Positions 1 to 64,000 of a DNA stretch of 64,000 nt are shown one piece after another. The DNA comes from Phorcus lineatus (taxonomy: Eukaryota; Mollusca; Gastropoda; Trochida; Trochidae). The stretch lies in assembly GCA_921293015.1 (NCBI GenBank), contig OV121087.1, forward strand, positions 3,856,501 through 3,920,500. The letters run 5' to 3'. Under the pieces are notes generated by a model. It did not search any database and was not told the DNA's origin. It saw nothing but the letters and a program-made list of their open reading frames with translations. The position numbers and the translations under genes are program-made. How positions within the stretch are numbered: position 1 is the stretch's first letter; each line of letters opens with the position of its first letter.

Positions 1-3
1 CTC

Positions 4-11
4 TGACGTCA
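4..11. promoter_or_regulatory. CRE-like palindrome TGACGTCA
   Basis: A perfect 8-bp cAMP-response-element palindrome lies at the left edge. Nothing gene-like is visible next to it, and what lies to its left is outside the window. An isolated 8-mer of this kind can occur by chance; function is inference only. Confidence 0.2.
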
Positions 12-229
12 CAGTGCCATCGATTATATCACAAGAATTCCAGTTTTAACCGTCTTGTAGTTTTACTGTAGGGCGTCGCTGACCTCTTCAAATTAATATA
101 TAACTGTTAAATGTAATAATTTTGAAAGACGAATATGAAAAGAAAGAATAAAGTTTCCCATATTTACAGATAATGCAAATATGTTTAATTGTGCTTCCGA
201 TGTCTCTATTAACTGTTTGCTAGATCAAA

Positions 230-335
230 CAGGTCTCCCCATGTTCAAGTAGAGGTGAGGTCTCCAACTGGATTCAAACCCAGGCCCTTGACATGAGTAC
301 CAGCCACCCAGTACACCACTGTGCTCAATCAATGC
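230..335 (-). mobile_element. tRNA-derived SINE head (fragment)
   Basis: Read on the minus strand this segment has the layout of an RNA polymerase III tRNA-like promoter: an A-box-like stretch with GAGCACAGTGGTGTACTGGG and, about 40 bases on, a B-box-like GGGTTTGAATCC. The arms do not fold into an intact cloverleaf, so it is not a tRNA gene. No clear SINE body or poly-A tail is seen on either side, so this is probably an old truncated copy. Confidence 0.45.
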
Positions 336-3060
336 TGTACATACTTATGAAATAGACTTTTTATAAGAACTGTCGGCTGGATTGTTTTACAGATGTTTAC
401 CACGTTTGAAGAAAATGCCACGTGTAGTTTTTCTGATATAATAGAATCAGCATTGAAAGCACAGAAGAAATAGGAGTAAGGTTCTATACATGTATGTAGT
501 TCCTAAAACATCTAAATGGATAATGACAGTTTCTATCTGTACACATTAATCGATCAATATGCTCTCTTACAGGAAATGGTTGTATGACAAAAAGTAGCAT
601 CTTTAGTCAACATAATGCGGAAGACTTCAGACGTATTATGGTTTCAACTATGTAAACAAAGTTCATTTCATTTCTAAATCTCTCATGTATCAGGTTAAAC
701 ATGAGGGGAAATATTGATTTTGTTCCACAATAAAACTGGACTGCTATCATGTTACTTTTACGGTGATATGATAGACGTTTGATATTTGTCTTTTTGATGT
801 GGCTGAGATTAATCAAGGCCTCCATTTAGCTGTAATTGACGGTGACAAAAGGGTCATGGATAATTATCTATTCAAAGGTAAATATTTTGATTGAAAGTTT
901 TTACAGTCGCTTATACGAGTACTGCAGTGGTCATATATAATGGAGATATAATTGTAATTACTTTTGTCTAGTAAGATATGTTCGGTCAAACCAAGAATGT
1001 ATTCTAAGGGTTTTTTTTAAAATGAGCACATGTCCTAAAATCCTACCCTATTTAACACTAATAGATTATCTAATGGAAGTTTTTAAGAGAAGTTATCGTA
1101 ACTTGATAACGAGAAACCAATTACGAAGGGAAATTGATTTGGTTATTTACACCCAATCAAAGATGACCATCGTCAAATATTTTTAGAAAATGATACAGCC
1201 CATTCAGTTTTTAACCTGTAGCAAATGAAATAAACGACAATGTTTAAGCATCATTGCCCCTTTCCTAAGCTATAAATTGCTTTTATTTGCTTTAAAAAAC
1301 CCACGATCATTTACCTAATTCCCTCTATGACACACAATAGTTTCATTGTTTACAATATAAATGAAAATTTTACTTCTACTTGGTCACAATCGCAAGTCTT
1401 ATTATTTGCATAGACTAATTACTAGGAACATGGTCAGCATTTACCCTCAATCTCGGACAGTTGGGTGATATTCAACTCTAAAATATTTCCCATTACAGAT
1501 ATAATGGGCCATTTTCAGATTTGCTTTCCTATTTTATGAGGATGCGACTATCTTACAATAGCTTAAATTTCGATGTTAGGATTCTCTTACTAATTGATAT
1601 GTCTGCAGTGTACATTAGGTTATCCTTGCTTCCAAAATATCATAAATGTATTCAAAGCAATGCAAGGATTCTGTTTTCAGTGCTGTTTTTACTGGTTTTT
1701 TTTATGGGTGTGTGTATAAGATTCATTTAGAATTGTTAGCGACTATCATTACAGACAACCCATTACAACAATCCGATTTTTTTCTTTGAACTAAGAACGA
1801 CAATTTTCTTACATAATTTGTGTTAAAATTGTTTTCTTGGAAATATAGTTAATGACCAGAACAGATTTAAAATATTTTATAGACTACAATCAAGGCCCTC
1901 TGTAAACATCTACACAATAACTAGTAATAAACCTTTTTCTTTTTATAATATTTTCTGCATTTTACATTTTCCTCATGAAAGGTAAGTTCACCTTTTGAAA
2001 AAAACACATTCTAAAGGCTTTAGTCAGCCAATCAGATAAACAAAACAGAAAGTGACCTCATGCGTCTTCCTTTACTGTTTAAGCTTAGAAATCACTAAAC
2101 TGAAAGAACTTACTCGCTTCCACATAGCCATTGATGTTATGACAGAGTTGTTCATCAAACATATTACTTTCAGTGGCATCTACTTTGTCCCAGACAGAAG
2201 AATGTCCACGATGAATGTTAGTTTATGTATTGCATAGTGGCAGGAAAAGTCATTTGGAACATACAGGATTATTCTACGACACTACTATTGATTATTCAGT
2301 GAAGATACATTTTTCTATTGTGTATTTTGTGTTTAATATGGCGGTGTGCTTTTTCAGTGGAATTTATTTAAAGGAAGTTTTAATAGATATTACATATGAA
2401 ACCGTCGGCGGTGTTTTTTTCGCAAAATTTTCAAAATAAATTGATTTCGTAATTTTGTCAAAAAGGCTCTAGAATTGTAGAGACATTGTTCATAGAATTA
2501 ACTTATATTCTAACATCAATATCTTTATACGAGAACTTTTTAAAATCTTAAACATAACGTTTACCATTACATTCTTACAATAAGAAGCTTGAAAGTAACT
2601 TGTTATCCAATGTCTGTGGTCCTTCATAGTAAAGAGGCATTGACTAAATCGAGGTAAGTTGTCATAAAATCTCTGACAGACTTCTTTTCCAGATGAAATG
2701 TCCCTCTGTTTGGTCATGTAATGCATCAAAAATGGAACAGTTACATTTTTAAGAGTGGAATATCAGTACACATTTGTAAACTTTTACTACACATGTGTAC
2801 TTTCAATCTCGACTGAACAATATCAACGCCACGCCATGCTAGTTTAATTGACATTTGAAATGTTATCTAAAAACATAATAAAAATAACAAAATCATAAAA
2901 CATAGCCCACAAACCAAAAAGACAAAAAGTGATTCGGAAGTTACTATTTATTTTCACTATTACATGTTTTTCAATAAGTTATGTTTTATCATAAAGTATC
3001 TATCATACTGAATATGCAATCAGATATTACATATAACAAGATACCTCCCATTTAGAAATG
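336..3060. other. No gene or element recognised
   Basis: AT-rich sequence with only short open frames in all six frames. None has splice signals, cysteine patterns or domain motifs that I recognise. Isolated T runs occur, for example near 1010-1018. Probably intergenic or intronic. Confidence 0.5.
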
Positions 3061-3074
3061 GTGATGCAATTCAG

Positions 3075-3524
3075 TTTTCATGTCATCAAGTGAGATAGAG
3101 GACCAATCATTTTTACTTCATCGATTAATTCTTCCAGGGGTCTTGTTATCAAAACATGGTCCTGAGGATAAAATTTTGCATCTTGCAGGGGCTTGCTCAT
3201 GTGAAGAACTTCTATCGGTAATGTGTATACTTAAACTTATGCCCAGTGTCTCAGTTGTGCGTCTAATGGCCACACGTCTGTATGGAAGCATCATGTCGTG
3301 AACTGCATCAACTTAAATATCACTTGTGATGATTCTTTGTAATCCGCCACGTTAAATTCAGCAGCCCACTTGGCATATGTAGGGAATGCAAGAGAGTCAT
3401 CACCTAATGTATCCACTCTGTTTTCATGGATTTCCTTTTCAAACATTCTTTTCCTGAACAAATACTTGATGACTGCACGCTTTTCAACATCATTCATTTT
3501 CCCAGTTTCTTCTCCCCTATTCAC
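3075..3524 (-). pseudogene. Mariner-type transposase relic
   Basis: The minus strand encodes the N-terminal half of a mariner/Tc1-superfamily transposase in broken pieces. The first frame (3524 down to about 3310) contains the first helix-turn-helix, with EKRAVIKYLF, then KEIHENRVDTLGDD and YAKWAAEF, matching the order and spacing usual in mariner transposases (IK.LF, KEIHE.., LGD.APS..TV..W..EF). A frameshift near 3310 moves the reading to a second frame with DAVHDMML, RRVAIRRTTETLGIS, the usual second DNA-binding segment (VH..VL..RRV....IAE.LGIS). A further shift gives LHMSK, the motif that normally precedes ARWVPR. No catalytic DDD/DDE domain follows, and no terminal inverted repeats were located. 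With at least two frameshifts the copy is dead. Confidence 0.75.
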
Positions 3525-4848
3525 TTTGGGACTCTTGTCTACTACTCTATGGACGGTTGCAATAACTTGTTACTAGCTTTCCAGGTTTATATATCATTTA
3601 GAGCTAGTGGATTGTTACGTCATGCTTAGTTAAACATACTGGCAGGATAATCCTTGAGAATTTCTACACGGTAAAAGTCTTCGTATTTGCCCATTAAAGT
3701 TCACTTAGTTTGGTTAGAATTACAATTAGTGAGATGACCAAGCGCATGTGTGTTACCGATTGCCCTGTAAGGAATCTCTTGTGTATTTTTCGCCATAAAT
3801 TTGGCCATTTTGTTGAAGGTTTTTCAGAGTACCATCAGGCTATGTTACAAACTGTCAATTGCTGATTACACATTTCTTGTAGTGGAAAAGAACTGTCTCA
3901 CTTAGGCCTTAGAGAAGAAGTGATGAGCCGGATGTGCCCTTCAACTCATGTCAATATTCGCGGCTTGTAATGGGTATCATTTTGTTCATTTTCAACGTGT
4001 CTCGTTTGGAAGCTGTCTTCTTGGTTGTGGCAAAGCCTTCACCAAGCAGAAAAAAACTATCTTACGTGGTCTCTACTCTCTCTCTTACTAATTTTTTTTA
4101 CAAAGAATTTGACTGAAAATTTTCTTTCCATCTCAAACCTTCTAATCCTTAGATTCTATGTAGCTTTCATAAGGGTTTAATAATGTTAGCTGTAGTTGTC
4201 TGAAAACTTGACATGTGAGTAGAAAAACCACTCAATGATTAATCACAACCATGGCTGTGAGATTGAGAAAGAACTTGTAATCAGATTGAGTTGAATCACA
4301 CACATAATTTCGTTTCATTTCGTTTAGTTACTTATATATTTCGGTACGAATAGATTTAAAAAAGTTAGTTTAAAGGTGTGAAAAAAACACGGTTTCAAAT
4401 TATAAACTTGAGATATCTATAACTAGTTTAAGTTTCTGTCCGGAATTCAAACCACTCCTTGGTTTATTTCTTTGTTCTATGTAAATAAAAAATAATGTCG
4501 AAATAAATATTTAATTCGTTCCTTCAAGCACATTTGCTCAAAGGGTATTTTTACTGAATTGTAAGTTCTTCACTGAAGGTCCTGTTTCAGTCTATAAATG
4601 GTTTACATGGTTGTGTATAGGGTATTTCGATTCAGCGGAAATATTATGTACAAATAAAAAAGGATACAATAGTTACGAACAGGACGATAATCAAGATACA
4701 AATTAACATAATGAATATGATTCTTGTTAAAACCATAAAACAAACCAAAAAGGTAAGTAGCAGGAATCAGTCACATTTTTATTCAACTTATTCTTGATAT
4801 TAATGCAGGACCTATTTTATTAAAATAATTAAATAAAATAAGTAATTA
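3525..4848. other. No gene recognised
   Basis: AT-rich sequence flanking the transposase relic. The minus strand between about 3640 and 3960 has slightly more codon-like composition with several stops, and could be a decayed part of the same or another transposon. I found no domain motif there. Confidence 0.4.
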
Positions 4849-4920
4849 TTCCTGAAAAGCGTCTGGGGACCTTAAAGTGTGACATTGTGACATTATTACC
4901 CAAGGTTATCAAATCATGTC
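4849..4920 (+). repeat. Direct repeat, copy 1 (flanks GAT microsatellite)
   Basis: About 72 bases beginning CCTGAAAAGCGTCTGGGGAC recur at 5187-5268 with about 80% identity and small indels, 340 bases downstream, in the same orientation. The pair brackets a GAT microsatellite. It may be an old local duplication or two copies of a dispersed repeat. Confidence 0.7.
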
Positions 4921-5119
4921 TGCGATATCTGCATATCAGCGCCTCATCAACATACCAATTGTGAAATGAAACTGACCGAGGAGTCACTCAAAATAGACAA
5001 TATTATTAACTATTAATCCCAAACCTTCAGTAAATAAACACTTCTCACTCTTTTTGTATATACTCTTACTTTCCTTTGATGTAATCAACATCTAATCTCC
5101 AACAAAGGAGAAAATAAAT

Positions 5120-5157
5120 ATGATGATGATGATGGTGATGATGATGATGATGATGAT
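5120..5157. repeat. (GAT)n microsatellite
   Basis: Twelve to thirteen ATG/GAT triplets with one GGT interruption. It lies between the two copies of the 4849/5187 direct repeat. Confidence 0.95.
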
Positions 5158-5186
5158 AAAGAACCACAGTTAAAAGATATTGGAAG

Positions 5187-5268
5187 TTCCAGAAAAGCGT
5201 CTTGGGACCTTAAAGTATGACCTTATGAAATTATCTGACATTATTACCCAATGTTATCAAAACATCAT
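5187..5268 (+). repeat. Direct repeat, copy 2
   Basis: Second copy of the 4849-4920 repeat (CCAGAAAAGCGTCTTGGGAC, later ACATTATTACCCAATGTTATCAA). It carries a short insertion relative to copy 1 around the repeated GACATT motif. Confidence 0.7.
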
Positions 5269-5650
5269 TTGCATCAATTAAAAAGTTTAAAAGGATTGTC
5301 AGTCTATGACCTATTAGTACTAAGGACGAAAACTCTTAAATCAAAGGAAGAATTCGAAGTTGGGTTCGTAAATTCTTTTGAACATTTTTTGGCTGTGAAT
5401 TAACCTTAAAATGTTTCCATTAATATAGAATGTATGCAGGATTTTCATTAGAAGTAAGAGAAGCGCCCAGATATAGGGTGACGTATATCTGACGGTGACG
5501 TATATCTACGGCAGATTTTGTTAAATAAATCTTGGAAGATACATTGAAATACATTGAAATAAGGCCTAGCCATTCGGTATACCAATTGATCATATACCAT
5601 TGAAAAGATGTTTTCATCTGAAATACGTGTAGGATATGGTTCGAAAAATT

Positions 5651-5725
5651 CTCCATTAGTTTGGCACGAGGGAGTCGTCCAAGGCCGTTAGGCCGTGGAC
5701 GAGCCCGCGTGCCAAACTAATGGAG
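5651..5725. repeat. Near-perfect hairpin with GTTA loop
   Basis: Outer arms of 18 bases (CTCCATTAGTTTGGCACG and its exact reverse complement, 5651-5668 and 5708-5725) enclose a GC-rich inner stem of about 13 bases, 11 of them paired, closing on a GTTA loop at 5687-5690. Weaker pairing continues outside (GATATGGT before, ACCATATC after). Composition is much richer in GC than the surroundings. This looks like a foldback or MITE-like insertion. A structured RNA is an alternative that the sequence alone cannot exclude. Confidence 0.8.
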
Positions 5726-5765
5726 ACTTATGAGGACCATATCTTACTTAAAACTAAGTCACTAT

Positions 5766-6015
5766 TAACTATTGGAGGCCGCTACCCACTGTCATAATTA
5801 TGTTAACTAACATAACTTAGTGTCAAAACCCTTCGAATTCATTAAAAAAAACTTTTTTATTTTGCTTTCAAGTAAAATTTAATGTGTTTATGTTTCCTTA
5901 TAGATGTATTTACCATAAAAAATTGGCAGCCCATAAATAAACTATTGGAGGTTTGACATTAGTTGAAAACTATTGGAGAATATCTTCACTTTTTTTATGT
6001 CTATTGGAGACAATA
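5766..6015 (+). repeat. Scattered CTATTGGAG motif, four copies
   Basis: The nonamer CTATTGGAG occurs at about 5768, 5941, 5969 and 6000, next to the 5651-5725 hairpin. Spacing is irregular, so this is not a simple tandem repeat. It could be degenerate internal repeats of the same mobile element or protein-binding sites. Confidence 0.45.
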
Positions 6016-6232
6016 TAGGGGCACGATGGAACTAATGTTTACACAACTTAGTTTTAATGTTTGGATAGGCGGAAAACGAGGAACGGAGGAAAAGATGAAA
6101 GTATAACGCCATGACATTAGGGTTAACAAGATAAAATCCTCGTAAAAAGACTGTTATTACTCTCCCGTTGAAGATACCGCCGTTTGATAAATCTACAAAG
6201 TTATTTGATATAAGTCAGCGAGTAATAAATAA

Positions 6233-6373
6233 AATACTAAACGACGTCCCGTATAATTACATTTTTATGAAACTCGTGAATGGTATCGCTATCTAACTCG
6301 CTTTCGCTCGTTAAATACCAAACCACACACTCGTTTCATAAATATGTTATTAAACGGGACGTCGTTTAGTATT
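6233..6373. mobile_element. MITE-like element with long terminal inverted repeats
   Basis: AATACTAAACGACGTCCCGT (6233-6252) pairs exactly with ACGGGACGTCGTTTAGTATT (6354-6373). The inverted arms extend with mismatches to about 46 bases on each side (ATTTTTATGAAACTCGTG against CACTCGTTTCATAAAT). The middle contains CTCGCTTTCGCTCGTTAAATACC. It has no coding capacity, as expected for a non-autonomous DNA transposon. I could not define the target-site duplication. Confidence 0.75.
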
Positions 6374-6411
6374 CTCTATATCATTATATATATACAATCA
6401 TGGTCAGTAGC

Positions 6412-6610
6412 TGGGGATGGATATATGGCTCAGTTGACAGAGCGTCCGCTCATCATGGGAAGCCGGAGTTTGACTACCGGTCGCGTCACACCACAAGAAG
6501 TTAAAAGATGAGAGATGTTGCTTTCCATCTTGACGCTCTGTAAGGAAAGAACATCGCTTAGAATGACGCTGCATAGTTGCTGCCGGTTCCATGTGCCCAC
6601 AATGAATTTC
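6412..6610 (+). mobile_element. tRNA-derived SINE
   Basis: The head has a textbook A box (ATGGCTCAGTTGACAGAGCG) followed after about 30 bases by a degenerate B box (GGAGTTTGACTACC). The body then reads CGCGTCACACCA, AAGTTAAAAGATGAGAGATG and so on, the arrangement of a SINE family that is frequent in bivalves and gastropods (from memory of the family, not a search). No A-rich tail is clear. The minus-strand frames across it are by-products. Confidence 0.7.
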
Positions 6611-7377
6611 CAAACATTCAATGTAAAACAGACAATACATTTTCTGTATTACTGTGTAAACGAATAATGCAAATAAACAATGTGTTATTATATACATTAT
6701 TGTTACACACTTGTACCATTGATCTTAGTTTGTGTAATATCTGTTTGCCCCGAAAACATAAATACATAATATAATGAACATTATACTTGTTAAGTTTTAT
6801 TGGCTGTAATGATGTGGAAGCTGTAAAATCAGTTTAATAACATTCTGTTCATTCTGGGTTATTGCCACATAGCTAACATTGAAATCGTGGATAAATTTTC
6901 GCATTTAACGTTTGCCTATTGTACGGATAAAGCGAAGCAAATTCACTTAATCGCTTCATATGTTATAAGTCAATAACAACATTTGAAATGAGAAAACTCC
7001 AACTACTTTCGTATTTATCGGGAAAAGTAAGTGTTTAGTTTTTCTATCAATGGTATTTCTGGCTAATCATTAATCACAACTCATTAGAGTCATTTAACAG
7101 TGCATCTTCCCTCATTTATGACTGTAATTGATATCAATTTTGAAATCATGATATGATAATGTTATTGAAACAGTAGACCAAGCCTAAACATGAAACATTA
7201 ATGTTTCCATAAACTGTAGTTTAAATGCGAGTTCTTTTATGGAAAAAATATGATAAAACGGCCTCCTGGCGTACATGTTAATCTGAGCATCAGCATGGTG
7301 ATAGGACTATCCGTAAGTCTAAAGTGCAAATTGTTCACGACAGAACCCCTTAGTTGGTCATTACAGGCAGTGCTCAA
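6611..7377. other. AT-rich spacer upstream of the 7.5-kb exon
   Basis: No coding signal, RNA gene or mobile element recognised. Base composition changes to more GC-rich sequence at about 7370, where the putative first exon begins. Confidence 0.5.
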
Positions 7378-7571
7378 CGGTGGGTAGTCGTGTCACATGA
7401 CGTCGTGTCCCCAGCAGTGGGTCGAGTTGGAGCTGTTTACAACACGTGTGTGGTGACTGAAAGAGTCGAGGTCTGCTCAGGAGACAGCCAGTGGATCAAT
7501 CGAGGGATTTCCTCTGTACGTGTGTAAGTTGGAATGAGGTAAATCGCCAAGGTACACGGACTGTCATAGTC
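7378..7571 (+). promoter_or_regulatory. Putative promoter-proximal region and 5' UTR
   Basis: GC- and CpG-richer than the surroundings. It contains a half-consensus CRE (TGACGTCG near 7398) and an E-box CACGTG near 7443. The frame used by the following exon has a TGA at 7458-7460 and no ATG between that stop and 7572, which supports this being untranslated leader. No TATA box is evident, and the transcription start cannot be fixed from sequence. Confidence 0.4.
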
Positions 7572-7883
7572 ATGTCAATGTTGACACGGGCTGGAACTTT
7601 GGTCCGAAAGCACCGGCGACGATTTGGGAGTATAAAAGGTGCACCTCGGCGACGCTCTGCACCAACGGTGCTTCAAAGGTCAGCTAATTCAAGACTTCTT
7701 ACTGCAAGAGAGGAGAAACTTGCAAGACTTTCTATTGCATCGGAAGCTTCTAACCGGAGCAATGCGGAATCTTCGCCCTCCAAGAGTGTTTCTTTTAATA
7801 TGGATAACATTGAAAACGGGAGATATGGATCAGTGCCAAACTCGCCACTGCGCCTACATCAAACTAAAGTCGTTATTGTGCAG
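7572..7883 (+). CDS. First coding exon of an unidentified protein (partial)
   Basis: A 104-codon exon opens at ATG 7572 (G at -3; a second in-frame ATG follows at 7578) and ends exactly at a strong donor, CAG|GTGAGTG, in phase 0. The same frame would otherwise run into intron sequence and stop at about 7961. The peptide begins MSMLTRAGTLVRKHRRR. It is rich in Arg, Ser, Asn and Ala, has no signal peptide or membrane segment, and looks disordered. Visible short motifs are the basic cluster RKHRRR (possible nuclear or phosphoinositide-binding signal), PRRRSAP (possible PKA/14-3-3 site) and KSVSF, which fits the RVxF docking consensus for protein phosphatase 1. I do not recognise the family. It is probably an N-terminal, possibly alternative, first exon of a cytoplasmic signalling or scaffold protein whose other exons lie far downstream. 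GC content and frame are clearly more coding-like than any other frame in the window. Confidence 0.75.
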
Positions 7884-10241
7884 GTGAGTGAGGTTTTCGT
7901 GAATCGATACTACTGCCAATTGAGAGCTCTCGGTGTTGTAAAGATTGTTGTCTTTAAATGAAGAGACTTTGCTTTTTTTACAGATTGGATTTTTACCGTT
8001 GCGGCACATTTTGGAAAAGTGGAGTTAGCATTTGACTTTCTTGTTTTGTTTGTTTGTTTGATATAGTGATCTTTATATTTTGTTGCAGACTGATAATTTG
8101 AAACAAATGAAACGGTTCAAACTTACATTACTCAGAAACAAGACATACATGAACATCATAAGATAAAACTATCATACCTTTATGTACTGCTTTATCTGAA
8201 CGAATCTGACATTTTAAAGCCAGTGGACATTATCCGTCTTTGGAATTTGACCTCGTACTAAATTTACTTTTAAAAAACAATAACGAGCTTACAACAAAGA
8301 AACACGATGCTATTTATACGCTTTTAAAAATAAAACTACACGTAATCAAAGCCTTCCAATCAGCAAATAAAATAACTAGAGCCCTGAATGGTAAAGGTAT
8401 ATTATACATTTTCTTAAAGGGTAACCTTTACTCAAATCGGAGCATAAATATCGTTTTCATTATTGTCATGTTAACGGTGGAATAACGTCAATGTAATGCT
8501 GAAAAAATCTGAATATCGGAGCTTCCCTATGTTTGTTTTTAAAGATATTACAATCTTTTTTCACCTATGATGTACACATTAAATATGTTTGAAATTTGTC
8601 CTAATTCTTAGATATAATTGAACATGATTTTTTTCAGACAGCTGACAATTTAAGTAATAGTGTCTTTTCTTGATAATTTCCAATTAAAGGTTAGTATATA
8701 CAACGGTTACCTGAGTTTATCACGGAACGTGTTTCTTTACCTAAAGATATTGAATAGCAATAACTGCAAAAATATTGCAAAAAGAATCAAACATCTGTAA
8801 TATGCACCATGATGATTGCCACTATTGCTGCAATCTTGAATTGAAATGATCCGACAAAAGCAAATTTCAACATTGAATATTGATTTGTACGTTTGCCTTG
8901 TTTTGCCCTTGAATGTATCTCTCTATGTTCTTATCAGAAATGCTTTGAATGTCATAACCAGCAATACCCTGTGATGAAGTATCCCTATTTCCTGAAAAAT
9001 ATGGTATGTCTGACAAATCGTTTTGATCACACAAAAAGGAATGGCTCCGTTATAGGGACAATAACTCTTACAAGAGTGATTTGGCTTGTGTTTTATCATG
9101 GATTACCGACTTGCAGCTGTTATATCATCCAAAGAGTGTCATCGATCGTTTGATTCGGGCAATCTAAATGATGAATTTTTCCATTTATGCCGTCGAATAC
9201 ACATAAACATCAAATGTTAATAAAGACAAAATCGCATGCTTTTATTTTTTCTACGTTTGACAGCTAATGGGGTTGAGCCGCGGTGATTAGGTTTGGACGT
9301 TTGTATCTCCTGTTATTCATTATCCCAACACACATTAACATCACATGTGTATAGTGCAAGGGTTTTACATACATCTTACTTCAAGAGCTGCAAGCTTGTA
9401 ATAGACCTCAAACCATCGATAATCAGTAACAGTCAAGTTTCTATTGTGTTAATTGCATGGAATCAAGGTTGAATCTGAGGTTATCATTGACTGAATCTGC
9501 TTTCCTTTAACTGCGTAAGTTTGTAATGCATTGTAAACGTTAACAACATGAATTTTAATATTTTGCATCGAAAACTGACAGTTTCTATGAAAGAAGTTTC
9601 CGTTTCACTTCCTGTTGGACACAAACTATCCTGGCCTGTGAATGGACCATTGAGGAGCTCTTCACATTGTACAAAAGAGCACATGAAAGACGGACCAATT
9701 GATTCCATGTATGTGTCCTGTTACAACGGTTTTGCTATGTTAAATCCATCCTCTGGAGACTTGTAATTGTCCTGTGTAATGTTACATTCTCAATCTTCCT
9801 TTGTAATTAGCTTCTATTCAACGCCGCTTCTATGACACAAAAGGTCACGTCCGAGCCTGAATATTAAACCCATCACCTGATAAAAACGTTGAAGGTATTA
9901 ATTTATCGTTTTCAGAGTATTGTGTATTTCTACGTTTCAAATGTATGAGGTAAAGTAATTCGTCATCCATATTAATCTTAGTGAATGCGATTACTGTGAG
10001 GACTAGCAGTAGTGGTCATTACCTACCAGAACACGTTGATAGTCCCACTGTTATCTATGTCTGCAGATCCACTCCACTCGTCATTTTCTGTTCAACAAGG
10101 CAGCCCAACAGGACTCAGATGGTCTATTCGCGAACACTGTTAAATGTTACTGTAGCTTAAATCTCGGAACATTATCAGTTTGTCTGGTGTTGTTTTAACT
10201 GGTTTGTCCTCAGATGATTAGATTAATGTACCCTGTGATAA
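7884..10241 (+). other. Putative intron 1, no further exon seen
   Basis: Follows the donor at 7884. AT-rich, with a TTTG-type simple run near 8045-8062. Open frames at 8893-9153 and 9548-9766 have no convincing acceptor/donor pairs or motifs, and the second is open on both strands. Confidence 0.4.
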
Positions 10242-10276
10242 GGCAGGGAGGGAGAGGAGGGGGCGGGGAAGGGGGG
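10242..10276 (+). repeat. G-rich tract, potential G-quadruplex
   Basis: Successive G runs (GGG, GGG, GG, GGGGG, GGGG, GGGGGG) separated by one to three bases satisfy the usual four-run quadruplex pattern on the plus strand. It lies in otherwise AT-rich DNA. Confidence 0.75.
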
Positions 10277-10430
10277 TTTGAATCTCCCCTTCCTGTTTTG
10301 GAATTTTTTACGACCAGAAAATGAACGACCCCAAATGGTAACGCCATGTATGTAAGACTATGTTTAGACGCAGAAATATTTCCACCATTTAACTGGAAAT
10401 ATATCATGTTTTAATTTAATATTTATGTAT

Positions 10431-10525
10431 GTGCGTGTGTTGTTGTGGATGCGTGTGTATGGGTGTGTGTGTGTGGGTGTGTGCATGTGTGTGTGTGGCT
10501 GTGATGGTGTACTTGTGTGTATGCC
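10431..10525. repeat. Degenerate (TG)n microsatellite
   Basis: About 95 bases of TG dinucleotides interrupted by GC, TA, GG and TT. The frame it creates is an artefact. Confidence 0.9.
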
Positions 10526-10657
10526 CTTTTGTATTCTTTTATAGATTTATTGTGACTCCGTGTCTCGTAGGCCAAAACATTGTGATATTATATGATTTTA
10601 TACCTTCATTGGTACTTTAATGTAACTTTCAGCATGTGACACGTTAATAAAATATAT

Positions 10658-10680
10658 TTCTTCTTCTTCTTCTTTCTTCT
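10658..10680. repeat. (TTC)n microsatellite
   Basis: Seven TTC/TCT triplets with one T insertion. On the minus strand they produce the run of Glu codons inside a chance open frame. Confidence 0.9.
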
Positions 10681-11805
10681 GTAAGCACTGCGGTGGATTG
10701 TGCACGTTAGTATCTGCATAGGGAAAATACAGCAGATAATTCAGTGTCAACTTCTGTTGCCTCTTGTTACGAGACGAGAATGGGAGGTAGCGTAATTTCA
10801 GTGAATATCGAGGTAACTGTAAGTTGTAATTATTGGTGCCTGGGGAATCATAAGAGAAACATATGGTTTGCTTCCCACAGTGGCACTGATACAGTGTAGC
10901 ACAGTGTTTTGAAAAGCTCGGGAACACCTAATAGGTCCACACAGACAGAAAATAGGTCGACACAGACACCTAATAACACCTCTAACACAATCTTAATCGA
11001 TATTTCGGCCCTTCCAACTCAATAACGATTCAGTGCATGACGTTCAGTATGTGAAAATCAGATATTGGAAATTTAACACTTTTGTTAAATCTGAAAAATT
11101 CCCTTACCAAAATAAACAGAGATACGAAAATAGCAACGTTTTCTTCGGGCATGAGTTGACAATATGATTACGGACAGATGAAGCAGGGTAAATGTTGACA
11201 TGGGTGCGATGTTGACAGAGCCATTTTTCCATTTATGAGGGCTTTTTGAAAATCGATTCACTTTCAAATTGCCAAAAATAAAATATTATCAAATAAAAGA
11301 TGTTAAGCCGGGGTTACAAAATATTCAAGTTTGTTATTGTTACAACGTGATAAAAATGTCTCCCCCAAACATTACTACGTAATAAAGATAGACTTTAAGT
11401 GCAGTCGTACGGTTTCCATGTAAGGATTTGGTAAATATAGAAGAAAACACCTCCACGGAACGTAATGTGGTAAGAAATTGAAAATTACTCTAGTTATAAA
11501 AATGATTCTATTGTTCCTGAAATGTTACGGATCTTTCTTGGATGTATCTTGAATCACGTATGTTCAATGAATAATACTATTTTTGCAATCTATTTTTCGT
11601 ATTCATCGTCCAAGTAATAATGAAGTGTCATATTTGTGTGTGGGCCATAATATTTTAACTCTTATATAAAAAGGAAGTAAATTACTCTAATTGCACTAAT
11701 GGATACTCCGTAAATACTTCGTCCTCATACTTAATTATTATAAAACCGCTATAATTTTGAATTTGGACACAAGGATATATTAAGTGTCTGAATTAGAATG
11801 AGATT
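10681..11805. other. No gene recognised
   Basis: Contains only a short degenerate repeat of GACACAGACACCTAATA type (about 10928-10985). No coding or RNA signal was seen. Confidence 0.45.
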
Positions 11806-11961
11806 CTAACGGTACCTCCGGACGGGCAAGGTGTGGTCATCAGAGACAATTGAGCTCATTGGTGTCATGGTGTAGGCATGCACACGGGAGCCAGATGAGT
11901 TTGGCCAGGTGCCCTCCGACATTTTCAAAAACTCAGCGGACAGATTTGTATCTCTTATCAT
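11806..11961 (-). CDS. Candidate minus-strand exon, 51 codons
   Basis: The minus strand is open from ATG 11961 (second ATG at 11922) to TAG 11806-11808. From 11922 onward the third codon positions are strongly G/C-biased, unlike the surrounding AT-rich sequence. This suggests real coding use. The peptide contains MSEGTWPNSSGSRVHAYTM and ends SDDHTLPVRRYR. A possible donor (CGGAG|GTACCG, near 11814) lies just before the stop, so this could be a first coding exon spliced out before the stop rather than a complete small protein. An in-frame TGA overlaps the CRE upstream, and no convincing acceptor is visible on that side. Family unknown. Confidence 0.4.
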   Translation of the reverse strand: MIRDTNLSAEFLKMSEGTWPNSSGSRVHAYTMTPMSSIVSDDHTLPVRRYR

Positions 11962-11989
11962 CGATTTTTGGTTAACAAGTTCATGGTTG

Positions 11990-11997
11990 TGACGTCA
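11990..11997. promoter_or_regulatory. CRE palindrome TGACGTCA beside candidate exon
   Basis: A perfect CRE lies about 30 bases upstream of the minus-strand ATG at 11961. The position would suit a proximal promoter of that exon, but only the palindrome itself is observed. Confidence 0.35.
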
Positions 11998-11999
11998 CG

Positions 12000-14170
12000 G
12001 CCTCAACGTGGTGTTCAAGCTAGAAGGCTTGTCAAAGATTTAGGATCTATTTTAATCCTTTTATGAAATCGGTGTCGGATTCGAAACAAGGCGAAATCCA
12101 TAGGAATGTTTGTGTTACGACAGAAACGTTCTGTGATGTTATTTGTAATTATAAAATTTTATGGCAGCTATCGCATCTTAGAGCAAGTTTCAAACTTGAA
12201 CTTCAGTTTGATTTTGAAATGAAAGTTTTGAAATTAAATGTAGAAAACCGGCTCCTGCCGAATTTCAATGATCAAAACGTAAATCCTTAGTTTTAATGAT
12301 TCCTTGGTTTAAAGAATAGTTGACTCATGTATTGATTTAACCTCAAAGCTTTCTTAGTAAATTTCATTCATAACGACCTGAAGCATATGTTTATGTTCGC
12401 TGTGTCATTTGTCAAGATAAAATAAACTAATCGAAATCAACGTTATAAACTGAACGACATTACCCTTGAACTGGAATAAATACTGATCAATAACAATGTC
12501 ATAACTTTATAATTGAATTGACCAAATTCTTTTTAAAAAAGCCTTTCTTTGAAACTTAATGTAACGTACAGAAATGTATACAGTGAAATTGAACGCATAA
12601 ATGCAACTCCTTTTAAAATTTGTGTGAGCCTGAAGAACCCCGTTCTTTCCGGAATCTCATTATCCTTCATCAAGTTAATATTCGCCTATTGGATGAATCT
12701 TACTGTAAAGCCTGGATTCTGTCGTTGTCATTACCAGTGCTGCATCATTGATCTACTGACCGCACGTCGTGTGACCATGTGCATATTGATTCTGGAAGGT
12801 AATGCTCCAGTATAACATTACAATCAGAGACTGAACGCTAGTAGGTAATGGTCGCAGCATCCCTCTCATGATCAGGATTGGCTTCTAGTACTGATCTACC
12901 AAGATTTTGTCATCCGTAAGGTTACACAAACTTGATTTGACCATACGCCTTTTATTAGATAAGGCAGACTTCATCTTGCGCTTACAGTGTAGTAAAGAAA
13001 TATTTGTATTCTACCAACGCTGAAGTAAGCAAGATTTTAATTGGTCCTTTCTTATGTCAAACCTGTATTTTTTTAAAATTGATGTTTATTTCCTTTGGTA
13101 CATTGGTTATATCAAATATAAATGAGATATAAAATGAGTACTTAGCTGAGATCTGGGCTTGCTCTGTTGACGATACATTTTGTAACATTTTGGGATGGTG
13201 TAATTTGACGAGTAATTGAAATTATATTACAAACAAATACTTTGTTGTGCTTGTATGATTCTTCGCAAGGAGGTTTACATACAAACTATATGATATTTTA
13301 AATTTCAATTGGATGGACAGACTTTGTTGAAGGGTCGATATTTCCGATATGATCCGTCGTTTAAAGCGAAGATGTGTATGGCCATGATCAACTTATTCTT
13401 TCAATGTTAGATACTCGTGTTTGGATTGATATATCTTTTCGAGGAACACAAAAAAGTAAACCTGTAGAAACTATAAATAGCGAATGTTTCAATGTTCTTT
13501 CTTTACCCACGATGGTTCCCAGCACCAAAGAAAAATTCTAATGCCATTAGCATTTAGAACATTTCTTAGAAAAGATAAAACGTTTAAAAATAGCAAACGT
13601 TTAAGCCCGTATTGACATATATAGTATCTGTTGTTTTATTATTTACGTTTCATTTGTGTAATCATATATAATGATATCTCGTCTTCACACAAGGGAGTGA
13701 AAGGAAAGGCAAATGGTATATTTAAATTTGAATTTGTGTATTTAAAAGATATATTATTGGTCCATTTTCAATTTCCCTGATTTTATTTTGGATTTACATA
13801 TGTCATTGATGCAACTGTTGAGTTTTAAGGTCAAACAAAATATTTTGTTCAAGCACTAACATGTTTATGCTATATTTTAGTGGGAGTAGGATTTATTTAT
13901 GTACCCGACTGAATAGACTAGACCCTACAATAGACTCGAAACTGAACATAACTGATCAATGTATGACATTGACAATGTATGAGAGCATTTACAACTTTGG
14001 TCTACCCGAATGAAGTTTAAGATCAACATTTTTTTAAGGGCATAACTCCCATCAGTCTGAAATCGACATTAGTTGAATTCGTTTGCGCTAAGCAGCAAGA
14101 TTTACATTAGCTAATAACGGGGACTGGCACGAGCTATGTCTCGCGAGTAATGTTGACTAAGGACGTGTGC
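12000..14170. other. No gene recognised
   Basis: AT-rich. Open frames at 12063-12290 and 12549-12815 lack splice signals and motifs. No repeats of note. Confidence 0.45.
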
Positions 14171-14425
14171 GAAAATATTGAAGAAAATCTCCTAATAACG
14201 TAAGGCCATCGATCCTAATGTCAATGTCTTTTCTGAATGTCTCGATGCACGTTCAAAAGATATTTTCTAAAAAATTGATAATGGTCAAATGACTCAAATA
14301 TCATTTTCAAATAATATCAAATAATAATTACTTGTATGTTTTTACTTTGAGACAAGTATGTTTGTAATTGGTGTCCCCTATCAATATATTCACGCTGATT
14401 ATCAATACTAACCGCGAATGGTATC
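14171..14425 (+). repeat. 0.66-kb-spaced direct duplication, copy 1
   Basis: Matches 14835-15078 in the same order and orientation: AATATTGA, AACGTAAGGCCATC, AATGTCAATG, TTCTGAATGTC, AAGATATTTTC, AAATATCATTTT, ACAAGTATGTTTGT, ATTGGTGTCCC, AACCGCGAATGGT. Identity is roughly 75%, with indels. An old local tandem duplication or two copies of a dispersed non-coding element. Confidence 0.75.
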
Positions 14426-14834
14426 ATTAATACCATGAAGGCTGCAACTTACCGCCAACAAAGAGGCGGCCCTCGAACAACGAATTTGTTTGCCCTAAAA
14501 AGAAAAGATTAAAGGTACTGAAGCACTTTCAAATTGTATTGGTTAAAATTTCCCAAATTTGCCAAATATTTTTCTTCTAGAGTATAAAACATCTCGTCAC
14601 TTGACCCAATACTCCGTAGTTCTTGCAAAAGGTGTAACATATAAAGCAAAAACTACTTACAATTTACTGTGAACACCTTTAAAAACATTGATTAAGGAGA
14701 AGGATTCGCATATATTTAACGAACTTAAAATAAAATTTTGTATTGATTAAAAATAACATTTAAATTTGTTTCATGAGATCACTATATTTCCTTAATAGTG
14801 GAGAATGACAGAACACATACCTTTCATTGGAAGT

Positions 14835-15078
14835 TGAGAATATTGACGGATATCTCTTTTTAACGTCAGGCCATCAATCAGAATGTCAATGCCTATTCTG
14901 AATGTCACGAGTCACGGCTACAAGATATTTTCAAACGAAATAATTAATCGACAAATATCATTTTTTAATAATTTCTATTGCTTGATAGTGTTTTATTTTT
15001 ATGACAAGTATGTTTGTTATTGGTGTCCCGAATCAATACATGTACCCTGATTAGCAATGGTAACCGCAAATGGTGAAG
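14835..15078 (+). repeat. 0.66-kb-spaced direct duplication, copy 2
   Basis: Second member of the pair described at 14171-14425. The intervening 410 bases are not duplicated. Confidence 0.75.
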
Positions 15079-16232
15079 GTTAATTGCTAATTTGTTCCAA
15101 AAGAATTTTAATTATAAATATTTGAATCACGTTGGTGGTTGCTATTTAAAATCCACACGTCACAAATCATCACCAAAGTTTGATAAGAATTATTGTACAT
15201 GCTTACTTTACACAACAGTCATCTTGGAATTGAAGATGGTTAAAAGAACTCCAATAATCAGCTTGCATAAAGGTAAGTTTACAATGAAATGGAAGACGTT
15301 CTTGCAAGAAATTTAAGGAAAACAAAACAATATTGCTGCCTTTGATCGATCTTAAACCATCTCATTTAAAAGCTCACGTCGTCATTTCTTTTAAGGATAA
15401 TAAAACCATTATCTGACACCATGAGTCATTTTCGAAGTCCGGAACACTCTATGTCTCTCGTTAATCAACGGATATCTTTCAGACCCATTATCAAAAATAA
15501 GTATTCGTTATTTAAGCATGGTCGACGGGAGTATAAGATACTTTAAAGAATGGCTTCATTGACTAATGCGTCCTTTTCCTTTCAGCAAGGTATATCTCAC
15601 ACACAAACCAACATTCATCCTAATCTTTGATATCCTGACTGTTATTCGAACACCAAGGCTGTGAGCCATCGATCAATATCGGACATATAACATTTATCCA
15701 TACCGTGTTCGATGTCAATAAATGTTTTATCACATGACGTTAATTATTTTTACCTTATAAGTCTTATTAGAGGAAAGCACAGTGAGTTTTTTCGATTCTA
15801 TTTAACTTAAAAACCTTCTCTACAACTGAAAATGGTTTGGTGACAAACTTCAAGTTTTCTGTGAATTTAATCGTATATAATTAAGTTTCGTTACCTCAAA
15901 TGCTATGTAATTACATCCTTCTTACAAAATCCATATAGTGATACATGATTGCGAGACTTAAATTTCCCCTTCAGTTTTCTGTTCTATTATTTGGTATCAC
16001 AGGCTGTTATGACCAATATAAACTTTCTCCAGACATTTGCGTATAGGTGGAATAAGAAGAGGTCGGACATGTAGGGTATTGAGGAGTCTACATCTTCTAG
16101 ATCATCCGGTGAGCCTATGTCATGGCATGACCACTATCGTTAGTGCGCCCAACTATCCACCCTCCTATCCTGAAACTGTCGCATTTCCCCCCTAATGCAA
16201 TACATTGAAAAACACTGACATCTTTCTTACAG
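15079..16232. other. No gene recognised; one good donor-like site
   Basis: A consensus-like donor AAAG|GTAAGT occurs at about 15270 after an open frame with a plausible acceptor (ACAACAG near 15220), but a 55-base exon cannot be supported alone. The segment 16100-16160 read on the minus strand is faintly tRNA-like without a B box. Confidence 0.3.
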
Positions 16233-16351
16233 GAACCATGGCCAATCGGGATTATAAACTGAAAGTTGTAAACATGCGAGCCGCGAAAATGTTTCTGCCC
16301 TCTTCTCCAGAATCAGAAATTCTAGACAACAGGAGGGGCCTGAGAAGCTGA
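16233..16351 (+). CDS. Candidate terminal exon or small ORF, 37 codons
   Basis: A strong acceptor (CATCTTTCTTACAG|GA) leads directly into ACCATGGCC, an ideal Kozak context, at 16238. The frame then runs 37 codons to TGA at 16349-16351: MANRDYKLKVVNMRAAK, then a Ser/Pro/Glu-rich part and NRRGLRS. Codon use is more balanced than in flanking DNA. It cannot be reached in frame from the 7572-7883 exon by a direct splice, because that phase hits a stop after nine codons. It is therefore either an alternative first coding exon, a 3' exon of an unseen gene, or chance. No family recognised. Confidence 0.4.
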
Positions 16352-18429
16352 TTTTATCTGTTTCATGGCACACAAAGTACCTTTCTGCTGAAAGGTTAAT
16401 AGCAGACTTAATGGACAGTTGCAATTTACAATTGTAGAATGTTTTACTCTGTGATTATGACGGTAGAATACTATGTCAGGGGAAGTTTGGTGAACCTATG
16501 GTCCAGTTTGATTTTAATATGGTTTTACGTTGATTTTTGTTTTATGGTTCCGTCAACACATCTTAGTTTGTAACTGTGATGATTGATGCTAAAGCCATTG
16601 CAGTGACAAAATTGTGATTTGGTTTGTTAGGAATTAGGTCGTTGACTTCTAACCACCTAAAGCCCAAACAGCCAATGGCTCCATATTTGTTGTTGCTTGG
16701 AAAATCTGGTTAGGAGTAAGCTTGTCTTGACTTTTAAAAGGGTATTTAATCGTGTGGCAATTTCAGACATCACTTGATTTAAACTATTGCCAAGGGAATA
16801 TGTTTATCAATGCAATTTAAACCTTTCGTTCATATATGAACTGTTTTCAAATTTCAGTTCGTTTTGTAGTCATAATTGCACTGCAACTTTAAATCTTAGG
16901 TTTCCGGTTTTGATAAATTGTGTATCCAATTGTACAGGCATGCTCATTTATGAGTGAGTAACTATGCAACGACTGTCGGCCGCAAGTAATTGCCTCAGTT
17001 GATATGTCTTGAAACATTTAATCCAAGCTTTAACTTTCAACAATTAACTTTATTCATCAGAGTCCTTGTTTTAAAAAAAATAATTGTTTGGATACAGATC
17101 TTTTATTTTTCAACTACACTAAGTGTACGATTTGCTTACACTAGATGAACTTTAGGTAAATGCATAAAGAAGATATTGATGGAACTTCTCTCGGGTGTAA
17201 TAAATCCTTGTTCGTCGATATCAGATGCCAGATGATGATTTATTTAAAAAAAAAGTCCTGTAACATTTCATTAAGATTCCAGCAAGAGATATCTTAAAGT
17301 TATGTACATGGACTCAATAAACGAAAATGTTTCACAAACATTTGAAAACTAGTTATTTCAAAACAATATCATACAAAGAAAAGTCATGATTTTCTTGATA
17401 TCAACTTCATTTTTGTGAATATACACGTATTTCCGGTGGATAATGCATACTTCTGTGTCATGTTTTCGAAATGTGTATGTCCAGCAGTGTATTTTCTTAG
17501 AATAAATGTTTCTTCAAAATGCCCCCATGCCATAACCAAGTAAATGAAAACTGAACAGAACGCTTTTCATTACAGCCATTATAAGATAAAAATAAGTTTT
17601 TGTTGGATTATTTACCTGATGCTTTTCAGATATGTAGAAACACGAATTACCGATTTTCTTAACCTTTTTCAAAGCTTTATACAGTCAACCTTCTTTTTTT
17701 ATAAAGGAATATACACAACCTTTCCGATTGAATTTAATATAGCCATATGTTAAACAAAGATTTAGTCTTGTGCATTACTGGGTTATGCACGGGGCCACCT
17801 GGAAATTTATGGCTTGCTGATCTGAGGGTTTAAAGATTGAATCTTTGCTCCTCTCAGAAACAAAATTGAGATACTTGCAGTACATTCCTAGCAAAGTGAT
17901 TAGATTTGAATTCTTTTTAACCTCGAGTTTGCACCTGCAGTTTTATTTCGTCCTATGTTACGCCCCGCAGAACAAATATGGACCAGATACTTTCCTTTAA
18001 TGTTATTATTTGGTTTGTTATGTTCAGCGAGTAGATACTTTGTCAGACAAAGGGCAAGGTATTGTGAATGGTTAATGTCATCAAAGGTTTTCAGTACAGT
18101 CAGAGCGTACGAAAAACCACATAATACAAGCATGAACTTATATAATCAACATGCTAATCTCCATAGGAGCCTCATTGAATCACACATTTTTCAAAACCGA
18201 TTGAATGTTCTCAAAATATTTGGAATAAGAACCATGGTTGGTTTTAGGTGTATTGTATGTTCCATTAAAATGTGACAAATATTTGATGCACATTCCACAC
18301 GATATTGTTCTCTAACGTGTCTTTGGAATCACAGCTTCAGACGTACATATGTAAGGTGCATGTTTGTTCCTATTTATAATGAAATATATAGTTAACTTGT
18401 AATGCGTTACATATAACATGTTTTGACAG
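16352..18429. other. No gene recognised
   Basis: AT-rich. Overlapping open frames on both strands at 17900-18275 (106 codons plus, 77 codons minus) were examined. The minus frame reads somewhat protein-like, but I see no motif or splice signals and cannot choose between them. Confidence 0.35.
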
Positions 18430-18641
18430 GCTATGGAATATATGACTTTTTCGAAATTGAATTGCAATCACACTATAGACAGGGAGGTGAAGCACATGAA
18501 ATTGATATATTATCGATTCCATCTTCAAATGATATGAACAATACCCGTATGTATAGTTCTGTGGATGCTGTCACCGGTGGGAATATCTCTACATCTGATC
18601 TCAGTGGTAGACGTCTCGGAGTCAGATTTGTTGTTTTGTAG
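18430..18641 (+). CDS. Candidate terminal exon (start of the array's 3' module)
   Basis: A good acceptor (GTTTTGACAG|GC) begins a frame of about 70 codons ending at TAG 18639-18641, entered in phase 1. The peptide starts YGIYDFFEIELQSHYRQGG, is Ser/Asp/Asn-rich, and ends SDLSGRRLGVRFVVL. The sequence after the stop (GATCAATGTGCATAGACGTG, TTCAAATGGGTTATGGAC) matches the 3' region of the units at 23.7 and 28.9 kb. The exon therefore sits at the end of a unit related to those downstream. It looks like a hydrophilic cytoplasmic tail. No family recognised. Confidence 0.45.
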
Positions 18642-21221
18642 AAGATCAATGTGCATAGACGTGTAATTTTTCACTTTCAAATGGGTTATGGACACGTGCT
18701 AGATTTAATGGACCTTTCTCTGTATTTTGAAAATATATACATATAATAGTATGTATGTGATAGAAAATAATTTCATAATGTATCATAGAGAATTTCACTA
18801 GGCAGTTTGATGCTTGGTGTAAGAGATTTTCCTTTCCACAGAGATACACAGAAATTATTAATAGTTTCTAAATGATGAACATTCAACAAGTCCTTTCAAT
18901 GTATGCACATTCTAACATTGATTATAATAAGTACTTTGTTTTTTCTCTTTTACGAATTTTCCAACGTTTATTTAGACCCTTGATATATCTTTAAATACAT
19001 TAATACATGGTTCATTTAAACGTGTTTCAACACAAAAAATATATTGTGTATAAGCCTGTCCTGTCTATTTCTGGACAACTAAAGCTCTTCTAATTCTGAA
19101 CAAGAACAAGGACTCTTGACTTCGCATGTATATTACATAAATATGTATATGTGTATGTATAATAATGACCACACTCAAAATAAAAACATGTTCAGTCGAT
19201 TTTCAGCTTTTGAAATCAATTCAGTATTTCTTGAAGGATGAACAATAAATGTATTAAAACATGATAAAAATCAACATGAAGTGATTACGCAGACACGAGT
19301 CGACTTTTACATTATCTTCAATGTCACTACAACAGTAGGCCTACTCTTTAATCTCTTGTAAACGTGATGTCTTATTAACCCTTGCACGAAATCGAATAAC
19401 AAATCGACATTACGCCCAACTAATATTACTTTATGGGAATACTAAATACCCTGTCTCGCTTTACATTTTATAAATTACGATGTTTCTCTTTATGTACAAG
19501 CATTTTGTTATGATGAACGTGTTCTTAAACTTTTTTATCTTGAGAAAGATCCAATTGTTGAAACAGTCAGATATTTGATTTAGAGTTTTGGTTGAGGTTG
19601 TTCTCTTTTCTCAAGGCCTACAATAAAAATGAAGATTTTTGTACCGTTTTTACTACATTAATGTCGATTAATGAATCTGAAAATATCACGCCCTTATAAA
19701 TAAATGTTTTCAGTTATAGTTGCAGAATCTAAATAAAACAATAGGTATTCAAGCATATGCTCTTTTCTTTTTATATCTTCTTTCTCTTTTTGCTATCATT
19801 TTATTAAACTTGATAATCAGTTGACATACAAATGACATACCGCATGCATGTTAATCTTTTCCCTGCTTGATTGCTTATAGGTATTTTACCGAGAGCACCA
19901 AAACTTTTTACAAAATAAAAAATAATTCTCTGGTTGATATATTTCTTTATGGATATTGTCATTATATCTTCTTAATTATTCTAATATTTCTCCAAAATAA
20001 ATTTCATTTCCCTCTGTCGAAAAATACACAAGTCAAAACTTTGTTATGAATTTTGAAAAATCGGATTATTTTGTCAATAATCATATCTAAATGAAATTGT
20101 TTACACAATTTTGTTCAGAATTAGATTTTGTACCAGACAAATTAAGGTGCATGACTGGAATTTCGTTCCAGCAAACAAGGACTTTTCGTAAAGGATGTTC
20201 ATCGAAATGATAAAAAATCTACGTAATTCGCAGCAATGGATATTTCGCGCTGAACGATACAATTTACTTTTGTGTTGATGATTTAACAAATCAATCGTTA
20301 AAAGATTAACCCCGAAGCAAATCTATCACCTTTCTATGTCCCAAATATGAGTATATAAAATCGCTTATTTTTTATATTTGAACGTCCATCTTTCATTGAC
20401 ATCGCCTAACAAGCCAGATCAAAATGACTCGTTGACCTGGTTGTAAGGTGCAATAAGGTACGACGATCACAGAGTTCTTCAAATCAAGCTATTTAGAAAT
20501 CACTTACATCTTGTAAACATTCCACTTATAAACAAAAATACAATACATCTTTTATAATTGATTGTTGACGGATTTACGTATATTCGATCTAAAATATTCG
20601 TGATTTCCATACATACAATATAACATTAGCTTCGGAACGCATGAGGGAAAGTGTTAACAAGTCGCGTGATGTCATCACCGATCATCTTATCTTATTTTGT
20701 TTGTGATATTTGCAGTAATTTCGGAGAAATGAGCGAAAATAAAACCTTATTTGATGTTCTAAATGTGATCCTTTCTAATTTTGTTTAACTTCATGAATGT
20801 GATTACGCGGCTTGTTTGTATAATACGAAAATACTGTTTGAGATGGTCCTCTTTTTGTAATCCCTTTTTAGAATTGATACTTGCTATTTCATTTGAAAAC
20901 AGATACCTTTCAATTTAATGAATATCTCTATAGTTGTAATCATACAAATATTTCTTATGTACACAATTATTAATTTACGATTGTAGTGAGAGAGTGGCAA
21001 GAGTAATTTTTGCTGCAGTACAAAGTCAACTATAATTATGGGTCGTTTATAGTGTTAAGTCACGTCCAATACGGTTCATGCATGGAATTTGCCCACAATT
21101 ATGATATAATATCTTCAATATCAGGTAGCAAATGCCTCATAGTTTCATTGGATATAAACTTTAGTTTTTTAAATTACTCATGATCACTCGAATTTTATAC
21201 ATGATTGAATCCTGCTACGTG
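18642..21221 (+). repeat. Diverged array unit, includes a core block at 19505-19590
   Basis: No exon is supported. The stretch GTTATGATGAACGTGTTCTT, ATCTTGAGAAAGATCCAATTG, GAAACAGTCAGATA at about 19507-19585 matches the core block found also at 25290, 35535, 43375, 46160 and 53150. The rest is AT-rich and unrecognised. Confidence 0.5.
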
Positions 21222-21261
21222 ATTTGTTGACATTATGCAAATTTGTTGACATTATGCAAAT
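21222..21261 (+). promoter_or_regulatory. Duplicated octamer ATGCAAAT
   Basis: The 19-base unit ATTTGTTGACATTATGCAA occurs twice head to tail (21222-21240, 21241-21259). Each copy creates the canonical POU-factor octamer ATGCAAAT, at 21235-21242 and 21254-21261, 19 bases apart. The pair could bind Oct-type factors, but no nearby promoter is evident. Confidence 0.35.
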
Positions 21262-22332
21262 TTATCGAATCAAGGCCAGTGAAGAAAAGTAAAGATAATA
21301 AATATAAACATTATTAGTGTTTGATTTTATGGGCAAAACTTCACTGTTTGAGTTTCAATTTGTGAAATGTTTTCAATTATAAGACTCATTATTTTCCTCT
21401 ACAAAATGTACGAACTGTTGAAAATATACTTATTCATTTATTTACTTATTTATAAAAATACTTATTTATGACATTGCCGTCCCTTATCGTGAAACAACGT
21501 GTTCAAATCATTTGGCGTGAACCGCTCGAAGTGATTGTTTGAAGAAATTGCTTATTGTGGCAGTATATTTTTACGCCCTTTTGGAATTATTGTAATATCT
21601 CGGAACAAGAATTCAAAAACAATTCGATCATATGTTATTTTTCCTTTGGAACCACTGAATGTGACATTCTAAAAAAACGTTAGTGAAATTAGGTGATTAT
21701 TTAACACACGCTTTTCAAACATCAATCTACGATAAGTTCAATTGCAAACAAAGTCATATCATCTGCAAAGCTTCCTAACAAAGAAATATTTGCTGTCATT
21801 ACTTGACAGAAAGCTAGGATAGAATATTGTGAACATAATAATTTAACACTTCCACGCATTTAAACCCTAATATTCGCTTTGATGGGTAAAATTACTGTTA
21901 GGAAGAAAAAAGCGCTCCTGTGCAATGACTTATGATTACAAAAACGTTGAAGATGTTAAATTCATCACCTTTTTATGAAAATAAGTTATGAAAATTTTGA
22001 TATTTGCATCATGTAAAATCCCATTGAATAGTGATCAAGAAAATGTATTCTTTTCTAAAATTTACGTAACTTCGCCATACCATTTTGTAGAATGCATGTC
22101 AAATGACATTTACTTAGTTTGCCAAAGACTAAGTGTCATTATAGCTGCCTCCAGCAGGCCAAACCTTATGGAATACATGAACTTTTCACATGAAATAAAA
22201 AGTATCTAAGGATGTAGTTAGAACAATACATTAAACTTAAAATAACGCAAATAGAGAAAGATTGTTGACAATGAGATCTGTTTGTGTATGGCTTATGACC
22301 AATGACTTGGCATGTCTACACCACAAAAAAGT

Positions 22333-22491
22333 CATTCCTTTCATGGAATTGTCCCTTGAACCAATGATTACAGGAAACATTCCGTTCATGGAATTGTCCC
22401 TAGAACCAATGATTAAAAGGTACATTCCTTTCATGGAATTGTCCCTAGACCGAATTATTACAAGGTACATTTGTTTCAAGCAATTGTTTGG
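22333..22491. repeat. 45-bp minisatellite, 3.5 copies
   Basis: Unit starts at 22333, 22378, 22423 and partly at 22468. Each contains ATTCCTTTCATGGAATTGTC. Since 45 is a multiple of three, both strands stay open: the plus frame repeats a 15-residue unit of the type IPFMELSLEPMI, the minus frame another. Protein use is not supported by splice signals or a good start. The internal TTCATGGAA is itself a short palindrome. Confidence 0.85.
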
Positions 22492-22594
22492 TTAGAAATG
22501 ATGAGATAGCAGATGCGTTATTTTATCAAAATAATCATTGGACCTGACAACTGACATGATATTGTGAATGGTCTAAAGAGATCAAAGCAACAGT

Positions 22595-22740
22595 CAAAAT
22601 ATAAGAGTGACTATGTACGTCGTAAATTTCTCTCAGATGTAATTGTGCAGGAATAACTGCCTTTTTGTATCGAAAATTGCTTTGAAGCTATTGGAAAGGG
22701 TTTCGTAAATTTATTTACAATGACCTGTTGCTACGTTTTT
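22595..22740 (+). repeat. Array block shared with 25640-25790
   Basis: GTGACTATG, TCTCAGATGTAA, AATAACTGCCT and the following AT-rich stretch recur in order at 25655-25800. They mark the start of two consecutive small units about 3 kb apart. Confidence 0.6.
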
Positions 22741-22846
22741 AAAAAAACCTTCATACGTTTTTGAGTTATATTGTATCTTCAATATCAACGTGACCAATGT
22801 GCATATTTCTCGCGGTATGGCTCCTCATACCAGACATCACTCTTGC

Positions 22847-23128
22847 CACGATGCTCAGTTACAAATAGGATAATAACGGCACACGATTCATGTTTCATGA
22901 TATTGATAATAATATAAGCATGAAATTTTAGCGTCCCTCAAAATAATATGCTAAAACATGCAGTTGAGAAGGATGGAAGTATAATAGACACTGAATACAA
23001 CAACTCGAAAACATCATTGTAAGAACATTGAGCTTTGAAACAAATGATACAATTCACACTATAAGCATCTCAGACAATGCATATTTGATTGATAATTTAG
23101 CAATTCTATCTTCAGATACATACATATG
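22847..23128 (+). repeat. 282-bp tandem duplication, copy 1
   Basis: CACGATGCTCAGTTACAAATAG begins both this segment and the next. Matching landmarks are TTCATGTTTC, AACATGCAGTTG against AACATACAGTTG, and the end ATTCTATCTTCAGATACATA. A third related single copy precedes the 26.1-kb exon (about 25875-26140). Confidence 0.8.
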
Positions 23129-23395
23129 CACGATGCTCAGTTACAAATAGGAAATCTACGACAAAAGGTTCATGTTTCTTCGTAAAGGTAATGATATAAA
23201 CAAGAAAATTAAGCTGCTCTCGTATTAATGTGTTGAAACATACAGTTGGAATTGATGAAAACAACATCCTGTTATTATTATTGCTAAAACATTGCACTAT
23301 GAAGAAAAGGATAATGTCACAATGTAAGAAGTTTGAGTAATGCAATTTTGATTGATACTCCAGCGATTCTATCTTCAGATACATATGCAGAATAT
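23129..23395 (+). repeat. 282-bp tandem duplication, copy 2
   Basis: Follows copy 1 directly. In this copy only, the opening region stays open as RCSVTNRKSTTKGSCFF up to a donor-like AAG|GTAATG near 23187. That could be a small exon but is equally compatible with chance. Confidence 0.8.
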
Positions 23396-23603
23396 TAACA
23401 TGGTCACTTCTTTCCGAATATTACTAGATATTACTCCTGAGATGCTTTCACCTTCGAGGCATGTTTCTACATCTGTTTATACATCTATCATTACCAGGAC
23501 AAATAAGAGAGCTTAGCAGGACTATTCAGAGTTTCACGGACAAAGAGTCTCAAGACGCTTGAGACAAGCAGTTGCCCCGAAGCAATTTGAGATTTACTTG
23601 TAA
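23391..23603 (+). pseudogene. Broken copy of the array's terminal exon (23.4 kb)
   Basis: After an acceptor-like TATGCAG at 23390, one frame gives an ITPEMLSPS segment, then TNKRA, then an in-frame TAG at 23514-23516, then DYSEFHGQRVSRRLRQAV and a stop at 23601-23603. It aligns residue by residue with the 26147-26324 exon (TNKR, DYSELYGQRVSRHFRQAVA). The internal stop, and a frame change just after the acceptor, make this copy non-functional unless it is spliced differently. Confidence 0.6.
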
Positions 23604-25640
23604 CAATGTCTTAATACCAAGTGCTTAACAACTGAACAATGCTTCACCTTCAGCGGATTACACTGTATAGTAGTAGTCTTAGAGTCCGACGTGTCGCTTT
23701 ATATAGGATCAACGTGCATAGGCTCACCTTTTGCAAACACCACAGTCAAATGGATTATGGACATTCTTCAGATGTGCAGGACCTTAGGTTCGGATTTTTA
23801 GTAGAGGTGGATTTTGAATACAGTGTCGAAAATGTGACAAATGTCAACGAGATGTAGTTCCCAAGTTGTTTTGTCCTAAACAAGAAGGTATACCCTCATA
23901 TATATTAATATGAAGATAATTGTTTTCTCTTCCACTGCACTGCAATCCAGCATAATCTCTACACAAAGTCTACTTGTTACCTTTGTCACATAGAAAAAAT
24001 ATTACTACGTATTCTATAAGCATAGAATATATGAAAAATGTCGTTTGTTTACTACAAACGGAGAAGATTTAGTCACCAAGCTTTTCTCACACTAGCTTTA
24101 AGCATCTCTCCTAGAAGTGTTAGCGTTATGAAAATGAATATATGAAAATTAATATGTTAGGAAAAAGGTGGTGGGTATTGTGAGACTATAGAGTTAATAA
24201 TCAAAAGGTTATGAATGTCAGGGTCATAAACTGAACTTGCGGGATGTTGAATTTTTGACACGAAAGTATCTTCAAAGCTTATTGTCATCTTTAACTATTT
24301 TTGTTAAAGGATATAAGAAAGAAAATTGTTATTAAAGGGTAACCTATGTCTTTTTTTAAATGATAAAATATGTATTTCATAACTGAAGGTTGTAATGGTC
24401 AGTTGCTGTTTCTCAGGACGATGCATCCCCCTTTCCTGACTATATACAACGTTATTTCAAATCTGAAAACATGAAAGTTGTCTATTTTTAACATTTCCTC
24501 TTTATAGGCTTAGTAAATCTTTTAAACTATATTTTAGAAACTGTAGGAGATACGTCTATTTACTGAGTGATACAGTAAATATATGTATTTACTAAAAGAT
24601 TCAATAAATATACTTATTGTAACAAATATATATAATAATAATAACACTACCATTCCAAATAAGGGTAGTATTGTATTTCATCACTTTCAAAATATACTTT
24701 TTCAGCACATTCTTAATCAACCGAAAACTAGCAGCTGTATTTTGTTTTCGACTCTGATGTAAATTTCATTATTTTTATTGCCCCTGAGTATATTGTTAAA
24801 TAACTTCTCATTAGCAAAATAACGGGAAAATTGGATAATGTCTAGTTTAGCTATAAATCATTTTAAGAAAACCCTCGTTCATATTAAGAAATGTCAAGAA
24901 AATGGAAAATCAATTCTCTCCTACTTCAACAAGGAAGAGTCTCGGAAATGAAAATAGATAAATGTACCAGTCCTGATTCTGGACTGACACATCAATTGCC
25001 TGTTATTACCCAACCTGATTGTACGACATCCTCGTTTGTTGTATCTCATAAATGTTAGCATGTCAAGCTCTTTTAAGTAAGATAATTAATTTAAGAACGT
25101 ATTTTTCAATCGTTTTAAGAATTTCTTAAACTAACTTTGTGTTAACTGTTTGAAACCATTTCCCTAACTCAGAGCATTAAATTTTGTTCAAAATATTATT
25201 ACATGTACTAAAATTACGGGATTCAGTATTCTGTCTTGCTTTTGATTTGATAGGTATGCTAAAAGTGCGCATGTACATTGTTACGATGAACATAATCATT
25301 TCGATTTTAACAAAGGATCCAATAGTTGAAACCGTCAAGTAATTTATTGAGTTACACATGTAATAAACAACATTCAGAATAAAATTATAAAAAACGAAAA
25401 ATTATTAATGAACAGGCAGCAAATGCCCATAGAAATGCTTCTCCTGAAACAAACATGACAGGATTAAGATATCAAGTACATAGGTGGAAATATATATGCA
25501 ATTATTCTTACTAAACTCAAATCTGTTTAAGCATTGTCTACCTTTGCATTTGGTACAGATTTGATAAAAGAGCTATAAAATTCGGTTGGTATCGTTTATG
25601 AAATGATATACAAATATTATTAGGGATTCGTTAGCACTCT
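23604..25640. other. Array sequence without supported exon
   Basis: The 3' module continues to about 23780 (CAGCGGATTACACTGTATAG, AAATGGATTATGGAC). A short block at 24195-24240 (AATCAAAAGGTTATGAATGTCAG) belongs to a family seen at 26925 and 63795. A core block lies at 25285-25350, where the minus strand reads NSINYLTVSTIGS. The rest is AT-rich. Confidence 0.45.
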
Positions 25641-26146
25641 GTGACAAAGTCTTATGGTCACTATGCTCATCATAAATATATCTCAGATGTAAATGTGTAA
25701 GAATAACTGCCTATATGGATTAGGGGTTTTCTAAGGAAAAAGGATTTCCGAAATTATTGAATAAAAACCTTACGCTATGGTTTGTTTCAAAACTTTGAGG
25801 AGACGTTTACTGGGGTGTGTATTGAATGATGTGGTGACTACTACTACATGCGCACTTCAGCAAATATTGCTTCTCTCACGATGCGCATTTGTCAGTGGGT
25901 AATTTACGACGTTACTGCATGTTTGTTCCTATTAATATTGTAAGAAACATGAAAACTGCCTTCGCAAAGATGGTTCGAAACATGCACCAATAACGTAGGA
26001 AGTTTATTAAAGACTGAAAGCAGCATCTTTTCAATGGTATAGTTGTACTCATTGAGCTTTAACAATATAATAAATTGACCCTGTAAACAATAATGTTAAG
26101 CACATAAGATTAATACTAATCAATTTTAACACATGTACATGCACAG

Positions 26147-26324
26147 AATCCTTACGTTTTTTTCCATATATGAAAATAGAATACCCCCTAAGGTGCTTTC
26201 GTCATTAGGAACATCTGATTTTATTTCTGCCATTCCCAGCACAAATAAGAGATTGGATTATTCAGAGTTATACGGACAAAGAGTCTCGAGACACTTCCGA
26301 CAAGCAGTTGCCCGAAGCAATTAG
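26147..26324 (+). CDS. Candidate terminal exon of array gene (26.1 kb)
   Basis: An acceptor-like ACATGCACAG at 26146 opens a frame (phase 2) that ends at 26324. Landmarks are ENRIPPKVLSSLGTSDF, IPSTNKRLDYSELYGQRVSR and HFRQAVARSN. This is the only one of five related copies that reads through without a stop, and its similarity to the 23.4-kb copy is higher in protein than would follow from unconstrained drift (K/E, V/M, Y/F changes; the TNKR, DYSE and GQRVSR cores retained). The tail is basic and hydrophilic. Function unknown. It could be the C-terminus of a receptor or secreted protein encoded by each unit. Confidence 0.5.
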
Positions 26325-28312
26325 ACAGTTATCTTCTAACAATGTCTAAATTCCAAGTGGTTAACAACCTAACAATACTTTACCTTCAGCGGATTACATT
26401 TTGTGATTATAATGACATAGTCAGATATATTTGCCTTGTTGGCCAAAGTGCAATGGCTTCCCATTCTTACGCATTCTAAATATGCAATTGATAATGAGCA
26501 AGCTTAAGATTAACTTGACTTTTAATCAAGCCATTGAAATTGATGGGTTTAGAAAAAAAGATTGATATCTGAGATGTATGTGCTATAGCCTATGTATTAT
26601 TAAAACAAATTAAACTGACAACGTTTCATTCAAAGTACTTGACAATGCTCCAGCTTCAGCGGATTACAGGGTGTGTACACAAAACTCGATCATAATAATG
26701 ACCGTCTTAATAAATAGACTACATCGCTTAAAACGAATACTACTCTAAAGTGGATAACAAACGTTGACTAACTTGAACATTGTCCTTAAGTGCCCACACA
26801 ATGATAGTCAGTCATTCAGATTTTCCCAAATAGGAGTATAGCATCTCTGATCGTGGCATTTCTGAATAATGATTGCAGTATCGAAATGAAAGGATAAATC
26901 AGTAGAGTTCAGCAGACTATTGAACTTAGGATCAAAAGGTTTAAAATGTCAGAGACATTTGTTGAAGTTGACCTTTGTAGGACTTTCATTGGCTTCAGTA
27001 GAACAAGTTTGAATTCACTGAATCTCATTTGGGTTTGATAATATGTATCCGCAAAGTTTGCTATGTCAGCTAAACACAATATTTTGTAGTAAAGGCACAT
27101 ACCATCTCAAAACTGATTTATTACTTTGAAATGTAATCTGTTACTAAATCACAATCTGTGTTCCAATTTCATTTTATTTAATTAAAGAGCCACAACAATC
27201 AATAACAAATGATGATGAAGCTGTGGCAAATATTACAATCCTTGTGTTTGCATGAAATATGCTTTGGGGAAGTACAGAAATACTTGTATGACTGCTTTCA
27301 TGTATCAAACCCATTAGGAACCCTCTTCTTGAATTAAAAGCATGCTCATTTCTTTTTGATCTATTAATTAATAACATTCAACTTTCAAAAAATGTTATTG
27401 AAGTAGAATCAGGGTCCTTTTCCTACACCAATTATCAATTACTACTATAATTTCAAGAAGCTTTTAGAAAGGCATAATTTCGATGCAGATAAAATCATTT
27501 TGTAGAATTGACTGTTTCATAAAGACAAGCAGGGTTGCTTCATTATAAGATATGAGAAATGAGATCGAAATGCACTCCTTATAACGTATTGAATCATAAA
27601 AGAAAAATACCCTTTGAACGCAAAACTAGGAAAAAATGTTTCACTATTGTTAATTCTTGATGCAAATAAATGGGGAAAAAGTGAATGACATTTCGAAATA
27701 TTGATTTGAAATTCATTTTTTGTTTTTAATGCTGTTGCCTTCAATATCTTTTTTTATACAGGTCAAATACAACATGATGACATGGTTCTTCTAGATTAAA
27801 AATGCTTTGTTATGCTCAGTAAATCGTCATAGGCAGGATATATAAATCTTATTATTTTAAGTCAGATTGTCCACGCGACCTTGTGTGCAGGCACAGCTTA
27901 ATATACCAATATGCGATTCACCCATGTGTATGTTTACAGAGCTAGACAGCTCATTGAAAGTTGCAGTGTCTTCAACACGTCATTGAGGAGACACAACTCG
28001 ATTTTGGTGACCTAAAGCACGTCTTCAAAATCCACAAAGTTATGCCTACTTTTCACATTCATGTATCATGATAAACCATTGCAAATAAATGGTAACACAA
28101 GATTGTAAATACTCCACACACATATCATCTTGTACTAAGTAGAGATCAAAACACCTCCTATGGGTTATTAAAGTCTATAACGTTATAGAATAATGGTTTT
28201 TCTGAATAAATACATTTGATTTTGTTATTATGAATTTGTACTTAACTGTTGTGATCTCAAAAGGTTAACCGTTATTTTAAACAGTCCACACACTGATTTA
28301 GTTTTGGTTTAG
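26325..28312 (+). repeat. Array sequence without supported exon
   Basis: The 3' module (CTTCAGCGGATTAC) recurs at 26385 and again at 26652, and a repeat-family block lies at 26923-27040. Open frames at 26909-27100, 27174-27377 and 27517-27744 (all minus) show no motif. AT-rich. Confidence 0.4.
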
Positions 28313-28529
28313 CTGGTTCCCTTGTATGATGGGCTAACAATTTTAACTGCCTGTGACAACAATTACACATTCGCTTTTGATTGCGAACAAATGAATTGCG
28401 TTTATAATAGGCCTTGTGCAGCGACAACAAAGAAATACTTGCGATGTATGGATCGCATTGTACATGTGTGCTTTCTGTTGTACAGAAGGAAATGTGAAGC
28501 TACCAATTATATATTGAGACATGGACTAA
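28313..28529 (+). CDS. Candidate cysteine-rich internal exon
   Basis: An acceptor (TTTTGGTTTAG) and a strong donor (CTAA|GTAAGTAA) bracket 217 bases that are open throughout, entered in phase 0 and left in phase 1. The peptide has eight cysteines, in the order TAC, FDCEQMNC, RPC, LRC, VHVC, RRKC. The spacing C-x4-C-x5-C-x9-C resembles, but is not identical to, that of the 50.2-kb cysteine-rich frame (C-x4-C-x3-C-x10-C). The stretch around NRPCAATTKKYL also recalls the C-terminal motif of SUEL-type lectin domains, but the conserved N-terminal half is absent, so I do not make that call. The copy of the array's 3' module that follows at 28.7 kb is broken. A chance 72-codon frame is the alternative. 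Confidence 0.45.
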
Positions 28530-28704
28530 GTAAGTAAATATGACAAACGGTTGTGTAACGTTATCATTGTAACCAATAGAGTTACCAACATTTAATCGAT
28601 ATCTCATAGCTTTTATAGTTTTATACAAATGTAGATAGAGATTACACCGTGGAATGCGTTCATTTGTCGGATTTCCAGATTGGGGTTTTAATTCAGCCAT
28701 TTCG

Positions 28705-28905
28705 AAAACAAAAGACGAGCACTACGCGAAAGAAGTCAGAGATTTACTGACAAATAATCGCAAGACACTTTAGACAATGAGTTGACCCAAAAGAGATAGA
28801 GTACTAACGCAAAACAATGTATCAATTCCAAGTACTTAACAATTCTTCAATGCTTCGCTTTCAGCGGATTTCAGTGTGTGGTTATAGTCTCAGAGTCACA
28901 TGTGT
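28705..28905 (+). pseudogene. Broken copy of the array's terminal module (28.7 kb)
   Basis: Nucleotide similarity to 23500-23680 and 26230-26420 is clear (ACACTTTAGACAATGAGTTG, CCAAGTACTTAACAA, TTCAGCGGATTTCAGTGTGT), but the frame corresponding to the GQRVSRHFRQAV peptide holds two stops. It is non-coding in its present form. Confidence 0.55.
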
Positions 28906-30754
28906 TCACTTTGTAGAAGGCCAAAGTGCAAAGTGTATCTTCCAAATGGATTATTCACACTATTTGTTAGAGTTCTGAATCTGCGCACATTTGAAAAGCA
29001 TGGAATAAGCGATATATGAGAAATGCTTTTGGGTATTCCAAGAAAAGTAACTGAAAATAAAAATAGCCATATTAACGATTTGAAACCTTGACATTTACCA
29101 TAATATCAATGATCGAGTGTATTAGCTATCGATGCGGTAAGTTCTGGCAAATTAGTGACTGACGCTGAGGGTATTGAGGAAATAGAATCCCGCAAGTGAC
29201 TCGAACCAAAAGGACACAGATATGTATTAATATTGTTAGTGTGATCCAAATATAACATTATAACTTCAGTGTTACAAAACATTTCTGTGGAAGACTTTAA
29301 AAAAGAATAATTTAAAGATAAAATTTAGAATGTCGTTGAGGCTCGTATGTCATTTTGATACATAGTAAAGAAGAATTCTGTTCAAGGTTGAGAAACGGCA
29401 AGACATTTTTCATCGTTTTTATGTTACCTTAGTCACCTAATGCTAAACCTGTCATGAGATTCACAACTATGCAAGGTTAGGACTACGAACGAACCATGAC
29501 TCTTGCACACTGATAAAATATTAAAAGGCAGCGTCTCTTATAGTTGCATTCCTGTTTAGTGTCTAAGCTACACAAATTTGAAGATAAAGAAGCCTACAGA
29601 CGCGTGACAATGAAGATATTAATCGAATGGTTTAAAATGTACGATATGATAATTCAATATATGTTTAACGATATGAGACTATCAGTTATCTTCAGCTGAA
29701 AGTTGTCTTAGTTAACTGAATCTGAATTTGGAGAACATACAATTGTCTTAATAACTTGTAACACAGCCAGATTGATTCCATGACCTAAAATTCCTCAGCA
29801 ATTTGTACTCAATCGATTTTAACAGTTTATGAAAACTTTCTGTTTGTTCTTCTCCTACTAAGCTAACATAAATGATTACGACGACATGAACTTTTTATGA
29901 TTAACTTCGAATCGTGTATAAACTACCTTTATACTCAAACTGTAATGTTAGAACCTTGTTTATCAGTTAATGGAATACAAGTATAACGATCTAATAAAAT
30001 AAGCAGCTTCAAATGTAGAATGACGTAATGCATTCCTATTTGTCTTCACTTAAACATGTTTGGGGTAACATTCACTTAAAAAACGACCGGAACAAAAATA
30101 ATCTGCTTAGTGATGAGTCATTTCTAATAACCAATGTTTGTATAAGAGACACAATTCATTAAACACGAATTTCAAAATAGTACAAATGTGTTTTATTACT
30201 AAACCACAACCTTGTCAGTTTCACCACAGGACGCTATGACATCGCATAAATAAATACACACCAGATGCTGCTCAAGCTGAAAAAATGTTGAAGAGAAACA
30301 AAAAAATTTTAATGGACAATAATTGCTGAGTTTTCCCAAATGATGAAAACATTTCAATGCGTGCTTATGTTTATCTTTTGTATTATTCAACTGAACATTT
30401 AATCAAACACTTCTTTTCAGTCGTACATTTATGTATGTTAATTTGTAAAGTTTATTTTGTTTGAATTTACTTTTCCAATAAATGTAAATGTTTTTCTTAA
30501 ACATAATACCATGAAGTAACATCACAACTGGTAATAGTTGAATGTTATAATACAGGTTTAAATTTTTTTTGCGGTAAGTAAAAGTATAATCTAAGTCTTT
30601 GAAAAATGTGAACTAGTGAAAGTCCTACTCATCTTACAGTTTTTGTATCTTGCGTTTAAGGATTGCTCAGTTGTCTTCAATGCTAGACAGATACAACGCT
30701 TTAGTGGTTACACGTGTCAAAAGAGACTAAATCTATCAGACTAAATATATCATT
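28906..30754. other. Array sequence without supported exon
   Basis: A repeat-family block at 29625-29740 matches 41965-42070 (ATATGAGACTATCA, CTTCAG, GAAAGT). AT-rich otherwise. A minus frame at 30199-30390 has no motif. Confidence 0.4.
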
Positions 30755-30890
30755 TAATACACAGCACAAGAGCTAAGCAAGATTATTCAGTTGCTTTCTG
30801 ACAGAGAGTCTCAAGGCACCTCAGACAAGGGGTTGTCCAGAATCTATTTGAGTGTTAACTTGTGGACTTTATATCAAATCTAAGGGACTT
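30755..30890 (+). pseudogene. Broken copy of the array's terminal module (30.8 kb)
   Basis: The frame reads KQDYSVAF, stop, QRVSRHLRQGVVQ, aligning with DYSEFHGQRVSRRLRQAV of the 23.4-kb copy. The stop replaces the GQ position, so this copy is a relic. It is the fourth copy in about 7.3 kb. Confidence 0.55.
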
Positions 30891-30945
30891 ATAATTAAAA
30901 AAGTTTGAATCTCTCCACCATATTAATCTTAGTTTAAACAGATGC

Positions 30946-31345
30946 GACAAGGTGAGGTTAAAACCATTTCTACTGGTTTTCACCAGAGGGATATGTCTTT
31001 GGCTGAATCAGTAGAGTGTCCGACTCTCAACCGGAGGTCCTGGGTTTCGATTCTCACTTCAGGTAATCTCACGATCATTCAAGTGACATTTGGCGCCCGA
31101 CGTGGATCTGGGGCAACTGCCTAAGACTCACTACACCCTAAGTATGTCAAACTGATAAATCTTAAGGGTTTTACTTGAGGATGAGGCACTTTGTGGAAGT
31201 GGTGTATGTGGCAAGGTGAAGAAGTATTCCTTCCGGTTTCTCCCAGATATATCTTTTTGGCTGAATCGTTGAAGCGTCTCAATCTCACCTGGAGGTCGCG
31301 AGTTCGAATCTTACTTGAAGTGTTCTCACTACGAGCGTAATGCAA
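30946..31345 (+). mobile_element. Dimeric tRNA-derived SINE (two modules)
   Basis: Two related modules, about 30946-31110 and 31208-31345, each contain an upstream CAAGGTGA segment, an A-box-like TTGGCTGAATC and a B-box (GGGTTTCGATTC near 31042; GCGAGTTCGAATC near 31298). Between A and B boxes both read as tRNA-like CTCNNCCGGAGGTC. The copies differ at about a quarter of positions. The 100-base linker (TAAGACTCACTACACCCTAA and so on) is not duplicated. Open frames across both modules on the two strands are by-products. It could also be two separate insertions. Confidence 0.65.
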
Positions 31346-32404
31346 TTACCTATTTTTCAAAGGAGTAGAATAACAGATTAAAATAAACAACTAGGAAATT
31401 CAATAAGGGACATGTAAAATCTGATATAATTATGTCATTTTGAATTGACAACATTATATAAGTGTTATGGTAAAGGAATTTAGTGTTTTCTTAACTCAAT
31501 ATAAGTCTGATTTAAAATTTTGTCCCATCTGAATTTGTTTTGTTTAGAAAATATTTTTGAATTGTTTATAGCAATTTGAATTGTCAGTGAACTCATAATT
31601 TGTAGTGTCCTCGTTATTAGTGAGATCATGAGATTCCTATGGCACAAGGAGACTGTGTTCTTATGATAACGTGACGACTCTCTGCTAGCTTTGTATTCTA
31701 AAAAAACAACAGACTCTCATCTATCCAGCAGATTACCTGTGACAACAAAATTGGTTCATAAGGGATGCGTTAAAAAGTCAGGAATACGCAAAAAGGGAGA
31801 CGTTAAAAAAATCTTACACTTCCTTCCATACTGGTAATGACAAAACAGCCAGATGCATCAACTGTAATAGTTCCTTCCTGAAGAGCTTAAGCTTTAATAA
31901 GCTGGATGATGGGTCCCTTACTTCACATACTTCAAGTTATTGTTCGATGCCAGGCAAATTCGTCTTTCTACACTTGCGCCTTGAACTTGTTGTCCTCGGA
32001 GCTTCGATGAATCATAACATCTAGGTTAAGTAGAATTCATTTTTCTATCTTTACTCATCCGATTCTTCTACACTGATAATGTATGTTGATTGATTTGCAA
32101 TTTTCAGGTATCATTATGAATAAAATCATATCAAAAATATTTTTATCATTTTGATGGGTTCTTTGTTAATTTTAATGAAAAGTCAGTCCTTTTATAGTCC
32201 GAAGGTTTGTTCCTATACTGTTTGAAAATCTTTCAAGATAATTTAAGGAAGGATATTTTGTGTTAATTTTATTTTTTTCTAATTGTGTTTATTGACTCAA
32301 TAATTTTATCTCAAAAACTAGAAACTATAGTGATACATAACGTTTGTCTACAAGTAGCTGGATATATTCCTCATTGATTTGAATGAAAGGAAATGTGAGC
32401 TGGG
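31346..32404. repeat. Array sequence, includes a decayed block at 31855-32010
   Basis: The stretch TTCCTGAAGAGCTTAAGC, ACTTCAAGTTATTG, ACTTGCGCCTTGAACTTGTT resembles 55488-55615, 52190-52325 and 42990-43100 in order. No exon supported. Confidence 0.45.
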
Positions 32405-32428
32405 AACAGAACAGAACAGAACAGAACA
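32405..32428. repeat. (AACAG)n microsatellite
   Basis: Nearly five tandem copies of the pentamer AACAG. Confidence 0.95.
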
Positions 32429-32864
32429 CTTTTTTGTGAAATTTTAGTTTTTTAGTGAGGTTCGGTATGAAACAACTCCTTTCACTTATGTCAATAAAAG
32501 CGAAAGCAAAATAGATTTGTGAAAAAGCTGTTGGTCGAGTAACACTCTTTGATTTATGTTAGATCTCTAAGAATACATTCAGTATTTTGTAACAAGAAAA
32601 TAATTTATCAAAAACTACTTACTATGAATAGTTATAATTTACAAGCCCTAAAAAAACCTCTTCGCATCAATGCAGTTAAGACAATGGTTACAAACAAACA
32701 CATTTATATTTCCTATGTGATAGTCTATTTAGTCTTAATTTTCAACACAATGTCTTGTAAGTTCTTAGGGCAAAACCTCCTGATCGTAATTGATAATTAA
32801 AGAAATATGCGTACATGCCATAGGGAGATCAACACCTGGTCCATTACACCTTATGTAATCTTAC

Positions 32865-33260
32865 CGTAGGTATGTATTTTAGAACTATCTCGAAGCAATG
32901 TAGCTCGATATAGAATTTGGTTATTACAGAACTTTTTCCATTGATGACTGATGAAAAGTGTTGAGGAGTTAATCCGAGGTATAATTGATGTAACAAACTA
33001 TGCCTGAAATAAGTAGATATGTTATTGATCCTTAAAAAAACCCGTTATTTCCATTTGATACATTCAGGAATACATTTGAAAGTAATGTACATAACAATTA
33101 AGAGGACTTTCAATTTTCTGTTTCTAGATTAACTAGATGTTTGAACTGACTGAAGAAATTAATTATCATCCCTCCATTTGTATGTCTAGCTTAACTAGAG
33201 AATATGTTTCTGTCGGATGATCTGAGTAGGTAAGAAATGTAAGAATATTTATATACGTAG
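32865..33260 (+). repeat. Array block, copy 1 of 3
   Basis: Matches 38840-39200 and 47170-47445 in order: TTGATGACTGATGAA, ATCCGAGGTATAATTG, TAAGTAGATATGTTATTG, AATACATTTGAAAGTAATG, CTTTCAATTTTCTGTTTCTAG, TCTAGCT. These are tail ends of successive large units. Confidence 0.65.
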
Positions 33261-33334
33261 ATGAGAAAATTTGGAACGTTTTATATCAAAACCAAAGCTG
33301 ATCACCAAAGTTTCTTACTTTCAGGTATTTTTTT

Positions 33335-33565
33335 TTATGTGGGGTTTAACGCCGCTTTCAAGAGTATTTCACTTATATCGCGGCCGCTAGTATAATTGGT
33401 GGTAGAAAGCCCGGAACACCATTGTGGCTATGCATTGCGGTGAAACCTGCGGGCATCGACTGGAACTAAAGAACCATGGGTGGTTCTTAGGGTTGAATGT
33501 CAGTGTAGCATTGCACCCATACCTGACTCCGTGTTGAACAGTTCTCTACTAGCGGGATTCCCAAT
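33335..33565 (-). mobile_element. SINE, 5'-truncated copy
   Basis: On the plus strand a T-run (reverse of the poly-A tail) is followed by GGGTTTAACGCCGCTTTCAA, ATCGCGGCCGC, AGAAAGCCCGGAACACC, TGCATTGCGGT and GAACAGTTCTCTACTAGC, the same body as the elements at 49155 and 50635. The tRNA-like head present in those two is missing here. The body, with its conserved GCATTGCGG core, resembles molluscan SINE families of the Meta-SINE type; this family call is from memory. Confidence 0.7.
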
Positions 33566-33641
33566 TTCCTTTTTGACCAGAAAAGGTCAATAGTCAAAAC
33601 CCACTTTTATATTGTACGGTGATTAAATGCATCAGTGCAAA

Positions 33642-33969
33642 TTAAAGGGACACATCCTAAAAACACACATTTTCATCTTCTCCAGAGGCAAGAGACCTAG
33701 AAAATTAAAACCTTGTGTACAGACTCCTAAACTAGTAGAGATTTTAATTTATGAATTTGGTGAATCTGTGACCCCTAAAAAAGGCCACATACTATTAAAA
33801 ACTTTATCATCTTCTTTAACAGAAATAAGAGTCCTAGAAAACTTAAATTTTGTGCACAGACTCCTTAGTTGGCGGGGACTCTAGTTGATGGATTTGGTGA
33901 CCCTGTAACTACCTAGGAAGGACCAAACACTTTTTTCTGTCCCTTTTTTCGAAAAGAAAGGCCCTTTAA
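33642..33969. mobile_element. Non-autonomous element with short TIRs and internal repeats
   Basis: TTAAAGGGAC at 33642 and GGCCCTTTAA ending at 33969 form terminal inverted repeats. Inside, a unit of about 136 bases is repeated in direct orientation: CCTAGAAAATTAAAACCTTG, ACAGACTCCT, AATTTGGTGAATCTGTGACC against CCTAGAAAACTTAAATTTTG, ACAGACTCCT, ATTTGGTGACCCTGTAAC. A third degenerate partial copy (GTGTACAGATTCCTGATG) extends to about 34030, beyond the right TIR. That third copy leaves the element boundary uncertain. Confidence 0.55.
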
Positions 33970-34294
33970 GATGAAAATGTGTACAGATTCCTGATGAAGC
34001 CAATATGGTGAATCGATGACCATTTATAAAATAAACTGTAGAGAAATAAATGATATTCAGAACAAATGTCTCTTTTTTTGGTGGTTGATTCAAGATCCCG
34101 TTTTTAAAAAAAAGTAAAATCGGGTAAGGACAAGTTTCACAAATGTCAAAAGTGAATAACTTAAAATGCATTAGTATAGAAGTCATATATGTTTCATTAG
34201 TAATGAACTATGTGTGTACAAGTAAAATAAAGTATCATTCAGCAAAACGAGCGAGCGAGTAACATGATAATTCAGTTATTCAGATTGTGATAAA

Positions 34295-34830
34295 AATGGT
34301 CTAAAATTGAGGAGACAGTTTTGGAAGAAAATAGATCGAAAGGTTTGGATGAGAATGGGGAGTGAGAGAAAGACAGCAGGTTTATAAACGATTCGAATTT
34401 TCTATCCGTCGACCTGTCCAGGGTCATTGAAGCATCGAAACCACCACTGCAAGATAAGGTACTGAGTCAAGTGGTGGAGGCTCGAGCGAAAGATACAACC
34501 TGCAAGGCATTGCTGTAAATGTCAATGTATCTCAACAAAGCTTCTCCCGCTCTTTTTTTTTTAGATATTTCTAAGAACTAATAACCCCTTGACATGGTAT
34601 GGCTATGTCATTAATTCTGTTATGCATAATTATTTGTAATCTAGATATGTATTTGTAAATGACATGATCATTGAGTATGGTAAATAATATGTCTCGTGCT
34701 GTCATCAACCCTCTACACTACACTACTTGCTTTTGGCAATCAAAAGATTCACAATGGTAAAATGGTTTTGTAACTTTACCTAAAACAAAAGTAATATTTT
34801 CATCTTAAAATCATATACCATATGCCTTTA
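34295..34830 (+). repeat. Large-array block, copy 1 (matches 48515-49150)
   Basis: Shared landmarks in order: AATTGAG, AGAAAATAGATCGAAAGG, GTGAGAGAAAGACAGCA, CTATCCGTCGACCTGTC, CAGGGTCATTGAAGCATC, AACCACC, GCAAGATAAG, GCTCGAGCGAAAGATAC, TGCAAGGCATTGCT, TTCTCCCGCTTTT, ACCCCTTGACATGGTATGG. Identity about 80%. No reading frame is shared, so this is probably intronic or intergenic sequence of the duplicated unit. Confidence 0.8.
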
Positions 34831-35925
34831 ATTGGGCATTTAAGAACCTACAGTCGACTTTCATAAAATTGAGGTCAAAACATTACTTGCAAACAAGTTT
34901 TCTTTGTCCAAACCTCTGTCATTTACTTGTTAGTGTGGATTTTTTGCAGTCCACATGAATCACATCTTGCTTTAATAGTTACTTTTACGAACTCCCGAAC
35001 AAGAGCAATGCTACTATACAAAGTAAAGGATATCCGCAAGTGATTGATATGACAGATACGAGTTACAGCATTTCTGTAGAAGCCATCTCTATTGCACTCT
35101 GTTCACTTTACTGGAAAACACACCTTTTAAGACATTTAACGTTTTTTAATGTCTTTAACTTGACGTGAAACACGTCAATACACGCCTCTTAGTTTGTTTT
35201 ACGGCGTCCCAAGTGGTTTTGAACAGTTGCCTTTCTCTTGCAACAGTATTATTTTTTTATCATGTTGAAAATGAGGGGAGTCTTTTCCACGAGCGTCATG
35301 TGACTCTACTCTACTGTAAAACACATTTGTAGATGTAGACAATCAATGTTTCTGTAAAGTTATTCTAAGAGTGATTTTAGGAATAAAATTATATTTCATA
35401 TGTTCATGAAAAAAATCCCCTTTGACATTAAAATATGACTTGTTCATACTATGTGGGTGAAATAACCTTATTATATGTCCATGTTCAAAATAATAGTGTC
35501 GCTAAATGTGTGCACATAATGATGTTATGATAAACATGTACTTAACCGTTTTGATCTTGAGAGTGGATCCATTAGTTGAATCCGTCAGATAATTGATTGA
35601 GTTACGGCTGAGTTCGTTCCCATTACGACCTACAATATGGTATGAAGGCTTTATCTGCATGCGACTACATTAACATGGTAGTTATGATTCTTATATATCA
35701 TTATAATCATCTGCTTTCATAATCTGTCATACTGAAGCAGCTAAAACAATGAGTAAGTAATAATGGGAGAGTAATTCGTTTCACGATCAATAAAAATCTA
35801 ACATGCATGCCCAAGTTATACATAACTAAATGTTTCCGACTGAGATTGTGAATAAATGAAGACAGCATCTCATGCTTATGGAAAACTCTAGTATCCACCT
35901 TTTTTATTTGTATTCATGATCTTTT

Positions 35926-36195
35926 ACAACCACTGCTAAAACAACCAAATATGTTTTCATAATAACTATCTGAGAGTGTAAATACATATCATGAACATAT
36001 ATTAGATAAAAGGTTTAAAATTGTGTTAACCTGGTTATTATAGTATTGTCAAAGTTATATATATTGATTTTGTAAAGCAGTGTAATCGTACTATTGTTAA
36101 AAGTGACTCTTTACTTTCGTCACATACTGTTACTGAAGTAAAAATATAACGCACTGTTTCTTGTAGCGCTTTCGGTAAGAGCTTATGCAGTAAGA
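35926..36195 (+). repeat. 270-bp tandem duplication inside unit A, copy 1
   Basis: Copy 1 starts ACAACCACTGCTAAAACAAC and ends GCTTATGCAGTAAG. Copy 2 (36196-36485) starts ACAACCACTCCTAACACAAC and ends the same way. The inner segment GTAATCGTACTATTGTTAAA is identical, so this duplication is much younger than the large units. Confidence 0.85.
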
Positions 36196-36485
36196 ACAAC
36201 CACTCCTAACACAACCAAATATGCTTTTCATAATTACTATCTGAAAGTGTAAATAAATGTATATATATTGAAAATATATTAGATTTCTTGTTTAAAATTG
36301 TGTTAACCTGGTTATTGTAGTATCGTCAAAGTTCATTTTTACAATTTATGAATTGATTTTGTAAAGCAGTGTAATCGTACTATTGTTAAAAGTGACTCTT
36401 TACTTTCGTCACATACTGTTATTGAAGTTAATATATAATGCATTGTTTCTTGTAGCGAATTCCGTAAAAGCTTATGCAGTAAGCA
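36196..36485 (+). repeat. 270-bp tandem duplication inside unit A, copy 2
   Basis: Second copy, slightly longer because of a GTATATATATTG insertion and an extra TTTACAATTTATGAATTG stretch. The counterparts in units B and C are single. Confidence 0.85.
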
Positions 36486-39400
36486 GAATAAAACTTAGTC
36501 TGACATTATGACATAGGTCTGTCATTGTGCTGCATTTCTTAAAAATTAATGTTCATGTTTTCTTCTACTTATAGATACTATTGGAAGTATAAGATTTTGA
36601 TGAAGTGAGTGAATATACAATACAATATTTCAAGGTATAATGTTTCATGGACAGTATGGAGTTTTAAGCAGAATCCATATAGGTAATTACTCTACAATGA
36701 TTCCGTAACATCAACAAGAAACAAGATACAGAATTGCTATTATTGGAAGTTATTTTGAGGTTAACAAACGATCTTATTTTCCTACTTAACTAAGCAGACA
36801 TCTGTCAAAACAAAAAAACGATTGTGGTATATGTCAAGGACTTTATTTATCGCACAGAATAATTGTTTAAAAGTGAAAAAAAATATAATATTGATTATTA
36901 CAGTGATATTAAGATTGTTTATTGAAGCACCTTTTTGTACTGAATGTCAGAACCTGAAATTGAAGTAACTACTTTTTGAAAAGAATTTAAAGTCACATGT
37001 ATTTCAATGTTTTTTTCATGTTTTAGTGTCATGGAAAAGTGTTTCAAGAGTCTTACAATCTCTAGTATAATTTCCCTAAGGGTCTTAATTTTGTCATTTT
37101 CAAGAGTGAAGAGCGAGATAATTAAGCGATTGTTAAAAAAATTCAAGTTTTGTAAACATTAATGATTGATAGTAATGAAACAAGTATCGGACATACGCTA
37201 GTACACAACGTTATAATGATTATTGAGTAATACATTTATTCTAATGAATATAATCAGTCCGTATCTGACAACATCATGTTGGTCCTGTCCTAACATCCTC
37301 ATGGAATGCTAACAAAAGGAAAGCAAAGTACACATTGAGGAAAATGTTAAGATCACTATCTAATTATCAAACATTTCAGAAGTATAACCTACAGGTTTAT
37401 GTTCGAGTAATCTTAAAACTTGCAGGTCATTTGGTCTTTGAATTCATTTGAAATATGATCTCAATTCACTTTCCTGGACCTATTTGTTGATTAATATTTA
37501 AAGTCATTAGGATAGCAAAACATATTGCGATTGTGAATGAATGGCTTTTTAAAAAGCGGTAATCAACAATCTACCTGTCAAGGATATTTCTATTTCTTAG
37601 ATATTATCATTAAATAAACAAAGCAGTTAGAACTTTTAGTAGGTTTATTAGCTATAGTAATTTTTAAATCAGCAGCTTTTGTTTTTTTAAAACAAAATTA
37701 TTCTTGTTATTTCAAATCTTTGGGGATCTGATACACAAAATTTGGATATTGTTACTGTTAATTAATAAATTTTTTTATTGTCTTCTTTCTAAATCCACAT
37801 CTGCATTGAATATTAATTGTCGCAGTTACATTTGTTCTGATGATAGGACACGGTAGTTATTACCATTGTCAACGAAAGGTGAGGTAAGAACGGAACTATA
37901 CGGAACCTCGGGTGAATTATTCAACTGAAGTTAACAGTGTACATTTTAGTTAACGTTCTTCTGGAAATCATACTACACATTCTATACTGAACATTTTCAG
38001 ACCCTCCTTTGGCTTCAAAATCTCCTCAAATGGACGATTTTCTGTTTCTGTTTTCTGTTCCCCATGATCCATATAAGGCACAACGAAGACTTTTTAAAAG
38101 AAACTTAGCTTAACATTGAAATTCCTCTTATCATCCCTTACAGTATCTGAGGAATATCTCTTGAGCATTTTCAGCCCCAACAGTTTGAAGTTTTGTTCAT
38201 TAAAAGCAAGTAATTAGGTTGAATAAGAAACTGCATGACGGATTATTGATAGAACATTTTAATCAACTGTCTCCACAGGTAGCATGTGTTTGCAACGATA
38301 AATTGATGCATATTTATTATTGAACTCTTTTGTAACTAGTGAACTGGTGTAATTCCAATAGCTAATTGATCATATATTAACTATAAATGTATTTCTTAAA
38401 TGTAAAATGCGTTTTAGAAAACTTAATGACGATCATGTAAATGTTAATGATAAAGAATCAGAATAAGGTAAGATAACAGTGGTAATTTTTATATCCCCTT
38501 GAATATTGTTTTGCCCAATACAATGGTCACAAACGCATTTATAATCTATATGTGAAGGAGAATTCTACTTAAAGTACTTTTTTAAAAGAAAACATATTAA
38601 AGAGTTAAAAACCTGATCCAGTAAGAAAGAAAAATGAAAATATACAATCAATGTCATAATTGTGAATGATTAGCCATTGAAACGTGCCTTTTTCAAGAAA
38701 TGTCTTGAGACTTCTTTATCTAAATCACAAATTGGCAAAGCAATCAGATCTTGTCTCTTACATCTTACAGTCATTGTGTAAGCCTCCTGAGGTATGTATA
38801 TTTAAAACTACTGCAATGCTTTGTAGCCAAGGAAATAATTTTCATTTATTTCAGAAACTTTTTAATTGATAACTGATGAATCTCATTAATCCTTGCGTTT
38901 TAAGTATTGAGGCGATCCGAGGTTTATTTGTTGTTATTCCCACACTTTGTATGTGGATATGTTATTGTTGCATGAATAAATCTCAATGTTGATATTTTCA
39001 TTTGCTGCCTCCAGGAATATATTAGAAAGTAATGAACAATTAAAAGACCTTTCAATGTTTCTGCTTTAGATTAATTAGAATTTCTCACGAATATTCAAAA
39101 ATCTATTACCAAATTTATTCAGTTATCATTCTTCATTTTCAACAACAAATATTTCTAGCTCAAATAGATTATATGTTTACATTCAATGTTGCATGATGAC
39201 AATATTTGAAATGTTTTGGATTAAAATAAAATCAAAAGTCATTGTAAAAGCTGATCACTAATGTCTCTTCAACCTTTGATGAATGTTTCAGTACTGTAAC
39301 GTTCAAAATAATCAGATCACATGTCCATATATATGACAAAGTAGTCACTAGTTAAAATCCACTTCATATATTAGGGTGTTTTAATTTTAAAGCATCATAG

Positions 39401-40094
39401 CAGAGCAAATATAGAATGTATAAAAATATGTATCTTACATTCCCATTTAAACAATATGATAGGACAAAAACGCTGAAAACAAATGTCATTATAAACTGGC
39501 GGCTCATCCATATTGATCGTATTACCGTGTTAAAGAATGCAGGATATCTTAAATATTAGGGTGTAAATTGAAAAATTTAGATAGAAATTCTAAGATCCAA
39601 GTAGAACGATATTTCTAAAAAAGTTTTCATTCAGTCGATTCTAGCTTACAAAATGTTTGTGAGATTATCCAGTGTTAACTGACGAAAGGTATCTTCATTT
39701 ACTCGTCATATTACTTGCAGAAGTTGATGTCTTGAAACAGTTTCTTACAACAAGAAGTTTATTAGGAGTGAGACGTTTGTAAAATGTATGATACTCATGT
39801 TTGCTGAAATATTTGATTACAATACTTGCTCAGTATAATGTCTCTACAGTGCAATAAGATATTTCTACTAAGGTGAATGACCTTATTGTCATAACTAACC
39901 ATTTCACTTCTTTGGTATAGGTCTCAAGTTAATGTAATAAAGGGCCGAGATAAGTTTTCAAATATGACAATTATAAATAACGTGAAAGAGTTTAGAAAAA
40001 GAAATCACTGACATATGGAATTCTGTTTCGTTACTTTCATAGCCACAGTTGTGTTGCAGGCTTTCTTTTTCATTACTACTAGCATATATATGTA

Positions 40095-40501
40095 CAGTGG
40101 AAACCTGATAAGTAAAATCACTAGGGACCCGTCAAAATATTATACTTGTCAGGTATTTTACTTATCCAAACATATGGACACCTGGATATGATAACCATAT
40201 ATATACAACGATATATACTGCAAAATATAAAAGAACAAATGTATGAAATGACAGGACTTATTGCATGAATGTTGCCAGGTTGATCCAGTTGTACAGTGTA
40301 CCTGTGGGGATATTGAATTTCTTTGCAATGTCTGATTTAGGCAGACCATTTTCAACTTCAATATGAGCACAAAATTTGTCCTCTATCGATTTTGCGACAA
40401 GTTTATGTTTACCTTTGTGGAGGAATTTGCCAAGACCAAGGAAAAGTGTTTACTCATCCATTTTTTTAGTTAAGAGGTCTTTACTTAAGCTGTTTCCACT
40501 G
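40095..40501 (-). mobile_element. pogo/Tigger-type DNA transposon remnant
   Basis: The ends are inverted repeats, CAGTGGAAACCTGATAAGTAA and its partner finishing GCTGTTTCCACTG, each flanked by TA (40093-40094 and 40502-40503). TA is the target duplication of the Tc1/mariner superfamily. The minus strand between about 40430 and 40258 encodes KLVAKSIEDKFCAHIEVENG, LPKSDIAKKFNIPTGTLYNW and so on to a stop. That is the N-terminal CENP-B/pogo helix-turn-helix with its usual S.IAK.F.IP..T...W signature. At 407 bp, and without a DDE domain, it is an internally deleted non-autonomous copy. The ATG at the 5' side is out of frame with the helix-turn-helix. Confidence 0.85.
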
Positions 40502-40899
40502 TATGTACAAAGATATATGTGACCTGCTCTTGAAACTGGCGTTACCCCACAAATGATCTCACCCCGGCCGTCCCTGTTCGAGTTAGTAACATGAGTTCAG
40601 AGACTTGTGGTGCCTCTTGGGTAAGTCATGGAGTTGCTCTATCCACAATGTAGATGTAGTAGAGACGCTGGCCGTCTGAATATGAACTATTGGCACTTGA
40701 TAAGTGACTGTTCTCTTAGATCAGGGGAATATGTAAAAAGACCACTTGAGCATGGGGTGTTCACAGAAAATGCTGCTTTTAATTGTTATTTATTACATGC
40801 TTTGTACATATGTTTTCCAACTTGTGTCATGATTGTGTTATGTTGTCGTTTTGTAATCTTATGATTTGCGATATCAATATGATTTCTTATCTAGTCTGT

Positions 40900-41100
40900 A
40901 GTAAATTATAATACTATTTGTCATTTCAACAAATGTCGCCCTGATCATGAGACCCAGTACGAAGGAGACAATTCCCTTCCTTGTCATTATGTGCCTTGTA
41001 TTGTTCATTGACTACAGAAAGTCCTCAGACCCGAAATTGACAAGGTATCGAAATTACACTCTCAGCACAATAAACACTATGTTCAAGAAAGAGTGAAATT
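40900..41100 (+). pseudogene. Unit B counterpart of the cysteine-rich frame
   Basis: Aligns with 50145-50395: ATATCAATATGATTTCTTATCTAG is shared, then AGGAGACAATTCCCTTCC with TGTCATTATGTGCCTTGTATTG against TGTAATGATGTGGCTTGTAATG. The C-x4-C spacing survives, but a stop follows the signal-like start (TTATAA in place of the TTAGTA of unit C), and another stop sits where the third cysteine should be. A pseudogene relative to unit C, if unit C is coding. Confidence 0.5.
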
Positions 41101-41777
41101 AGCTGTCATCTGATTGTCATTGAATTACATCTCCTCACGTTGAGAAATGTTTTGTGCTTGTTGAAAAGATCTTAGATTTTAAAACCACATTTCGTTACGA
41201 ATTGAAACTTTTGAACAGAGTTGAGTAGTAATGTTTCTGAGATATTGAATTTGATACCACAATCTTCTTCACTCATGATGCTAAGGAACCACAACTGTGA
41301 GAAGGAGATTCGTGACAAGTGTTTTTAAATGCTAACGTGCCTTGCCAACTAGCATGTGCTCAAAATGATTGAAGTGTTTGTTACACGGAAAGACAATATT
41401 TGGATCATGTTATTGTTTTGAACATTTCGCAAGGCAACAGAATGTTTTATTTTTATTCTTTGTAAGCAGTGAACATATGTACAATCATTTGATATTTTAT
41501 CAATTTTATTCTCTTATTACCAGAATATTCCATACTAAAAAACATGAATAGAAAACATTTCTTTAAGATCGTATACCTGTCCATTTGAATATTGCACAAG
41601 TGCATGAATTACTTAATCTTTCCTCGGGATGTTGAGTTGACCGGATATTTCAGAGTGCATTGGCTTTATTTTTATTTCTCAATTTATTTTTTAAAGAAAC
41701 CCCATGAAAGTTTACAATATATATTTGGTCATTTTCTTACATTCTCTGACAAGTTTCTCTTTCCTGTTGATACGCAG

Positions 41778-41834
41778 GACGAAGTCATGGTCTCTAAGGA
41801 ATCGTCATCAAACTCACTATTTAGGTTGATATGA
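41778..41834 (+). CDS. Candidate short terminal exon, unit B
   Basis: A strong acceptor (CTCTTTCCTGTTGATACGCAG) precedes DEVMVSKESSSNSLFRLI and a TGA at 41832-41834. In unit C the corresponding sequence (51163-51230) keeps the frame with a clean three-base deletion (QDEV to QEV) and mostly serine-conserving changes (SSSSLF), as expected of coding sequence. In C a stop lies upstream in the same frame, so either splicing occurs at the acceptor or C is dead. Function unknown. Confidence 0.4.
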   Translation, partial: DEVMVSKESSSNSLFRLI

Positions 41835-42557
41835 CAAACAAAAAATAATTTGCCATGATATTATCAAGATTACAACGTGGCCATCTAGTTGCACTCCTGA
41901 AGAATGATTACCAGCATGAAAGGTTGAAGGATTAAGATAACGCAAGACTACCAATTGAAAAAGGTTTAAATATCGTGGGCATTAATTGAGGTTGAATAAT
42001 ATGAGACTATCATTGACCTTCAGACGAAAGTGCTGTAGTTCTTTGAGATGGATGAGTCTGAACGTGTTTGATATACATCATCATAAAGCGGTTACAAAGT
42101 GGAGCTACTGCGTGGTTGATATGAAGTGATATTGACAAGCATTATCTACATAATACTTTTGAAGCATCCATTTAAGACCCAAAAGTGCTTCATTGAGAAC
42201 ACATATGACAATGTAATGACGTTGATGACATAATAATACTCTGATGTTTCACTACTGGTTATGTACAAGCTTTGACCTCACTGCCGAAGAAACCATGTGC
42301 CAGCTTTCTTGACTTGACAATCATTTTCAAAAGATACCTGTCAGATTAAAGAATGATACCTCATCTTTTGATCTTCTTGAACATGGATTGATTAAAGTAA
42401 CAAGTATTCCGCTTTCAATCAAAAGACCTGTATAACCATCATGTACTTCAACAACAAATTCAAATGTGAATAAGCCTTTGATTGTGGATTCAAAAACTTT
42501 TATATCATGAGACTTCAAATGTCGATTTCTATGGCGTTTGAATTATTTGAAAGGTCA

Positions 42558-42728
42558 CCATTGGCCACTTTTCTGAATTTCAATACATATATCCCCTGAA
42601 TTCTTGTCATCACATTTTGTGACAATCTACATTGAGATAAAACAATAAGACCACTTGTCGTTGTTAACTTTGACCTGAATTTCAAAGTCCTCACAACACT
42701 TACAACACACTGTGGCACCACTATCAAA
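42558..42728 (-). pseudogene. Conserved minus-strand exon, unit B copy with stop
   Basis: After an acceptor-like AACAACCTAG on the minus strand the frame reads FDSGATV, CEDFEIQVKVNN, KWSYCFISM, then TAG (42627-42629), then IVTKCDDKNSGDICIEI and on to about 42558. The unit C copy (52043-51882) aligns as FESGATM, FEDLEIKVIVNN, NWSHCFLTM, FVTKYED. The matches are dominated by conservative changes (D/E, F/L, Q/K, Y/H, I/L, S/T), a pattern typical of coding sequence. This implies that a minus-strand gene was present in the ancestral unit. Family not recognised. Note the opposite orientation to the other exon candidates of the array. Confidence 0.5.
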
Positions 42729-43529
42729 CTAGGTTGTTTATGTGTTTTCTTGAGTCCAATCAATTCCAATCAGTGAGAATTTAAAACGTTCAATACATTG
42801 TTTGATCGAATCGGAACTATGCCCTTTCTTGCTATAGATGAGAGCACATATTTTCAAAGTCATTACATTTTACTGTGGAAGAATATGAAACATTTTCTTG
42901 TTATGTTTTAAAATCTTACAGCGTAATGTTAACTGCCTCCTGTTTTGGTATTATTGCTTCATCTACAAGCAATATAAGTTATGGTGTCATTCAGAAAAAC
43001 TTATGCTTCGTTAAGTAGAAAGATGGCTCTTTTTATCACATTTACCTCAAGTTATTGGTTTAGATAGACAAACAATGTGTCTTAGTCCACCAACCGCCTT
43101 TCTGTGACAGCTGTATATGTTGAAAATGTATAATGTTGAAAATGTGGGATCGTTTGAACGTAGTAAATTAAATGTAAATTAGCCATCAATGTAGCCAATC
43201 AATTTCTCTGTTTTTGGAACAATTTTGTTTGGAACATAAGTTTGTGATAAAACGCCCCTTTGATATAAAAAAAACGTGACCAGTTCATATCATGTGGGTG
43301 AAATAACGTCATTATATCTCGATGTTAAAAATGACAGTGTGCCTAAATGTGTGCACAAAACGATGTTATAATAAGCATGTACTTAACTGTTTTGATCTTG
43401 ACATTGGATCCATTAGTTGAGTCCGTCAGATAATTGATTGCGTTACCGCTAAGTTCGTTCTCATTACGACCTACAATATGGTATGAAGGCTTTAACTGCA
43501 TTAACATATCTAGCTATGATTCTTAACAA

Positions 43530-43665
43530 AATATATAGAGGATATTTGACATTTCTCGTCGAGTGGATATCTCATCGAGTAAAGTAGAACTTTATATTTT
43601 AACGAGTGGCGTAGCCACGAGTGTAAATATGTGATTTTGACCATTCGAAATATAATAAATCAGTA
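43530..43665. mobile_element. MITE-like insertion in unit B only
   Basis: Between GCTATGATTCTTAACAAAATAT and CTTTCATAATTTCTTATAAGG, unit B has about 130 extra bases including CTCGTCGAGTGGATATCTCA and GAGTGGCGTAGCCACGAGTG (a short hairpin with a GTA loop). At the matching places in unit A (35690) and unit C (53300) the insertion is absent. Ends and target duplication are not resolved. It resembles the CTCG-rich interior of the 6233-6373 element. Confidence 0.55.
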
Positions 43666-44751
43666 TATAGAACTCCTTTCATAATTTCTTATAAGGCAGC
43701 AGCTACAACAATGAAAAAGTTGTAATGAACTACTAATATACTATTCACTATGAATAAGAATTTACTTTTTATGCCCAAAGTTTCAACAACTAAACATTCC
43801 TAAATGAGGTTTTAATAATAATAGCAATAATTCATGCACTTGGAAAAACCTTACATTGAATCTTTTTCATTTGTATCCAAGATTATGTTTAAGATTAAGT
43901 AGAAAACATATAACAAAATGTTCACAGCTGTAAAATATGTTTTCAAAGACTCAACTCTGACATTTTCACATCGCCAAAAGAGCTTAGTTGGATTATTCTG
44001 ACTAACAGACTCAGACCGTATATGTCTCAGAAAACGTTCGAATTCATTAATATTCAAAACTATCGGATATAGGGTTTAAAATTGTGTTATTTTGGTGTTA
44101 TCATGGTTTATTTTTACGATTTATACTTTGATTTATTTGTAAAGCAGTGTAATTATACAACTGTTCAAAATGAAAAATATAATTGTCAAAATTATAGACT
44201 CACTTTTACTATTTACTTAACGATATATTAGACTGTACCTAAAAATCGATAATGTCAAATGATAAAGGTCTTTGTCCGTAAATACCCCTTTCTTCCTTCT
44301 ATGACGATCTCATTTAAAATATTCTTAAGTAGAGATGCAATTTAGTCAACTGTATATCTATTATAATCTATTTTTGACATTATTAGATTATGTCAATCAC
44401 CAATGACTATCATTGAATCGTTTTTATTTCAGCTGATAAATCTATAATCAACAAAAAGTAACTTACCCAATAGACAATCATAATGAAAGCAAGTAATTCT
44501 TATTGTTCCTTGAAAAAAACTTTATCAAAAAACTTTATTAACGGAAATGAGCAAAGTAAAGGGGAATTATTATCTATCATCCATTTTCAAATGATCAACA
44601 TCAGATTGCTAAATAGCAAATGAAGGTTGAACTTTTTATTGTCATAATGCGTTTCACACACTATTGAAACGGAAGACAAACATATTTCCAGAATAAACAT
44701 AACCAATGAAATATCTAATTCCGGAATAACCAATAAAATATTTATTTACAG

Positions 44752-44811
44752 TTAGGCGAAAGTATACAGCTGTTTCCTGATGAAAAGACACAAGGCGTGT
44801 CAAACGTGTAG
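44752..44811 (+). pseudogene. Short terminal exon or relic, unit B
   Basis: A good acceptor (ATTTATTTACAG) is followed in phase 0 by LGESIQLFPDEKTQGVSNV and a TAG at 44809-44811. Unit C has an acceptor at the matching place and, also in phase 0, SKAKFKLFLDDEQQGFSHT and on to a stop 11 codons later. The shared core LF.D...QG.S and the shared splice phase support a real exon. The B copy is either truncated by the TAG or simply shorter. Confidence 0.45.
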
Positions 44812-46149
44812 TGATAAGTTTCAACATTGTTTCAACTACAAGGGATTATTAATGTAACTTTTCCACCTTAAGCTTATTATCGTGTGTAATGATTCTGTCT
44901 AAGATGTGTCTAAGATAGAAAAATAAAGGTCAACCCTCAAAGGCTTATGTAGCTGTCAACTTTTCCCCACACGTCTTCTTCAGGTCAATATTTTCAGCAC
45001 AGTGACAGGTAATCATAATTGTAATTTCTTCAGGATCTTGCTGATGTCTTCTCATTTAACATAATTTTAACAATTATATGAGAAAAGATTTAAAAGAAAA
45101 AGGATGAAAATGGATAATGAACGTAACTTGTCCATAAAAGTGTCATTTAAAATATGATATTATTGCAACAAAGAAGGTGATATGTCTTTGAAATGTGATG
45201 TTTTCATTTTTAAAACTTTGTTTGCAGAAACGTATTTGAAATATGTTATGTTAATCTTGTAATACATTTCTTTCAATTAATGAAATTATCATGACATTTC
45301 TAATAAAATAATTTGAATTTGTTTTTTTATATAAAACAATTATTTATATAATCCTATTTAAACGTCCTTTATCCTTAACATGGCCAGAAGGTAGGAAGAA
45401 TTAGCTTAATTTTTCTTAAATGATAAGCAGACTGATACCCTCTCCTGATACATTCAAATAGTAAGTTAATTGTTTAGTGATAAAAACTGACTTTAATGTA
45501 TTTTGATGTAAACTTAAAACCTACATGCACTAGCACAGGCGTGTATATATTGCCATTTCAAGTAACACTGATTATGTATGCCTCAATCGAAAACTAGTGA
45601 ACGTAATCTTAACTTTCGTCACATGCTGTTACTGAAGCAAAAATCTTATACATACCTTCTAAAAGCGACTTCCTGAAGAGCGTATGCTTAGGTGAGCATA
45701 AAGAATGGTCTCTCTATAACATCTATCCAAGTATCGTTTGAGACCTTATCAATAATTTGTCTACCTCCTCTCTTCAGCCTATGGAGTTTTATTCATGGGC
45801 TATCTGGCCATATAAGTTCTGTATCCATTCATACGTTTCTTTATCAACTTCATTCTTAACCAGTGCTATTTTACTGAAGTAGGTTTGTCTAAAATGATTT
45901 AAGCTATTCAGTCACTTCTGAAATGTACATGTAAATTGTCTCTACAATTTGATCTCCTTAAAACATAGGACGTGTCTTCTTGTTTTCACGATTAGCTCCA
46001 ATCTGAAATACCATTTGCCTAATAGTATCTACAATAATACATGGATGAAAAAGGTTATGAATCGATGTGTGTGTGTGGTTGTTAAATGTCTCAATTGATA
46101 CTGCCCCAAATATGCTGTTACATTTTGATGATGCCTTCACCATTTTGAG

Positions 46150-46230
46150 CTTCATAATGAATCTATTACTTGAACCATCAGATAATTAATTGTTTTATGG
46201 TGAAGCTTGTTCCATAAAATGACCTCCAGA
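46150..46230 (+). repeat. Extra core-block fragment in unit B
   Basis: GAATCTATTACTTGAACCATCAGATAATTAATTG matches GGATCCATTAGTTGAATCCGTCAGATAATTGATTG at 35567. It is a second, more diverged copy of the core block within the same unit, pointing to nested duplication before the large units formed. Confidence 0.55.
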
Positions 46231-47444
46231 TGGGCAAACTATTTTGAACTAATTAGTTTACATGATTGTTGTCATTATTGTGAACGGATAATCACACCAA
46301 AAGTGCTTTCATAGTTAGTCATTGCGCTGCAATATTGTTTTCAGATGTTTTGTTTGAAAATAGTAAGTGTCTACATAATATAATCTATCTTGGTTGTCAT
46401 TGTTTCACAACTTTTTCTTGATTTTCACTTTAGAACGATTCCAGATAAGTTTCTAGATTGTTATTTCGTAACTTAGGTAATGCATGTTTTGTATGGTATA
46501 CAAGATCAATAAAATCAATTACAACGAAAAAGATTGGTGAGGATGTTTTCGCGACTGTCATATTCTCAAAACATTAATTTGCATAAAATGGTTTCATTGT
46601 AAATAGTCAGCACGTCAGTAGAGTCCCATTTCAATCTTCCTGACTTGTAATTGACAATGAAATGTTGCCAATGCATTTGTAATCATTTAAATGCTGCAAG
46701 TCGTAAAACAGATTTTTTTCGAGATCTTAGTTGTGCAGATATACAGGTATACAAGTTCAATGTACCGTAGGACAATTTAAATAGCTCAAAATAAATCTAA
46801 AGAATACTTGTATGTTATTACTCTACAAAGTTTCCTGAATAAAACCAGAAAGAAAAAAGAGTTGCTTGCAAGTTATTTGAGATGCACAAACATTTAGTTA
46901 TCTAATTCAATTAATCAAAACAATAATTTAGTGTATATTTGATTAAACCGGTATAATTCCCTCAGTTAAATGAACACATAGCAGCTAATATTGTTTTTCT
47001 TTTAATGTTAAATGCGTTTAAGAAAAGATACCTTATTGGTAATCATGTACAGATTAAACATCATTGGAATAACCTTATATTCAATGTATGTCATTTTGTA
47101 GGCTTCCCGAAATGGATTACTAAAATAGAGAATTTAAAGAGGAAATCTTTGACTTTATTATTGAGGCATTGATCTGAGGTTTAATTAATGTCACATTGTT
47201 CCTATATCAGCCTTTTCCCAACAGTCGATGACTTAAATAAGTAGGTTTAATATTGGCACATAACATAGCTACCCGTTGACATTTTCAAAGAATAAACTTT
47301 TAAGTAATGCACATTGCCATTAACAGTACTTTAGATATGTCAGTTTCAATTTCCGAATGACTTAAGCTTTAAGAAGATTTGAATAATGCGTGCCTGACAT
47401 ATGGAAGTAATATTCCTTCATTTTACAACAACAATTACTTCTAG

Positions 47445-47447
<3 letters not shown>

Positions 47448-47479
<32 letters not shown>

Positions 47480-47740
47480 AAAGTTCACCAATTTGAAATT
47501 GATCTTCAGCTCCCAGGCGTTATATATTGAAAAATACGAAGTCAGAAGTAAAAACAATCCATTTTAATGGCTAGCGCTTTCAGCTCAACGAGCCTCTTCA
47601 GGCCATACATATAACGGATAATGCATTTAGGGTTAGGGTTAGGTTAACCCTAACCTTATATGTATGGCCTGAAGAGGCTCGTTGAGCTGAAAGCGCTAGC
47701 CATTAAAATGGATTGTTTTTACTTCTGACTTCGTATTTTT

Positions 47741-47805
<65 letters not shown>
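47448..47805. mobile_element. Foldback element with telomere-like loop, flanked by (TA)n
   Basis: Two 94-base arms, 47521-47614 and 47656-47749, are near-perfect inverted repeats (CGAAGTCAGAAGTAAAAACA, GGCTAGCGCTTTCAGCTC, CTCTTCAGGCC). The 41-base loop contains TTAGGGTTAGGGTTAGG followed by TTAACCCTAACC, that is, telomere-type repeats in both orientations. Pure TA/AT tracts lie outside (47448-47475 and 47743-47805). A related, shorter element in the opposite orientation occurs at 57786-57996. The matching position in unit A (39160) has no insertion. No coding capacity. Confidence 0.85.
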
Positions 47806-47809
<4 letters not shown>

Positions 47810-48514
47810 CTATGGTTACAACCAATGTATCATTAATGATCCCTATTCAATATGCAGATGAAAACATTTGGAGAGCTTTGGAATATAACAAAACCAAAGC
47901 ACATAGTACAAGATGAACAGTAATGTGTCTTCAACATTTAATTGATTTTTGCAACATTATAACAGTTAAATTGATTAAGATTGACAAATTCCTGTCATTA
48001 TGACCCAAAACTGTTACAATATTCAACAAATATATGTAGTTTATTTCTTCAGTGCTCTCTCTTGCTGCCTCATAAAACAAAACTTATTTTTGAAATTGGT
48101 AAATAATATCAACGATTCATTCATTGAAAGAAATACGTTTTTCGTGAGATTTATGTTTGCTGGGTGAAATATAATCTTTCTATATCGCAATTTAATCTTT
48201 TAATAAAGACTGTGACCTCATTGCCACAACTGTCCGATTCACTTGTGTGGTGTAGGTATATAGTTCATTTGTTACAAGTAATTAAGGTTAAAGTAAACTT
48301 TTTGCAAATGTAATTTTGTAATTTGAAAGAGATTAGCAAATAAACCAATTACATATGACAATTTGTTTCATAAGCATTGTGCAATCTGTATATCAAAGTA
48401 AAATAAAGTCATTTTAACAAGATACTTTATGTGAAGGATATATATAGTGTTACTGCAAAACTTATATAAGCTACAACGAATAAGCTAGTTGTAAAAAATA
48501 GTTTACCATTGTCC

Positions 48515-49150
48515 AAAATTGAGTGGACAAATCAAGAAGAAAATCGATCGGGAGGTTGAGAGAACAGATGGATTCAAATAGAAAGTGAGAGAAAGACAGC
48601 ATGATTCTCGATTTTGGTCTGGCCTCTATCCGTCGACCTGTCAGGGCAACAGAAGTATCAAAACCACCGCAGACAAAATAAAATGAAAGTGAGAGAAAGA
48701 CAGTGGGTCTCTGTATGACTCGATTATGATCGGGCTTCTTTCCTGCGACCCGTCCAGGGTCATTGAAGCATCAAAACCACCAAAGCAAGATAAGATGAGT
48801 CAATTGGTGGAAGCTCGAACGAAAGATACACACTGCAAGGCATTGCTATAAATGTCAATGCATCTCAGTTACGATTCTCCCGCTTTTTATGACATATGAC
48901 ATCTTTCTGATAACCAATTACCCCTTAGGATGGTATGGTTATGTCCTTTTTTAGGCATAGTCATTTTGCACTCTGGATATGGATTTCTTTATGACATGTT
49001 CACGTATGGCAAATAGTATGGAATATGATCAGCCCAATTCACCAACATGACGCCCTGCAAGTACAAAATTCATAATCATCTTGGAAAAGGAATTTGTAAC
49101 TGAACCGAATACAAAAACAAAATTATCATCTTAATGTCTTCAATGTTCTA
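48515..49150 (+). repeat. Large-array block, copy 2, with internal 104-bp duplication
   Basis: Second copy of the 34295-34830 block. Inside it GAAAGTGAGAGAAAGACAG starts at 48581 and again at 48685, giving a 104-base tandem duplication that includes the TCCGTCGACCTGTC and CATCAAAACCACC landmarks. The duplication is absent from the 34.3-kb copy. Confidence 0.8.
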
Positions 49151-49154
49151 GGTG

Positions 49155-49463
49155 ATGCGAGGGGTATAATACCACTTTCAATAGCATATCACTTAGCCAT
49201 ATCACAATGGCTAGTTATATTGCACGGAGAAAGCCCGCAACACCCATGTTGCTGTGCATTGCGGCCACATATGCGAGCATCGGCTACAATTAGCGAACCA
49301 TGGGTGATTCTGTACTGATATTCGATTAGGAATAGCCAAACCTTTGTAGGTGTAGAACAGTTCCCTGCTGCAAACAACGTTGCCGAGGCCCTGGCAGGAA
49401 TTGAACCCCGAGATTCCTTATCTTAAGCCTAACGCGCTAACAACAGCGCTATCCTGCCCCCTC
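49155..49463 (-). mobile_element. SINE with tRNA-like head, minus orientation
   Basis: Read on the minus strand it starts GGGGGCAGGATAGCGCTGTT (A box), has B box GGGGTTCAATTCC, then a body with the CAGGGAACTGTTC, ATGCACAGCAACATGGGTG and AGTGATATGCTATTGAAAG segments. It ends in the region equivalent to the 3' end of the 33.3-kb copy. About 309 bases, probably full length. The left flank still matches unit A near 34810 (ATTATCATCTTA / TATTTTCATCTTA), so it likely inserted after duplication. The right flank is not confirmed. Confidence 0.75.
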
Positions 49464-49849
49464 TTTATTCTTATTTACATGTCGTTGTAGATGTGTGCTT
49501 TCTCTTCCTTCAAGACATGAAAATACAATAATTAGTAGGATAAACTTATTTTGATATCATTTCATTGACCTAAAAACATTTTTGTAAAAACATAAGCAAA
49601 GTATAACCTATAAGATAATGCGTGTCAATACAATGGAACAAGAAAGATTACGAACGTTACTTCATATGATTTGATTGCAAGGGGTTTATTTTATTCAGGG
49701 AGTAGTACTGTACTTTCGAATTGTAATTAGGTCTGCACATTAATGGCTTGGCAAGTGAGCAAGTATTGTGAATCTATCTTTGGTAATCAACACTGGTGAA
49801 TAAATGTCTCGCTAATCTGAGAATGTGAAGAATTGATCCCCTGTTCTAC
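49464..49849. other. Spacer, no gene recognised
   Basis: AT-rich sequence between the SINE and the start of unit C. No coding signal. Confidence 0.4.
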
Positions 49850-50150
49850 ATACTACCATGAGTTGAGAGACTTGTGGTGCCCCTCGGGTAAGTGACGAGG
49901 TTCAAAATGTGCAATGTACACAAAGGAGATGTAGTAGAGACGCTGGTAGTCTGAATGTGAACTATGAGCACTTGACAAGTGATTGCTTGTAAACACCTGA
50001 GGGATTGAATGTACTCTTAGATCAAGAGAATAAGTTATTATAAATGTGCACAGAAAATGCGTGCTTAGAATAAGCCGTTATAGTAATTGTTATCATAATA
50101 TGTTTTTACAAATGTGCTATAGTCTGTGTCTGAAGATTCACTATATCAAT

Positions 50151-50387
50151 ATGATTTCTTATCTAGTTAGCAGTAACAATTTAGTATTATTTGCTCTTGC
50201 TACAATTGTTGCACAGAGAACTAATTTCAACGGAGACAATTTCTTTTCATGTAATGATGTGGCTTGTAATGTTCAGTGTGCGGATGCTTCGTTTATCAAA
50301 GGAAGTTATTGTAAATCGTCTCATAAAATCAAAGTATTTGTAGGTAACACTCATGGATCAATAACTACTATGTACAAGAAAGGATGA
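50151..50387 (+). CDS. Candidate small cysteine-rich protein, unit C
   Basis: From ATG 50151 the frame runs 78 codons to TGA. A hydrophobic stretch NLVLFALATIVAQ near residues 9-21 could serve as a signal or anchor segment. It is followed by FFSCNDVACNVQC and KGSYCKSSHKIK. The spacing C-x4-C-x3-C-x10-C with G-S-Y-C recalls the first half of cysteine-stabilised alpha-beta peptides such as invertebrate defensins (CxxxC, then GxC), but the final CxC pair is absent (valines occupy the place). An alternative model is an internal exon from the acceptor-like TTGTTGCACAG at 50216 to a donor-like GTAG|GTAACA near 50343. The unit B counterpart is broken. Function not established; a defensin-like role is speculation. 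Confidence 0.4.
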   Translation: MISYLVSSNNLVLFALATIVAQRTNFNGDNFFSCNDVACNVQCADASFIKGSYCKSSHKIKVFVGNTHGSITTMYKKG

Positions 50388-50634
50388 AACAATCTGATAT
50401 TTAATTGTCAAGAAAATACCATTTCCTCACATTGAGGAATATTCTGTGCTTGTTGAAAAGGACTGAATATTTTAAAAGCAATTCATGTTATGGTTTATTT
50501 GAAAATATTGATCACTGTAAAATTGTAATGTTTGTTACCTAAATATAAGACCAACATTTCATGCTTATGAAATATCAAACTAGACTCTGCTTCACTCGTG
50601 ATACTCAGAAATTGCAATTACACAACTACGAGTA

Positions 50635-50925
50635 GGGGGGGGGGGGGGGTCGGATAGCGCAGTGGTTGATGTGTTAAGCTTTGGATCAAGAGGTTTTGGG
50701 TTCAAATACAGCTGGGTTCTCAGGAACTGTGTCTGCAGTAGAAAACTGTTCAACATGTTGTAAGGTTTGGTCACTATGCTACACTGAATGTCAGCACCAA
50801 TGGTTTGCTAGTTCCAACCGGAATGCATAGCCCAAATAATGTTGCAACGCTTCTCCCTGGCATAATACTAGCACCTGTGATAAAAGTGAAAATATCTTGA
50901 AAGCAGCTAAACCCCAAGTCTTATC
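50635..50925 (+). mobile_element. SINE with tRNA-like head, private to unit C
   Basis: It begins with 15 consecutive Gs (50635-50649), then A box GGATAGCGCAGTGGTTGATG and B box GGGTTCAAATAC. The body matches the 49.2-kb SINE in reverse (GAAAACTGTTCAACATG, TGCATAGC, AAAGTGAAAATATCTTGAAA, GCAGCTAAACCCC). In unit B the site is uninterrupted (CACAACTGTGAGAAGGAGATTC at 41291), while C has ACAACTACGAGTA, the element, then CCAGTAGGAGATTC. The short repeat AGTA at both edges may be the target duplication. Confidence 0.8.
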
Positions 50926-51881
50926 ACATCACCTCACCAGTAGGAGATTCATGACATGAGTGTTAAAAAAATGATATATGCTGACAACTAACGTTTAATC
51001 GAAATAATAGAATTGTTTTTGCCATTTAAGAACAACATTTGGTTCATGTTGTAAATATTGAACAGTATATGTATTTTTCAAGGTATTATTAAAGAAAACC
51101 CATGAAAGTTAAAGATATCTTTGGTTATTTTCTTACATGATCTGACAAATGTCTGTTTCCCGTTGATGCGCAAGAAGTTATGGTCTCTAAGGAATTGTCT
51201 TCAAGCTCACTTTTTTGGTTGAAATGACAAAAAATAAAATTTGCCATGATATTTTAAGGTTACGATGTGATACCTTTCAATTATACTTGACGCCCATATA
51301 TAGAGAACTTTCAAACATGCAGCTTCTCACACAATACAGTGCAGCCTCTCTCTTAGTTACACTCGTAAAAAGCATGAAGGATGAAGGATATGCGAGACAA
51401 CCAATTTAAAATATTGTTGGCATTAAATTAAGTTGAATTATAAAAGACTATCATTGACCTTGATGATATCGTATTGCTGGTGACGCACAAGGCTTTGACC
51501 CAATTGCTGAAGAAACCTTGAGGCAGGCTTAATGATCAGACAATTTTTAAAAAAAAATACTAATACAATTATAGAATCGATTTTACTGACACCTCATCCT
51601 TTTATCTATTGATATCACTATAACGCCATGAGTTTATGTAACTTACATGTAATCGGCTTCAGTCAAATGACATGTATCATTGTCATGTACTTCAACAAAA
51701 ATCTTATATATGCAAATACCGTTAACAGGTTATTTTGAAAACTTCACTTTCAATGAGGTATGTGATGAAATATTCCATTATATGACATCATATTTGTGGA
51801 AATCCTTATTCGAAAAGTTTGACATAAACGAGTCAATTTCGGTGACATATGACTTATGGTCAAGTCATCATGTCACTTAAA

Positions 51882-52043
51882 TCAAAATGTTGGTACAAAT
51901 ATGCCCTGAATTGCTCTAATGTCTTCATATTTTGTGACAAATGGCATTGTTAGAAAACAATGAGACCAGTTGTTGTTATTAACTATGACCTTAATTTCAA
52001 GGTCCTCAAAATACTTTCCAGTCATTGTGGCACCACTCTCAAA
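51882..52043 (-). CDS. Conserved minus-strand exon candidate, unit C
   Basis: Open counterpart of the 42558-42728 relic: FESGATMTGKYFEDLEIKV, then VNNNNWSHCFLTM, FVTKYEDIRAIQ and a stop. An AG precedes the first codon on the minus strand (CTAACTACCAAG). After KYED the frame diverges from the unit B copy because of an indel, so the C-terminal part is probably out of frame and this copy may be dead too. No family recognised. One tryptophan and one cysteine are conserved between the two copies. Confidence 0.4.
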   Translation of the reverse strand, partial: FESGATMTGKYFEDLEIKVIVNNNNWSHCFLTMPFVTKYEDIRAIQGIFVPTF

Positions 52044-54328
52044 CTTGGTAGTTAGAATGATTTGAAGACTTAACATTAGGGAACGTTTCAGTATTTTGTT
52101 TTCGAAAATATGAAAAATGGATTTTGTGAAGAAATAATAATAATAACTGCCTCCTTTATTGATTTTAATACTACCGCTAGATGCATGAAATCCAATGTCT
52201 TCATTTTGATTAACAGCAGGAACATGAGACTCTTTATCACATCTACTTCATACTACATTCTAAAGTGGCAAACAATTTGTTTGTCTTCGCACTTCTGCCC
52301 TGGACTTGTTATGCTGTTTTTTTCAGCTATAAGTAGTAACATTTATAAACTCACAAACAAAAGAAACATACTTCTAAGTTAAGCATTTCTTATGCATTTG
52401 TTTTCTTACACAAGCGAGCATGAATAAGGTAGTTACTAAAGTTTTCATTATTGTCATCAGAATAAAAATTTTCTAAAAATGACCCCGAGATCATATTGGC
52501 TGACGGAATTGTTTTCTATTTTGTCTTTTCGTTCACATAGAATTGCCATGCTTAATCTGTGACCCATTAAGGTGTTATGAATAGCTTGGGCTACAACCTG
52601 CGCAAAAGAAAACCATGAAATTATCTTTTTCATCGTGCAAGAATACAAAGACCGTTCACTTCACAAAAGCTGTGTAAATATTCTGATATTTGACTTGGGA
52701 AAGAGAATTGCTAACTCAGAAAGTGACGGTTTATCTGTCCTTTGTGAATTATGGCGATAATTTCCTCTTTAAAGCTCGTATTTTTTTTACATTGATCCGC
52801 TCATAATAGATAAACCTTACTCCTCGCATTTTGGTAAACTATTCTAATCTTATACCATGTGAAAAGGTCGTGAATTTAATTAAAATACTTTAGTGTATAA
52901 ACCGTCATGTTAATTAATTCTGATATTTACAATCGCTGGAGCCAAATTGTCAATGTATCTATCAGTCATCCTAAATGTTTTAAGGAAAAAGCTGATATTT
53001 CAAAAATTAAAACCTCTCCTTTGATATCAAAATGTGTCTAGATCATATTATGTAGGTGAAATAACGTTATTCCATGTCACATGTTCAAAAAGGATTTTGC
53101 TAAAATAGCGAATGCAATGTTGTCATTATAAAGGTGTACTTAACCGTTTTAATCTTGAGAGTGGATCCATGATGAATACGTCAGATAGTTAATCGAGTTA
53201 CAGCTGAGTTCGTTCCCATTAGACATACAATAAGGTACGCAGATTTTAACTGCTTTGGACTACACTAACTTATCTAGCTATGATTCTTCACAAAATATAT
53301 TAGTTACTGCTAACAGTATCAACTAACTGGTATCATAATATATCATATTTCAGCAGCTGCAGAAATGAATAAGCATTGGTATTAATTATCATATAAATGG
53401 AAACAATGTAACATTATATCAAAAGTATTTATACCTTAATGTTTCCCACAATGTATCCTGTTCATGAGAAACCTTAATTTTGACATTTTGTATTTGGATC
53501 CATGATCTTTAACAACCACTCGTAACACTTTATATAGGACCTAATTCTGAAATTTTGTAAACAACGAAACAGCTTTACAGTCTCAGGCTTACTGATAACT
53601 AAAATTCATAAAACAGTATGAGTCGTTGATGTTTGAATTATATGAAGGTGTAAATATATACTTTGAACAGATATTGGATATAAAGTTTAAAATGGTGGAA
53701 ATCTGGTTCTTGCAGTCAATATTATCATAGTTCATTTTCAAAATCTGTAGGTTAATTAATTTATAAAGCAGGGTTATCATACTTATTGTAAAAATGACTG
53801 AAAGTACTTTAGTCTGTTGCAAATGAATGCTAACACTTATACTTATATACCGTATAAAAGTCTATTCCTAAATCGCTTTTGTCGAGTGAAAAAGTTCTTC
53901 CCTGAAACACCATTTTCTTTTAATAGTACCATCTCAATTCAAATAGTTAAAGCACAAAACAAGTAAGTCAACTGACAGGTAATTGTGACAAAGAGGAGTC
54001 ATACCCACGTCTCTTTTCTGCCTTACTTTGCTTTGAATGTCAATTAAAACATATATAAGTATTAGGGTTGTTATTTGTATCCATTCGGTTATTTTACCAC
54101 CAGGGAATATCAGTGAGTCTCTGCTTAATTTCTATTCAGCTGATAAATCTCATATCATAGTTAGAGTATCCAAACTACTTAACAATGACTATAAAAGCTA
54201 TATCAGTTTTCTTTCTTATTATTCATTTTTATTGTCACGATGCACGCCACAGACTTCTGGACGAAATACTAATATATCTCGAGTATAATTATAACTAATA
54301 CAATATCCATTTCTGTTTTTTATACCAG

Positions 54329-54421
54329 AGTAAAGCGAAATTTAAACTTTTCCTTGACGATGAGCAACAAGGCTTTTCACATACGAAGATGTCAAGAATC
54401 AATATTGGTGTTCACTATTAA
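54329..54421 (+). CDS. Candidate terminal exon, unit C
   Basis: A pyrimidine-rich acceptor (ATTTCTGTTTTTTATACCAG) leads in phase 0 into SKAKFKLFLDDEQQGFSHT and a stop at 54419-54421, 30 codons in all. It is paralogous to 44752-44811 in unit B (LF.D...QG.S core, same phase). Immediately after the stop the sequence AATAATGTCTAAACTCCAAG resembles the 3' module of the 26-kb unit (AACAATGTCTAAATTCCAAG). The large units and the small units therefore appear to end in the same 3' region. Confidence 0.45.
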   Translation, partial: SKAKFKLFLDDEQQGFSHTKMSRINIGVHY

Positions 54422-56770
54422 TAATGTCTAAACTCCAAGAGATAAGTAAGTCGAAATTTCACCTTAAGCAGATTATGTTGTGTTATGTGTGCGACATAAA
54501 AAGGTCAATCCTCAATGGCTTATGTGTTTGTCAACATGTTACCAGACGTCTTCCTTAGGTCGACACCTCCAGCGCAGACCTTTTTGACTTCTTCCTATTT
54601 AATTGAGCTGATGTGATTCAACAAGAAAATGACGAAAATGAATAATGAAAATAACTTGTCTAGAAATGTGCCGTTTAGAATATAAGAATAATCAACAAGA
54701 TACGAGGAATTTCGGAGTATCTGTCCCAAGTGGTTTATTGTGATAATTTCAGAGCCATAGTTGTTTATCATTTTTCTTACCCGAGACAAATTTAGGATAT
54801 TAACGTTACTCATTGAAAATACATTCGCAAAGTTAACCTCGGACATTGTATTCATATGCGACGAACAACGATTATAAAATGGTCTTCATTTGAGAAATAC
54901 AATGCAGTTCAAGTAATGTGTATCGTGTATATGAATCATAAGTTATAAAAGACGCTTGGGTTAGAATATTTGATTATTGCTAAAGGTATAAAGTATTCTT
55001 TTTTGATAAAAATTAGATCATTTTAAATTCAACTGTGTTTGCCAAAACGGATTTAAAGTATCTCAAATATTGTCATATATTTCAATTCATATCTAGGAAA
55101 TTGTTATGACATTTTTAATGAGACATTTGGAATATAAAGTTGGTTTGATATATAATCAATTATTTGAACAACCACATTATTCTTTTGACACATTACTGTG
55201 TCCTAAAATATTGTACTATTGTCAGAAGGTCGGTAAACTTGGCCCGCTTTTTCTTAATTGATAAGTAAACTGATATTCCCTCTCCTCATAAAATTAAATG
55301 GTCAGGAAATTGTTCAATGATAAATAAAATATTGCGATATCTTGTGCTGAAACTCAAAAACTTATATCTAGAAGCGTGTATATAATGCCATTGTAAACGA
55401 TTTGTATTATACCTCCACCGAAAGCTAGTGAATGTAATCTATAACTTCATCAATACTTTTATTGAAGCACAAATTTGCTTCCAATAGCGACTTCCTCAAG
55501 AACTTATGCTTCAGTAAGCAGGAAGATGTGTCTCCTTACAACATCTACTTCAAGGTATCGTAGACCTGCCAAACAATTTGTTTTGTCCTCACTTTTGCCT
55601 GTGGCTTGTTAATACACAGCTTTGATGAATAAGCCCATAGCACTTCAGTCGTTCACTAGTGCAACTATACTGAAGTTGATTTGCAAGTAATTTGTCTTTT
55701 AAAGTTTAAGCTGTTCGGTTTTTCAGTGAAATGTATACTTTCTCCAGAACATAACTGTGCGGCAATGTTAATTTTTTCTTTTACTTCTACATACTATTTA
55801 AGCTTGAAGTATTGGATTTCCTAACAATGAAGAGAAAGTAACACTATTTTGAAGTCGTAATGTTCTATGTACAGTACAGCAATTTAAACAACTCAAAATA
55901 AATGTAAACAATCCTTTAACAAAGGTTAAATCTTTAAGGAAAATCTTACAATCTCTAGGCTAATTTCAATTACGGACTTAATTTCGTGATGTGCAAAATG
56001 AATTTCTATTACAGTGTTCAGCAAATCAGATACACGCTTAACAGTTGTTATTTATTTCTTATCAACTAAACAAAGGAGTCAGAACCTTTTAGTAGATTAA
56101 TTAGTTATAGTGAAATTCTTGTTATTTTGAATCCTTTCGGATCTGCGACATAGCAACTGAATACCGTAAGGTTATGATAATATGAGTACAGATTTGTTGC
56201 TTAAAGGTTAGGCATGAAAACCATGATTCTTGTTTTAAAATCTACATCTATAACGGAAATCCAGTGTCGGACATAAGCATATTACCATTTCGAATGAAAC
56301 TTCAGTCGGGATCCAAAGAAGAAGATAACCTGTTTTTTCAATCGTTCCACACAATTCATTGAAAGCTTAACTAAGTCTTTTCGTGTGGCACGTGTTTTCA
56401 AATTCTAAGTTTTAACAGAGAATTATTTTTTTCCACATCCCTCAACAGTATCTGGAGAATTGTTTGAGCGTTTTGTGCATTTTCAACCTCAACACTTTGA
56501 TGCATTTTTCATGAAAAGCAAATAAATTAGGTTTAATAAGAAACAGCATGGCGTATAATTGAACATAACAGTTTAATCAACTGTCTCTACAGGTAGCATG
56601 TACTCTTGTTCGCATCTATAAATTAATGTATACATTTGATTTACTCTTTTGTTATTTTAGAACTGGTATAATTCCTGAAGCTAATTAAACATCTACCAGC
56701 TATTATTGTATTTATTTTAATGTTTAAAGATATATTCTAACATGGTTACCACAATCAATTTTGGAGTGAT

Positions 56771-57785
56771 TATTTCGATAATAATCACCTCTAAATATTT
56801 ACGACCGATTCACATTCATACGCGCACGTTTACAAACTCCATTCGCTGATCTTACTGTTGTCATCGCCTTAGCAAAATGAATTTTGAATAAATTCTATAC
56901 AGACATTTAGACTACCGTATTTTTTAAAATGAAATTTAGAAGATAAATCCATTCTATGGTATATATTTTGTCGAAGTAGTTTATTTTTTTTATCACTAAA
57001 TTTAATTTCAAACCGAGCTCGCTTCTTACCGTAACGCGAAGTAATAGCGATTCGTCAAGTGACCAGAGGGGACATACGTTATTCTTCAACTTCCCTTCCC
57101 TTTCCCCCTCTCATTCATAGGTGACCACATTTCCAGACAGTGTATTCAACCATGACAAACTGTAAAGCTTTCTTGACCGTTTATTCAATCAGTTCACATC
57201 TTGCGTGAGAAGTTAGCGCTAGCAGTAAACAATGCAACTTCTTTTAGAGTAACGTCCCTTGATTTGGTCAGTCCTTGTCGGTATATTAGGGGTGATAGGT
57301 GTCCTATGTATTTACGTGAAAAACGTAACTCTGACGGGATAAAAAAAATCTGTCTTTTGTTGATTTTATCCTCTATGAAATAAATACTTAAGGGTTTTAT
57401 TTAAAACCTGCTGGTTTATGTTTTGATATTTTTTTTTATAATTGAAGCGTGTTTTTTGAAAATGAAGCAAGCTCGGTTTGAAATTAAATCTAGGGGTGAA
57501 AAATGCACGACATACAACCCCAAAATAAAAAAACAGAAGGGATTTATCTCCTAACTGAAAATCATGTCAATTTTAGGATTCATTGGAATAAGGTGAAATA
57601 TGCTCCAATTCCACTAAGCTTCTTAGTGCTATGTGCAGTCGTAACCCTTAAATGTTACTGATGTAGCGGAACAAGATAAGCTTTTATAAGGTGAAAATGA
57701 CCCATTTGACAGTAATGGCCGTTACAAATGAACAAAACGAGTGAGTAAGTAAGAAGAGATTAACAATATTGAATAATTGAAAAAA
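56771..57785. other. No gene recognised
   Basis: Outside the recognisable array. Open frames at 56907-57089 (minus) and 57201-57383 (plus) have no supporting signals. Confidence 0.4.
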
Positions 57786-57965
57786 ACGAAGTTATAAGTA
57801 AAAACAATCCCTTTAAATGGCTGGCCTTTTCAGCTCTAAAAATGGAAGCTAAAAGCGCTAGCCATTGCAATGGATTGGTTTTACTTCTAACTTCAATATC
57901 TAATATCTGTGAGCTGAACATCAATCTCCAGATAAAAGCTGTGTGTATATAGCTGTGTATATAGC

Positions 57966-57996
<31 letters not shown>
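57786..57996. mobile_element. Second foldback element, reverse orientation, with (TA)n end
   Basis: Arms 57786-57835 and 57847-57894 are inverted repeats (ACGAAGTTATAAGTAAAAACA against TTTTACTTCTAACTTC; AAATGGCTGG against GCTAGCCATT) with a loop of about 11 bases. The right flank, read in reverse, matches the left flank of the 47.5-kb element (GAGATTGATGTTCAGCTC against GAAATTGATCTTCAGCTC). It ends in a GCTGTGTGTATATA repeat and a TA tract (57975-57996). Compared with the first element it lacks the telomere-like loop and the CGAGCCTCTTCAGGCC part of the arms. Confidence 0.75.
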
Positions 57997-60900
57997 CAGG
58001 CATCATACGAAATGTAGGATCGGACTGTTGTCCTTATGACTGACGAGCAAGTAATGGTTCAGTTGTTATTATTTACTAAAAATATGGTTTGATTATCCCA
58101 AAAGAGTTGCCATTGGACGTGATCTTTCATTTTAAGATTAGTCTAAGTAATGAGAAATTTGAAGGATGCGTTATGTTTTTTAAATAAAAAGTTTCGAAAT
58201 GAAAAATGTACTTAAGACGACTTTAGCTTCAGTCATAATAATCGATTTTGTTTCGTGCTAGAAGAAATAAAGATGCTGTTTAAGGACAAAGTAGTCATAA
58301 GCAAAAATAATTAAATATAATATTGAATGTATATAAAATTTCTAACATCATATTATACAATGCCGAACTCTTTATATTGTAAAGTGCAATGACAATCCCA
58401 AATATCAAATGTTCATATCAACCAAGAAAATTTCGGGCTGAACTTAAATTAGGCAACCAATTACTGTTTCAGCATTGTCAGTTAATCGATATCATTGCCC
58501 TATTTATTCCTAAAATTGTTTTCATTAAATTCACAAATTTAATTGTTATTGTTAACAAGAAAAACATATTTTTTCGAGTTTCAGGTTACTTTTATCATTT
58601 GCATATTCCTAACTCACCGATATGTATTAGAATGATATCATTTTGAAAACACTTGATATAACTCCAACGACATAACTTGGAAATTAAATAAGACAGAAGT
58701 TAACTATTGTTAAAAAAATATAGTTTGTAAACAGAATATTTCATTTTAAAAAAAGTTAGATAATTGTATAGACGTTTTTGGTGTTCATTGTTTGATAATT
58801 AAGATTGTTTGCTTTAGACATAGGTAAACGTTTTACTCTCTTCTTTAAGTGTATCCGCCAATTCAGTTATAGTGATTTCTAAACTTAAATTGTTGGAAAA
58901 CACTCACAAGGGTTCTTTCATATCGTTGTTAAAGCTGTTGCAACTCTTTCTGAAAATAACTATAGATCAGTGTCAATCTACTGTCCAAACTTTTAAATAT
59001 ATTGTATATGATCTTTTAATGCAGTCACTTAGCATGTTTATGATGATGGTAATGATGATGAAGACTTTTTATTTACGTTGACGTTGAAATGTTATTCATC
59101 ATCGCGCTATCGTTTCTTAGTCTGTCAGTTAATTCGTTGAATTGCGTTAATGACTTCTCAATTTTTTTTTGGAGCATGCGGATCACGTCAACGAATTTAT
59201 ATTTGGAATAATTGTATAGAGAAATTTGATATGATGAAAGAATAGTTTATTTCGAAGACACGCACCGATTTTTGGTTATGAGCAATTAATCTTATCGATT
59301 TTATAGGATTTTAGGATGGTAAAGTGCCGTGTTTTGTTTATATGGCAGTATGATGGCCTGATATATTGTCAATTTGCGATCATTCTACTCAACGTCTCCC
59401 TATAAGCATCTTTGCGATCTAGAATATAAATGGGAGAAAGGGATACCGCATGGATATAGTAATCTGTCAATGTTAGAAATTTCAGAATATCATTTCACAT
59501 TATATGTTGAAACTTGGGAAGTTATTGAATGTCTTTATTAAAGGGAAGCTCATTAAACGTGAGATATTGAACTGTCATTAACACAGTGCAGATACGTCAG
59601 ATGTTAAAGTATGTTATCATCTCAGCGGTCAATGTGTTGTGATTTCTAAATCTTCATTATCCTCAAATCATATGTCCCCCCTCTGAATTGTAAATGTTCC
59701 TGCCATATGATATCAACGCTAATTGTACAATGTGAACATATAAATAATTCAACATATAACTATTTCGAAAGACACTTTACCTTATCTTTCAAGTCATGAT
59801 AAATTCATGTCCTATTTAAGCAGGATTTTGAATAAAGCGCGTCGAGTATTTGTATATCTAGTTTCAGTTCAGTCAATCTAAGTCCATTCTACTATATGGC
59901 TAATTTTTTTCAAGGATACGTGTCAATATTCAATGGAACATTACATTACGTTAAGATACGTGGTCGTTATTATACGACATACATAAATCGGATCAAAATC
60001 TTTGAAGCAAATCAACTTCACGATCAAAAGGTTGGAAAGTAAGAGAACCTTCTCAGATCTCGCAATGTCATTCCGTCTCAACTGTCCCAAAATTGATCTT
60101 GCGTTTATGTCTTTCCACTAAAGATTAAAACAGAAATAAGGCATCAATCATGGGTGTTTGTTTCCTGGTTGTAACGTACCGTATTGGTGTCATTTGGCAT
60201 ATTCAGTTAAGTTGTGTAATGTTATTTCAAGAGAATATACATAGGACAGCATTGTCACCATTGAACATCTTATCTTTGACTGGCAATTATTTCATCACTG
60301 TCCAGTTATGATGAGTTAAATAGCATATCAATACATTTTTCCCCAATCAAGATAGTCTACGGGAGTTCCTGTACTACACATATGCAGAAAGCTACATGCC
60401 TAATTTGTTTTTATTGTTTACCTTAATTGAGGGAATATGAGCTAACATCTTGTCGTTTTACAATCTTTCTGTTTTTCAAAATCTCGATGGAAGTAGAAAT
60501 GCAAAAACGTGGTGTTAACACAAAAACTGGTATTATCAATGTATGTTGATAAATACGTTTATAGTGAGAGAGATCTCACTGAACCTGTGATTTTATTTTG
60601 CTCCATCTGTTGGCTTTGTCCGGTAGTTGGTTAGATTATTGCAAAGTTTTACTATTCAATTAGGACAAGCATGTCTTACGTTTGCTTTATGTCCTTTTAG
60701 ATTTAAAGAAACAATTTCGTTCAGTTCAATATTCGTTTCCACTTTGGCAAACAGTTTATTGCTGTTCTTATTGAGAGGGCATATCAGGAATTTCTAGTGA
60801 TGTATGCAATGGCGTTTCTTAAAAATAGAGTTCGACTATTTCTGAGCAATATTCTGATTATGAATATTAATAAATCAAGATGTTAAAAACTTTCAAATAC

Positions 60901-62928
60901 CATGTTCAGCTTCAAATTACCTTTAAAATGTATTGCACATTATTGACTGTGGAGTATTTGGAGTATTCAGGTTAAAAGATGAAAACAACACTGAAGACGA
61001 TACAAACATATTGTGTCCTATCAATCAATAGATTGTAATTGCTTTACCTTGACCATTTGCATTTTGAAAGGACTATCACTCTATATATATACTTAGGATT
61101 ATCATGAAATGTTAACGGAATACAATATAACGTAAAACGAGACACATTATAATATTATCTTAAATTCGGCCACTTGTAATAACCTTTATCATCTTGGTGA
61201 ATTAATCATTGTGATAATTGAAATAGAAAGTGTTTTGATGAGGCATTGAGATAAAGTTAAAAATGTTTCATTCAGATATAGCTAACAAAACTTGTCCAAG
61301 AGGCTGTCCACTTTAAAATGCACTGGCCTACGGAACTTCACAGCTATATAGCTACACAACACCTCCAAAAACAACAAATAAACAAACACGTACACACCAA
61401 CAAATTCTGCGCTGAGCTTTGAATAGTGAAAATGTTAAAACTTTAACTCGAGTTTGCCCTAATTGATAAATGTAACAGGGAAATCACTTAAGTACAAAAA
61501 GTTAGAAATCGATGCAGATAAACATGTCAGTTAATGTTTAGTGCAATGTCAAACCGAAATATCGAACGTTCACATTAACCAGGCAGAGAAATCTTCTTTA
61601 TTGATATTTAATGTTTAGCCTTAATTGAGCTGCCATTCCAACAAATGTTTCCTTCATGAGTGACAGGTTATCGAACACATCTCCCAAATACCAAACAGTT
61701 GAAGTGATGCTTTTCAAATTTCGGAACAGAACAGACAGAAAGAGAGGAATTCTATTCGGTAGAAAGGCGAAAGGCGATGGATACAAACATTGCAAATTTG
61801 ATGCAAGCCTTCACAATGGGTCATGTTTTTTATGCATTAACAATTGCAGCAAGAAAACCGAAAAAACTGTTATTATAATCATTTAGATAAAAACAATAAT
61901 CTGACTTTTTATTATTGGATTATTTATGGAAAGAAGATAATATCAATCAGGGAAGAATAGGACGTGTCCATATACTTTAAGGATTGTTGTTTTACATGTA
62001 CAAGTTGAAGTTTATTTGATATTGAACACTAGATGAAAATCTTCATAAATCTTTTAAATAAAGAAAACAAAACCTTTCTTCAAGAAACATTTATCATATC
62101 TCACAATGTATTTTGTCACTCGGATCTATCTCATGAAAACAACTGGGAAAATGATATTCAATTTCATATATGTAATTCATAGGCGTTTCTGTAAAACCCA
62201 GTTTGACTCACTTAAGGAATCACTGATAAATACCTGACTCGCATCTTTTATCAAACGATAAATGGCTTGATTTTAAGTTGTAAAATGACTTATTCAATCT
62301 GAATTGATTTTAAAACCCCTGCTACGTTGATCAAACTATTGAAATTCCTGAGCAATCATAATATATTGAAGCAAATATCCGGTTACTTAAATAATTCTCA
62401 TTATCATCACATGTTTCAATCAAAACTATATATCATGTACGATAAGTTGTATACGTGAATTAAATCTGTTATTTCCTGTACAGCAAGCAAACAATGCGGG
62501 ACTACTTGGAGGTTAAGGAACTTCAGGCGAGGAAATACCTCAAATATAAAGTTGACTCCTGGGTCTTACATTTACATACGGATATGGTGTTGTTTGTTTT
62601 GGACAATGCAAATGACGTACGGTTACGATTACGTCATTCGAAGTTTTTAAGGAATAATGGAAATGAGTGATGTGTACCTGGGTGTTTGCTTGACTTTCAT
62701 TTTCATCGGATTTACATATAGGACAATACCTTCATCTACTGTATCTCTCATTTTGCTACTCTTTCGATTTCAATAACTTCTCAGGTATAAATCTTATCCA
62801 CAACTTCAAATCGGGTAGTTCTGCATCATGGATTCTCCTATATATGATATACGGTAATTTCATAGGAAACAGGGCGCAGTTTGGTTTTAAACCCTCAACC
62901 GATTCCATACTTTGGCCTTGGTTTCATT
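57997..62928. other. No gene or element recognised
   Basis: AT-rich with a short ATGATG run at 59040-59062. Frames at 58389-58646, 58872-59081 and 61598-61886 were considered; the last is open on both strands and has no splice context. A few short matches to the array's repeat family (ATCAAAAGGTTGGAAAG at 60024). Confidence 0.4.
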
Positions 62929-63166
62929 CTTCAGTGGAATTCAGTATGTCCAAGGGCGCGCAACCCTATATACCCCTGGTAGGAGCATAGCACATGCAAT
63001 CCTTGCTCACGTCTCTTTTAACTTGCAAATTGTGTACCCCTAAAAACCCAACTTCTTCTAGACTTGTATGAAATTCATTGGGTTTTTTTGTTTTTTTTTA
63101 TTGTAAATGAGCAACATGTGTCTTGGTAGTTGATGATTCTAGCAGAATGGTGAGTTTTGGGTTTAC
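62929..63166 (+). repeat. 238-bp tandem duplication, copy 1
   Basis: TTCAGTGGAATTCAGTATGTCC opens copy 1 at 62929 and copy 2 at 63167. Only about five substitutions plus a T-run length change separate them, so this is the youngest duplication in the window. The unit contains GGGCGCGCAACCCTATATAC, an imperfect palindrome, and a long T run. Confidence 0.97.
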
Positions 63167-63406
63167 TTCAGTGGAATTCAGTATGTCCAAGGGCGCGCAA
63201 CCCTATATACCCCTGGTAGGAACATAGCACATGCAATCCTTGCTCACGTCTCTTTTAACTTGCAAATTGTGTACCCCTAAAAACCAAACTTCTTCTAGAC
63301 TTGTATGAAATTCATTGGGTTTTTTTTTTTTTTTTTTTTATTGTAAATGAGAAACATGTGTCTTGGTAGTTGATGATTCTAGCAGAATGGTGAATTTTGG
63401 GTTTAC
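63167..63406 (+). repeat. 238-bp tandem duplication, copy 2
   Basis: Ends at GGGTTTAC before ACATAAGAG. Its T run is longer (about 18 Ts, interrupted by a G in copy 1). An assembly artefact cannot be excluded without reads that span both copies. Confidence 0.97.
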
Positions 63407-63976
63407 TACATAAGAGACACTTGGTTACATTTTTCTGTCTTTGTTTCTTTAATAGAAACGTTCTGCGATAGATCAATAATTTCATTCATAGCTAAAATAA
63501 AAAACTGAATTTTGTTAATCAACATGGTAAATCACTGTGGTTACTCAAAGTGTGGCCTACTCCTATATGCATTGTACGCTTTTACAACAAATAAGAGCAG
63601 TCATAGTTTTACATTCAAAACAAAGAGCAGAATAATAACCCGTGTAATTATCATCTAAAACACATCCCGATGGGATGAGTCATTCAGCTTCTCTCATATC
63701 AAAAGACCATCATCTCTCATGAGCGGTCCCTAAATGATGATAAGCTCTGATAGAAATTGATATAAGTTGTTGTAAGCAAAGTATGATTAAGATCAAAAGG
63801 TCGGAAAATGTCAGAGAGCAATAGGAGCTATCGCAAGCTTTAATTTAACTTCAGTTGGAAAATCTTTCATGTCTCAGAACCTCATTTTGTTAACTTGTCT
63901 CCTGACGTTTGTATTTTGGTCCGATGCCTTTGTACATTGACAAAGTCAAATATAACACTGTCCATTTTATAGATGG
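63407..63976. other. No gene; repeat-family block near 63793
   Basis: AAGATCAAAAGGTCGGAAAATGTCAGAGAG at 63791-63820 matches GGATCAAAAGGTTTAAAATGTCAGAGAC at 26921. The array family therefore reaches, at least in fragments, the right end of the window. Confidence 0.5.
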
Positions 63977-64000
63977 TTCATGATATATATATATATATAT
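63977..64000. repeat. (AT)n microsatellite at window edge
   Basis: Dinucleotide AT run that continues beyond the window. Confidence 0.9.

Follow-up and report, generated by a model that had tools for sequence, protein, structure and literature searches.

The 64,000-nucleotide stretch of the Phorcus lineatus genome analysed here (the window; assembly GCA_921293015.1, contig OV121087.1) contains three adjacent, diverged units, A, B and C, which share the same orientation and order of blocks and which probably arose when non-coding DNA was duplicated in tandem several times and then decayed over a long period. A pairwise search revealed a collinear B-C chain of 15 HSPs with 3,832 aligned columns and a mean identity of 67%. 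The last two of these HSPs (181 columns) belong to a dispersed MITE-like element (47448-47805), which is outside the tandem signal; when it is left out, 13 HSPs with 3,651 columns and 66.9% identity remain, in agreement with the initial annotation, which described large, diverged tandem units that correspond block by block. All seven B/C coordinate pairs proposed there fall inside same-strand alignments with the offsets given for them (E 8e-11 to 3e-72), and unit A was confirmed as the third member of the series by seven chained HSPs with B and 11 with C. In the same searches, a reversed, non-complemented partner gave no HSPs for A-B, A-C or B-C. At E≤0.01, 50 Markov-1 shuffles of C against B yielded 11 HSPs in total and at most two per shuffle, compared with 20 for the real C sequence, five of them inside the MITE-like element. 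The aligning islands of the units show about 57-86% identity, and only two of the 13 B-C blocks outside the MITE-like element reach 75%.

The matching ends of the units (Table 1) place B at about 39.8-48.1 kb and C at about 48.2-57 kb. The unit boundaries drawn in the initial annotation are thus out of phase with the duplication. For the tail module, no counterpart in C was found. A and C have matching head blocks at 34149/48326 (E 2e-4) and at 34296-34808/48508-49134, but the start of A is uncertain because the A-C head block (34268-34485/48501-48819) consists in part of a dispersed LINE-like sequence and has a further match at -77 kb. The match at -77 kb adjoins an ORF that resembles a LINE endonuclease by eye.

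Table 1. Units, modules and dispersed elements, with positions in the window.
Feature	Position	Strand	Evidence or partner
Older, more decayed module relatives at 17.9, 18.6, 19.4, 23.5, 25.2, 26.2, 26.6, 28.2, 28.7, 30.8 and 31.8 kb	17925-32055	+	Iterated nhmmer
Tandem unit A (partial), start uncertain	33900-39500	+	A-B and A-C chains; tail 39181/47845
Tandem unit B	39834-48100	+	B-C chain, 13 HSPs without MITE-like element; head 39834/48170
Tandem unit C, right end uncertain	48170-57000	+	B-C and A-C chains
Module n5, A copy	35343-35942	+	Iterated nhmmer
Module n10, B copy	44750-44908	+	Partner 54347-54490
Module n7, B copy	45147-45927	+	Partner 54961-55735
Well conserved B/C block	41667-41879	+	Partner 51066-51269, 81% BLAST identity
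DNA-transposon remnant, CENP-B/pogo-like fragment	40087-40449	-	Pfam and DNA match
Small dispersed piece	40450-40517		Matches outside the locus
Second MITE-like element in B	43519-43638	.	85-91% matches, many contigs
MITE-like element in B	47448-47805	.	Many 76-100% matches on other contigs, both strands
SINE-like repeat	49149-49492	+	Also 33340-33550 (same strand) and 50644-50951 (opposite strand)

Stretches of unit B were used as queries against the whole 957.8-Mb genome. Apart from dispersed pieces, they matched only C12:3.891-3.909 Mb, at the sensitivity of a search that missed known local copies of 57-72% identity. The matches of B 43650-47440 (two of two candidates scored) were confined to the locus, as were those of B 40450-43500 (13 of 13 candidates scored) except for its first 68 bp, and the well conserved B/C block returned just its partner. 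For the tested B blocks, the embedded dispersed pieces excepted, this supports a local origin rather than one high-copy dispersed repeat, which had been named as a possible refutation of the tandem reading. These pieces carry SINE-, MITE- and LINE-like labels of our own, based on copy number and shape. The SINE-like repeat has more matches in 200 kb of the flanks on both strands. In the DNA-transposon remnant, 40087-40417 has an 80% DNA match at C12:15.19 Mb. The ORF at 40261-40449, picked by eye, likely carries the HTH_23/CENP-B_N match (E 1.2e-4) that Pfam gave in one ORF of 135.

Such remnants in and near the units, together with the partly LINE-like head block, could suggest that the blocks are pieces of an unrecognised, locally hopping transposon family. 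However, of 59 local pairs at 10-90 kb with a separation above 1.5 kb, 58 were on the same strand after the SINE and MITE places of the units had been removed, which is predicted by tandem duplication and not by local transposon hopping. The order of the blocks is moreover kept over 8-9 kb, and copies elsewhere, on either strand, were found for embedded pieces only and for none of the tested B blocks at the search sensitivity. A transposon family is therefore a highly improbable source of the units and was rejected as such; it was accepted for the embedded pieces.

The series extends beyond B and C. With unit A and older fragments, it stretches over about 18-79 kb, past the limits set in the initial annotation on both sides. 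An iterated nhmmer search covering 264 kb revealed older module relatives, those at 17925-32055 all on the plus strand; in pairwise BLAST, 19444/35460 gave E 1e-21 and 31866/55483 gave E 7e-14. Three modules, n5, n7 and n10, recur in 8-12 same-strand copies each. Further copies of n5 lie at 43206-43883, 52951-53528, 19444-19746, 25248-25355, 28187-28447, 46119-46331 and 64524-64755, the last just past the window. Parts of n7 occur on the plus strand at 12 sites between 31.8 and 79.0 kb (model R2, built from 10 of the 12 copies), and n10 is also found at 18.6, 23.5, 26.2, 26.6, 28.7 and 30.8 kb (model R3, built from six of eight copies). In the n5 core (35397-35660), A, B and C are identical at 183 of 252 columns, compared with 167 of 356 outside it, and the core is more alike than its surroundings in all three pairwise comparisons.

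The likeness of the n5 core and the 8-12 module copies speak against simple non-coding decay, since constraint could be their alternative source. The units might then be tandem functional non-coding modules under selection, such as enhancers or a repeat-bearing long RNA, with n5, n7 and n10 as the functional parts. Among six RNA-structure tests of these modules, n7 in the forward direction gave z -5.9 and p 0.005 against a null with a mean near zero and a small spread; n7 in reverse gave p 0.035 and the other four tests p 0.075-1.0. The pair counts of a small n7 hairpin were above those of all slid versions, but this covariation was reached by 50 of 500 pair shuffles. With a dispersion of 1.58, conservation along the A/B/C alignments is also about as uneven overall as in the other local alignments (1.50, for a comparison group that may include TE pairs), no Rfam family reached its gathering score in the window, and the four matches of a permissive Rfam scan at 17-64 kb were all below theirs. 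No tRNA gene was found in the window. Overall, selection on functional modules appears improbable.

The initial annotation had taken exon-like islands as a sign of a gene family. Families in birth-and-death evolution consist of head-to-tail diverged units, and those of the array have a similar order, but no gene was found in A, B or C. On this explanation, most members would now be pseudogenes and their exons the better conserved islands. Besides the tandem geometry, it draws on open frames at some islands, such as 35505-35669 and its partner 43346-43501 on the minus strand, which are 85% identical in protein sequence over 52 aa. The C copy of this frame contains stops or frame breaks, however, as do many copies in other translated matches. 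Mismatches in 16 block pairs were spread across the three codon phases with no clear excess, as judged by inspection, and 33 of 120 gaps were multiples of three. In a codon-substitution test of 14 alignments, p was 0.01 at its lowest (100 shuffles), which is not significant after correction for the 14 tests; the p-values lean weakly low, with five of 14 at or below 0.09 (0.01, 0.04, 0.04, 0.07 and 0.09), and the islands may retain a weak trace of coding.

A Pfam scan of 33-58 kb, using 135 of the 150 longest among 429 ORFs of at least 30 aa, revealed 16 families: four HTH types (E 1e-4 to 0.005), a TNP-like RNase H (E 0.01) and eleven at E 0.029-0.096, which we took as chance. The notable matches were of transposase type, and no cellular gene domain of note was found among these ORFs. 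A second scan covered the other parts of the window and L013-L023 with 125 ORFs, 11 chosen by hand and 114 from among the 150 longest; its matches were to HTH_48 (mariner) and to ten families at E 0.0009-0.048, likewise taken as chance. These analyses thus revealed neither exons nor pseudo-exons recognisable by a signal at the protein level, and a tandem gene family is quite unlikely. A placement of the array in the first intron of a PDE8 gene was also considered. The ORF at 7572-7883 is first-exon-like and presumably resembles PDE8, but it had no Pfam or PDB match. The placement was dropped because a tblastn search of 264 kb with a PDE8A-like sequence gave just two chance-level matches, and because the PDEase_I matches on C12 were located at 8.34 Mb, some 4.5 Mb from the array.

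Similar chains were found elsewhere. After removal of stretches recurring within the examined 344 kb, 42 same-strand local chains were counted in 264 kb of contig C12 and five in an 80-kb control from C5, indicating that this spot is not unusual in having tandem chains. Sixteen are multi-block chains, 14 in C12 (including those of A/B/C) and two in C5; their K2P distances are 0.20-0.42, and none is young. The raw pairs in C12 comprised 134 on the plus and 10 on the minus strand, a count that includes a satellite (110.4-113.5 kb) and does not serve as our main evidence; those in C5 comprised 45 and 74.5, with no same-strand excess. A stricter filter, which by its construction also discards places that have minus-strand matches, retained 10 plus pairs over 5% of C5 and 130 over 19% of C12.

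The alignments show directly that the units are adjacent, equally oriented, collinear and diverged. For the tandem duplication of non-coding DNA that we favour, we infer the mechanism, the neutrality and the age of the units. Three adjacent 6-9 kb units would have arisen by repeated same-strand, adjacent duplication, with older fragments before and after them, through either unequal crossing-over or replication- or repair-based duplication. Later decay by substitutions, indels and transposon insertions would have left only the islands alignable. A, B and C are probably one outcome of a process that also produced comparable old chains of tandem copies nearby and in the C5 control.

By its sequence features, the array fits tandem segmental duplication: its duplicates are adjacent, collinear and on the same strand, and the units exceed 1 kb and, in the B stretches searched, are not a high-copy repeat. 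The mean B-C identity lies below the similarity cut-off of 75-90% used in surveys, which is a survey convention and not part of the mechanism. According to PMC13431229, which covers vertebrates and one starfish, vertebrate genomes favour tandem (<1 Mb apart) over interspersed duplication; its caller assumes a similarity above 75%, and a 10% error is named as the standard cut-off. The array resembles those duplications in being made of nearby kb-size duplicates, but its aligned parts extend well below the similarity assumed there. PMC2671141 describes repair-mediated proximal duplications of up to 619 bp, in which, as here, existing DNA was duplicated locally, whereas the present units are far larger and serial. 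Judged on titles and the beginnings of abstracts, which is a thin test, none of the papers listed in literature searches appeared to describe, for molluscs, an old layer of tandemly duplicated non-coding DNA.

It is conceivable, though on balance doubtful, that much of the non-coding DNA of this genome dates from one broadly contemporaneous wave of kb-scale tandem segmental duplication and, now lying below survey identity thresholds, is counted as unique. If the whole genome follows the pattern of the 344 kb, its intergenic DNA would owe a large, uncounted share to old tandem duplication and not to transposons alone, and the gene-family call would be a typical false alarm from such a background. 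Should the lack of young large copies in the sample be real, it would suggest a burst in the past to which a date could be given.

The parallel diagonals predicted by the initial annotation were observed in the self-alignment of the window, and all seven B/C block pairs that it listed fall within same-strand alignments at the proposed offsets. The chain between units B and C comprises 15 alignments (3,832 columns, 67% identity), or 13 alignments (3,651 columns, 66.9%) when two in a dispersed MITE-like element are removed. Unit A continues the series as suggested, with seven chained alignments to B and 11 to C. The same search of the unit pairs with a reversed partner gave no alignments. Fifty Markov-1 shuffles of C at the same cut-off gave 11 alignments in total and at most two per shuffle, whereas real C gave 20, five of them in the MITE-like element.

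The head match of B and C (39834/48170) and the tail match of A and B (39181/47845) place B at about 39.8-48.1 kb and C at about 48.2-57 kb; a tail-like piece was also found upstream of A (32844/38765). The start of A is less certain, because the first half of the A-C head block has a counterpart at -77 kb and a partial one at -62 kb, and the second half (34486-34808) has no match at either. The stretches resembling the -77 kb place in the left flank are 34268-34485 and 48501-48819; by eye, this place adjoins an ORF resembling a LINE endonuclease, and the likeness could reflect either a common old insertion or two separate ones. An iterated nhmmer search of 264 kb (the window plus 100 kb per side) with three modules of the units found eight copies of n5 (19.4-64.8 kb), 12 of n7 (31.8-79.0 kb) and eight of n10 (18.6-54.5 kb). 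Every copy was on the plus strand and none lay beyond 18-80 kb, which sets the extent of the repeat system at about 18-79 kb. Sequence-only models built from 8/8, 10/12 and 6/8 copies, respectively, recovered their own members and one more known n10 copy; all remaining matches had E >1e-4. Within unit A, BLAST revealed a 270-bp tandem pair (35926-36483, 85% alike), so small-scale duplication apparently continued once the large units had arisen.

Coordinates of further features in and beyond the window
Feature	Position	Strand	Details
A-C head block	34296-34808/48508-49134		alignment
Mariner-type transposase remnant	3294-3569	-	HTH_48, E 7e-4, under curated cut-off
Young tandem pair	62929-63410		96% alike, period 237 bp; window self-alignment
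Old tandem pair	86.8-94.8/100.9-110.2 kb (beyond window)		8 blocks, 4,013 bp
Old tandem pair	134.0-138.5/139.8-144.4 kb (beyond window)		9 blocks, 3,079 bp

The blocks appear to be local, not one dispersed repeat. Stretches of unit B were searched against the 957.8-Mb assembly, in which the window is C12:3856501-3920500. For B 40450-43500, all 13 first-look candidates were scored and the matches lay at C12:3.891-3.909 Mb, except for those of the first 68 bases; both candidates for B 43650-47440 were local, and the three for B 42700-43500 were the A, B and C copies. At the sensitivity of this search the tested stretches match this locus only, apart from the embedded dispersed pieces that were set aside: two MITE-like elements and one SINE-like repeat (both types labelled from copy number and shape), and a CENP-B/pogo-type fragment. 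Sensitivity was the limit: with 43650-47440 as query, C partners already known at 57-72% identity went undetected, and similarly diverged relatives may exist elsewhere.

The exon-like islands and tandem gene family proposed initially were not supported. Judged informally, mismatches in 16 block pairs are distributed over all three phases, and of 120 gaps 33 have lengths divisible by three. A codon-substitution score for 14 alignments (100 column shuffles each) gave p-values that leaned low in the five best (0.01, 0.04, 0.04, 0.07 and 0.09), and none was significant after correction for 14 tests. The Pfam comparison covered 135 ORFs out of the 150 longest between 33 and 58 kb, and its matches of note were transposase-type (HTH families from E 1e-4, TNP-like RNase H at E 0.01). 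Elsewhere in the window, a first-coding-exon-like ORF (7572-7883, plus strand; MSMLTRAGTLVRK...) lies in a GC-richer stretch. A good 5' splice site, CAG|GTGAGT, comes after it, with the GT at 7884; no Pfam or PDB match and no following exon were found for the ORF.

We read the units as neutral, with a possible functional remnant. In the n5 core, A, B and C agree at 183/252 columns vs 167/356 outside, in a region picked post hoc. Overall, the patchiness of identity in the A/B/C alignments (dispersion 1.58, 13 HSPs) resembles that in the other local alignments (1.50, 82 HSPs), which may still include transposon pairs. A 5-bp hairpin in n7 was prominent in one test, and its covariation was reached in 50/500 pair shuffles.

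Other tandem chains were sought after dropping a satellite and stretches that match elsewhere or in the opposite direction within the 344 kb sampled. The 264 kb of C12 retained 42 same-strand local chains, 14 with at least two blocks, including those at 86.8 and 134.0 kb in the table; an 80-kb control on another contig, C5, picked by round number, retained five, including two multi-block chains with offsets of 17.6 and 9.5 kb. Some chains outside A/B/C may be transposon families, because the genome-wide search covered stretches of unit B only. The 16 multi-block chains, which are partly interdependent, have K2P distances of 0.20-0.42, and only two chains, single short blocks of 454 and 109 bp, are nearly identical. 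With the SINE/MITE places of the units excluded, 59 local pairs remain between 10 and 90 kb, and 58 of these are same-strand; the raw C5 count (45 plus vs 74.5 minus) has no same-strand excess. One control region is too little for a claim about genome-wide extent. Two large old tandem pairs beyond the window, 86810-98852/100916-116437 and 134047-138481/139816-144408, have offsets of 15-18 and 6 kb and are 73-77% alike where aligned. A satellite-like array in the right flank (110372-113536, 52-bp offset steps, about 95% identity) adjoins an old tandem pair.

The survey PMC13431229, whose caller presupposes >75% similarity, reports that duplication is biased toward tandem; 11 of the 13 B-C blocks fall under 75%. 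The repair-mediated proximal duplications described in PMC2671141 are likewise local, but at most 619 bp. In a thin test of the open-access literature, none of the listed papers appeared to describe an old non-coding tandem-duplication layer in molluscs.

The tandem arrangement in the initial annotation was real and correctly seen, but it is most likely an ordinary tandem duplication of non-coding DNA that has since decayed, and the sampled regions contain many of them. The narrow divergence range and the absence of young large copies may reflect a past burst.
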